Below, in pieces: positions 1 to 36,006 of a stretch of DNA of 36,006 nucleotides (position 1 is the first letter of the stretch; every line of letters starts with the position of its first letter). The notes beneath the pieces are model-generated. The model was not told the DNA's origin and searched no databases. It saw nothing but the letters and a program-made list of their open reading frames with translations. The position numbers were made by a program, and so were the translations under genes. Location of the stretch: positions 1 to 36,006 of the forward strand of contig NZ_BBPQ01000082.1 of assembly GCF_000787855.1 (NCBI RefSeq). The letters run 5' to 3'. Source of the stretch: Streptacidiphilus anmyonensis. GTDB lineage: Bacteria > Actinomycetota > Actinomycetes > Streptomycetales > Streptomycetaceae.

Positions 1-1194
1 GTGCTGGGTTCACTCGGCTGGGTCAGCGTGTTCGGGTTCGTGGAGCCATGGACCGCGCTCGCCTTCGGCTCCTTCGTCGCCGTCGGGGAGCTGGCACGGA
101 CGGCCCTACCGGGGGAGCGCGACCACGCGCCGCTGGGGGCGGCCGGCGCGCTGGGCTACGCCCTGCTCGGCAGCCTGGACGGCGCGCGCACCCACCACGG
201 CGTGGCGCAGGTCGTGCTCGTCTGCACGGCGGGGGCGCTGATCGGCACCGTGCCCTACGTGCTGCGGCGCAGGCGGCCGAAGTGGGGCTCGGTGTCCCGG
301 CGGGCGCTCAGCGTCGGCTTCGCGGCGCTGCTGTTCCAGCCGTTCTACAACCGCGGCGTGCTGCTGCGGCACGGTCTGGAGCACGGACCCGGGTACGCCG
401 CCTACGTGGCGGCCTGTGCGGCGCTGTCCGCGGCGGTCGACGTGTCGCTGGCGGCCGTGCTCTCCGACGCGCCGCTGCGGCGGGCGCTGCGGGACGAGGG
501 GGCGGCGGTGCTGCGGATCGGTTCGGCGGTCGCGGCCACAGGTGTGGTGATCGCCATCGCGGCGGGTGAGATCGGCCTGTGGGCGCTTCCGCTGTTCTCG
601 GTGCCGCTGCTGCTGACCCTGGCGGGGTTCCGCCGCTATGCGGCGATCCGGGCGACGCAGCGCCAGACCATCGCGAGCCTGGCCCGGGCCACCGAGGTGG
701 CCGGGTACACGCTGCCGGGCCACGCCTGCCGGGTCTCCGAGCTGGCCTGCCGTGTGGGCCGCGAACTCGCGCTGTCCGACCAGGAGTTGCTGCTGCTCGA
801 ATACGCCGCGCTGATGCACGACATCGGCCAGCTCTCGCTGGTCGACCCGATCCCGGGCGGTGCGACGGCGCTGCTGGACGACGAGGAGCAGCGTCGGATC
901 GGACGGCTCGGCAGCGAGGTGATCCGCAGGACGGGGGTGCCGCCGCAGGTCGCCGAGATCGTGGCCCGTGCGGCGGAGCCGTACCGCCGTCCGGACGGCA
1001 GTCTCGACGAGGCGCAGCCGCTCGCCGCGCGGATCATCCGGGTGGTGAACGCCTACGACGACCTCGCCTGTGACGACCCCGGCCCGGCCCGGCGCGAGGA
1101 GGTCTTGGCCCAGTTGCGAGCGGGAACCGAGCGTGACTACGAACCTCGTGTGGTGGAGGCCCTGGTCCGTGTCTGTCCACGGATCGTCGGGTAG
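1..1194 (+). CDS. Membrane-anchored HD-domain phosphohydrolase, possibly 5'-truncated
   Basis: The N-terminal half (about residues 1-215) is a run of hydrophobic, Ala/Leu/Val-rich segments that look like five or six membrane helices. The C-terminal part is a cytoplasmic HD domain: H at about 239, then the metal-binding pair in ALMHDIGQLSL near residues 272-279. The HD fold is known in phosphohydrolases acting on nucleotides or cyclic dinucleotides. The GYP extension of c-di-GMP phosphodiesterases is not evident, so the substrate is unknown. The reading frame opens with GTG at the first base of the window, with no upstream sequence visible, so the true start may lie outside. The same-strand TPR gene follows after about 150 bases. 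Family call good, substrate unknown. Confidence 0.8.
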   Translation: MLGSLGWVSVFGFVEPWTALAFGSFVAVGELARTALPGERDHAPLGAAGALGYALLGSLDGARTHHGVAQVVLVCTAGALIGTVPYVLRRRRPKWGSVSRRALSVGFAALLFQPFYNRGVLLRHGLEHGPGYAAYVAACAALSAAVDVSLAAVLSDAPLRRALRDEGAAVLRIGSAVAATGVVIAIAAGEIGLWALPLFSVPLLLTLAGFRRYAAIRATQRQTIASLARATEVAGYTLPGHACRVSELACRVGRELALSDQELLLLEYAALMHDIGQLSLVDPIPGGATALLDDEEQRRIGRLGSEVIRRTGVPPQVAEIVARAAEPYRRPDGSLDEAQPLAARIIRVVNAYDDLACDDPGPARREEVLAQLRAGTERDYEPRVVEALVRVCPRIVG

Positions 1195-1343
1195 GCAGCG
1201 GGCAAGGGGGTGCACGTGGTTGGATGCAGAGGCAGGACCTTGCGGGTCCATGTGTCGACCTGTGGATGTGGCAACGCAACGTGTGCACGCCCTCGGCGTA
1301 GTGGTTACGCCGGGTGCTGGGGACCGACAAGCGGCAGGCTGAG

Positions 1344-2306
1344 GTGAAGATCTTCAATCGAGCACGGCAGAGGCCGTCCGCCAGCTGGCGGCAGACCACC
1401 GACCGCGCCTTCACGCTCATCGGGGACGGTCGGCTGGACGACGCCGGCGCATTGCTGGTCCGGGCGACGGACCTGGAGCCCTGGCTCTCGGACTCGTGGT
1501 TCAACCTGGCGTTGCTGCACAAGTTCCGCCGGGACTGGGACCAGGCGCGCGCCGCGGGGCTCCGTGCGGTCGCCCTGCTGGACCGGGGCAGCGGCGTGGG
1601 CGCACCCGACTGGTGGAACCTCGGCATCGCGGCGACGGCGTTGCAGGACTGGGCGCTGGCCCGGCGCGCGTGGCAGGCCTACGGCCTGCGCGTCCCGTCC
1701 GGGGACGGCCCGGTCGGCCTGGACCTCGGCACGACGCCGGTGCGGCTGTCCCCGGAGGGGGAGTCCGAGGTCGTGTGGGGCCGAAGACTGGACCCGGCCA
1801 GAGTCGAGGTGCTGAGCATCCCGCTGCCCTCCTCCGGACGGCGCTGGGGCGAGGTCGTCCTCCACGACGGCTCCGCGCACGGGGAGCGCGTCGCGGACGG
1901 CGTGCCGTTTCCCGTCTTCGACGAGATCGAACTGTGGGCGCCGTCGCCCGTTCCGACGCACGTGGTGCTGTTGCAGGCGACCACGGAGGGCGACCGCGAC
2001 GAGCTGGAGCGGCTGGTCTCCGAGGCGGGCTACGCGGCGGAGGACTGGACCTCGTCCGTGCGGCTGCTCTGCCGGGCGTGCAGCGAGAGCCGCATGACCG
2101 CCGACGACGGCCACAGCGGGGCGCACGACCCGCACGACGACGGTCCGCTGGGCCGGCTGAGCCACCATGCCCAGGGTGAGCTGTGGGTCCCCGAGCGGGA
2201 GTGCGGTCTCGCCGCGCCGGCCGGCCTGGTGGGCGAGCTGCTGGACCGCTGGGTGATGGCCGCGCCCGCCCGGAGGGCGTACCGGGATCTTGAGGAAGTC
2301 TGCTGA
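1344..2306 (+). CDS. Tetratricopeptide-repeat protein
   Basis: I chose the GTG at 1344 (VKIFNRAR...) because the family begins with this basic stretch and the upstream in-frame ATG at 1314 adds a non-conserved leader. Residues about 15-120 form TPR-type helical repeats (SWFNLALLHKFRRDWDQARA, WWNLGIAATALQDWALARRA), which mediate protein-protein contacts. The C-terminal two thirds is a conserved but uncharacterised region with WGRRLDPARVEVLSIPLPSS and two cysteines in LLCRACSES. There is no signal peptide or membrane segment, so it is probably cytoplasmic. It lies just upstream of def on the same strand and may be cotranscribed with it. The partner is unknown; I recognise the architecture as common in streptomycetes but know no function. 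Confidence 0.85.
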   Translation: MKIFNRARQRPSASWRQTTDRAFTLIGDGRLDDAGALLVRATDLEPWLSDSWFNLALLHKFRRDWDQARAAGLRAVALLDRGSGVGAPDWWNLGIAATALQDWALARRAWQAYGLRVPSGDGPVGLDLGTTPVRLSPEGESEVVWGRRLDPARVEVLSIPLPSSGRRWGEVVLHDGSAHGERVADGVPFPVFDEIELWAPSPVPTHVVLLQATTEGDRDELERLVSEAGYAAEDWTSSVRLLCRACSESRMTADDGHSGAHDPHDDGPLGRLSHHAQGELWVPERECGLAAPAGLVGELLDRWVMAAPARRAYRDLEEVC

Positions 2307-2357
2307 GGCGCCACGTACCCTTTGACGGAAGAGCTGAGCACAGTCGAAGGCGAGAGC

Positions 2358-2957
2358 ATGTCGGAAGAGCAGTTGGAAGCGCCGCAGCAGGTGATCGGTG
2401 AGGAGCCGGACACCTCGCGTGGCACCGTGCGGCCCATCACCGTGGTCGGGAACCCGGTCCTGCACCACCCGTGTGCCACGGTGACCGAGTTCGGCCCGGA
2501 GCTGCACGCGCTGATCGACGACATGTTCGTCAGCATGTACGCCGCCGAGGGCGTGGGCCTGGCCGCGAACCAGATCGGGGTCGCGCAGCGGGTCTTCGTC
2601 TACGACTGCCCGGACGACGACAACGTCCGCCACATCGGCGTCGTGGTCAACCCGGTGCTGGACGACCTCGAGCCGTCCCAGCGGAACCTGGACGACGGCA
2701 ACGAGGGCTGCCTGTCCGTGCCGGGCGCCTACGCCGAGCTGCCGCGCCCGGACTTCGCGGTGGTGCGCGGGCAGGACAGGGACGGCAAGGACGTCGCCGT
2801 CGAGGGCACCGGCTTCTTCGCCCGCTGCCTCCAGCACGAGACCGACCACCTGAACGGGTACCTGTACATCGACCGGCTCTCCAAGCGCGACCGCAAGGAC
2901 GCCCTGCGGCAGATGGAGGAGAAGTCGCCGCGGTACGAGGTCGTTCCGAACGAGTGA
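2358..2957 (+). CDS. def: Peptide deformylase
   Basis: Removes the N-formyl group from nascent polypeptides. All three metalloenzyme motifs are present: [10 protein letters not shown] (motif 1), EGCLS with the metal-binding Cys (motif 2), and QHETDHLNG with the two metal-binding His and the catalytic Glu (motif 3). ATG 2358 gives 199 residues, slightly longer than E. coli Def because of a hydrophilic leader of about 25 residues. The TTG at 2322 in the same frame is less likely. A TACCCT at 2316-2321 could be a -10 element. A strong hairpin follows the stop. Streptomycetes commonly carry several def paralogues; which one this is cannot be told here. Confidence 0.95.
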
Positions 2958-2985
2958 GACCCCGTGGGACCACGAAGGGACCACG

Positions 2986-3017
2986 AAGGGCGTTCACCCG
3001 CAAGGGTGAACGCCCTT
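2986..3017. terminator. Bidirectional intrinsic terminator between def and nrdB
   Basis: A perfect 14-bp stem (2986-2999 pairs with 3004-3017) closes on the GNRA-type tetraloop GCAA. It lies between the convergent ends of def (2957) and nrdB (3079). There is no long T-tract, as is usual for actinomycete hairpin terminators. Confidence 0.85.
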
Positions 3018-3078
3018 CGGCGTTGACGGAGACGAGACCGTCGTCTGGACGTCGTCGTCCAGAAGCCTCTAGAAGCGT

Positions 3079-4098
3079 CTAGAAGTCGTCGTCGAAGGAG
3101 ACGGAGCCCTCGACGGCGATCTGGTACGCGGAGACGCGACGCTCGAAGAAGTTCGTCAGCTCCTGGACGTTCTGCAGCTCCATGAACGCGAACGGGTTCT
3201 CCGAGCCGTAGCGGATCGGCAGGCCGAGGCGCGCCAGGCGCTGGTCGGCGACGCACTCGAGGTACTGCCGCATGGACTCGGTGTTCATGCCGGGCAGGCC
3301 CTCGCCGCACAGGTCGCGGGCGAACTGGAGCTCGGCCTCGACGGCCTCCTCAAGCATCGCCGTCACCCGCCGGCCCATCTCCTCGTCCCACAGCTCGGGC
3401 TCCTCGGCCCGGACGGTGTCGACGACGCGGAAGGCGAAGTCCATGTGCATGGACTCGTCGCGGAAGACCCAGTTGGTGCCGGTCGCCAGACCGTGCAGCA
3501 GGCCGCGCGAGCGGAACCAGTAGACGTAGGCGAAGGCGCCGTAGAAGAAGAGGCCCTCGATGCACGCCGCGAAGCAGATCAGGTTGAGCAGGAAGCGCCG
3601 GCGGTCCTCCTGGGTCTCCAGGCGGTCCAGCTTCTCGACGCTGTCCATCCAGCGGAAGCAGAACTGGGCCTTCTCGCGGATGGAGGGGATGCTCTCCACC
3701 GCCGCGAACGCGGCCGTGCGGTCCTCCGGGTCGGGGAGGTAGGTGTCCAGCAGGGTCAGGTAGAACTGGACGTGCACGGCCTCCTCGAAGAGCTGGCGCG
3801 ACAGGTACAGGCGCGCCTCCGGGGAGTTGATGTGCTTGTAGAGGGTCAGCACCAGGTTGTTGGAGACGATCGAGTCGCCGGTCGCGAAGAACGCGACCAG
3901 GCGGCCGATCATGTGGCGCTCGCCCTCGCTGAGCTTGGCCAGGTCCGCGACGTCGGAGTGGAGGTCGACCTCCTCCACGGTCCAGGTGTTCTTGATGGCG
4001 TTGCGGTAGTGCTCGTAGAAGTCCGGGTACCGCATCGGACGGAGCGTCAGCTCGAATCCCGGGTCGAGGATGTTCTTCTTGTTCTTGCTGGTGGTCAT
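3079..4098 (-). CDS. nrdB: Ribonucleotide reductase class Ia, beta subunit
   Basis: Small subunit that holds the diiron-tyrosyl radical cofactor used to start ribonucleotide reduction. The product has 339 residues. The ligand set can be placed by analogy with E. coli NrdB: D75, E106, H109, E181, E215 and H218. The radical tyrosine is Y113, four residues after H109. The C terminus SFDDDF matches the acidic tail that docks on NrdA. The start ATG at 4098 follows the N-terminal family sequence MTTSKNKKNILDPGFE, and it overlaps the nrdA stop by one base (TAATG), so the two are translationally coupled. In S. coelicolor this operon has a third gene, nrdS; here def lies beyond the terminator on the other strand, so no linked nrdS exists. 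Confidence 0.95.
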   Translation of the reverse strand: MTTSKNKKNILDPGFELTLRPMRYPDFYEHYRNAIKNTWTVEEVDLHSDVADLAKLSEGERHMIGRLVAFFATGDSIVSNNLVLTLYKHINSPEARLYLSRQLFEEAVHVQFYLTLLDTYLPDPEDRTAAFAAVESIPSIREKAQFCFRWMDSVEKLDRLETQEDRRRFLLNLICFAACIEGLFFYGAFAYVYWFRSRGLLHGLATGTNWVFRDESMHMDFAFRVVDTVRAEEPELWDEEMGRRVTAMLEEAVEAELQFARDLCGEGLPGMNTESMRQYLECVADQRLARLGLPIRYGSENPFAFMELQNVQELTNFFERRVSAYQIAVEGSVSFDDDF

Positions 4099-6470
4099 TA
4101 CTGGCAGGCCTCGCAGGACTCGGGGTTCTCCAGGGAGCAGGCGACGGCCTCGGCCTCCTGCACCGACAGGGTTTGCTGGACGGCCGCGCGGGCGATCCGG
4201 GTCGCCGGGCGCGAGCGCAGGTAGTACGTGGTCTTCAGGCCGACCTTCCAGGCGTAGGCGTACATCGAGCTGAGCTTGCCGATGGTGGGCGCCGCCATGA
4301 AGAGGTTCAGCGACTGGCTCTGGTCCAGGTAGGGCATGCGGGCGGCGGCCAGGTCGATCAGCGCGCGCTGCGGGAGCTCCCAGGCCGTGCGGTAGAGGCG
4401 CTTGTACTCCTCCGGCAGGTCGGTGATCTCCTGCGCGGAGCCGTTGCCCTCGCGCAGTTCCTCCCGCGTGATGGCGTTCCACAAGCCGAGCTTCTTCAGG
4501 TCCGCCACCAGGTAGGGGTTGACCTGAAGGAACTCACCGGAGAGGGTCTCGCGCTTGAAGAGGTTGGAGACCTGCGGCTCGATGCACTCGTAGACGCCGG
4601 CGATGGACGCGATGGTGGCGGTCGGGGCGACGGCCAGCAGCAGCGCGTTGCGCAGGCCGGTCTCGGCGACGCGGGCCCGCAGCGCGTCCCAGCGCTCCGG
4701 CCACGCGGTGGTGACCGCGAAGTGGTCGATGTGGAGCTGCCCGCGGGCGGCGCGCGTCTCGTCGTAGGCGGCGTGGCGGCCGAGACGCTCGGCGAGGTCG
4801 CAGCTGGTCTCGTAGGCGGCCAGCATGATCCGCTCGGAGAGCTTCGTCGAGAGCGCCTTGGCCTCGGGGGAGTCGAACTCCAGGCGGAGCTTGAAGAAGA
4901 CGTCCTGCAGGCCCATCATGCCGAGGCCCACCGGGCGCCAGCGCGCGTTGGAGGTGCCGGCTTCGGGGGTCGGGTAGAAGTTGATGTCGATGACCCGGTC
5001 GAGGAAGGTCACGGCGGTGCGGACGGTCGCGTCGAGGCGCTCCCAGTCGATCTCGCCGCTCTCGCCCACGAACGCGCCGAGGTTGACCGAGCCGAGGTTG
5101 CAGACGGCGGTCTCGGAGTCGTCGGTGACTTCGAGGATCTCGGTGCACAGGTTGGAGGAGTGGACCGTGCGGCCGGGCAGCGCGGTCTGGTTGGCGGCGC
5201 GGTTGGAGGCGTCCTTGAAGGTCATCCAGCCGTTGCCGGTCTGCGCCAGGGTGCGCATCATCCGGGCGTAGAGGGTGCGGGCCCCGATGGTGCGGACGGC
5301 CTTGCCGGCCTGCTCGGCCTTGACGTAGGCGGCGTCGAACTCCTCGCCCCACAGGTCGACCAGCTCGGGCACGTCGCCGGGAGAGAAGAGCGACCACTCG
5401 GCGTCGGCGTCGACGCGGCGCATGAACTCGTCCGGGATCCAGTGCGCCAGGTTGAGGTTGTGGGTGCGGCGCGCCTCCTCACCGGTGTTGTCGCGCAGCT
5501 CGAGGAACTCCTCGATGTCCGCGTGCCAGGTCTCCAGGTAGACGCAGGCCGCGCCCTTGCGCCGGCCGCCCTGGTTGACCGCCGCCACCGACGCGTCGAG
5601 GGTGCGCAGGAACGGGACGATGCCGTTGGACTGGCCGTTGGTGCCGCGGATCAGCGAGCCGCGCGAGCGGACGCGGGAGTAGGACAGGCCGATGCCGCCG
5701 GCGTGCTTGGACAGGCGGGCGATCTGCGCGTAGCGGTTGTAGATCGAGTCCAGCTCGTCCAGCGGGGAGTCCAGCAGGTAGCAGGAGGACATCTGCGGGT
5801 GACGGGTGCCGGAGTTGAACAGCGTCGGGGAGCTGGGCAGGTAGTCCAGGCGGCTCATCAGCCCGTAGAGCCCGGCGACCTCGGCGACGGACTTCTCGTC
5901 CCCGCCGACCTCCAGGCCGCAGGCCACGCGCAGCATGAACTGCTGCGGGGTCTCCACGACCTGGCGGGTGATCGGGTGGCGCAGCAGGTAGCGCGAGTAG
6001 AGGGTGCGCAGGCCGAAGTACTCGAAGCGGTCGTCGCCGTGCGGGTCGATCACGGCGTCGAGGGCGTCGGCGTGGGCGGCGACGAAGGCGGCGGTCGCGT
6101 CGCCGATCAGGCCCTCGCGGTGGCCCACGGCCACGGACGCGGCGAAGCAGGTCGCACCCTGCCCGGCGGCCTCCTCGCGGATCTCCTCGGCCAGCAGGCG
6201 GGCGGCGAGGCGCGAGTACTGCGGGTCCTCGGCGATGAGCGCGGCGGCCGACTCCATGGCGAGCCCCCGCAACTCCGCGTAGTCGGCCTTGGCGCTGCGT
6301 CCGCGCAGCGCGGCGGCCGCGACGCGGCCGGGGTCGACGGCGGGCAGGTCGGCGGAGCGCTCGGTCAGGGTGACCAGAAGGGCGGTGCCGGGGGCGTCCC
6401 CGCCCGCGTCGGGCCCACGGTCGGATGACCGGGCAGGCTGGGGCAGGGTGGGGACGGCAGTGTCCGTCAT
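4098..6470 (-). CDS. nrdA: Ribonucleotide reductase class Ia, alpha subunit
   Basis: Catalytic subunit converting ribonucleoside diphosphates to deoxyribonucleotides. The product has 790 residues. Seen are the active-site NLCTEI segment (substrate radical Cys with Asn and Glu), the redox cysteines in MSSCYLLDS and TAVCNLGSVN, and the C-terminal CEAC pair that passes electrons to the active site. The N terminus (about residues 28-110) looks like a diverged regulatory cone region. ATG 6470 is preceded by GAGGAG about ten bases upstream, and the long in-frame extension to 6827 is the untranslated leader, which holds the riboswitch. It is transcribed with nrdB. Expected control is NrdR repression at the promoter plus repression by adenosylcobalamin, which makes sense if a B12-dependent class II reductase is encoded elsewhere. 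Confidence 0.95.
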   Translation of the reverse strand: MTDTAVPTLPQPARSSDRGPDAGGDAPGTALLVTLTERSADLPAVDPGRVAAAALRGRSAKADYAELRGLAMESAAALIAEDPQYSRLAARLLAEEIREEAAGQGATCFAASVAVGHREGLIGDATAAFVAAHADALDAVIDPHGDDRFEYFGLRTLYSRYLLRHPITRQVVETPQQFMLRVACGLEVGGDEKSVAEVAGLYGLMSRLDYLPSSPTLFNSGTRHPQMSSCYLLDSPLDELDSIYNRYAQIARLSKHAGGIGLSYSRVRSRGSLIRGTNGQSNGIVPFLRTLDASVAAVNQGGRRKGAACVYLETWHADIEEFLELRDNTGEEARRTHNLNLAHWIPDEFMRRVDADAEWSLFSPGDVPELVDLWGEEFDAAYVKAEQAGKAVRTIGARTLYARMMRTLAQTGNGWMTFKDASNRAANQTALPGRTVHSSNLCTEILEVTDDSETAVCNLGSVNLGAFVGESGEIDWERLDATVRTAVTFLDRVIDINFYPTPEAGTSNARWRPVGLGMMGLQDVFFKLRLEFDSPEAKALSTKLSERIMLAAYETSCDLAERLGRHAAYDETRAARGQLHIDHFAVTTAWPERWDALRARVAETGLRNALLLAVAPTATIASIAGVYECIEPQVSNLFKRETLSGEFLQVNPYLVADLKKLGLWNAITREELREGNGSAQEITDLPEEYKRLYRTAWELPQRALIDLAAARMPYLDQSQSLNLFMAAPTIGKLSSMYAYAWKVGLKTTYYLRSRPATRIARAAVQQTLSVQEAEAVACSLENPESCEACQ

Positions 6471-6624
6471 GTACGCGCACGCTCCTCGTTGGCGGCCGGT
6501 GGCTGAGGGTCGCTCAGTCGGACCGCGTGAGAAGGCAGGCGGGAACAGGGCAGCGCGAAGCCAACCCGTCGGCCCACCCACGAGGCCCGGCGTTGCTGCG
6601 CCCACGGCCGGGCAGGCCGGGGCG

Positions 6625-6745
6625 TGCTGGCGGCAGGTACTCGGACTCGCGGCGGGCCGGTTTTCGTCCAGGCCGTGGCAGCCGCTCACCGTTGCGGGGC
6701 AGTCCCGGATTCGCACCGGCTTCCCCTGCGTCGACAGCGAGCATG
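6625..6745 (-). ncRNA. Cobalamin (AdoCbl) riboswitch in the nrdAB leader
   Basis: Read on the minus strand, the leader contains the diagnostic cobalamin core in order: GAAGCCGGTGCGAATCCGGG, then CTGCCCCGCAACGGTGAGC (the B12-box type CCCGCAAC element), then GCGAGTCCGAGTACCTGCC. It sits about 155 bases upstream of the nrdA start. B12 riboswitches are established in front of class Ia nrdAB in Streptomyces, where they lower expression when cobalamin supports the class II enzyme. The rest of the 376-base stretch 6471-6846 holds the NrdR boxes and about 150 bases of leader in which I see nothing else specific. Ends are approximate. Confidence 0.93.
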
Positions 6746-6761
6746 AGCATACATCTAGGGG
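6746..6761 (-). promoter_or_regulatory. NrdR box, proximal (weaker match)
   Basis: AGCATACATCTAGGGG matches the NrdR consensus acaCwAtATaTwGtGt at 9 of 16 positions, including the core A.AT.TwG. Its centre is 31 bases, about three helical turns, from the stronger box at 6777-6792, with 15 bases between them. This is the usual geometry of paired NrdR boxes. Confidence 0.6.
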
Positions 6762-6776
6762 CGAGCGCGTCGTGCA

Positions 6777-6792
6777 GCACCAGATGTTGTGT
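6777..6792 (-). promoter_or_regulatory. NrdR box, distal (strong match)
   Basis: GCACCAGATGTTGTGT matches the NrdR consensus at 12 of 16 positions with both CAC and GTG arms intact. NrdR is the ATP/dATP-sensing repressor of ribonucleotide reductase genes. The box is upstream of the riboswitch, so it would act at transcription initiation. Confidence 0.75.
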
Positions 6793-6846
6793 CGCCGCTT
6801 GGTTCTTTCGAGTAATCGTTCGATCACCCGGGCGGGCCTGGGGACA

Positions 6847-7362
6847 TCACGCAGGCGAGTCGTCCAGCTCCAGGGCGTAGGTGAACAGGTCCATGCCGGG
6901 GATCGGCGACCAGTCCCGCCCGGGGGTGCGGACGAAGCCGAGCCGCTCGTAGATGCGGTGGGCGTAGGCCATGCTCGGCTGCGAGGACATGACGATCCGC
7001 GGGAGCCCCAACTCCGCGGCGCGGGCTATGACCGCGCGCACCATCAGCTCCCCGACGCCGCGTCCGCGCGCGGCCGGGTCCGGGGCGACGGCGAGCATCC
7101 GGAACTCGCCCTCGCGGCCCTCGGCGAGGTCCGCGTACGGGGAGCCGGGCGGCGCGAAGGTGACCGAGCCGAGCACCGCGCCGGTCGCCTCGTCGACGGC
7201 GACGAGCAGCTCCGCCTTCTCGGCCCGGTCCCGGGGGTCGCGCAGGCGTTTGGCGTAGTCGCCGTCACGCTCCGTGTGGCCGTCGGTGATGAACGCCTCG
7301 GCGACGAGGTGACCGGCGGCGTCGTATTCGGTGGGGTGGGCGGGGCGGACGACGATGCTCAT
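6847..7362 (-). CDS. GNAT-family N-acetyltransferase
   Basis: A 171-residue single-domain acetyltransferase using acetyl-CoA. Motif A is clear: FRMLAVAPDPAARGRGVGEL, with the R..G.G pyrophosphate-binding loop at about residues 99-104. The later IYERLGFVRT is the usual motif B region. There are no signal or membrane segments. The acceptor is unknown; the family includes ribosomal protein, antibiotic and small-amine acetyltransferases. The stop lies 376 bases from the nrdA start on the same strand. It is divergent from the secreted-protein gene at 7449, with only 86 bases between, so both promoters must sit there. Confidence 0.85.
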   Translation of the reverse strand: MSIVVRPAHPTEYDAAGHLVAEAFITDGHTERDGDYAKRLRDPRDRAEKAELLVAVDEATGAVLGSVTFAPPGSPYADLAEGREGEFRMLAVAPDPAARGRGVGELMVRAVIARAAELGLPRIVMSSQPSMAYAHRIYERLGFVRTPGRDWSPIPGMDLFTYALELDDSPA

Positions 7363-7448
7363 CCCTGAAGTGTGCCGGACGCCCGCGCCGCGCCCGGCCC
7401 GGGGTCGGCCGGAAGGCGCGACGGACCGTCACGTGCCATCGTCGTTGC

Positions 7449-8174
7449 GTGATGACGTGGCGACAGAGCGGACGAGACGGCGGAGAAGACGGCGGAGCGG
7501 GCGGCGGACGGCGCGGCGGCGGACGACGGGGCGGCGGGAGGCCGGCGGTCGGGATGGCTGGGGCAGTCTGCGCGCTGATCGCGATGGCTGGATCGATCGC
7601 GCTGCCGGCGGCGACGGCACACGCGGCGGTCCATGCCGCGACCGGCCCCGGAGTGCCCGGAGTGCCCGGAGTGCCCAGGGCGTGTGCCGGGGCGGCGCAC
7701 TCGACCCCCCTGGCGGTGACGCTCAGGGGCGTCCGCTCCGCGTACGCGGCCGGCGGCCGCTGGTCGACGCTGCGGCTGAGCCTCCACAACGGCGCCCGGA
7801 CCGTGTGCGGGCAGCTGGAGCCGGTCCTCGTCTACGGCGCGCGCAACAGGACGCTGCGTCCGGACGCGGTGCGGCTGGAGACCCGGCTCGACGGGCACTG
7901 GCGGGCGGTCCCGCTGAACGCGGCGCTGGGCGAGCTGGCGGGCGCGGTCGGCCCGGCCGGGGGCCTGCGACTGCGTCCGGGGCAGACGGCGACGCTCACC
8001 GTCCGCATGCGGCTGGCGCGCGGCGCGCCGCACGGCGAGTGGCTCTCCCTGGCGGTCGCCTACGGGCCGACGCGGCACCGGGGCACGACGGTGACCTGGC
8101 CGGTCGGGGTGACCGACCCGGCGTACTTCCGCGTCGTCGCGGCTCACGCGCGGGGCCGGGGCCGGACCGCGTAG
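7449..8174 (+). CDS. Secreted protein of unknown function
   Basis: The product (241 residues if GTG 7449 or the adjacent ATG 7452 is used) has an Arg/Gly-rich N-terminal region (residues 5-33), a hydrophobic segment AGAVCALIAMAGSIALPAA (about 37-55) and a likely signal-peptidase site after AHA. The mature part begins with a GPGVPGVPGVP repeat, encoded by a 9-base tandem repeat near 7650-7677. A beta-rich domain follows with two cysteines (one before the domain, one in RTVCGQLEP) that could pair. It resembles the DUF4232-like secreted domains of streptomycetes in layout, but I cannot assign it. ATG 7554 is an alternative start, which would remove the Arg/Gly leader. Confidence 0.7.
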   Translation: MMTWRQSGRDGGEDGGAGGGRRGGGRRGGGRPAVGMAGAVCALIAMAGSIALPAATAHAAVHAATGPGVPGVPGVPRACAGAAHSTPLAVTLRGVRSAYAAGGRWSTLRLSLHNGARTVCGQLEPVLVYGARNRTLRPDAVRLETRLDGHWRAVPLNAALGELAGAVGPAGGLRLRPGQTATLTVRMRLARGAPHGEWLSLAVAYGPTRHRGTTVTWPVGVTDPAYFRVVAAHARGRGRTA

Positions 8175-8268
8175 GTCCGGCGGGGGCGGCTCCCGAAACG
8201 GCCCCGCGACGCCGCACCGATCCCTAGGATGGTCCAGACCAATCCATGCTCGGCTCCCCGGGGGACAC

Positions 8269-8796
8269 GTGCGCCGAACCGTTCCGATCGCCGTCATGAC
8301 GCTGCTGCTGGCCGGCTGCGGCAGCTCCGCGGCCCGCACGACCGGGTCGGACGGGGCCCGGGAGCCCGCCCGCCTGACCGTGACCAGCAGCGCGTTCACC
8401 CAGGGCGGTGCGATCCCGGACCGGTACACCTGCAAGGGGGCGGGAGCCGGCCTGCCGCTCTCGTGGACGGGCGCGCCGGCGGGGACGGGGTGGTTCGCGC
8501 TCTACATGGAGGACCCGACCGCGAGCGACTACACCCATTGGTACGTCGTGGACATCCCCGCCGGCAGCCGCGGCGTCGCCGAGGGCAGGACGCCACCGGG
8601 ACACGTCGTGGCGCCCTACTCCCCGCCCTGCCCGTCCGAGGGCACCACGGACGACTACCTGATCCGCGTCTACGCGCTGCCCGCGAGCTACCGGCCCGCC
8701 CGGCTCGGCGCCGCCGCGGTGGTCGACCCCGCCGGGCTGCAGGCGCACGCGCTCGCGGTCGGCTCGATCGACGGCACGGTCTTCCGCCCGGTCTGA
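8269..8796 (+). CDS. YbhB/YbcL-type PEBP-like lipoprotein
   Basis: A 175-residue member of the phosphatidylethanolamine-binding/Raf kinase inhibitor-like family. The GTG start at 8269 gives a short lipoprotein signal with lipobox LAGC (residues 14-17), so it is predicted to be attached to the outer face of the membrane. Family motifs are FTQGGAIPDRYTCKG, LPLSWTGAPAGT, the ligand-pocket region MEDPTASDYTHWYVVDIPA, and DDYLIRVYAL near the C terminus. Bacterial members have no settled biochemical role. It converges on the phosphatase gene with 9 bases between the two stops and no hairpin. Confidence 0.9.
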   Translation: MRRTVPIAVMTLLLAGCGSSAARTTGSDGAREPARLTVTSSAFTQGGAIPDRYTCKGAGAGLPLSWTGAPAGTGWFALYMEDPTASDYTHWYVVDIPAGSRGVAEGRTPPGHVVAPYSPPCPSEGTTDDYLIRVYALPASYRPARLGAAAVVDPAGLQAHALAVGSIDGTVFRPV

Positions 8797-8805
8797 CCCG
8801 GTGGC

Positions 8806-9576
8806 TCAGGGGGCGGCGGCCAGGTGCGGCCGGATGTTCCAGCAGTCCAGGGTGAGCGCGCCCTTGGCGTCGCGGAGCCAGCGGGTGACCGAGGTGTTGG
8901 CGACGGCGCCGGTGCGGGAGAGGTCGGTGAGCTCGCCCTCCTGGAGGTCGTCGATGACGTGCCGCAGCAGCATCACCACCGCGTCGTGGGCCACGATCAG
9001 GACGCGGCGGTCGGACTCCGTCTCGTACAGGTCGCGCAGCGCGCTGCGCAGGCGCAGCGCCACGTCGGAGTAGGACTCGCCGCCGGGCGGACGCCAGCGC
9101 AGTTCGCCGAGGAGGCGTCTGCGGGCGGCCTCCTCGGGGTGGCGCAGCTCGATCGCGGCGGAGGTGAGCATCTCCAACAGGCCGAGCTCGCGGTCGCGCA
9201 GCCGCTCGTCGGTGCAGAGCTCGGGCAGGGGCAGGCCCGCGCGGTCCAGCTCCTCGACGATGAGCTCGGCGGTCTCCTGGGTGCGCAGGTAGGGGGAGAC
9301 CCACAGGCTGTGCGGCAGGCCCTCGCCGCTGCGGGAGCCGATCCAGCGGCCGAGCGCGCGGGCCTCCTCGCGGCCGAGCGTGGTGAGGGGGAGGTCGGCG
9401 TCGCGGCAGCTGATGCCCACGTCGAGCGCGCCCACCGCCTCGGCGGCGTGGAAGGCCGCGTTCGCGGTGCTCTGGCCGTGCCGGACGGCGGTCAGCGACA
9501 GCGGGCCCGGCAGCGCGGGGAAGAGCCGCCGGGGCGCGGTGCGCAACGCCCTCGGGTTCGGGTCGGTCAGTGCCAC
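8806..9576 (-). CDS. Histidine phosphatase family protein
   Basis: A 256-residue phosphoglycerate-mutase-like enzyme. The phosphorylated histidine is H33 in VRHGQSTANA. Other catalytic residues are placed at R98 (SPYLRTQETA), E130 (DRELGLLE) and the second histidine H197 (VLIVAHDAV). The PGGES loop (164-168) is typical of the dPGM-like subgroup. The substrate is unknown; the branch includes broad-specificity phosphatases. It is located just downstream of the symporter operon on the same strand, but a hairpin between them suggests separate transcription. Confidence 0.9.
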   Translation of the reverse strand: MALTDPNPRALRTAPRRLFPALPGPLSLTAVRHGQSTANAAFHAAEAVGALDVGISCRDADLPLTTLGREEARALGRWIGSRSGEGLPHSLWVSPYLRTQETAELIVEELDRAGLPLPELCTDERLRDRELGLLEMLTSAAIELRHPEEAARRRLLGELRWRPPGGESYSDVALRLRSALRDLYETESDRRVLIVAHDAVVMLLRHVIDDLQEGELTDLSRTGAVANTSVTRWLRDAKGALTLDCWNIRPHLAAAP

Positions 9577-9617
9577 GTGTCGCCCCCTGGGGATCGACTG
9601 GCCCGCCGCGGGAGTGC

Positions 9618-9660
9618 GAACGGGCCGCCGTTCCAGTGTGCGGGAGCGGACGGCCCGTTC
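9618..9660 (-). terminator. Hairpin downstream of the symporter operon
   Basis: GAACGGGCCG (9618-9627) pairs perfectly with CGGCCCGTTC (9651-9660). The stem continues with CCG/CGG after a single bulged A at 9650. It lies 11 bases past the symporter stop. Confidence 0.7.
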
Positions 9661-9670
9661 TAAGGGCGCA

Positions 9671-11320
9671 TCAGGTGGTGACGGGGGCGATCACGTCCCT
9701 GCCGTGCTCCGGTCCCTCGGTGTCGCGGCCGACCGGCGTGTCCCCGACGTCGGACACGTAGTCGGCGGCGACGGTCTCGTCGAGGCCTTCCGGAGCCTTC
9801 GCGGCCTTCAGGACCAGAGTGAGCACGACCGCGACGGCGAGGTTGAGCACGAGCGCGGTGACGCCGATGTAGCCGATCTGGCCGATCACCGGGATGTTCG
9901 CCGAGCTGCCGCCGAAGTGCGAGCCGGGCTTTCCGGCGGCGGCGACGCCGTAGGCCTTCCAGGTGCCGTAGGCCATGCCCGCCGCCCAGCCGGCCAGCAG
10001 CGCCCAGCGATGGAACCAGCGCACGAACAGGCCGCCGACGATCGCCGGGAAGGTCTGCAGGATCCAGATGCCGCCGAGCAGTTGGAGGTTGATCGAGAAC
10101 TGCTTGTCGATGCCGAGCACGAAGCCGAGCGCGCCGAGCTTGACCACCAGGGAGACCAGCTTGGCCACCTTGGTCTCCTCGGCGGGGGTGGCGTCCGGCC
10201 TGAGCAGGTCCCTGTAGATGTTGCGGGTGAACAGGTTGGCCGCGGCGATCGACATGATCGCGGCGGGGACCAGGGCGCCGATGCCGATCGCGGCGAAGGC
10301 GACCCCGGCGAACCAGCTCGGGAACATCTGCTGGAACAGCTGCGGGATCGCCAGCTGCGAGTTGTAGCCCTTGACGCCCTTGCCGACGCCGGCCGAGACC
10401 GCCATGAAGCCGAGCAGCGACAGCAGGCCGAGCATCAGCGAGTAGGCCGGCATGACCGCGAGGTTGCGACGCACGGTGAGCCGGTCCTTGGCCGCCATCA
10501 CGCCGGTCGCCGAGTGCGGGTACATGAACAGCGCCATGGCCGAGCCGAGCGCGAGGGTGGCGTAGGCCCACTGCGCCTGCGCGCCGGGGACCATCGAGCC
10601 GCGCGGCTTGCCGGTGGCCGGGTTGGTCTTGGCCATGGCGGCGGCCGCGTCGTGGAAGATGTGGCCGTAGCCCCCGAGCCGGATCGGGATGTAGATGATC
10701 GCGACCAGGACGACGACGTAGACCAGCGTGTCCTTGACGAAGGCGATCAGCGCGGGCGCGCGCAGGCCGGAGCTGTAGGTGTAGGCCGCGAGCACCGCGA
10801 AGGCGATCAGCAGCGGCAGGTCCTTGCCGAAGCTGCTGCCGCCGCCGACGTGCAGGGTGTCCAGGACGGCCTGGATGCCCACGAGTTGCAGCGCGATGTA
10901 CGGCATCGTGGCGAGGATGCCGGTCAGCGCGACGGCCACGGCGACGCTCTTGCTGCCGTAGCGGCCGCGGGCGAAGTCGGCGAGGGTGACGTAGCCCTTG
11001 CTGCGGGCCACCGACCAGAGCCTGGGCAGGAACAGGAAGACCAGCGGCCAGGCGATGATCGTGTAGGGCACCGCGTAGAAGCCCTGCGCGCCCACGCCGT
11101 AGATCAGCGCAGGGACCGCGATGAAGGTGTAGGCGGTGTACAGGTCGCCGCCGAGCAGGAACCAGCTGACCACGGTGCCGAAGGAGCGACCGCCGAGGCC
11201 CCACTCGTCCAGGTGCTGGGCGTCGGCCGCCCTGCGCCAGCGGGCGGCGACGAAGCCGATCACGGTGACCAGCAGGAAGAAGAGGACGAAGACGAAGAGC
11301 GCGATCCAGTCGGTCTTCAC
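9671..11320 (-). CDS. mctP: Sodium:solute symporter, monocarboxylate permease (MctP-like)
   Basis: A 549-residue polytopic membrane protein of the SSS family, with about 13 predicted helices starting at DWIALFVFVLFFLLVTVIGF. The signature LGGRSFGTVVSWFLLGGDLYTAYTF near residues 43-68 and the helix PAAIMSIAAANLFTRNIYRD fit the family that takes up acetate, lactate, pyruvate and similar monocarboxylates with sodium or protons. The upstream DUF3311 gene overlaps it by 4 bases (ATGA), a pairing common in this subfamily, where the small protein is thought to assist the permease. The precise substrate is inferred from the subfamily, not shown. Confidence 0.85.
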   Translation of the reverse strand: MKTDWIALFVFVLFFLLVTVIGFVAARWRRAADAQHLDEWGLGGRSFGTVVSWFLLGGDLYTAYTFIAVPALIYGVGAQGFYAVPYTIIAWPLVFLFLPRLWSVARSKGYVTLADFARGRYGSKSVAVAVALTGILATMPYIALQLVGIQAVLDTLHVGGGSSFGKDLPLLIAFAVLAAYTYSSGLRAPALIAFVKDTLVYVVVLVAIIYIPIRLGGYGHIFHDAAAAMAKTNPATGKPRGSMVPGAQAQWAYATLALGSAMALFMYPHSATGVMAAKDRLTVRRNLAVMPAYSLMLGLLSLLGFMAVSAGVGKGVKGYNSQLAIPQLFQQMFPSWFAGVAFAAIGIGALVPAAIMSIAAANLFTRNIYRDLLRPDATPAEETKVAKLVSLVVKLGALGFVLGIDKQFSINLQLLGGIWILQTFPAIVGGLFVRWFHRWALLAGWAAGMAYGTWKAYGVAAAGKPGSHFGGSSANIPVIGQIGYIGVTALVLNLAVAVVLTLVLKAAKAPEGLDETVAADYVSDVGDTPVGRDTEGPEHGRDVIAPVTT

Positions 11321-11589
11321 GCCTGCTCACCCCCGCGGGTGGGGCGCAGCGCCTTGCGTCGCCTCTCCTCCCGGGTGAACAGGACGTAGGCGAGTCCGGT
11401 CATCAACGCGGACAGGATCACCCACATGAGCTGGTACCAGTAGAAGAACGGGATCCCGATGAGGGCGGGCTTGTCGGTCGCGTAGGAGTCGACCCAGAGC
11501 AGGGCCACGAAGGGCGCGGCCAGCAGCACCGCGCAGACCACGCGCACGGGTGTGACCAGCGGCGGGCGCGTTGCGGAGGGTTCGGACAT
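11317..11589 (-). CDS. DUF3311 small membrane protein, symporter partner
   Basis: A 90-residue protein with two membrane helices, VVCAVLLAAPFVALLWVDSY and GIPFFYWYQLMWVILSALMT, and a basic C-terminal tail (TREERRRKALRP). The FFYWYQL pattern is typical of DUF3311. The ATG at 11589 is preceded by AAGGGGGAG. The stop overlaps the symporter start, so the two are translationally coupled. Its role is probably in assembly or activity of the symporter, as inferred from constant co-occurrence. Confidence 0.85.
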   Translation of the reverse strand: MSEPSATRPPLVTPVRVVCAVLLAAPFVALLWVDSYATDKPALIGIPFFYWYQLMWVILSALMTGLAYVLFTREERRRKALRPTRGGEQA

Positions 11590-11877
11590 GGACGGCGGCT
11601 CCCCCTTGCGTCGTTGACGGTTTGTTGATCAACGGAACAAGGGGAATCTAGACCTTTGCCGCGGCCACGTCACGAGTGCGCGCTGTGGCGGGGTCGTGCA
11701 GATGTGCTGGGGGAGCCCGCGATCGGGGCGGGCGCGGGATGGACGCTCCCTTGATTGGGGCATTGGTCTAGTCCAAGCTGATCGTTGACGAAGTCTCTGC
11801 TGAGTCGGCCGCGCACGGCCGCTGGGCCGTCGCCGGTCGTGATCGACCGGTCGCGGTCGTCGGATGAGGGGGATGCC
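11590..11877. promoter_or_regulatory. Divergent control region, symporter operon / SARP gene
   Basis: A 288-base intergenic stretch between two divergent transcription units. It contains a dre-like DasR site at 11762-11777, a weaker half-match (GGTCTAGA on the minus strand) at 11642-11657, and a 10-base perfect palindrome GTTGATCAAC at 11624-11633 close to the symporter operon start. No convincing -35/-10 pair stands out in either direction. A purine-rich GAGGGGG at 11866-11872 serves the SARP gene. Confidence 0.5.
11762..11777. promoter_or_regulatory. DasR operator-like site (dre) upstream of SARP gene
   Basis: ATTGGTCTAGTCCAAG matches the dre consensus ACTGGTCTAGACCACT with 11 of 12 bases in the core TGGTCTAGACCA. 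It lies 101 bases upstream of the SARP regulator start and about 170 bases upstream of the divergent symporter operon. The 12-base core is the exact reverse complement of the core at 34107-34122. The match is seen; binding is inferred. Confidence 0.6.
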
Positions 11878-14800
11878 ATGTCAGAGAGGGAGTCGGCCGG
11901 TGGACTTCCCCGCGGAGGTCCGGCGGGCGAGCCGGGGCCGTTCGGCGCACGGCTCCAGTCGTTCCGCCGACGGGCAGGGCTCAGTCAGGAGGACGCCGCC
12001 TCCCGGGCCGGGATCAGCACCCGGGCGCTGCGCGACATCGAGCGAGGCCGGGTCCAGCGGCCCCAGCCGCGCACCCTCGAGCGCCTGGCTGAGGCCCTGG
12101 GGCTCACCGGAGACGAGCTGGCCGAGCTGCTGGCCGTCGCCCGCACCGGGCCGCCGCGCGGCGCCGGCCGGCCGCGTCTGCTGATCCTCGGCCCGCTCTC
12201 CCTCCAGCGCGGCCAGGCCCCCGTCCCGGTCACCAGCCCGATGTTGCGCCGCCTGCTCGGGCTGCTGGCGCTCAAGCACCCCGAGCCCACCACCCAGCGG
12301 GAGATCACCGACACCCTCTGGCCGTCGGGGCCGCCCAGTTCCCACCAGAGCCTGATCCACACCTACGTCAGCCAGGTCCGGCAGCTGTTGGAACCGGGCG
12401 GTCCGCGGACGGAATCGGGTGGCTCGCGGACCATCCCGCCGCCGACCGTGCTCCGGACGCCCACCGGCTACCGGCTGGAGGCGTCCCGGAACCAGATCGA
12501 CCTCGGCCTCTTCGACGAACTGCTGGTCCAGGCGACGCGTCTGCTCCGCGCGCCGGATCCCGGGGCGGCCTACGAGGCGCTGGCGCAGGCGCTGCGGTGG
12601 TGGCGCGGTCCGGTGCTCGCGGACGCGGACCCGGCGCTGCGCCAGCATCCGGCCGCGGTGGCGGCCAACGAGCGGCGTCTCAAGGCGGTGCAGCTCTTCG
12701 CCGACACGGCACTGCTGCTGCGCAGACCCGAGGAGGCCGTCCCGGTGCTGTGGGACCTGGTGACCGCCGAGCCGCTGCACGAGGGCCTGCACGCCCGGCT
12801 GATCCGCGCCCTCGCCAGCTGCGGCGAGCAGGCCGCCGCGCTGGGCGTGTTCAGCCGGCTGCGCGACCGGCTCGACGAGGAGCTCGGCATCGCGCCCAGC
12901 GCGGAGGTCCGGGAGGCTCACCTGGCGGTGCTGCGTCAGCAACTGCCCCTGGCGCAGCGCCCCGTCGATCCCGTCGATCCCTTCGGGCCCGCCCGTCCCG
13001 CCCGTCCTGTCCGTCCCGTCCGTCCCGCGTCGGCCGACCGCACGCCCGCGACGCACTCGACGGCGGGCCCGTTCGTCGATCCGCTCACCCACCCGCTCGA
13101 CGGCCCCCTCGTCGATCCGCTGACGGACGCCCTCGTCGGTCCGCTCGGCGGTCGGGCGGCCGGCCCCCTCGGGGGTTCGTCGACAGCCCTGCTCGCCGGT
13201 CCGATGACGGGCAGTCCGCTCCCGGCGCAGCTGCCCGCCAGAGCCGGCGCCCATGTCGGGCGGCGACCGCAGATGGAGGAGCTGGACGAGCTCGTCTCGC
13301 CCGACCCGGCCCGGCGCTCGCACGTGATGGCGCTGGTCGGCGCGCCCGGGGTCGGCAAGACCGCCCTCGCCATGCACTGGGCGCACGCGCGTCGCGAGCA
13401 CTTCGAGGACGGGCAGCTCTTCGTCGACCTGCGCGGCCACTCCCCGCTTCCGACGCTGCGTCCCGGCGACGTCCTGGGACAGTTCCTCCGGGCCCTGGGC
13501 GTCCCGCCCGACCAGCTGCCCGCGGACGAGGACGAGGCCGCGGCGCTGTACCGGACGCTGCTCGCCGACCGGCAGATGCTCATCGTGCTCGACAACGCGC
13601 GCGACGCCGAGCAGGTCAGGCCGCTCATCCCGGGCGCCCAGGGCTGCGCGGTGCTGATCACCAGCCGCAGCCGGCTCGCCGGGCTGGTCGCGAGCGACGG
13701 GGCCCGACGGCTCGGCCTGGACGTGCTCGACCCGGACGAGGGCCGCCAGCTGCTCGGCAGCACGATCGGCGGCTGCCGGGTCGCGGCCGAGGAGGATGCG
13801 GCCCGCAGGCTCGTGCAGGCGTGCGGCGGGCTGCCGTTGGCCATCCGGATCGCGGGCGCCAATCTGCTGGCCCGCAACGCCGGCATCGCCGACTTCTGCG
13901 CCGAGCTGACGGGTGACGACGTGCTCAGTCGGCTCCACGTCGAAGGGGACCGTCGCTCGACGGTGCGCGCGGCCTTCGACCTCTCCTACCGCGCGCTCCC
14001 GGCTGCCGTCCAGCGGATGTTCCGGCTGCTCAGCCTCATGCCCGGCGCGGACCTGACCGTGGAGGGCGCCGCGGCGTTGGCGGACACGACCCCGGCTGAA
14101 GCGGCGGGACTGCTGCTGAGCCTGACGGACGCCCATCTGGCGCAGGAACGGGCGGCGGGCCGGTTCGGGCTGCACGACCTGCTCCGCTCCTACGCCCGCG
14201 AGCTGGTCGGCAGGGAGGAGACGCACGCCGCCCGGCAGCGGCTCTTCGACTGGTACCTCCACCACACCGACGCGGCGGCCCGACTGCTCTACCCGGCGGA
14301 GCCGGCCGCGAGCCCGTCCGCCGGGAGCCGGTCCGCCGGGAGCCGGTCCGTCGGGAGCCGGTCCGCCGCGGGCGCGTCCGTCGCGGTGCCGCCCTCGGCA
14401 GGGCCGGTCTTCTCCGGCCAGGCCCGGGCCGCGGAGTGGCTGGACAGCGAGCGGGAGAACCTGGCGGGCGCCGTCCTCCAGGCGTCGGGCGCCGGCTTCA
14501 CCGATGTCGCCTGGCGGTTGGCGGAGAGCCTGCACAGCTACCTCTCGGCGGGGAAGTACACCGGTGACTGTCTCAAGGTCGCCACGGCCAGCCTCTTCGC
14601 CGCCATCGCCGACGGAGAGGTGCGCGCCCAGGCCGCCGCCCAGTTGCGGCGGGCCGAGTGCCACCGGGCGCTGGCGAACAACGCGCAGGCCCTGGAGCTG
14701 TTCGGCAGCGGGCTGGAACTCGCGCGACGGGCCGGCTGGCTGGACGGCCAGGCGCTGGCGCTGCGTCGCATCGGCGCGGCGCACCAGGAGAACGGCGCCA

Positions 14801-14991
14801 TGCGGGAGGCCTACGACTACCTGTCCCAGGCCCGTGAGCTGGCCGGCCGCGGCGACGGGCCGCGGACCGCCGCCGACTCCGCGGACCCCGGGCCGATCTG
14901 CTGGAAGCTCGGACGGCTGCGCGAGGCGGCCGAGCACCGTTCGCACGTGGCCGAGCTCGTTCGCGACGGGGAGCCCTGCCCCTCCGGCTGA
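11878..14991 (+). CDS. XRE-SARP-NB-ARC-TPR multidomain regulator
   Basis: A 1037-residue AfsR-like activator with an extra N-terminal helix-turn-helix. Order: XRE-type HTH (about 22-85, RRRAGLSQEDAASRAGIS), SARP winged-helix DNA-binding domain (about 100-200), bacterial transcriptional activation domain (about 210-360), a Pro/Val/Arg-rich linker (360-470), an NB-ARC NTPase with Walker A GAPGVGKT at 488-495 and a Walker-B-like LIVLDNARDA, then a helical/TPR C-terminal region (about 880-1030). ATG 11878 was chosen for the upstream GAGGGGG and the match to the XRE domain start. SARP proteins bind 11- or 22-base-spaced repeats and activate antibiotic clusters. This is the likely pathway-specific activator of the genes that follow; whether it senses a nucleotide or ligand is unknown. 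Confidence 0.9.
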   Translation: MSERESAGGLPRGGPAGEPGPFGARLQSFRRRAGLSQEDAASRAGISTRALRDIERGRVQRPQPRTLERLAEALGLTGDELAELLAVARTGPPRGAGRPRLLILGPLSLQRGQAPVPVTSPMLRRLLGLLALKHPEPTTQREITDTLWPSGPPSSHQSLIHTYVSQVRQLLEPGGPRTESGGSRTIPPPTVLRTPTGYRLEASRNQIDLGLFDELLVQATRLLRAPDPGAAYEALAQALRWWRGPVLADADPALRQHPAAVAANERRLKAVQLFADTALLLRRPEEAVPVLWDLVTAEPLHEGLHARLIRALASCGEQAAALGVFSRLRDRLDEELGIAPSAEVREAHLAVLRQQLPLAQRPVDPVDPFGPARPARPVRPVRPASADRTPATHSTAGPFVDPLTHPLDGPLVDPLTDALVGPLGGRAAGPLGGSSTALLAGPMTGSPLPAQLPARAGAHVGRRPQMEELDELVSPDPARRSHVMALVGAPGVGKTALAMHWAHARREHFEDGQLFVDLRGHSPLPTLRPGDVLGQFLRALGVPPDQLPADEDEAAALYRTLLADRQMLIVLDNARDAEQVRPLIPGAQGCAVLITSRSRLAGLVASDGARRLGLDVLDPDEGRQLLGSTIGGCRVAAEEDAARRLVQACGGLPLAIRIAGANLLARNAGIADFCAELTGDDVLSRLHVEGDRRSTVRAAFDLSYRALPAAVQRMFRLLSLMPGADLTVEGAAALADTTPAEAAGLLLSLTDAHLAQERAAGRFGLHDLLRSYARELVGREETHAARQRLFDWYLHHTDAAARLLYPAEPAASPSAGSRSAGSRSVGSRSAAGASVAVPPSAGPVFSGQARAAEWLDSERENLAGAVLQASGAGFTDVAWRLAESLHSYLSAGKYTGDCLKVATASLFAAIADGEVRAQAAAQLRRAECHRALANNAQALELFGSGLELARRAGWLDGQALALRRIGAAHQENGAMREAYDYLSQARELAGRGDGPRTAADSADPGPICWKLGRLREAAEHRSHVAELVRDGEPCPSG
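14308..14382 (+). repeat. 15-base tandem repeat inside the SARP gene
   Basis: Three near-identical units of GGGAGCCGGTCCGCC (14323-14367) are flanked by one degenerate unit on each side (14308-14322 and 14368-14382). They encode a repeating Ser-Arg-Ser-Ala-Gly linker (residues about 811-835) between the ATPase and TPR parts. Being in frame, copy number could change linker length without disrupting the protein. Confidence 0.85.
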
Positions 14992-15020
14992 GGAACGGCT
15001 GAGGAACGGCCGGGGAACGG
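14988..15020 (+). repeat. Three 11-base direct repeats at the 3' end of the SARP gene
   Basis: CTGAGGAACGG occurs twice (14988-14998 and 14999-15009), then CCGGGGAACGG (15010-15020). The first copy overlaps the stop codon. Eleven-base spacing is the geometry of SARP-family operators, but the heptamer is not the classical TCGAG type and no clear -10 follows. The remaining 288 bases up to 15308 hold a TACGGT at 15242-15247 that could be a -10 element without a recognisable -35, and nothing else I can support. Confidence 0.45.
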
Positions 15021-15308
15021 CGGCGGGTCCGGTGCGGCGGGCGCGGCGACATGACGGCGGTGTTGCAGGCGGCAGGACAACTGCTCGGGCAGTCGCCCCG
15101 GTTCTGCCGGTTCCTGCGGGCCGGATCCCTGCGCGGCGCGGGATCAGCAGGTCAGCGCGGGTGTGTCCGGTCGGCATCGGGCCTTCGGGGGCTGCCGGTC
15201 CACTCTGGTCCGGCTCCAGGGGCGCGACCAGACCGGCTTCATACGGTGGTCGCACCGCACGACCGTTCCTCATGCCGACATCACCCGCGCGAGCAGAATG
15301 AGACGACG

Positions 15309-16379
15309 ATGGAATTCGCGGCACCGACCATACGCCAGACCCTCCAGCAGGGCGCCGAGGTGGACGACTTCGTGGTCGCGCTCTACGAACGCACCGTCGG
15401 CCGTGCCGACTTCAGCCTGTCCGGGCTCGCCGAGGAGCTGGGCGTCCCGCCGCACCGCGCCGAGCAGGCGGTCGGCGTGCTGCGTGAACTACGCCTGGTC
15501 AAGTCGGCGGAGGGCGGCCCCGACCGGATGGTCGCGGTCAGTCCGGACGCCGCCCAGATGGAGCTGCTGGTCCCGCTGGAGCGGGAGATCCTCGAAAGAC
15601 GTCGCAGACTCGCCGGATTCAAGGGGCAGCTGAGTTCTTTCGTGGCGGCGTTCGAGAAGCAGGCCAGGACCCGTGCCGAGCCCGTGGTGATCACCGACGA
15701 CCGGGAGGAGATCGAGCTGCGGCTGCTGGAGGCCGCGCAGGGCTGCACCACCGAGGTGCTGGTGATGCAGCCCTGCGTGGCCCAGGAGACCCGCGAGCTG
15801 CGGCTGGCCCGTCCGCTGGTGCTGGAGGCGCTGCGGCGCGGCGCGCAGGGGCGGATCCTCTACCCGCACACCGCCCGCGGTGACTCCGACACCCGCGCGC
15901 ACATCGGCGAACTCCTGAAGGCGGGCGGGCAGGTGCGCAGCACCAAGGAGGTGCGCGACCGCTTCCTGGTCTTCGACCGGAAGACGGCCTTCATCCCGGC
16001 CGGCGAGGGCGACGCGATCGCCGTGGTCTACCAGGGCGCGGTCGCGGCCTTCCTGGCCGGACTGCACGGCCGGGTCTGGGAGTCCGCCTTCGACTTCGAG
16101 TCCGGCGCGGCCGGTTACGCCGGAACGCTGGAGGACCTGAAGGCGACCCTGCTCGACCTGCTGGCCTCGGGGGCCAAGGACGAGGTGATCGCGCGCCGGG
16201 TGGGCATGTCCGAACGGACCTTCCGCCGCCACGTGGCCACGATCATGCAGGACCTGTCGGCGACCAGCCGCTTCCAGGCGGGCGTGCTGGCCGCGCGGAC
16301 CGGCTTGGTCGACACGGACGCGAGGCCGGCCGGCCTCGCCACGGGCCCCGCCGAGGCGGCCACGGGGAGCGCCGCATGA
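15309..16379 (+). CDS. TrmB/LuxR-type transcriptional regulator
   Basis: A 356-residue regulator with two DNA-binding ends. An N-terminal winged helix (about 25-70, LSGLAEELGVPPHRAEQAVGVL) is followed by a short coiled coil (about 88-118), a TrmB-like effector domain of phospholipase-D-like fold (about 125-270), and a C-terminal LuxR-type HTH (about 275-330, LASGAKDEVIARRVGMSERTFRRHV). This layout is frequent in actinomycete biosynthetic clusters. ATG 15309 aligns with the family N terminus; the upstream in-frame ATG 15051 would add 86 residues of low-complexity sequence. The stop overlaps the next gene by 4 bases (ATGA). The likely second regulator of the cluster; its ligand is unknown. Confidence 0.85.
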   Translation: MEFAAPTIRQTLQQGAEVDDFVVALYERTVGRADFSLSGLAEELGVPPHRAEQAVGVLRELRLVKSAEGGPDRMVAVSPDAAQMELLVPLEREILERRRRLAGFKGQLSSFVAAFEKQARTRAEPVVITDDREEIELRLLEAAQGCTTEVLVMQPCVAQETRELRLARPLVLEALRRGAQGRILYPHTARGDSDTRAHIGELLKAGGQVRSTKEVRDRFLVFDRKTAFIPAGEGDAIAVVYQGAVAAFLAGLHGRVWESAFDFESGAAGYAGTLEDLKATLLDLLASGAKDEVIARRVGMSERTFRRHVATIMQDLSATSRFQAGVLAARTGLVDTDARPAGLATGPAEAATGSAA

Positions 16380-17002
16380 GCAGGTTCGACCAACTGGCCT
16401 CCACCGCCGCGGTCCGCCGGGTCCAGGAGGAGATGGGCAGCGCCACGGCGGCCGCCCGCCGCCTGCGGGAGCCCGCCGACGAGGCCGAGCCGCTCACCGG
16501 CTCCGAGGCCGACTTCATCCGCGGCCTCGACGGCTTCCTGTTCGCCAGCGTGGGCGAGACCGGCTGGCCGTACATCCAGTTCCGGGGCGGCCCGCCGGGG
16601 TTCGTCCACGTCCTGGACGAGCGCACCCTCGGCTTTCTGGACGTCAGGGGCAACCGGCAGTACATCACCACCGGCAACGTGCGCGGCGACGACCGGGTCG
16701 CCCTGCTCTTCATCGACCACGCCCGTCAGGCCCGTCTCAAGCTGTTCGGCCACGCCACCGCCGTGCCGGCCGGCGAGGATCCCGCGCTGGCCGAACTCCT
16801 GCGCTCGCCGCGCACCGACGGCACGGTCGAGCACCTCGTCACCATCCGCGTCGAGGCGTTCGCCTGGAACTGCCAGAACCACATCACCCCCCGTTACAGC
16901 CAGCGCGAACTCGCGGAAGTGCTGGCCCCGGTGCGGGAGCGCCTGGCCAGGCTCGAGCAGGAGAACGCCGCGCTGCGCACGGAGCTCGCCGCGTTCCGCT
17001 GA
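16376..17002 (+). CDS. Pyridoxamine 5'-phosphate oxidase-fold protein
   Basis: A 208-residue flavin-binding split-barrel (PPOX class) protein. The core runs from FIRGLDGFLFASVGETGWPY through DVRGNRQYITTGNVRGDDRV to ARLKLFGHATAV. The C-terminal 30 residues (REREL-like heptads, ARLEQENAALRTELA) form a coiled coil that is probably for dimerisation. Members bind FMN, F420 or haem and are often oxidoreductases or detoxifying enzymes; the cofactor cannot be told here. It is translationally coupled to the regulator before it. It may supply or consume redox equivalents in the pathway, or be a regulator-linked stress protein unrelated to biosynthesis. Confidence 0.8.
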   Translation: MSRFDQLASTAAVRRVQEEMGSATAAARRLREPADEAEPLTGSEADFIRGLDGFLFASVGETGWPYIQFRGGPPGFVHVLDERTLGFLDVRGNRQYITTGNVRGDDRVALLFIDHARQARLKLFGHATAVPAGEDPALAELLRSPRTDGTVEHLVTIRVEAFAWNCQNHITPRYSQRELAEVLAPVRERLARLEQENAALRTELAAFR

Positions 17003-17028
17003 CCGAATTCGGCAGCCGGTTTCGGGCA

Positions 17029-17058
17029 TTGAGAGGCCGCTTCGGAGATCCATACGCT
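17029..17058 (+). promoter_or_regulatory. Candidate promoter of the biosynthetic operon
   Basis: TTGAGA (17029-17034) and TACGCT (17053-17058) are separated by 18 bases, a fair match to the housekeeping sigma-factor promoter. They lie in the only real intergenic gap of the cluster (17003-17101). TTCGG occurs three times here (17008, 17021, 17041), which could be activator contacts, but the spacing is 13 and 20 bases, not the 11 or 22 expected of SARP proteins. GGAG at 17088-17091 is the ribosome-binding site for the next gene. Confidence 0.5.
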
Positions 17059-17101
17059 GGAATCGGCCAGGGGCTCCCGAAGCGAACGGAGACAGCGCGC
17101 G

Positions 17102-17971
17102 ATGGTCAGCGAAACGATCGACAGGAACGACCGGTTCCGGGGAATCCTGGACCGGCTCGCCACCAAGTCGATCGACGACTACTACAACCCGTACCGGCTG
17201 TTCGAGTGGCCGGACCGGCTCGACGAGGACATGTGGTGGATGAGCCCCGAGCTCACCACCACGTACGGGACGAAATGGGCCGAGACGCTCACGCCGCAAC
17301 AGCTCCACACGCTTTCCAAGCACGAGAGCATCAATTTCTACAGCCTCAACGTGCACGGAATCAGGGAACTGCTCATCGAGGTCGTCGGCCGTATTCACAC
17401 CGCCGGTTTCGAGACGCCTTCGGAGTTCTTCCACCATTTCATCGGCGAGGAGAACGAGCACATGTGGTTCTTCGCCGAATTCTGTCTCCGCTACGGCGGC
17501 AGGATCTACCGTCAGCCGGCCGGCGCGGAGGGGGCCGCGCCCTCGCCCAAGATCCAGAGCCTGCTCGTGTTCGCCCGCATCCTGATCTTCGAGGAGCTGG
17601 TCGACCACTTCAACTCGGCGATGGCCGTGGACGAGCGGCTGCACGAGACGATCCGCGGCATCAACCGGATCCACCACCAGGACGAGTCCCGCCACATCGC
17701 CTTCGGCCGCGAGCTGGTGGACCTGCTCCACCAGGACCTCCGGCAGACCGCCACCGAGCAGGAACTCGACGACATCTCCGCCTACCTGCGGCGCTACATG
17801 AAGCACAGCTTCGACTCGCTCTACCACCCGCAGGTCTACCGCGACGCCGGCCTGGAGCAGCCGCACGAGCTGCGCCGGGCCCTGATGGAGTCACCGGCCC
17901 GGGCCGAGGCCGAGCAGCGCACCTTCCGCAAGACCGCCAAGTACCTCGAGAGGACGGGACTCATCCGATGA
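17102..17971 (+). CDS. AurF-like diiron N-oxygenase
   Basis: A 289-residue member of the AurF/CmlI diiron family, which oxidises amines to hydroxylamines, nitroso or nitro groups. The full seven-ligand set can be placed: E75 (KHESINFY), E117 and H120 (EENEH), E164 (FEELVDH), H191, E195 and H198 (HHQDESRH). The E164-to-H191 spacing of 27 equals AurF's E196-to-H223. It is the first gene of a long overlapping operon and is coupled (ATGA) to an amino acid:carrier-protein ligase. That suggests the amine it oxidises is a carrier-bound amino acid rather than a free arylamine. Substrate and final oxidation state are inference. Another possible role is C-hydroxylation, which some family relatives perform. 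Confidence 0.85.
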   Translation: MVSETIDRNDRFRGILDRLATKSIDDYYNPYRLFEWPDRLDEDMWWMSPELTTTYGTKWAETLTPQQLHTLSKHESINFYSLNVHGIRELLIEVVGRIHTAGFETPSEFFHHFIGEENEHMWFFAEFCLRYGGRIYRQPAGAEGAAPSPKIQSLLVFARILIFEELVDHFNSAMAVDERLHETIRGINRIHHQDESRHIAFGRELVDLLHQDLRQTATEQELDDISAYLRRYMKHSFDSLYHPQVYRDAGLEQPHELRRALMESPARAEAEQRTFRKTAKYLERTGLIR

Positions 17972-18804
17972 ACCGCCTGACCGGGAGCGACGGCGCGCCC
18001 GCCCTCGCCATCCTCGGCCCGCAGGCCACCCGGCTGGTCAAGGAGCTCGACCGGGTCTTCGCCGGCTGGGGCCTCGCGGCGGGAGCCGAGGAGATCAGCG
18101 CCCCGCCGCTCTTCCCCGTGACCGACCTGGAGAAGTTCGACGTCTACACCAACTTCCCCCACCTCGCCTTCGTGGCCGGCTCGCTCGACCTGGCGGACGA
18201 CCGGTTCAAGCCCGTGGAGGGCCGGTTCGGCGCGGGCGCGGTGAGCGAGGCACGGTACGGACTGTCCCACGCCACCTGCTACGGCGCGTACCTCTTCCAC
18301 GAGGGCGAGCAGGTCGCCGACGACACCCTGGTGACCCTGGTCAACCGGTGCTTCCGCAACGAGGACCACTACGGCGGGCTGCGCCGCCTCGCCAGCTTCC
18401 AGATGCGCGAGATCGTCGCGCTCGGCGCCTACGAGCACACCCGGCAGGTGCTGGCCGGCTTCACGGAGCGGATCCAGTCCTTCGCCGCCGCCCTCGGGAT
18501 CGACCTGCGCAGGGAGGCGGCCGGCGACCCGTTCTTCCAGCGCGACGACGGCCGCGCCCTGATGCAGAAGCTCAGCCCGGTCAAGTACGAGTTCCAGTAC
18601 GGGGATCTGGCGATCGCCTCGGTCAACACCCACCGCAACTTCTTCGGCGAGCGGTGCGGCATCCGGCTGGAGTCCGGCGAGCACGCCTACACCTCCTGCG
18701 TGGCCTTCGGGCTGGAGCGCTGGCTCGCCGTGCTGACCGAACACTTCGGCGCGGACCTCGACGCCGCCCTGGCCGCCGTGCGCGCCGCCGCCGACCCGTC
18801 GTGA
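17968..18804 (+). CDS. SerRS-like amino acid:[carrier protein] ligase
   Basis: A class II aminoacyl-tRNA-synthetase-like adenylating enzyme without a tRNA-binding domain, 278 residues. Motif 2 is CFRNED (R130, E132) and motif 3 is FGLER (248-251). Three candidate zinc ligands, C104 (HATCYG), E148 (MREIV) and C244 (TSCVAF), match the Cys-Glu-Cys set of archaeal-type SerRS and of the known amino acid:carrier-protein ligases from Bradyrhizobium and Agrobacterium. Those enzymes activate glycine or alanine and load it onto the phosphopantetheine arm of a small stand-alone carrier protein. Here the carrier gene is two genes downstream, with an AcpS-type transferase between. The amino acid specificity cannot be read off. 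The start overlaps the AurF stop (ATGA) and the stop overlaps the next start (GTGA). Confidence 0.88.
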   Translation: MNRLTGSDGAPALAILGPQATRLVKELDRVFAGWGLAAGAEEISAPPLFPVTDLEKFDVYTNFPHLAFVAGSLDLADDRFKPVEGRFGAGAVSEARYGLSHATCYGAYLFHEGEQVADDTLVTLVNRCFRNEDHYGGLRRLASFQMREIVALGAYEHTRQVLAGFTERIQSFAAALGIDLRREAAGDPFFQRDDGRALMQKLSPVKYEFQYGDLAIASVNTHRNFFGERCGIRLESGEHAYTSCVAFGLERWLAVLTEHFGADLDAALAAVRAAADPS

Positions 18805-19205
18805 CCCGTCCCCGGATCGGCGTCGACCTCGTGCCGCTCTCCCGGGTCCGCACGCTGCTGGAGCCCGGCGTCGAGCCGAGGCTCAGGCGGTTCCTCTCCG
18901 CCGACGAGCTGGCCGTGTCCCGGACGCCGGACGGCGCCCCGGACCTGGCCGGGATCGCCGGACGACTGGCCGCCAAGGAGGCCGTCTTCAAGCTTCTCGG
19001 CGCCGTGGGAAGGCCCGTCCCCTGGCAGGGCATCGAGGTCCTGCGCGGTCCCGGCGGCCGCCCCGGGGTCCGACTCTCCGGCGCGGCGGCCGAGTTGGCC
19101 CGGGGCGCCGGGCTCGGCCCGATCGACGTCAGCATCAGCCACGACGGCGGCTTCGCCGTCGCCGTCGCGGCCACCACCTCCCCACTTCCGAAGGGAACGC
19201 CATGA
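18801..19205 (+). CDS. AcpS-type 4'-phosphopantetheinyl transferase
   Basis: A 134-residue transferase that moves phosphopantetheine from CoA to carrier proteins. D9 in RIGVDLVPLSRV and E60 in GRLAAKEAVFKLLG are the magnesium-binding residues of the family, and SISHDGGFAVAVA (111-123) is the conserved third block. The GTG start is fixed by the overlap with the preceding TGA; the stop overlaps the ATG of the carrier-protein gene. It lies directly between the ligase and its probable carrier, so it most likely primes the carrier proteins of this cluster. The housekeeping AcpS is expected elsewhere. Confidence 0.88.
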   Translation: MTRPRIGVDLVPLSRVRTLLEPGVEPRLRRFLSADELAVSRTPDGAPDLAGIAGRLAAKEAVFKLLGAVGRPVPWQGIEVLRGPGGRPGVRLSGAAAELARGAGLGPIDVSISHDGGFAVAVAATTSPLPKGTP

Positions 19206-19435
19206 GCTCCGCAGGCATCGACAAGGTCCGGGACTGGATCCTCGGCCGTCACCCCGACCGCACCGAGCTCGCCGCCGACGTCGACCTCATCGAGAGCCGG
19301 CTGGTCGACTCGCTCGCCTTCGTCGAACTCGTCTACACCATCGAGGACGCAGCGGGCGTCGAGATCGACTTCGACACCATCGACATCGAGGACTTCCAGA
19401 CCCTCGCGACCATCGAGAAGGCGTTCTTCGCCTGA
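19202..19435 (+). CDS. Acyl/aminoacyl carrier protein 1
   Basis: A 77-residue carrier protein. The phosphopantetheine attachment serine is S37 in ESRLVDSLAFVEL. The acidic helices that follow (EDAAGVEIDFDTIDIEDF) are typical. A ribosome-binding site AAGGGAA is 6 bases upstream of the ATG. Stand-alone carriers next to SerRS-like ligases are the known acceptors of the activated amino acid, so this is the best candidate for the aminoacyl carrier. Confidence 0.9.
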   Translation: MSSAGIDKVRDWILGRHPDRTELAADVDLIESRLVDSLAFVELVYTIEDAAGVEIDFDTIDIEDFQTLATIEKAFFA

Positions 19436-19456
19436 TCCCGAGGAGGGGTCTTCACC

Positions 19457-20284
19457 ATGGATGCAGTCTCGTACACCGCCCAGTGGATGGCCGCGGCCCG
19501 CGCCCAGGAGTCGACACGGGACGACGCGCTCTTCGTCGACCCGTTCGCCGAGGACCTGGCCGCGCCACGGGGCTTCGAGCTGATCGACCGCTACGCGGGC
19601 GGCGGCCTGCTGCCGTTCATCTCCATCCGCACCCGGTTCCTCGACGACGCCATCCGCGACGTCCTGGCGGAGAGCGGCATCCAGCAGGTGGTGCTGATCG
19701 CGGCGGGCATGGACACCCGCGCGTTCCGGCTCGACTGGCCGGAGGGCACCGAGGTCTACGAGGTCGACCACGCCCTGCTGATCGCCGAGAAGCGCCGCCG
19801 GCTCGACGCCCTCGGAGCCGAGCCGCGCACCGACCGGCGCGAGGTCTCCGCCGACCTCACCAAGGAGTGGATGCCCGCCCTGGAGGCCGCCGGCTTCGAC
19901 CGCGACCGCCCGACCCTGTGGATCGCCGAGGCGCTGACCTTCTTCCTCACCGACGAGCAGGCCGCCGGTCTGCTGCGCCTGCTCGCCTCGGCCTCGGCCC
20001 CCGGCAGCCACCTGGCCTTCGACATCCTCGGCCGCACGCTGCTGCGCAGTCCGTTCTCGAAGCGGTTCCTGGACACCCTGGCCGCCGACGGCACGCCGTG
20101 GATCTTCGGCACCGACGAGCCGGAGGAGTTCCTGACCGCGAACGGCTGGAAGGTCACCGACCTGCGCGAGCCCGGCCAGCCCGGCGCCGGCGAGGGCCGC
20201 TGGCCCTACGACGTCCAGCCCCGGGACCGCCGCGGCGCCAACCGCCTGTGGCTGATCCGCGCCGAGAGGGCGACGGCTTCATGA
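19457..20284 (+). CDS. SAM-dependent O-methyltransferase, LCMT/PPM family
   Basis: A 275-residue class I methyltransferase of the leucine carboxyl methyltransferase-like family (Pfam PF04072 type), common in actinomycetes. The SAM-binding motif is LIAAGMDTRAFRL (80-92), followed by the acidic EVDH (102-105). IAEALTFFLTDEQ and the hydrophobic C-terminal strand NRLWLIRA are family features. A strong GAGGAGGGG lies 9 bases before the ATG, the best ribosome-binding site in the operon. Family members mostly O-methylate carboxylates. In this context the acceptor could be a carboxylate, an N-hydroxy/oxime or a nitronate oxygen. The stop overlaps the next start (ATGA). Confidence 0.85.
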   Translation: MDAVSYTAQWMAAARAQESTRDDALFVDPFAEDLAAPRGFELIDRYAGGGLLPFISIRTRFLDDAIRDVLAESGIQQVVLIAAGMDTRAFRLDWPEGTEVYEVDHALLIAEKRRRLDALGAEPRTDRREVSADLTKEWMPALEAAGFDRDRPTLWIAEALTFFLTDEQAAGLLRLLASASAPGSHLAFDILGRTLLRSPFSKRFLDTLAADGTPWIFGTDEPEEFLTANGWKVTDLREPGQPGAGEGRWPYDVQPRDRRGANRLWLIRAERATAS

Positions 20285-21255
20285 GCCGTCCGACCGCGGA
20301 CCGCCCGATCACCCTGGAGCGGATCGAGTCGTACCTGCCCGAGCGCTGCGTGCGGATCGAGGAGATGGGTGAGCGGCTGGGCCTGCGCCGGGCCGAACTC
20401 GGCGTGTTCCGGAAGTTCTACGGCCTGGACACGCTGCGCTTCGACCCCGAGCTCCCGCTGCTCGACCTGCTGCGGCCCGCCGCCCGCGCCGCCCTGGCCG
20501 CCCTGCCGGAGGGCGGCCGGGTCGACTACCTGGCCTACGCCCACACCACCCAGGCGGTGGCGCCGGCCGACGTCGACATCGCCCAGTTGGTCGGCGAGGA
20601 CCTCGGCCTCGGCGACACCGAGGCCTTCGGCCTGAGCCACCAGGCCTGCGTCAGCAGCCTGGGCGCCATCGAGGTGCTCGGTGAACTGCTGCGCGCGGAG
20701 GGCGGCGAGGGCGCGTACGCGCTGATGGTCACCGGCGAGCAGGCCTACTCGCCGATCGTCCAGCACGTGCCGAACACCGCGATCATGGCGGACGCCTCGG
20801 CCTCCTGCCTGATCACCCTGGACGGCGACGGAGACGTGGTCCGCTCCTTCGCCGCCCGGACCCTGGGCGAGTACGCCCAGTGGCTGGAGCTGACCGCCGA
20901 GCAGAACACCGAGTTCGGCGAGCAGTACGGGACCAGGATCGCCGAGGTCATCCACCAGGCCCTGACGGAGGCCGGGGTGACGCTCGACGAGATCGACCTG
21001 GTGATCCCGCACAACGTCAACAAGCTCGCCTGGCGGCAGACCATCAAGGTGCTCCAGGTGGCGCCGGAGAAGGTGTTCCTGGACAACGTCCCGCGCTTCA
21101 GCCACACCTTCGCCTCGGACGTCTTCGTCAACTACACCACCCTGCGGGACGCCGGCCGCCTGGTCGACGGCGCGCACTACCTGCTGGTCTCCGTCGGCCT
21201 GGGGGCCACCTTCGGCGCGATGGTGATCACCCACCGGGCGGGGGGCGAGGCCTGA
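20281..21255 (+). CDS. KAS III-like ketosynthase/acyltransferase
   Basis: A 324-residue thiolase-fold protein. The active-site cysteine is C123 in SHQACVSSLGAIE and the catalytic histidine is H244 in VIPHNVNKLA. The third residue of the usual Cys-His-Asn triad is changed: the GN(T/S) loop reads FSHTFASD (273-280), giving His at the Asn position. KAS III-like enzymes lacking the Asn are known to perform acyl transfer to oxygen or nitrogen, or unusual condensations, rather than the normal decarboxylative step. The stop and the next start share one base (TGATG). It probably moves or elongates a carrier-bound acyl unit; which one is unknown. Confidence 0.85.
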   Translation: MSRPTADRPITLERIESYLPERCVRIEEMGERLGLRRAELGVFRKFYGLDTLRFDPELPLLDLLRPAARAALAALPEGGRVDYLAYAHTTQAVAPADVDIAQLVGEDLGLGDTEAFGLSHQACVSSLGAIEVLGELLRAEGGEGAYALMVTGEQAYSPIVQHVPNTAIMADASASCLITLDGDGDVVRSFAARTLGEYAQWLELTAEQNTEFGEQYGTRIAEVIHQALTEAGVTLDEIDLVIPHNVNKLAWRQTIKVLQVAPEKVFLDNVPRFSHTFASDVFVNYTTLRDAGRLVDGAHYLLVSVGLGATFGAMVITHRAGGEA

Positions 21256-21521
21256 TGGAACGCCAGAAGATCCTGACGGTCATCGAGGAGGCGCTCACCG
21301 TCGTCCTGGAGCGCCCGGTTCCCGGGCTGACCGAGGAGACCGCGCTCTTCGACGAGTTGCGCCTGGACTCCCTCGCCGTGCTCGGGCTGCTGATGACCGT
21401 TGAGGAGGCGACCGGGATCGCGGTCGACCCGGAGGAGCTCGACATCGACCACCTGCGGACCGTGCGGTCCTTCGCCGACTACGTCGAGGCCGCGCTCCGC
21501 GATCAGGAGGGGGCGTCATGA
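21255..21521 (+). CDS. Acyl carrier protein 2
   Basis: An 88-residue carrier protein with phosphopantetheine serine S39 in DELRLDSLAVLGLL. It differs clearly from the first carrier (LRLDSL against SRLVDSL), suggesting a separate partner, most likely the KAS III-like proteins on either side. The start ATG shares its A with the TGA before it, and its stop overlaps the next ATG (ATGA). Confidence 0.9.
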   Translation: MERQKILTVIEEALTVVLERPVPGLTEETALFDELRLDSLAVLGLLMTVEEATGIAVDPEELDIDHLRTVRSFADYVEAALRDQEGAS

Positions 21522-22360
21522 CCGGACTCACCGTCCGGGCCGCCGCCGCGGTGCGCTCGCCGCGGGGCCGGGGGCCGGGCGACAGCCCGGCCGCGCTGGA
21601 CTACTACCGCGACCTGCTCGCTCCCTTCGGCGAGAAGCCGGACGAGGAGCTGCTCGGCCGCGGCGCGCACGTCCACCACCGCGACCTCGCGGACCTGCTC
21701 ACCGCCGACGACGGCGTCGGCGCGAGCCGGCCGGACCTGCTGATCGTCGCCCACGCCCTCCCGGACGTGGTGCCGTTCACGGCCGTCGCGCCGTACCTGA
21801 CCGACCGCCTCGGCGGCCGGGCGACCAACTTCGCGATCGGCCAGCAGGGCCTGGCGGCGCCGTTCACCGCGCTGCGCATCGCCTCGGCGTACCACCGTGC
21901 GGGGCGCGCCGCGGAGGTGGTGCTGGCGGTGCTGGAGCAGACCACCCTGCCGACGGCCTTCCCGCTGGGCCGGGAGACCCCGCCCAGCCCGGAGACCCCG
22001 CTGGTCGACTCGGCCGCGGCGCTGGTCCTCGGCGCCTCGGACGGGGACGGCCTCCGGTTCGTCCGGGCGCACTCGGCCGGTTCGGCGGAGGCCGCCCTCG
22101 GCCGGGACGCCCTGGGCCGTGACCTCGGGGAGGACGGCACGCTGCTGGTGCTGGGCCCCTGGGTCACCGAGCCCGTCCCGGAGCACTCCACGCTGCATCG
22201 GGCGGCCCCGGGCGGCTACTGCACCAGCCTCTGGCTGGAGCTGGCCGACCACTGGCAGGAGTGGCGGCGCGACCACCGGCGGATCGTGTTGTGCGACACC
22301 GATCCGCGTTCCGGCCGCAGCCACGTGGCGCTCTTCGAAGGGACGGCGGGAACACGATGA
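21518..22360 (+). CDS. KAS III-fold protein lacking the catalytic cysteine
   Basis: A 280-residue thiolase-fold protein. PDLLIVAHALPD (72-83) and FAIGQQGLAAPFTALRIASAY (105-125) align with the KAS III region around the nucleophile, but the expected Cys is Leu112 (QQGLAAP). VDSAAALVLGAS (163-174) is the conserved mid-protein block. Without the nucleophile it cannot form an acyl-enzyme, so it may pair with the intact KAS III-like protein as a chain-length-factor-like or PqsB-like subunit, or act as a carrier-protein-binding partner. It overlaps both neighbours by ATGA. Confidence 0.75.
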   Translation: MTGLTVRAAAAVRSPRGRGPGDSPAALDYYRDLLAPFGEKPDEELLGRGAHVHHRDLADLLTADDGVGASRPDLLIVAHALPDVVPFTAVAPYLTDRLGGRATNFAIGQQGLAAPFTALRIASAYHRAGRAAEVVLAVLEQTTLPTAFPLGRETPPSPETPLVDSAAALVLGASDGDGLRFVRAHSAGSAEAALGRDALGRDLGEDGTLLVLGPWVTEPVPEHSTLHRAAPGGYCTSLWLELADHWQEWRRDHRRIVLCDTDPRSGRSHVALFEGTAGTR

Positions 22361-23727
22361 CCACGGTCAACCAGACGACGATCACCCTGGACCGCGCGCG
22401 GGCCGGGACCGGACCGGCCACCTGGGGGCAGCGGGCGATCTACGGGGTCGTCACCCGGCTGGGCGACGACGCCCCCAGGTACAACCTGCCGGTCGAGCTC
22501 CCCGTCACCCCGCCCCGGCCCGTGTCCCGCGTCCTCGCGGACCTGCGGGAGCTGCTCTGGCTCCACGACAGCCTGCACACCCGGCTGCTGTCGGACGGCG
22601 GGGACGGGCTGGAGCAGGTGGTGGACGCCGGCGGTGAGCTCCCGGTCGAGGTCAGGGAGTGCGCCGTGGCCGACGCCGCGACGGTCGGCTCCGGCCTGCT
22701 CGCGGAGTTGGCGGGGCGCTCCTTCGACCATGCGCGGGAGTGGCCCCTGCGGGTCGGCCTCGTGGTGTGCGAGGGCTCGGTCCACCGCCTGGTGCTGACG
22801 GGGTCGCACACCGCGATGGACTACTGGGGGCTGGGCCGGCTCCTCCGCGACCTGCGGTCGATCGAGTCGGGGGAGTCCGCCGAGTCGCTGCGCCTGGCGC
22901 ACCCCTCCCAACAGCCGCTGGAGGCCGCGGAGTTCCAGGCGTCTCCGCTCGGCCGGCGCCGGGACGAGGCAGCCCGCCGCTACTGGTGCGACCAACTGAC
23001 CGCCGGGCCCCGGCGGATATTCAACGAGCCCGCGGCCCCCGAGCTGGAGGCCGATCCGGACCGGCTCTTCCCCAACGCGCTGCTGTGCTCGCCCGCGCTG
23101 GCGGTCGCCGTCGGTCGGGTCGCGGAGGAGCTGGAGGTGAGCGACGCCGCCGTGCTGCTGGGGGCGGCCTCGCACCAGCTCGCCCGGATGTCCGGGAGCA
23201 GCGACGTGCTGTTCCAGGTCGTGGTCGGCAACCGGTTCCAGCCCGCCGCCGCGGCGGCGGTCAGCACCGTGGCGCAGGAGGCCCTGTTCCGTCTCACCGA
23301 CGCGGACCGGGACTTCGGGGACGCGGTCCGTCGGACGCGGTCCGTCGCCTTCAACGCGTTCCGCCATGCCGCCTACGACAAGTGGGCGTTGGACCGGGAG
23401 GTGGCGCGGCTGGTCGAACGGGGCGAGGCGGCCGACCACTCGTACTGGTGGAACGACACCCGGGACCCCGCGGTGGGGCCGTTCGACGGCGTCGAGCGGC
23501 CACGGGCCGCGCTGAGCGAGCTGATCGGCCTGACCGAGCTGAGCTGGCCGACGCAGTTCCCGCGGCGCGTGAACGTCTCGATGGCGGTGGACGTGCTGAC
23601 CGCTCCCGGCGCCCTGGCCCTCGCGATGACCGCCGATCCGGCCGTGCTGAGCCGCGAGGGGATGGAGCGGTTCATGCGCGGGGTCGAGAGGCTGGTCGTC
23701 GCCGAGGCGATCGCGCTGGGGGACTGA
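22357..23727 (+). CDS. Stand-alone NRPS condensation-domain protein
   Basis: A 456-residue protein with the condensation fold. The active-site HHxxxDG motif reads SHTAMDY (150-156): the catalytic second histidine H151 and the structural Asp D155 are kept, while the first His and the Gly are lost. Nothing else (no adenylation or carrier domain) is attached. Free-standing condensation domains join a carrier-bound acyl group to an amine or alcohol, often soluble. Here it may release the modified aminoacyl or acyl group as an amide or ester. ATG 22357 is fixed by the ATGA overlap; the in-frame extension to 22261 is inside the upstream gene. The stop and the next start share one base (TGATG). Confidence 0.8.
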   Translation: MTTVNQTTITLDRARAGTGPATWGQRAIYGVVTRLGDDAPRYNLPVELPVTPPRPVSRVLADLRELLWLHDSLHTRLLSDGGDGLEQVVDAGGELPVEVRECAVADAATVGSGLLAELAGRSFDHAREWPLRVGLVVCEGSVHRLVLTGSHTAMDYWGLGRLLRDLRSIESGESAESLRLAHPSQQPLEAAEFQASPLGRRRDEAARRYWCDQLTAGPRRIFNEPAAPELEADPDRLFPNALLCSPALAVAVGRVAEELEVSDAAVLLGAASHQLARMSGSSDVLFQVVVGNRFQPAAAAAVSTVAQEALFRLTDADRDFGDAVRRTRSVAFNAFRHAAYDKWALDREVARLVERGEAADHSYWWNDTRDPAVGPFDGVERPRAALSELIGLTELSWPTQFPRRVNVSMAVDVLTAPGALALAMTADPAVLSREGMERFMRGVERLVVAEAIALGD

Positions 23728-24803
23728 TGACCACGCGCTATGCGGGCATCGCCTGGACCGGTGCGGGCTACCGGGTCGACGTCGTGGACGGCGCGGGCGG
23801 CCGGGTGGCGGAGCCGAGCAGTTGGGGCGCCGCCGAGGTGGCCGAACTCATCGCCTGGCTCAGGGGCCTGGACCACGGGCAGGCGCCCGCCGTGGTCCTG
23901 GACAGCACCAACGGGCTGCTCGACGGCCCGATGACGGCGGCCGGTCTGGAGGTGTACCGGGCCGACCCCTGGCTGCTGCCGCCCCGGCCCCGCTTCGGCT
24001 CCGTCCCGGCCGAACGGCTGGCGGAGCAGGCGTGGACCGCCCCCGGCACGCTGGCCCGGGTGACCGCCGAGGGAGGCAGCCTGACCGGCCGCGCCGAGGA
24101 GTTCCACGAGGGCGTGCGCCGCGGGGAGCGGACCGTGGCGGAGCTGACGGCGGCCGGGCGCTGCCTGGAGCACGGCCACCGCGGCAGCCCCCGGGTCGCG
24201 CTCACCTTCGACGACGGCCCCGACCCGGTGCACACCCGCCGGGTGTTGGAGATCCTGGAGCGCTACGGGGCCAGGGCGACCTTCTTCTGCGTCGGCCACC
24301 ACGTCGCGGCGCTGCCCGACGAAGTGCGCCGGATCGCCGCGGCCGGCCACGAGGTGGGCAACCACTCCTGGTCGCACCCCTTCCTGCCGGACCTGACGCC
24401 CGACGAACTACGGGAGCAGATCGACCGGACGACGGAGGCGGTGGCTGCGGTGACCGGCGCGGCGCCGACCCGCTTTCGGCCGCCGTACGGAGCGCTGACC
24501 CCCGAGGTGCTGGCCGTCCTCGAGCGGCATCCCGCCACGCTCACGATGTGGGACGTGGACTCCCGCGACTGGACCAGGCCGGGCCCGGAGCGGATCGCCG
24601 CGACGGTCCTGGGGGCGGCCGGGCCCGGCTCGGTGGTGCTGATGCACGAGGGCGCGGGCGACCGCGGCCAGACCGTCCGGGCCCTGCCCTCGATCCTCGA
24701 GGGCCTGCTCGAACGCGGCCTGGAACTCGTGCCCGTGGGCGAACTGCCCGCACCCGCCCGCCACCCCACCCACCAAGACCGCGCGTCACGACCCGAGGGC
24801 TGA
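23727..24803 (+). CDS. NodB-type polysaccharide deacetylase with RNase H-like N-terminal region
   Basis: A 358-residue protein in two parts. Residues about 155-345 are a complete NodB/CE4 deacetylase: TFDDGP (160-165, with D162 and D163), HSWSH (213-217, metal His), RPPYG (251-255), DVDSRDW (276-282) and LMH (305-307). Residues about 1-110 resemble the RuvC/RNase H-like N terminus of IS110-type transposases (YAGIAWTGAGYRVDVVDGAG, then VVLDSTNGLLDG and LEVYRADPWLLPPRP). No signal peptide is seen, so unlike most chitin or peptidoglycan deacetylases it should be cytoplasmic. It may remove an N-acyl group from the cluster product or an amino-sugar precursor. The N-terminal assignment is by pattern only. 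Confidence 0.8.
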   Translation: MTTRYAGIAWTGAGYRVDVVDGAGGRVAEPSSWGAAEVAELIAWLRGLDHGQAPAVVLDSTNGLLDGPMTAAGLEVYRADPWLLPPRPRFGSVPAERLAEQAWTAPGTLARVTAEGGSLTGRAEEFHEGVRRGERTVAELTAAGRCLEHGHRGSPRVALTFDDGPDPVHTRRVLEILERYGARATFFCVGHHVAALPDEVRRIAAAGHEVGNHSWSHPFLPDLTPDELREQIDRTTEAVAAVTGAAPTRFRPPYGALTPEVLAVLERHPATLTMWDVDSRDWTRPGPERIAATVLGAAGPGSVVLMHEGAGDRGQTVRALPSILEGLLERGLELVPVGELPAPARHPTHQDRASRPEG

Positions 24804-24809
24804 ACTGTC

Positions 24810-26138
24810 ATGGAAGAACGCTCCACCGACCACGCCGCGGCGGCGACGTCCGCGCGGATCCAGGACCGGCCCGAGGAGGCGCCGCCGACAGGGGAGGCGG
24901 GGACCGCCGAGGCGGCGACCGGCGCCGCGGCGACCGGCGAAGGGGCCATCTGGTCCCGCAACTTCCGGTACTACTTCACCGCCCGCAGCGCGGGCCTGCT
25001 CAGTTGGGCCATGTTGCCCGTCGCGGTGTCGGCCGGTCTGCTCAGCGGCGGGTACGGCCTGGGCACCGCCGGGTACGCGATGGCCTTCCTGGTGGGCCCG
25101 TTCGCCGGGCTGGTGCTGTTCGGCGGGGTGCTCGCCGACCGCTTCACCGCCCGTCGGCTGATGATCGCCGCCGATCTGACCAATCTCACCGCCCACACGC
25201 TGCTCGCGCTCCTGTTCATCCACGGCATCGACCATCTCTGGCAGCTGTACGCGCTGCTGGTGGTGGCCGGAACCGCCAACGCGATGTTCCAGCCGGGCGC
25301 CTCCTCGACCGTGCCGCTCGTGGCGCGGGACGTGCAGGGCGCCAACGGCGTGCTGCGCACCTCCGAGGCGCTCACCGGGCTGGGCGGACCGGCGCTGGCC
25401 GGGGCCATGGTCGGGCTCGGGGCCACCGGCTGGGTGATGGTGATCTCCGCCGTCGCCTACGGGACCAGCGCGACCTGCCTGTTCGCGCTCCGGCTCGGGA
25501 AGGTGCCCGCCCCGCCCGCCGGCGAGAGCCTGTGGCGCAACCTGGCGGTGGGCTGGCAGGAGTTCCGCTCCCGCAGCTGGCTCTGGGGCGTGATCGTGAT
25601 CTGGATGTTCTACGCGGTGCTCTCCTGGGGACCGCAGCTGTCCGTGGCCGCCAGCGTCATCGTGCCCAGGCACGGAGCGGCCGCCTTCGGTCTGATCAAC
25701 TGTGCGCTGGGCGGGGGCACCGTGGCCGGCGGCCTGCTCGGGATCCGCTACAAGCCCGCACACCCGCTGGCCGCCGGGGCGGTGGCGATGATGGCCTACC
25801 CGCTCTACCCGCTCGGCATCGTGCTCGGATGGCCGGTCTGGCTGCTCGCCGCCGCCCAGGTCGTGGTCGGGGTCGGGATCGGCGTCTGGGGCGTCATGTG
25901 GGCCACCAGTGTGCAGACCCAGGTGCCGGGCGAGGTGCTCAACCGCGTGCACGCCTACGAGGTGGCGGGTTCGGTCGGCATGTATCCGATCGGCAGCGCG
26001 CTGGCGGGCCCGGCCGTCGGGGCGTTCGGCACTGACCCGGTCCTCATGGTGGGCGTGGTGGTCTCGCTGCTCACGGCCTGCGCCCTGCTGGCCGCCCGCC
26101 CGATCCGCACCCTGGGCCGGGCGCCGTCCCGCGCCTGA
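24810..26138 (+). CDS. MFS exporter
   Basis: A 442-residue major facilitator with a hydrophilic N-terminal tail of about 45 residues and 11-12 membrane helices. The loop motif GGVLADRFTARRLMIAADL (residues about 105-123) is the conserved MFS motif A. The overall pattern fits the drug/siderophore exporter (DHA3/EntS-like) branch. It is the last gene of the operon, 6 bases after the deacetylase stop. It likely exports, and confers self-resistance to, the cluster product. A very long hairpin follows. Confidence 0.88.
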   Translation: MEERSTDHAAAATSARIQDRPEEAPPTGEAGTAEAATGAAATGEGAIWSRNFRYYFTARSAGLLSWAMLPVAVSAGLLSGGYGLGTAGYAMAFLVGPFAGLVLFGGVLADRFTARRLMIAADLTNLTAHTLLALLFIHGIDHLWQLYALLVVAGTANAMFQPGASSTVPLVARDVQGANGVLRTSEALTGLGGPALAGAMVGLGATGWVMVISAVAYGTSATCLFALRLGKVPAPPAGESLWRNLAVGWQEFRSRSWLWGVIVIWMFYAVLSWGPQLSVAASVIVPRHGAAAFGLINCALGGGTVAGGLLGIRYKPAHPLAAGAVAMMAYPLYPLGIVLGWPVWLLAAAQVVVGVGIGVWGVMWATSVQTQVPGEVLNRVHAYEVAGSVGMYPIGSALAGPAVGAFGTDPVLMVGVVVSLLTACALLAARPIRTLGRAPSRA

Positions 26139-26150
26139 ACGGCGCCTTCG

Positions 26151-26222
26151 GCACCGAAGACGTGGACGGCCCCGGCGCCCCGCATGGCAGCGGGGCGCCG
26201 GGGCCGTCCACGTCTTTGGTGC
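26151..26222. terminator. 33-bp-stem bidirectional terminator at the cluster/das boundary
   Basis: Positions 26157-26183 and 26190-26216 are a perfect 27-bp inverted repeat around a 6-base loop (ATGGCA). With one G-U pair the stem extends to 26151-26222, 33 bp in all. It lies between the convergent MFS gene and dasR and must end transcription from both sides. The stem is unusually long for a streptomycete terminator. Confidence 0.9.
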
Positions 26223-26247
26223 GCCGTCGGTGTCCGACGCCGCGGGC

Positions 26248-27018
26248 TCACGCCTCCGGGCGACGCAGGCGGGTGGTGAACTTGTAGCGGTCGCCGCGGT
26301 AGACCGAGCGGACCCACTCGACCGGCTCGCCGCCGCCGTCGAAGGAGTGGCGGGAGAGCAGCAGCATCGGCAGGCCGACGTCGGTGCCGAGCACGCCCGC
26401 CTCGCGCGGGGTGGCCAGGGAGGTCTCGATGGTCTCCTCGGCCTCGGCGACGTGCACGGAGTACACCTCGGAGAGCGCGGTGTAGAGCGAGTTGTACTTG
26501 ACCAGGTTCCGGCGCAGCGCGGGGAAGCGCTTGGCGCTCAGGTGCGCGGTCTCGATGGCCATCGGGTCCCCGTTGGCCAGGCGCAGGCGCTCGACCCGCA
26601 GGACGCGGCCGCCCGGGCGGATGTCGAGCAGCTCGGCGAGCCGGTCGTCGGCGGTGATGTAGCCGACCTCCAGCAGCCGCGAGGTCGGCTCCAGGCCCTG
26701 CGCGCGCATGTCCTCGGTGTAGGAGGTCAGCTGAAGCGCCTGGGAGACCTTGGGCTTGGCGACGAAGGTGCCCTTGCCCTGGATCCGCTCCAGCCGGCCC
26801 TCGACCACCAGCTCCTGGAGCGCCTGCCGCACCGTGGTGCGGGACGTCTCGAACTCCAGCGCCAGGGTGCGCTCCGGCGGGACGGGCGTGCCCGGCGCCT
26901 GGGTCTGGGTGATCTGCAGCAGATGGCGCTTGAGGCGGTAGTACTTCGGGACGCGGGCCGTGCCGCCGTTCTCCTGCGTCTGGGGCGCTTCCACGCCCAC
27001 GCCCCCATCCGTCGTCAT
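26248..27018 (-). CDS. dasR: GntR/HutC-family global regulator DasR
   Basis: A 256-residue repressor with an N-terminal winged helix (about 25-88, including [20 protein letters not shown] and [15 protein letters not shown]) and a C-terminal UTRA effector domain. The sequence is close to S. coelicolor DasR along its whole length, for example [31 protein letters not shown] and [15 protein letters not shown]. DasR is known to repress N-acetylglucosamine uptake and chitin-use genes through dre sites, to be released by phosphorylated amino sugars, and to control antibiotic regulators. ATG 27018 has AAGGAA about ten bases upstream. It is separated from dasD by 141 bases in which I see no full dre. 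Confidence 0.96.
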
Positions 27019-27159
27019 CGCGGGTTCTCGTTCCTTTCGGTGGGGTCCTCGCCTGGTCGCCGGTGCCGTCGTCGGCACGCTGCTGCGGGACCAATGGTGG
27101 CACGTCGGCGCTGCCCGGCAAGCACTGCCGAGACTACTGGCAGCCCGGACGGCGACGGC

Positions 27160-28737
27160 TCAGGCGATCCGGGCGACCTGCGCGCCCGGGCCCGCCAGCG
27201 CCTCCGCCGCGGCGACGCCGCAGACGCGGGCGCCACCGAAGGTGGTCAAGGTGGTGACGCCGCGGTCGGCCAGCACCGAGTCGACGCCGTAGGCGGTGCC
27301 GATCTCGACGACCACGGCGTCGGGGCGCGCGGCCGTCAGCTCCAGCGTCGCCCGCTGCATCCACGGGTGGCGGTGCAGGTCGCGCACCACGATCACGAGC
27401 GGACGCCCGACCGCCGCGCCCAGCAGCGGTTCGGTGTCGACCCGTCCTTCGGCAGCGTCGACCGCGGTGCGGATCAGACCCGCCGTCTCCAGCCGGGCGG
27501 CAGGCGCGCCGACGCGGGCGGTGGTCGTGCCGGGCAGGAACTCGCTCAGCGGTCCGGCCACGCCCCACGGCGTCTCCGAGCCGACGGCGAAGTTGGCGGC
27601 CGGTGAGAACTCGACCACGTGCGGCACACCGCGCAGCGGGGTGAGCGCCCCGTGGACCCGCAGGGCGCGCCGTGCCGCCGTCAGGCCGATGCCGGGCACC
27701 GCGGAGTCCTTGGTCTCGCGTCGCAGCTGCGCCGACCAGCGCGCGACGGCGCGGTTGCGCTCGGCGGCCTCGTGGAGCCGCTCCTCCGGCAGCCGGCCCT
27801 CGCGGACCGCCCACAGGAGTGCGTCGCGCAGGTAGAGGAAGGTGGCCTCGTCCTCGAGCCCGCCGCCGACGCAGATGGTGTCGGCGCCGACCGCGATGGC
27901 CTTGACCGTGCCCTCGGCGATGCCGTGGGTGCCGGAGATGGCGCCCATCTCGATGCCGTCGGTGACGATCAGGCCCTGGTAGCCCAGCTCCTTGCGGAGC
28001 AGGTCGTGCAGGATCGCCCGGGACATGGTGGCGGGCAGCTCGGGGTCGTAGGCCGGGAAGAGGATGTGGGCGGTCATGATCCCCTTCACGTCCGCGGCGA
28101 CCGCGGCCTTGAAGGGGACCAGGTGCTCGTCGAAGCCGGCGGCGGTGAGGTCGATCCGCGGCAGGCCCAGGTGCGAGTCGGCGGCGGTGTCGCCGTGGCC
28201 GGGGAAGTGCTTGGCGCAGGCGGCCACACCGGCCGACTGGACGCCGCGCACGTAGGCGGCGGTGTGCCGGGCGGCCAACTCTCCGTCGCCGCCGAAGGAG
28301 CGGACGCCGATGACCGGGTTGTCCGGGTTGGTGTTGACGTCCGCGTCCGGCGCGTAGTTGAGGTTGATGCCGGCGGCGGCCAGGTCGAAGCCGATGGACC
28401 GGGCGACCTCTTCGGTGAGCGCCACGTCGTCGACGGCGCCCAGCGCCAGGTTGCCGGGGTAGGAGGAGCCGGAGACGGCTTCCAGTCGGGTGACGTCGCC
28501 TCCCTCCTCGTCCGTCGCGATCAGCACGTCGGGGTTGAGCGCGTAGAGCGAGGAGGTGAGCGCGGCGACCTGGGCGGGGTCGGCGATGTTGCGTCCGAAG
28601 AGCGCCACGCCGCCCAGCTCCCCCGAGTCCAGGTGTCGGCGCACCCAGTCGGGAGCCGTCAGACCGGAGAAGCCTGGCTGGAGCACCGCACCGGCGTCTG
28701 CGAGCAGTTGGACGGTGTCCGGGCCGGGGTTGGTCAT
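27160..28737 (-). CDS. dasD: GH3 beta-N-acetylglucosaminidase DasD
   Basis: A 525-residue cytoplasmic glycoside hydrolase of family 3, NagZ-like branch. The hallmark KHFPGHGDT (176-184) with DSH (187-189) supplies the His-Asp acid/base dyad, and D260 in GLIVTDGIEM is the nucleophile. The C-terminal domain (about 370-525) is the second alpha/beta domain found in longer GH3 enzymes. It splits chitobiose-type sugars brought in by DasABC. ATG 28737 has the conserved start MTNPGPDTVQLLADAG; the longer frame to 28854 lacks conservation. No signal peptide. It lies downstream of dasC behind a hairpin. Confidence 0.92.
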   Translation of the reverse strand: MTNPGPDTVQLLADAGAVLQPGFSGLTAPDWVRRHLDSGELGGVALFGRNIADPAQVAALTSSLYALNPDVLIATDEEGGDVTRLEAVSGSSYPGNLALGAVDDVALTEEVARSIGFDLAAAGINLNYAPDADVNTNPDNPVIGVRSFGGDGELAARHTAAYVRGVQSAGVAACAKHFPGHGDTAADSHLGLPRIDLTAAGFDEHLVPFKAAVAADVKGIMTAHILFPAYDPELPATMSRAILHDLLRKELGYQGLIVTDGIEMGAISGTHGIAEGTVKAIAVGADTICVGGGLEDEATFLYLRDALLWAVREGRLPEERLHEAAERNRAVARWSAQLRRETKDSAVPGIGLTAARRALRVHGALTPLRGVPHVVEFSPAANFAVGSETPWGVAGPLSEFLPGTTTARVGAPAARLETAGLIRTAVDAAEGRVDTEPLLGAAVGRPLVIVVRDLHRHPWMQRATLELTAARPDAVVVEIGTAYGVDSVLADRGVTTLTTFGGARVCGVAAAEALAGPGAQVARIA

Positions 28738-28804
28738 GGTTCCTTCCCTCACAGGGTTCTTGATGTGCCCCTGACAGGGCTTTGAGGCGTCGGAGGGCGA
28801 TGGC

Positions 28805-28848
28805 GGGGTGCGCGGGGCGGGCTGAGCGGGACTCGCGCCGCGCACCCC
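28805..28848 (-). terminator. Hairpin between dasC and dasD
   Basis: An 11-bp perfect stem (28805-28815 with 28838-28848) sits just after the dasC stop at 28856. It may lower transcription into dasD or protect the dasABC transcript end. Confidence 0.6.
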
Positions 28849-28855
28849 CGGCACG

Positions 28856-29761
28856 TCAGCCCTTGACCGCGCCGGCGGTGAGGCCGGAGGCGACGCGACG
28901 CTGGAAGATGACGAAGAGGATGATCACGGGCATGGAGACCATCAGCGCGCCGGCCATCTGCGAGCCGTAGTCGGCGCCGTGGGTCGGGGTGGAGGAGAAG
29001 CCGGTCAGCCACACCATCGCGGTCTGCTGGTCGTTGCTGGAGAGCAGGATGTTGGCGATGACGAACTCGTTCCACGCCTGGATCCAGCAGAAGACGCCGG
29101 TGGTGATCAGGCCGGGAACGGTCAGCGGCAGGATGATCCGGATGAAGGCGCCCCAGCGCGTGCAGCCGTCGACCAGGGCGGCCTCGTCGAGTTCCTTGGG
29201 GATGTTGACGATGAAGGAGCGCAGCGTCCAGACCACGTAGGGGATGGTGAAGACCAGGTAGGCCAGGATGACGCCGAAGGCCTGGTCGTACAGGCCGATG
29301 TTCTTCAGGATGAAGAACATCGGGATGACCAGCGACAGCAGCGGGACCATCTGCACCACGAGCATGGCCGCGATGAAGAAGTTGCGGCCGGTGAAGCGGA
29401 ACCGGGCCACGGCGACGGCGCCGAGGAAGCCCACCGCCAGGCCCATGGCGACCGCGCCGATGGTGATCATCGCGACGTTGCGCATGTCGGGCAGGAAGTT
29501 CGGGTCGGTGAAGACCGTCCTGAAGCTGGCGGTGTCGAAGCCGGTGGGCCAGAACGTCGGGTCGACGCTGAGCAGGTCCTTGCCCGTCTTGATCGGGGTG
29601 ATGATCATCCAGTAGATCGGGAAGAACATCACGACCGCGAAGAGCACGGCGACGGCGTTCCAGATCGGGGTCGCCCACCGGCGGCGGCCGACGGCGTCGT
29701 CCTCACGGCTGCGTCGCAGGCCGCCGGGCTGGACGCGACCGGGCTTGATGCTGAGTGACAT
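28856..29761 (-). CDS. dasC: Chitobiose ABC transporter permease DasC
   Basis: A 301-residue inner-membrane permease of the MalG type, with six helices beginning at WNAVAVLFAVVMFFPIYWMI. The EAA loop is ELDEAALVDGCTRWGAFIRIILP (about 195-217), which contacts the ATPase. ATG 29761 shares its A with the stop of dasB (TGATG). With DasB it forms the channel for N,N'-diacetylchitobiose. No ATPase gene is present in the window; in streptomycetes the shared ATPase MsiK is encoded elsewhere. Confidence 0.92.
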   Translation of the reverse strand: MSLSIKPGRVQPGGLRRSREDDAVGRRRWATPIWNAVAVLFAVVMFFPIYWMIITPIKTGKDLLSVDPTFWPTGFDTASFRTVFTDPNFLPDMRNVAMITIGAVAMGLAVGFLGAVAVARFRFTGRNFFIAAMLVVQMVPLLSLVIPMFFILKNIGLYDQAFGVILAYLVFTIPYVVWTLRSFIVNIPKELDEAALVDGCTRWGAFIRIILPLTVPGLITTGVFCWIQAWNEFVIANILLSSNDQQTAMVWLTGFSSTPTHGADYGSQMAGALMVSMPVIILFVIFQRRVASGLTAGAVKG

Positions 29762-30741
29762 CAGTCCTGCTCTCCGATCTTGATGACCTGGCGGATGTAG
29801 AAGATCAGGACCGCCAGCATGAGCAGGATCATCAGGATCGAGATCACGGCGCTGGTGCTGTAGTGCGAACTGCCCAGACCCTGCTGGTAGAGGTAGATGC
29901 CGAGGACGCGGTAGCCCTCCTCCGGCGAGTTCTGACGCAGCGCCCAGATCTGGCCGAAGACCTGGAAGTCCCAGATGAAGCTGAGGGCGGTGCACAGCAC
30001 CAGGAAGGGCTTGATCACCGGCAGCACCACGTGCCGGAAGGTCTGCCAGCCGTTCGCCCCGTCGAGCTTCGACGCCTCGACGAGCTCCTTGGGCACCTGG
30101 GTCAGGGCCGCGTTGAGGCCGATGACCAGGAACGGCAGCGCACCCCAGAGCACCGCGAGCGCGACCACGACGTAGAGGCCCTGGTTCGAGTCGGCGAACC
30201 AGTCGTGGGTGCGCCAGCCCGTGTTCCCGGTGATTCGGTAGAGGAGGTAGTCCACGACGCCGCCGGTGTTGGCGAAGAGCCAGCGGAAGACGGTGCCGGT
30301 CACGATCTGCGGGATGGCCCAGACGAACATCAGCGAGGTGACGACGGTGACCTTGGCCCAGTTGGAGACCCGCTGCAGCAGCAGGCCGAACAGGAGAGCC
30401 AGCACGATGGAGGCGGTGACGACCTCCAGCGTGAACAGCACGGTCCGCTCGGTCGCCTGCCAGAACTCGGCGCTGGAGAGCACCTTGGTGAATCCGTCGA
30501 AGCCGATGAACTTCACCAGCGACGGCGCCGACAGGTGGAGGTAGTCGTTCACGTTCTGGAAGGCCAGAACGAACAGGTCCACCAGGGGGTAGGCCAGCAC
30601 GCCGACCAGCACCACCACGGCAGGGGCGATCAGCACATAGGGGACGTAGTTCCCACGGATGCGCACGCCCCCGCGTGCTGACTTCGAGGCCTTCGGCTCA
30701 TCAGCGGCGGCCGGCACGCGGTCGCTTTCCATCACACTCAT
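29761..30741 (-). CDS. dasB: Chitobiose ABC transporter permease DasB
   Basis: A 326-residue MalF-type permease with a hydrophilic N-terminal tail of about 35 residues and six helices (first: YVPYVLIAPAVVVLVGVLAYP). The EAA loop is ELVEASKLDGANGWQTFRHVVLP. ATG 30741 is chosen because AAGGA lies about ten bases upstream; the frame continues to 30792 without a ribosome-binding site. It is translationally coupled to dasC and separated from dasA by a 16-bp hairpin. Confidence 0.92.
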   Translation of the reverse strand: MSVMESDRVPAAADEPKASKSARGGVRIRGNYVPYVLIAPAVVVLVGVLAYPLVDLFVLAFQNVNDYLHLSAPSLVKFIGFDGFTKVLSSAEFWQATERTVLFTLEVVTASIVLALLFGLLLQRVSNWAKVTVVTSLMFVWAIPQIVTGTVFRWLFANTGGVVDYLLYRITGNTGWRTHDWFADSNQGLYVVVALAVLWGALPFLVIGLNAALTQVPKELVEASKLDGANGWQTFRHVVLPVIKPFLVLCTALSFIWDFQVFGQIWALRQNSPEEGYRVLGIYLYQQGLGSSHYSTSAVISILMILLMLAVLIFYIRQVIKIGEQD

Positions 30742-30768
30742 CTTCAGGTCCTTCCCACCCGCCCCGGG

Positions 30769-30809
30769 CGGAGCGGGCGACCGGCTGAGCACACCGGTCG
30801 CCCGCTCCG
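30769..30809 (-). promoter_or_regulatory. Intercistronic hairpin between dasA and dasB
   Basis: A perfect 16-bp stem (30769-30784 with 30794-30809) with a 9-base loop, just after the dasA stop. Such structures after a binding-protein gene usually stabilise its 3' end and limit read-through, so the binding protein is made in excess over the permeases. Confidence 0.8.
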
Positions 30810-30832
30810 TGCGAGATCCGAGATCTGGTCGA

Positions 30833-32161
30833 TCAGCCCGCGTTCAGGTCGGCCAGGATGGTGGTCTGCGCCGTGGTGAGCTCGCTGGTCGCGTCCTTGC
30901 CGGTCGCGATGTCGCTCAGCGCGTTCTGCAGCGCGACCTCGTCGGAGGCCTGGCTCCAGTAGGGGCTGTTCGGGATGAACCAGGTCTTGCCCATGGCCGC
31001 CTCACCGGTCGCCTTGTTGGCCGGGGACGCGGCCTCGTAGGCCGGGACGAGGGTCTTGTTGTTCGGGATGGCGTACTTGGCCAGCGTCGTCTGCTGCGCG
31101 GTGTTGGTGAAGATGCGCAGGAACTCCGCGCCCAGGCCCGGGTTGGCGGCGTGGGTCGGGACGGCCAGGTCGGAGCCGCCGAGGAAGGCCGGGGTCGGGG
31201 CGTCGGCCGTGGCGCCGGGCAGCGGCACCTCGCCCAGGACGCTGGCGAGCGCCGGGTTGCCGCCCTGCGCCGCCGGGGCGGAGACCGAGCCGACCTCCCA
31301 GCCGTTGCCCACGATGGCGGCGATGTTGCCCTTGGCCATCAGCGCGTCCTGGTTGTTCTCGTCGGTGGTGGCGCCGCCGACCGAGTAGTTCTTCTGCAGG
31401 TCGGCCCAGGTCTGGATGCCCTTGACGAAGTTCGGGTCGCTCAGCGTGCCGGTCCACTTGCCGCCGCTGCTCTTGGCGATGACACCGCTGGTGCCGAAGT
31501 CCGCCGCGCCGAAGGAGACCGCGGTGTACCAGTCCTTGCCCGGCAGGTAGAGCGCGGAGAAGTTCGGGTTCGAGGCGTTCTTGGCCTTCACCTTGGCCAG
31601 GTCGGCCTGGAGCTCGTCCAGCGTGGTGGGCGCCGTGGTCACGCCGGCCGCGGCGAAGAGGTCCTTGCGGTAGATCAGGACGCGGGAGCCGGCGTAGTAC
31701 GGGATGGCGTAGGTCTTGGTGCCGTCGCCGCTCTCACCGGAGGCGGCGAGGGAGTCCAGCCAGGACGAGGAGTTGTCGAACTTGCTCTTGACCGAGGTCA
31801 GGTCGACGAAGGAGCCGGCCGCGATGTACTTGGCGGTCTGGGTGTTGCCCAGCTCCAGCGCGTCGGGGGCGTTGCCGGAGAGCAGGGCCGTGTCCAGCTT
31901 GGTGCTGTAGTTCGGCCAGTTCTGCCACTCGATGTTGACCTTGGCGCCGGTCTCGTCCTGGAACTGCTTGACCGCCGCGTTGACCACGTCCGGCCAGCCC
32001 TTCTGGGCGTCCTGCATGATCCAGACGGTGATCGTCTTGCCCTTGCCGTCCGTGGAGAGCGTGCCTTGGGAGGACGAGCCGGAGGTCGACGACGAAGAGG
32101 AGCAGGCGGCAACGGAGAGAACGGTCGCCAGCGCGGCGGCTGCAGCGATCTTGCGCTTCAA
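30833..32161 (-). CDS. dasA: Chitobiose-binding lipoprotein DasA
   Basis: A 442-residue extracellular solute-binding protein, family 1. The TTG start at 32161 (reading MKRKIAAAAALATVLSVAAC) follows a strong AGGAGGAAG five bases upstream and gives a compact lipoprotein signal with lipobox VAAC (C21). The ATG at 32194 in the same frame would put a hydrophilic stretch before it. The mature part has DALELGNTQTAKYIAAG, IPYYAGSRVLIYRKDLF and FLGGSDLAVP, typical of the chitooligosaccharide/N-acetylglucosamine branch. It is expected to be the main binding protein for DasBC. Two dre sites lie upstream. Confidence 0.93.
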   Translation of the reverse strand: MKRKIAAAAALATVLSVAACSSSSSTSGSSSQGTLSTDGKGKTITVWIMQDAQKGWPDVVNAAVKQFQDETGAKVNIEWQNWPNYSTKLDTALLSGNAPDALELGNTQTAKYIAAGSFVDLTSVKSKFDNSSSWLDSLAASGESGDGTKTYAIPYYAGSRVLIYRKDLFAAAGVTTAPTTLDELQADLAKVKAKNASNPNFSALYLPGKDWYTAVSFGAADFGTSGVIAKSSGGKWTGTLSDPNFVKGIQTWADLQKNYSVGGATTDENNQDALMAKGNIAAIVGNGWEVGSVSAPAAQGGNPALASVLGEVPLPGATADAPTPAFLGGSDLAVPTHAANPGLGAEFLRIFTNTAQQTTLAKYAIPNNKTLVPAYEAASPANKATGEAAMGKTWFIPNSPYWSQASDEVALQNALSDIATGKDATSELTTAQTTILADLNAG

Positions 32162-32288
32162 AACTTCCTCCTGCGGGAGAAACGAATGTGGCACCGGTTG
32201 TTCTCGGAGGGGTTCCGAAGCCTGACCGTGCCGGAAGTGGGGGTGCGGGTGGAGGCGCTGGCGCCCAACGCTCCGACGCAGCTACCTG

Positions 32289-32304
32289 ATTGGTGTAGAC
32301 CAGT
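32289..32304. promoter_or_regulatory. dre site 1 of dasA
   Basis: On the minus strand ACTGGTCTACACCAAT; it matches the dre consensus ACTGGTCTAGACCACT at all but two or three positions. It lies 128 bases from the dasA start. Confidence 0.85.
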
Positions 32305-32312
32305 GAACGGAG

Positions 32313-32328
32313 ATTGGCATGGACCAAT
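32313..32328. promoter_or_regulatory. dre site 2 of dasA
   Basis: On the minus strand ATTGGTCCATGCCAAT, palindromic in its outer ATTGG/CCAAT arms. Its centre is 24 bases from dre site 1. Two dre sites upstream of dasA are also known from S. coelicolor. Confidence 0.8.
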
Positions 32329-32561
32329 GAGGACCGTCAAGGGCTCTCGGTGGAGCACTTCCAAGCCGTTATCAATGCTTGACATGGGGTGGCCACGGCT
32401 CCGCGCGGTCATGCCAGGACTGGACCATTCCCCTTGGGGAAATCCCCCGAATCGGAACGTATAGGGGCGAGTCGGCCGCTGGGTGACGGTCTGATAACGG
32501 CTCGCCGGGTATTTCTCCGACTCCCTTGACGGCCGCTTCCGGGCACCGTGAGACTCCCGCA

Positions 32562-32577
32562 ATTGGTCGAGACCATT
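32562..32577. promoter_or_regulatory. dre site of the divergent binding-protein gene
   Basis: ATTGGTCGAGACCATT has TGGTC and GACCA arms both perfect. It ends 18 bases before the ATG at 32596, a position that would block transcription or early elongation when DasR binds. Confidence 0.85.
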
Positions 32578-32595
32578 GGGGAGAGTGGTGCGGAC

Positions 32596-33885
32596 ATGAG
32601 ACGTCGTGGTGTCGCTGCCGGGATCTGTTCGACCGTGGCCGCGTTCGGTCTGAGCGCCTGCGGCATGGTCGGGATCGGGGCCGCCGGGCACAGCAGCCCG
32701 TCACCGACCAGCTGGAAGGGCAGGACCCTGGTGGTCTGGCTGATGCAGGGCGACGACCAGCAGGCCTGGATGACCGCCGTCCAGCGGGAGTTCCAGCGCG
32801 AGTACCCCGGGGCCAGGATCGACTTCGAGGTCCAGGACTGGGCCGGCATCCAGCAGAAGGTCACCGACGCGCTCGCCCAGGTGGATCCGCCGGACGTGAT
32901 CGACATCGGCAACACGCAGACCCCGTACTACGCCGCCAACGGCGGGCTGCTCCAGCTCACCCCGTATCTGCACGAACTGGGCGCGAGCGGCTGGACCAGG
33001 TCGATGAACGCCTCGACCCTGTTCCAGGGAAAGCAGTACGCGGCGCCGTGGTACGCGGGCAACCGCGTGGTGATGTACAACAAGCTGCTCTGGAAGAAGG
33101 CCGGTCTCGGCCCTGCCCCGCAGACCATGCAGGAGTGGGAGGACGACCTCGCCAAGCTGCAGGGCACCAGCGGCGTCTCCTCCGCCCTGTGGCTGCCGGG
33201 CCAGAACTGGTACGCCTTCGACGGCTTCCTGCAGGACCAGGGCGCGCAGATCGTCAAGCAGTCCGACGGAGTCTGGGAGGGTGAACTCGACAGCCCGGCC
33301 GCGCTGAAGGCGGCGGCGCTCTTCAAGAAGCTGCAGGCCTTCGGGCAGGCGCCGATGGACGGCAACGAGGCGAACCAGGCGAAGGACTTCGCCAAGGGCG
33401 ACGTCGGCTGCATGATCGCCATGGGCTACGAGGGCGCGCAGGTCGTCGCGGCCAACCCGTCCCTGAACGGCCAGATCGGCTGGTTCCCCATTCCCGGGGC
33501 AGACGCCGGGCGGCCGGCGAAGACCTTCCTCGGCGGCTCGAACCTGACGATCTCGCAGAACAGCGCGGACAAGGACCTCGCGGTCGGCTTCCTGAAGGTC
33601 GCCCTCGACGACGCGAACGAGGCGCTGATGGCGAAGTCCTCCGGCTTCCTCCCGAACCGCGCCAGCCTGTACACCGCGCTGTCCGGCAACGCCTACGGCG
33701 AGGCGGCGGCGAAGTCCGTCCCCTACGCGGGCTACACCCCCCTCCTGCCGACCTGGGGCAATGTGGAGACGGCTCCGAATCCGGTGATCACGCTCTTCCT
33801 CACCCCGTTCCTCGAGGGCAAGGACCCCGTCGCGGCCGCCCAGGCGGCGGACACGGAGTTGAGCAACCGGCTCAGCTGGAACTGA
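32596..33885 (+). CDS. Second sugar-binding lipoprotein, DasA-related
   Basis: A 429-residue solute-binding lipoprotein, family 1, with lipobox LSAC (C22). It shares blocks with DasA in the same order: DVIDIGNTQTPYYAANG, APWYAGNRVVMYNKLLWKK, WLPGQNWYAFDGFLQDQGAQ and FLGGSNLTISQ. It therefore looks like an old, diverged duplicate. No permease genes accompany it, so it may feed the DasBC channel or another GlcNAc/chitobiose importer. ATG 32596 lies between a dre site and the signal sequence; the in-frame ATG 32548 is inside the dre region and less likely. The gene is divergent from dasA and ends in a clear hairpin. Confidence 0.9.
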   Translation: MRRRGVAAGICSTVAAFGLSACGMVGIGAAGHSSPSPTSWKGRTLVVWLMQGDDQQAWMTAVQREFQREYPGARIDFEVQDWAGIQQKVTDALAQVDPPDVIDIGNTQTPYYAANGGLLQLTPYLHELGASGWTRSMNASTLFQGKQYAAPWYAGNRVVMYNKLLWKKAGLGPAPQTMQEWEDDLAKLQGTSGVSSALWLPGQNWYAFDGFLQDQGAQIVKQSDGVWEGELDSPAALKAAALFKKLQAFGQAPMDGNEANQAKDFAKGDVGCMIAMGYEGAQVVAANPSLNGQIGWFPIPGADAGRPAKTFLGGSNLTISQNSADKDLAVGFLKVALDDANEALMAKSSGFLPNRASLYTALSGNAYGEAAAKSVPYAGYTPLLPTWGNVETAPNPVITLFLTPFLEGKDPVAAAQAADTELSNRLSWN

Positions 33886-33907
33886 CGTCGGGCCGCGGGA
33901 ACGGCGA

Positions 33908-33961
33908 AAGGCCGCGAGTGCCGGGGGCGGGACCCTCAACCCGCGCCGGCACCGCGGCCTT
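33908..33961 (+). terminator. Terminator of the second binding-protein gene
   Basis: AAGGCCGCG (33908-33916) and GTGCCGG (33918-33924) pair with CCGGCAC (33946-33952) and CGCGGCCTT (33953-33961): a 16-bp stem with one bulged A at 33917. The rest of the 327-base gap 33886-34212 holds the two dre-like sites and the kinase promoter listed separately. Confidence 0.85.
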
Positions 33962-34106
33962 CGGCCTCGTCGGAGGAGGAGTTCGCCGGCGGCGCTCGCG
34001 GGTGTGCGGGCCCGGGAGGCGGCGGCGGATCGACCGACGGTGAGGAGCGGGGGCCACGCGGTCAGGGCAGATGCGCGAGACGGTCGCTCCTTGGTGCTGC
34101 CTCGAT

Positions 34107-34122
34107 TGTGGACTAGACCATT
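34107..34122. promoter_or_regulatory. dre-like site 1 upstream of the PdtaS-like kinase
   Basis: TGTGGACTAGACCATT matches dre at 12 of 16 positions, with one mismatch in the core TGGTCTAGACCA. The core is the exact reverse complement of the one upstream of the SARP gene. Confidence 0.55.
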
Positions 34123-34125
34123 TGG

Positions 34126-34141
34126 CGTTGTCCAGACCAGT
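34126..34141. promoter_or_regulatory. dre-like site 2 upstream of the PdtaS-like kinase
   Basis: CGTTGTCCAGACCAGT matches dre at 12 of 16 positions, with the right half AGACCAGT perfect. Its centre is 19 bases from site 1. Both sites lie about 70-105 bases upstream of the inferred transcription start. Confidence 0.5.
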
Positions 34142-34200
34142 GGCCGGGGTAATCCGCACGAGGCGGAAGCCGCCTGCGGAAGCCCCCGCCATCAGGCGGA

Positions 34201-34206
34201 TACGCT
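34201..34206 (+). promoter_or_regulatory. -10 element, probable leaderless transcript
   Basis: TACGCT is followed by only six bases before the ATG at 34213, so transcription would start at or next to the A of the start codon. No ribosome-binding site is visible, which fits a leaderless mRNA. No good -35 is seen. Confidence 0.6.
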
Positions 34207-34212
34207 CGGCAC

Positions 34213-35673
34213 ATGCCTTCCCTGAACGAGCTGGTGCGCCACCACACCTCGCTGGAACCCGCCGACGTGGAGTGGATCCACCTGCTCATCTCCGAATGGC
34301 AGCTGCTCTCGGACCTCTCCTTCGCCGACCTCGTGCTCTGGGTGCCGACCCGGGACGGCACCCGCTACGTCTCCCTCGCCCAGATGCGGCCCAACACCGG
34401 CCCGACCTCCTACCAGGACGACATGGTCGGCCACCTCGTGCCGCGCGGCCGCAGACCGCTGCTGGACATGGCGCTCGACGAGGGCAGGATCGTCCGTGAG
34501 GGTGACCCCGAGTGGCGCGAGGACGTACCCGTTCGGGTGGAGTCGATCCCGGTGCGCCGCGAGGGACGCATCCTCGGGGTGATCGCCCGCAACACCAACC
34601 TGCTGACTGTGCGCACGCCCAGCCGTCTGGAGCTCACCTACCTCCAGAGCGCCTCCGACCTGGCCCAGATGATCGCCAACGGCACCTTCCCCTTCCCGGG
34701 GGAGCAGGTCGACATGGACGCCTCGCCGCGCGCCGGTGACGGGCTGATCCGGCTCGACGCCGACGGCGTCGTCACCTATGCCAGCCCCAACGCGCTCTCC
34801 GCCTACCACCGGCTCGGACTCAACTCCGACCTGGTCGGCCTGAACCTCGGCAGGACCACCGCCGACCTGATCCCGCCGACCCGCGGCCCGGTCGACGAGG
34901 CGCTGGTCAAACTGGCCAGCGGCTGGGCGCCGCGGCAGACCGAGATCGAGCACCCCGAGGCCGTCGTCCAGCTCCGCACCATCCCGCTCAAGCCCAAGGG
35001 CGAGCCCATCGGCTCGCTGGTACTGCTGCGCGACGTCACCGAGCTGCGCCGCCGCGAGCGCGAGCTGATGACCAAGGACGCGACGATCCGCGAGATCCAC
35101 CACCGGGTCAAGAACAACCTGCAGACCGTCGCCGCGCTGCTGCGCCTCCAGTCGCGCCGGATGGACTCCGCGCCCGCCCGCGCCGCGCTCGACGAGGCGG
35201 TGCGTCGCGTCGGCTCGATCGCGATCGTGCACGAGACGCTGTCGATGGCCCTGGACGAGCGGGTCGCCTTCGACGAGATCGCCGACCGGGTGCTGGCCAT
35301 GGTGATGGAGCTCTCGCCCGACGGCCGGGTGACCGCCCGGCGCGACGGCAGCTTCGGGATCCTCTCCGCCGAGGTGGCGACCCCCCTGTCCATGATCCTC
35401 ACGGAGATCCTGCAGAACGCCCTCGAGCATGCCTACGGCCCCAAGACCGGTGGCGTGGTGGAGGTCGCGGCCCGCCGCGAGGACGGTGTGCTGCACATCA
35501 CGATCACCGACGACGGCTCCGGACTGCCGGAGGGCTTCGACCCGCAGACCGCGGGAAATCTCGGCCTTCAGATCGTCCGTACGCTGGCGGCAGGGGAGTT
35601 GGGCGGGAGCTTCGACATGAGGCCGGCGCCGCAGGGCGGGACCCGTGTGCTCCTGGAAATCCCGTTTGGCTGA
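34213..35673 (+). CDS. pdtaS: PdtaS-type sensor histidine kinase
   Basis: A 486-residue soluble kinase. Order: an N-terminal GAF-like domain (about 1-155), a PAS domain (about 175-275), an H-box of the HisKA_2 family with phosphorylated His in REIHHRVKNNLQTVAALL (about 296-313), and a HATPase domain with N box ILQNALEHA and G box DDGSGLPEGF. In mycobacteria PdtaS pairs with PdtaR, an ANTAR RNA-binding response regulator that acts by anti-termination. The same pairing is expected here, but no pdtaR is in the window. No membrane segment, so the signal is intracellular. Confidence 0.92.
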   Translation: MPSLNELVRHHTSLEPADVEWIHLLISEWQLLSDLSFADLVLWVPTRDGTRYVSLAQMRPNTGPTSYQDDMVGHLVPRGRRPLLDMALDEGRIVREGDPEWREDVPVRVESIPVRREGRILGVIARNTNLLTVRTPSRLELTYLQSASDLAQMIANGTFPFPGEQVDMDASPRAGDGLIRLDADGVVTYASPNALSAYHRLGLNSDLVGLNLGRTTADLIPPTRGPVDEALVKLASGWAPRQTEIEHPEAVVQLRTIPLKPKGEPIGSLVLLRDVTELRRRERELMTKDATIREIHHRVKNNLQTVAALLRLQSRRMDSAPARAALDEAVRRVGSIAIVHETLSMALDERVAFDEIADRVLAMVMELSPDGRVTARRDGSFGILSAEVATPLSMILTEILQNALEHAYGPKTGGVVEVAARREDGVLHITITDDGSGLPEGFDPQTAGNLGLQIVRTLAAGELGGSFDMRPAPQGGTRVLLEIPFG

Positions 35674-35814
35674 CTGTAGGTCTGTTTTTACCAGTTGCAC
35701 ACCTTGATGCGGACAACCACCAGGGATCCTGACTCGTCTACAGTCCCGACGCCACAAGCTCCGCTCATGGCGCCGAGCAGAACCACCCCTACCCGACGCC
35801 CGGCGAGAACTTAC

Positions 35815-36006
35815 GTGGATCAAGAGAACTTCATCGCGCCCACCCACCCCACCGTCTCTGGCGGGGGAGTCGTCACGGCTCCGCTGTGGCACCAGCCGGG
35901 CACGACCCGGTCCGCCGGACCGGACTGGTCCGTCGGAGCGGTCTGGCCGACAGCCGACCCCGCCCCGGCCCGGACCCTGCTGGACATCCTGGACGAGACC
36001 GCCTGG
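35815..36006 (+). CDS. Unknown protein, 3' truncated by the window end
   Basis: An open frame runs without stop from at least ATG 35767 (or GTG 35815) to the last base. From the GTG it reads VDQENFIAPTHPTV and continues rich in Pro, Thr and Trp, ending in RTLLDILDETAW. GGCGAGAAC just upstream of 35815 is a weak ribosome-binding site, which is why I prefer that start. No domain is recognisable in the 64 visible residues. Between the kinase stop (35673) and this frame, TACAGT at about 35738-35743 may be a -10 element. A T-rich stretch at 35684-35691 has no supporting hairpin. Confidence 0.45.
   Translation, partial: MDQENFIAPTHPTVSGGGVVTAPLWHQPGTTRSAGPDWSVGAVWPTADPAPARTLLDILDETAW

Follow-up and report, generated by a model that had tools for sequence, protein, structure and literature searches.

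A probable O-methyl nitronate biosynthetic operon in Streptacidiphilus anmyonensis joins a conserved front-end to a back-end of its own

Introduction

Very few natural products contain an O-methyl nitronate, a group able to react with alkenes under mild conditions. In 2021, He and Ryan reportedly traced enteromycin carboxamide in S. achromogenes var. streptozoticus to a glycine-derived nitronate, formed by a diiron oxygenase and then O-methylated. The available text of a later paper describes a fork for glycine-derived nitronates, which undergo either O-methylation, as in enteromycin, or denitrification (PMC11035981), and nitronate formation is listed, with He and Ryan cited, among the known reactions of the AurF-type oxygenase family in the accessible part of another (PMC12154687).

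A second described system, from Micromonospora humidisoli, is the akazaoxime/A-76356 cluster (Komaki et al. 2023), for which the portions of the article available give an A-PCP (_56660), a KS-AT-KR-ACP (_56670), a free ACP (_56710), a nitronate O-methyltransferase (_56720), and a diiron oxygenase (PMC9967187). Its products are reported there to be built from glycine, leucine, and propionate; akazaoxime carries an aldoxime and A-76356, from the same cluster, an O-methyl nitronic acid (PMC9967187). In that scheme glycine is assigned to the A-PCP (_56660) and not to a SerRS-like ligase (PMC9967187).

Operon organization

The window, a stretch of 36,006 nucleotides from the soil bacterium Streptacidiphilus anmyonensis, carries an operon at 17102-26138 whose genes all lie on the + strand and mostly overlap, by 1 to 4 bases. 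The initial annotation had read here an AurF-like oxygenase, a SerRS-like ligase, an AcpS, two carrier proteins, an LCMT-like methyltransferase, an intact and a dead KAS III-fold protein, a free condensation domain, a deacetylase, and an exporter, and every one of these genes was recovered by Pfam, NCBIfam, alignments, or structure models. Loci with the window's own back-end are called type A below. The features are as follows.

11839..14991, + strand: SARP-type regulator (HTH, BTAD, NB-ARC, TPR), from Pfam, with homologs adjoining type A cassettes
15309..16379, + strand: LuxR/HTH-type regulator, kept in type A loci (Pfam HTH_23, GerE)
16376..17002, + strand: PPOX/PNPOx-type flavoprotein (Pfam PF01243, E 1.2e-9)
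17102..17971, + strand: AurF-type diiron N-oxygenase with seven ligands (Pfam PF11583, ligand alignment)
17968..18804, + strand: SerRS-like amino acid:carrier protein ligase, putative glycine loader (NCBIfam, PDB match, residue alignment)
18801..19205, + strand: AcpS-type phosphopantetheinyl transferase (Pfam, NCBIfam)
19202..19435, + strand: carrier protein 1 (CP1), putative glycyl/nitronate carrier (Pfam PP-binding, Ser37 in DSLAFVEL)
19457..20284, + strand: LCMT-type SAM methyltransferase, putative nitronate O-methyltransferase (Pfam, NCBIfam, gene order)
20281..21255, + strand: KS3, a KAS III-fold enzyme with invariant C123, H244, and H275 (Pfam, alignment, structure model)
21255..21521, + strand: carrier protein 2 (CP2) (Pfam PP-binding, NCBIfam, Ser39 in DSLAVLGL)
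21518..22360, + strand: cysteine-less KAS III-fold partner of KS3 (alignment, structure model, co-occurrence)
22357..23727, + strand: free-standing condensation domain with an SHTAMD motif (Pfam, alignment)
23727..24803, + strand: CE4-type polysaccharide deacetylase (Pfam)
24810..26138, + strand: MFS exporter (Pfam, E 2.7e-16)

Among the operon's proteins, Pfam found no AMP-binding domain, the adenylation domain of an NRPS module. Upstream, the SARP-type regulator is a probable activator, with homologs (71-81%) beside type A cassettes; the flavoprotein gene adjoins AurF in most type A loci, and its product also matches NCBIfam TIGR04025 under the cut-off. The minus-strand GntR, glycosidase, and ABC genes after 26248 were rejected as cluster members because the other type A loci examined have no such neighbours.

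Front-end enzymes

The AurF protein matches its Pfam family over nearly its full length (PF11583, E 2.7e-34), and the ligands E75, E117, H120, E164, H191, E195, and H198 are invariant in nine of nine sequences (the window and eight relatives), so that family match and all seven ligands, including the extra His, place it with the AurF-type N-oxygenases. Its ExxH and HxxxExxH spacings resemble those printed for the N-oxygenase Dob3 in the available text of PMC13061610; a sequence search against solved structures returned no AurF chain. From its context, the enzyme would be expected to oxidise an amine nitrogen.

The ligase (278 aa) matches the NCBIfam amino acid--[ACP] ligase PRK07080 (E 3.1e-32, at 112 bits against a curated cut-off of 357), scores 27 bits for the Pfam class II core, just under the cut-off of 29.3, and aligns over residues 36-272 with Bll0957 (PDB 3MEY, E 5.1e-24); it is a class II synthetase core without a tRNA-binding arm, as is typical of the Bll0957 type. 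Ligases of that type hold their active-site zinc through Cys, Glu, and Cys. The window's C104, E148, and C244 align with these residues of Bll0957, and all 100 ligases in the alignment, some duplicate records among them, share the three, which suggests that they are Zn ligands; ligase loci that lack AurF (L016, L017, L022, and L024-L030) served solely for checking residues and for context. The substrate is most likely glycine, given the published pathways of this type, although the akazaoxime scheme, which puts glycine on its A-PCP, and a review table that gives serine for the SerRS-derived carrier ligases (PMC9437257) speak against it. Both PP-binding proteins carry a DSL motif, read by eye, with its serine at Ser37 in CP1 and Ser39 in CP2. 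The methyltransferase belongs to the LCM family (Pfam, E 1.5e-48) and lies downstream of the carrier, as in Micromonospora qiuiae (locus L072), and the unit of diiron oxygenase, carrier, and methyltransferase that marks a glycine-nitronate cassette is present in the window.

Conservation across actinobacteria

The cassette of AurF, ligase, carrier, and LCMT is common to many actinobacteria. Loci were scanned with a home-made gene caller, two AurF peptide motifs being required, and with an AurF profile built from AurFs beside ligases; survey counts refer to the best 80 of 196 AurF-found loci, weaker relatives being uncounted. Within these 80, the ligase is present in 79, at 0-325 bases downstream of AurF, CP1 in 79 (the one miss being a short contig, L042), LCMT in 76, and AcpS in 72. 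The initial annotation had proposed searching genome collections for co-conserved sets of ligase, AurF, carrier, and LCMT, and such sets recur across these loci. Because the profile came from ligase neighbours, the 79/80 linkage holds for one AurF clade with related members, and since records are partly duplicated (e.g., L012 = L041, L013 = L043), the loci are not independent. In this clade the linkage exceeds chance: an AurF this close occurs in 4 of 296 genomes of the class, the window's own genome counted, and a ligase stands beside AurF in 79 of the best 80 of 196 loci. Distances of AurF, ligase, and LCMT run parallel across 78 rows (r 0.92-0.94, kinship ignored). AurF, ligase, carrier, and LCMT form a conserved front-end, and type A clusters, with their own back-end, account for 12 of the best 80 of 196 loci.

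Warhead assignment

In Micromonospora qiuiae (L072) the genes run A-PCP, KS-AT-KR-ACP, beta-lactamase-like, AurF, ligase, AcpS, CP, LCMT, with LCMT after the carrier, which reproduces the published akazaoxime table within one gene; the comparison with that cluster (AKA109) is one of published gene order, and between PKS and ACP that order leaves space for one gene less than in L072. Loci L069, L070, and L079 share this akazaoxime-like layout with AurF-ligase-AcpS-CP-LCMT, AcpS being uncalled in L079 and the Pfam check covering L072. Compared with the akazaoxime/A-76356 cluster as far as its available description goes, the window has in common the diiron oxygenase, a free ACP, a nitronate O-methyltransferase (putative in the window), and a probable glycine origin; the A-PCP, C-A-PCP, and type I PKS of that cluster are all absent from the window, which instead has KS3, CP2, the dead KAS, a free condensation domain, and a deacetylase (PMC9967187).

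Loci without LCMT provide a second line of evidence. In three of the eight examined (G026, G036, and G003), a nitronate monooxygenase (NMO, PF03060) directly follows the ligase, as would be expected if the carrier-bound product were a nitronate; Pfam confirmed the family for the G026 gene, and searches with these NMOs gave no in-frame match in the LCMT loci examined. The other five (L019, L023, L068, L073, and L097) have no NMO either, and L073 also lacks the ligase. Loci L018, L020, and L021 compare with the nitronate denitrification cassettes reported by He and Ryan in 2021: like the window they have AurF, SerRS-like ligase, and carrier, and cassettes of this kind have an NMO where the window has LCMT.

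Homology and co-conservation, together with published pathways of this type, lead us to propose the following order. AcpS would convert CP1 to its holo form, and the SerRS-like ligase would adenylate an amino acid, most likely glycine, and load it onto CP1; AurF would then oxidise the carrier-bound amine to a nitronate (nitroacetyl-CP1), which LCMT would O-methylate to MeO-N(O)=CH-CO-S-CP1. We consider these steps from AcpS to LCMT very probable, and it is probable that the operon as a whole is an O-methyl nitronate biosynthetic cluster. The initial annotation had likewise suggested AurF oxidation of a carrier-bound amino acid and O-methylation to an enteromycin-like methyl nitronate. The akazaoxime-like gene order and the NMOs in 3/8 LCMT-less loci indicate that this reading is probably right, but the chemistry is already known.

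The front-end could instead halt at the aldoxime level: the AurF product would be a carrier-bound oxime or nitroso acyl group, from which LCMT would form a methoxyimine in place of the methyl nitronate. Akazaoxime, from a published cluster with the same gene order, has such an aldoxime (PMC9967187, available text), and N-oxygenases of the AurF-type family can stop at four-electron stages (PMC12154687, accessible part); however, the same published cluster also yields A-76356 with its O-methyl nitronic acid (PMC9967187), and an NMO after the ligase in three of eight LCMT-less loci fits a nitronate and not an oxime, leaving this outcome improbable. Similarly improbable is loading of another amino acid, such as alanine or serine, which would lead to a substituted nitronate or nitro compound: in the available portion of a review table, carrier ligases of the superfamily are matched with alanine, glycine, and serine, the last in the SerRS row (PMC9437257), yet the published compounds of such clusters are reported to be glycine derived (PMC9967187, available text). 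The methyltransferase, for its part, could act on an oxime or carboxyl group.

Back-end enzymes and type B clusters

Beyond the probable O-methyl nitronate front-end, C123 and H244 of KS3 are conserved in all 24 sequences compared, and His275 takes the position of the FabH Asn, a departure from the Cys-His-Asn triad of FabH. KAS I/II enzymes have a second His in the active site. Structure neighbours of KS3 are tied in Z (FabH, NatS, ChlB3 [labelled acyltransferase], DpsC, and PqsBC), and fold comparison therefore does not tell acyl transfer from condensation. Its partner has no Pfam match, but its predicted model (pLDDT 84) matches KAS III folds; at the active-site cysteine position two alignments, read by hand, place Leu112 or Ala113, the Leu112 placement coming from a weak profile comparison (probability 6.6). 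A KSQ-type decarboxylase, suggested by a conserved Gln in the protein, was rejected for the partner because these alignments show no Gln at that position. The two proteins occur together in 30 of 30 loci having either one (best 80 of 196), a pairing that resembles PqsBC of Pseudomonas aeruginosa. PqsB lacks the catalytic Cys. The models of the two window proteins, each built as a single chain, match chains of PqsBC entries (subunit unspecified); unlike PqsBC, the window pair has a Cys-His-His KS3, is at 15-18% identity, and ties in Z with many other KAS III proteins.

The condensation protein (Pfam, E 1.2e-14) and 12 relatives keep the second, catalytic His and the Asp of HHxxxD in 13 of 13 family rows, as in the free-standing enzymes SgcC5 and VibH, whereas Ser or Ala replaces the first His in every row (SHTAMD in the window). 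The initial annotation had this protein join the O-methylated unit to its partner, a role that is tentative here: no match to the condensation protein was found in the stretch examined for 64 of 80 cassette loci (best 80 of 196); in G004, an assembly with 10% contamination, the gene is unlinked from the cassette, and a condensation-domain search of four type C genomes gave many matches, none placeable beside the cassette. The CE4 deacetylase (Pfam, E 1.6e-38) has an extra N-terminal part of about 150 residues without family assignment.

Type B clusters (S. achromogenes, S. albireticuli, and others) encode a decarboxylase close to BtrK (E about 1e-91), an ATP-grasp ligase (Pre-ATP-grasp), and, in 9 of 13 among the best 80 of 196 loci, an acyl-CoA dehydrogenase, and this set is a likely route to the enteromycin aminoacrylate. 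Locus L056, type B and from another S. achromogenes strain, shares the cassette and KAS pair with the window but also has ATP-grasp and BtrK-like genes, both absent from the window. With their BtrK-like decarboxylase, Pre-ATP-grasp ligase, and carrier, type B clusters resemble the butirosin side chain system (BtrI/BtrJ/BtrK), whereas the window cluster has neither BtrK-like nor ATP-grasp genes, the latter being unmatched in the window's genome. The idea that type A clusters use a type B-like ATP-grasp loader encoded at another site of their genomes was rejected, with no match in G000, G011, G035, or G004; in G485 and G461 the loader is present, each time beside a BtrK-like gene, and the decarboxylase query gave matches of only 28-30% in G000.

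In a tentative scheme, the KS3/partner pair would accept the acyl group of CP1 on Cys123 and deliver it either to CP2 itself or to a CP2-borne amine. From CP2, the condensation protein would transfer the acyl to another nucleophile; the deacetylase would trim or unmask the product or a precursor, and the MFS protein would export the product. A C-C bond is one possible though doubtful outcome of the KAS pair: methyl-nitronoacetyl would be joined to malonyl-CP2, as by FabH, BioZ, or PqsBC, and an amine or alcohol would receive the beta-keto product when the condensation protein releases it. Such chemistry is consistent with the Cys and His of KS3 and a second His as in KAS I/II, with FabH and PqsBC chains among its structure neighbours, and with the constant pairing with a dead, PqsBC-like partner (30/30 loci, best 80 of 196), but the neighbours tied in Z also include ChlB3 and NatS. 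The enteromycin skeleton has no new C-C bond of the KS3-malonyl kind; if type B clusters make enteromycin, they do so with the same KAS pair, which would speak against this reading. The pair might instead act as an amide-forming, carrier-to-carrier N-acyltransferase that moves O-methyl-nitronoacetyl from CP1 to the amino group of aminoacyl-CP2. In type B the aminoacyl group would be beta-alanyl, and desaturation would then lead to enteromycin; in type A the SerRS-like ligase might load a second glycyl, and a new class of O-methyl-nitronate amides would arise through the free condensation domain and without an adenylation domain. We regard this amide reading as speculative and, taken whole, somewhat unlikely.

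Novelty and significance

The glycine-derived nitronate chemistry of the warhead is known. What we did not find described is the type A cluster with its own back-end and constant KAS pair, together with the likely type B aminoacrylate route; literature searches by chemistry and enzyme name returned no description of the type A cluster. Across the best 80 of 196 loci, the survey suggests that the nitronate front-end is a portable unit on at least five different back-ends in Streptomyces, Kitasatospora, Micromonospora, Amycolatopsis, and others, which predicts many still undescribed nitronate compounds. The ligase beside AurF in 79/80 loci of the clade (best 80 of 196) can be checked against akazaoxime biosynthesis as published, the type B set suggests at the level of genes how the enteromycin aminoacrylate may be made, and the operon points to a possible new role for a KAS pair.

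Two further features were seen among the surveyed loci. A MaoC-type protein, outside the proposed scheme, occurs in 37 of the best 80 of 196, and SAM-recycling clusters are also present.

Gene content of the operon and its surroundings

The genes at 17102-26138 on the forward strand form a single operon in which most gene pairs overlap start-stop by 1 to 4 bases. By Pfam and NCBIfam, its products are AurF, an amino acid--ACP ligase (SerRS-like), AcpS, a carrier protein (CP1), LCMT, a KAS III enzyme (KS3), a second carrier protein (CP2), a protein with no family, a condensation protein, and a CE4 deacetylase, together with an MFS exporter. The initial annotation had named the same proteins, and its observation was correct. 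The first five form a cassette proposed to make an O-methyl nitronate "warhead" from glycine; the remainder form the back-end, here called type A. Genes encoding a SARP regulator, a LuxR-type regulator, and a PPOX-type flavoprotein lie upstream and recur ahead of most type A cassettes.

Several other features of the region were noted. The deacetylase has an N-terminal stretch of about 150 residues without a Pfam match (23727-24180). On the reverse strand, 26248-32194 encodes a GntR/UTRA regulator and a GH3 glycosidase, followed by ABC-type sugar transport genes (ABC identified by eye), and none of these neighbors adjoins the other type A loci compared. Also on the reverse strand, 3079-6470 carries ribonucleotide reductase subunit genes (by eye), whose R2 is another ferritin-like diiron protein near the cluster, unrelated to it. 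Further AurF-family matches occur elsewhere in the genome (G000:C98:49326-50194 and C118:50916-51728), one of them split over two frames.

Conservation of the cassette

A profile built from nine AurFs, all found beside ligases, was scanned against one genome per species (84,980 species); an AurF relative was encoded in 196 stretches, of which the best 80 serve as the loci counted here. Among these best 80 of 196, the same strand near AurF carries the ligase in 79 (absent in L073), CP1 in 79 (absent in L042, a 7.9-kb contig), LCMT in 76 (absent in L042, L068, L073, and L097), and AcpS in 72; because the profile was made from ligase-adjacent AurFs, the ligase count applies to this AurF clade rather than to AurFs in general. 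Evolutionary distances of AurF, ligase, and LCMT covary (r = 0.92 to 0.94 over 78 rows, uncorrected for the species tree). Background frequencies were 4 of 296 genomes of the class for an AurF this close and 16 of 61 for a ligase at any distance, own genome included in both. One contig filed as Candidatus Melainabacteria (L067) carries the cassette at 51 to 69% identity; this filing may be a binning error in a metagenome assembly.

AurF residues E75, E117, H120, E164, H191, E195, and H198 are invariant across nine aligned sequences, including that of the window. All 100 aligned ligases share C104, E148, C244, R130, E132, and additional residues; they include distant ligases that have no AurF, as well as a few duplicated records. 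The window's ligase also aligns with Bll0957 (3MEY; E = 5.1e-24). In all 13 family rows, window included, the motif of the condensation protein retains its second His and its Asp.

A probable cassette for known warhead chemistry

Eight loci carry this AurF without LCMT (L018-L021, L023, L068, L073, and L097; the count leaves out L042, a cut contig). In three of them (L018, L020, and L021, from genomes G026, G036, and G003), a nitronate monooxygenase (NMO)-family gene directly follows the ligase; it is absent from that position in L019 (G038) and L023 (G025), homologs of the three NMOs are absent from L068, L073, and L097, and no in-frame NMO homolog was found in any LCMT locus examined. Matches in L012 and L041 were out of frame and were dismissed as frame artifacts. 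For Streptomyces achromogenes var. streptozoticus, two fates of a nitronate are reported, O-methylation leading to enteromycin and denitrification by an NMO (PMC11035981), a fork that the distribution of LCMT and NMO genes mirrors.

Gene order offers a second comparison. A-PCP and KS-AT-KR-ACP genes stand ahead of the cassette in 4 of the best 80 of 196 loci (type C), and the order at L072 is A-PCP, KS-AT-KR-ACP, a beta-lactamase-like gene, and then AurF, ligase, AcpS, carrier protein, and LCMT. In Komaki et al. (PMC9967187), akazaoxime and A-76356, with glycine, leucine, and propionate as reported precursors, are assigned to a cluster with A-PCP (_56660), KS-AT-KR-ACP (_56670), ACP (_56710), a nitronate O-methyltransferase (_56720), and a diiron oxygenase; compared by published order rather than by AKA109 sequences, it agrees with L072 within one gene. 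The published scheme places glycine on the A-PCP, whereas conservation of the ligase and of a free carrier points instead to the free ACP as the site of glycine loading; the A-PCP perhaps takes another unit.

The gene order at L072 and the LCMT/NMO pattern indicate that the initial annotation was probably right in proposing that a carrier-bound amino acid is N-oxidized by AurF and O-methylated, and in suggesting an enteromycin-like methyl nitronate as a possible product. This warhead chemistry corresponds to what is already published. The papers covered by our literature search did not describe the type A cluster.

Back-ends joined to the cassette

The type A back-end (KS3, CP2, a cysteine-less KAS III-fold partner, condensation domain, deacetylase, and exporter) occurs in 12 of the best 80 of 196 loci, in Streptomyces and Kitasatospora; S. 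zaomyceticus and K. mediocidica are among the type A strains. Additional to these 12 is L043, whose condensation domain-deacetylase-MFS unit is on a separate contig of what is presumably the same genome (G004); a second form has a larger, divergent condensation domain (L044, L046, L047, and L060). Type B, with KS3, an ATP-grasp protein, a BtrK-like decarboxylase, CP2, and the cysteine-less partner, occurs in 13 of the best 80 of 196 loci, 9 of which include an acyl-CoA dehydrogenase.

KS3 and its partner co-occur in all 30 loci having either, among the best 80 of 196. All 24 KS3 sequences have C123, H244, and H275, a Cys-His-His set where FabH has Cys-His-Asn. The predicted KS3 model (24 sequences, pLDDT 87) matches FabH (1zow; Z = 33.3, rmsd 2.9, 299 aligned); NatS, DpsC, ChlB3, and PqsBC are tied with this match. 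Alignments place no Cys at the catalytic site of the partner, and it matched no Pfam family, but its predicted model (22 sequences, pLDDT 84) resembles KAS III folds. Among the Foldseek matches listed, E values run from 3.5e-11 (best) to 2.2e-9 (50th), with TM-scores on the query of 0.55 to 0.62; VIA gave a top Z of 21.2 for 6kxf_B (rmsd 3.2, 243 aligned), and PqsBC, OleA, and other structures score within 1 of it. KS3 might transfer the acyl group of CP1 to CP2, acylate an amine on CP2, or catalyze a Claisen condensation with malonyl-CP2.

The type B ATP-grasp query had no match in the window's genome (G000) or in G011, G035, and G004, and CP2 in type A is therefore probably loaded by a route other than that of type B. 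Two loci from the window's genus (L127 and L131, in G009 and G012) carry KS3, ATP-grasp, BtrK-like decarboxylase, CP2, partner, condensation domain (52 and 48% identity, respectively), and deacetylase (68 and 69%), plus an A-domain gene; no AurF cassette was found within the stretches examined. From this gene content, the KAS-carrier-condensation-deacetylase part looks like a unit of its own, combined with different front-ends.

Type B and enteromycin

For the type B decarboxylase (L045), the match to BtrK, which decarboxylates L-glutamyl-[BtrI] in the butirosin pathway, has an E value of about 1e-91, versus 2.3e-48 for the best diaminopimelate decarboxylase. The ATP-grasp protein carries a Pre-ATP-grasp domain, and the dehydrogenase shows similarity, below the cutoffs, to acryloyl-CoA reductase and to prolyl-PCP dehydrogenase. 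Aspartate or glutamate would be loaded on CP2 and decarboxylated to an omega-amino acyl-CP2, which would be acylated with the nitronate unit and then desaturated; starting from aspartate, this would yield the skeleton of enteromycin. We infer that the type B gene set is a route to this skeleton. Type B is present in S. albireticuli and S. achromogenes subsp. achromogenes, the former presumably an enteromycin producer, for which the literature search gave no confirmation.

Loci with a MaoC-type protein

A MaoC-type protein accompanies LCMT in 37 of the best 80 of 196 loci, some with SAM-recycling genes. At L081-L110 (e.g., L087, L096, and L101), the cassette lies beside genes named by eye as MetK, an adenosine-kinase-like protein (17 loci), MetH (11 loci), MTHFR, and AhcY, apparently a dedicated SAM-recycling set; a MaoC protein and an additional methyltransferase are also encoded there.
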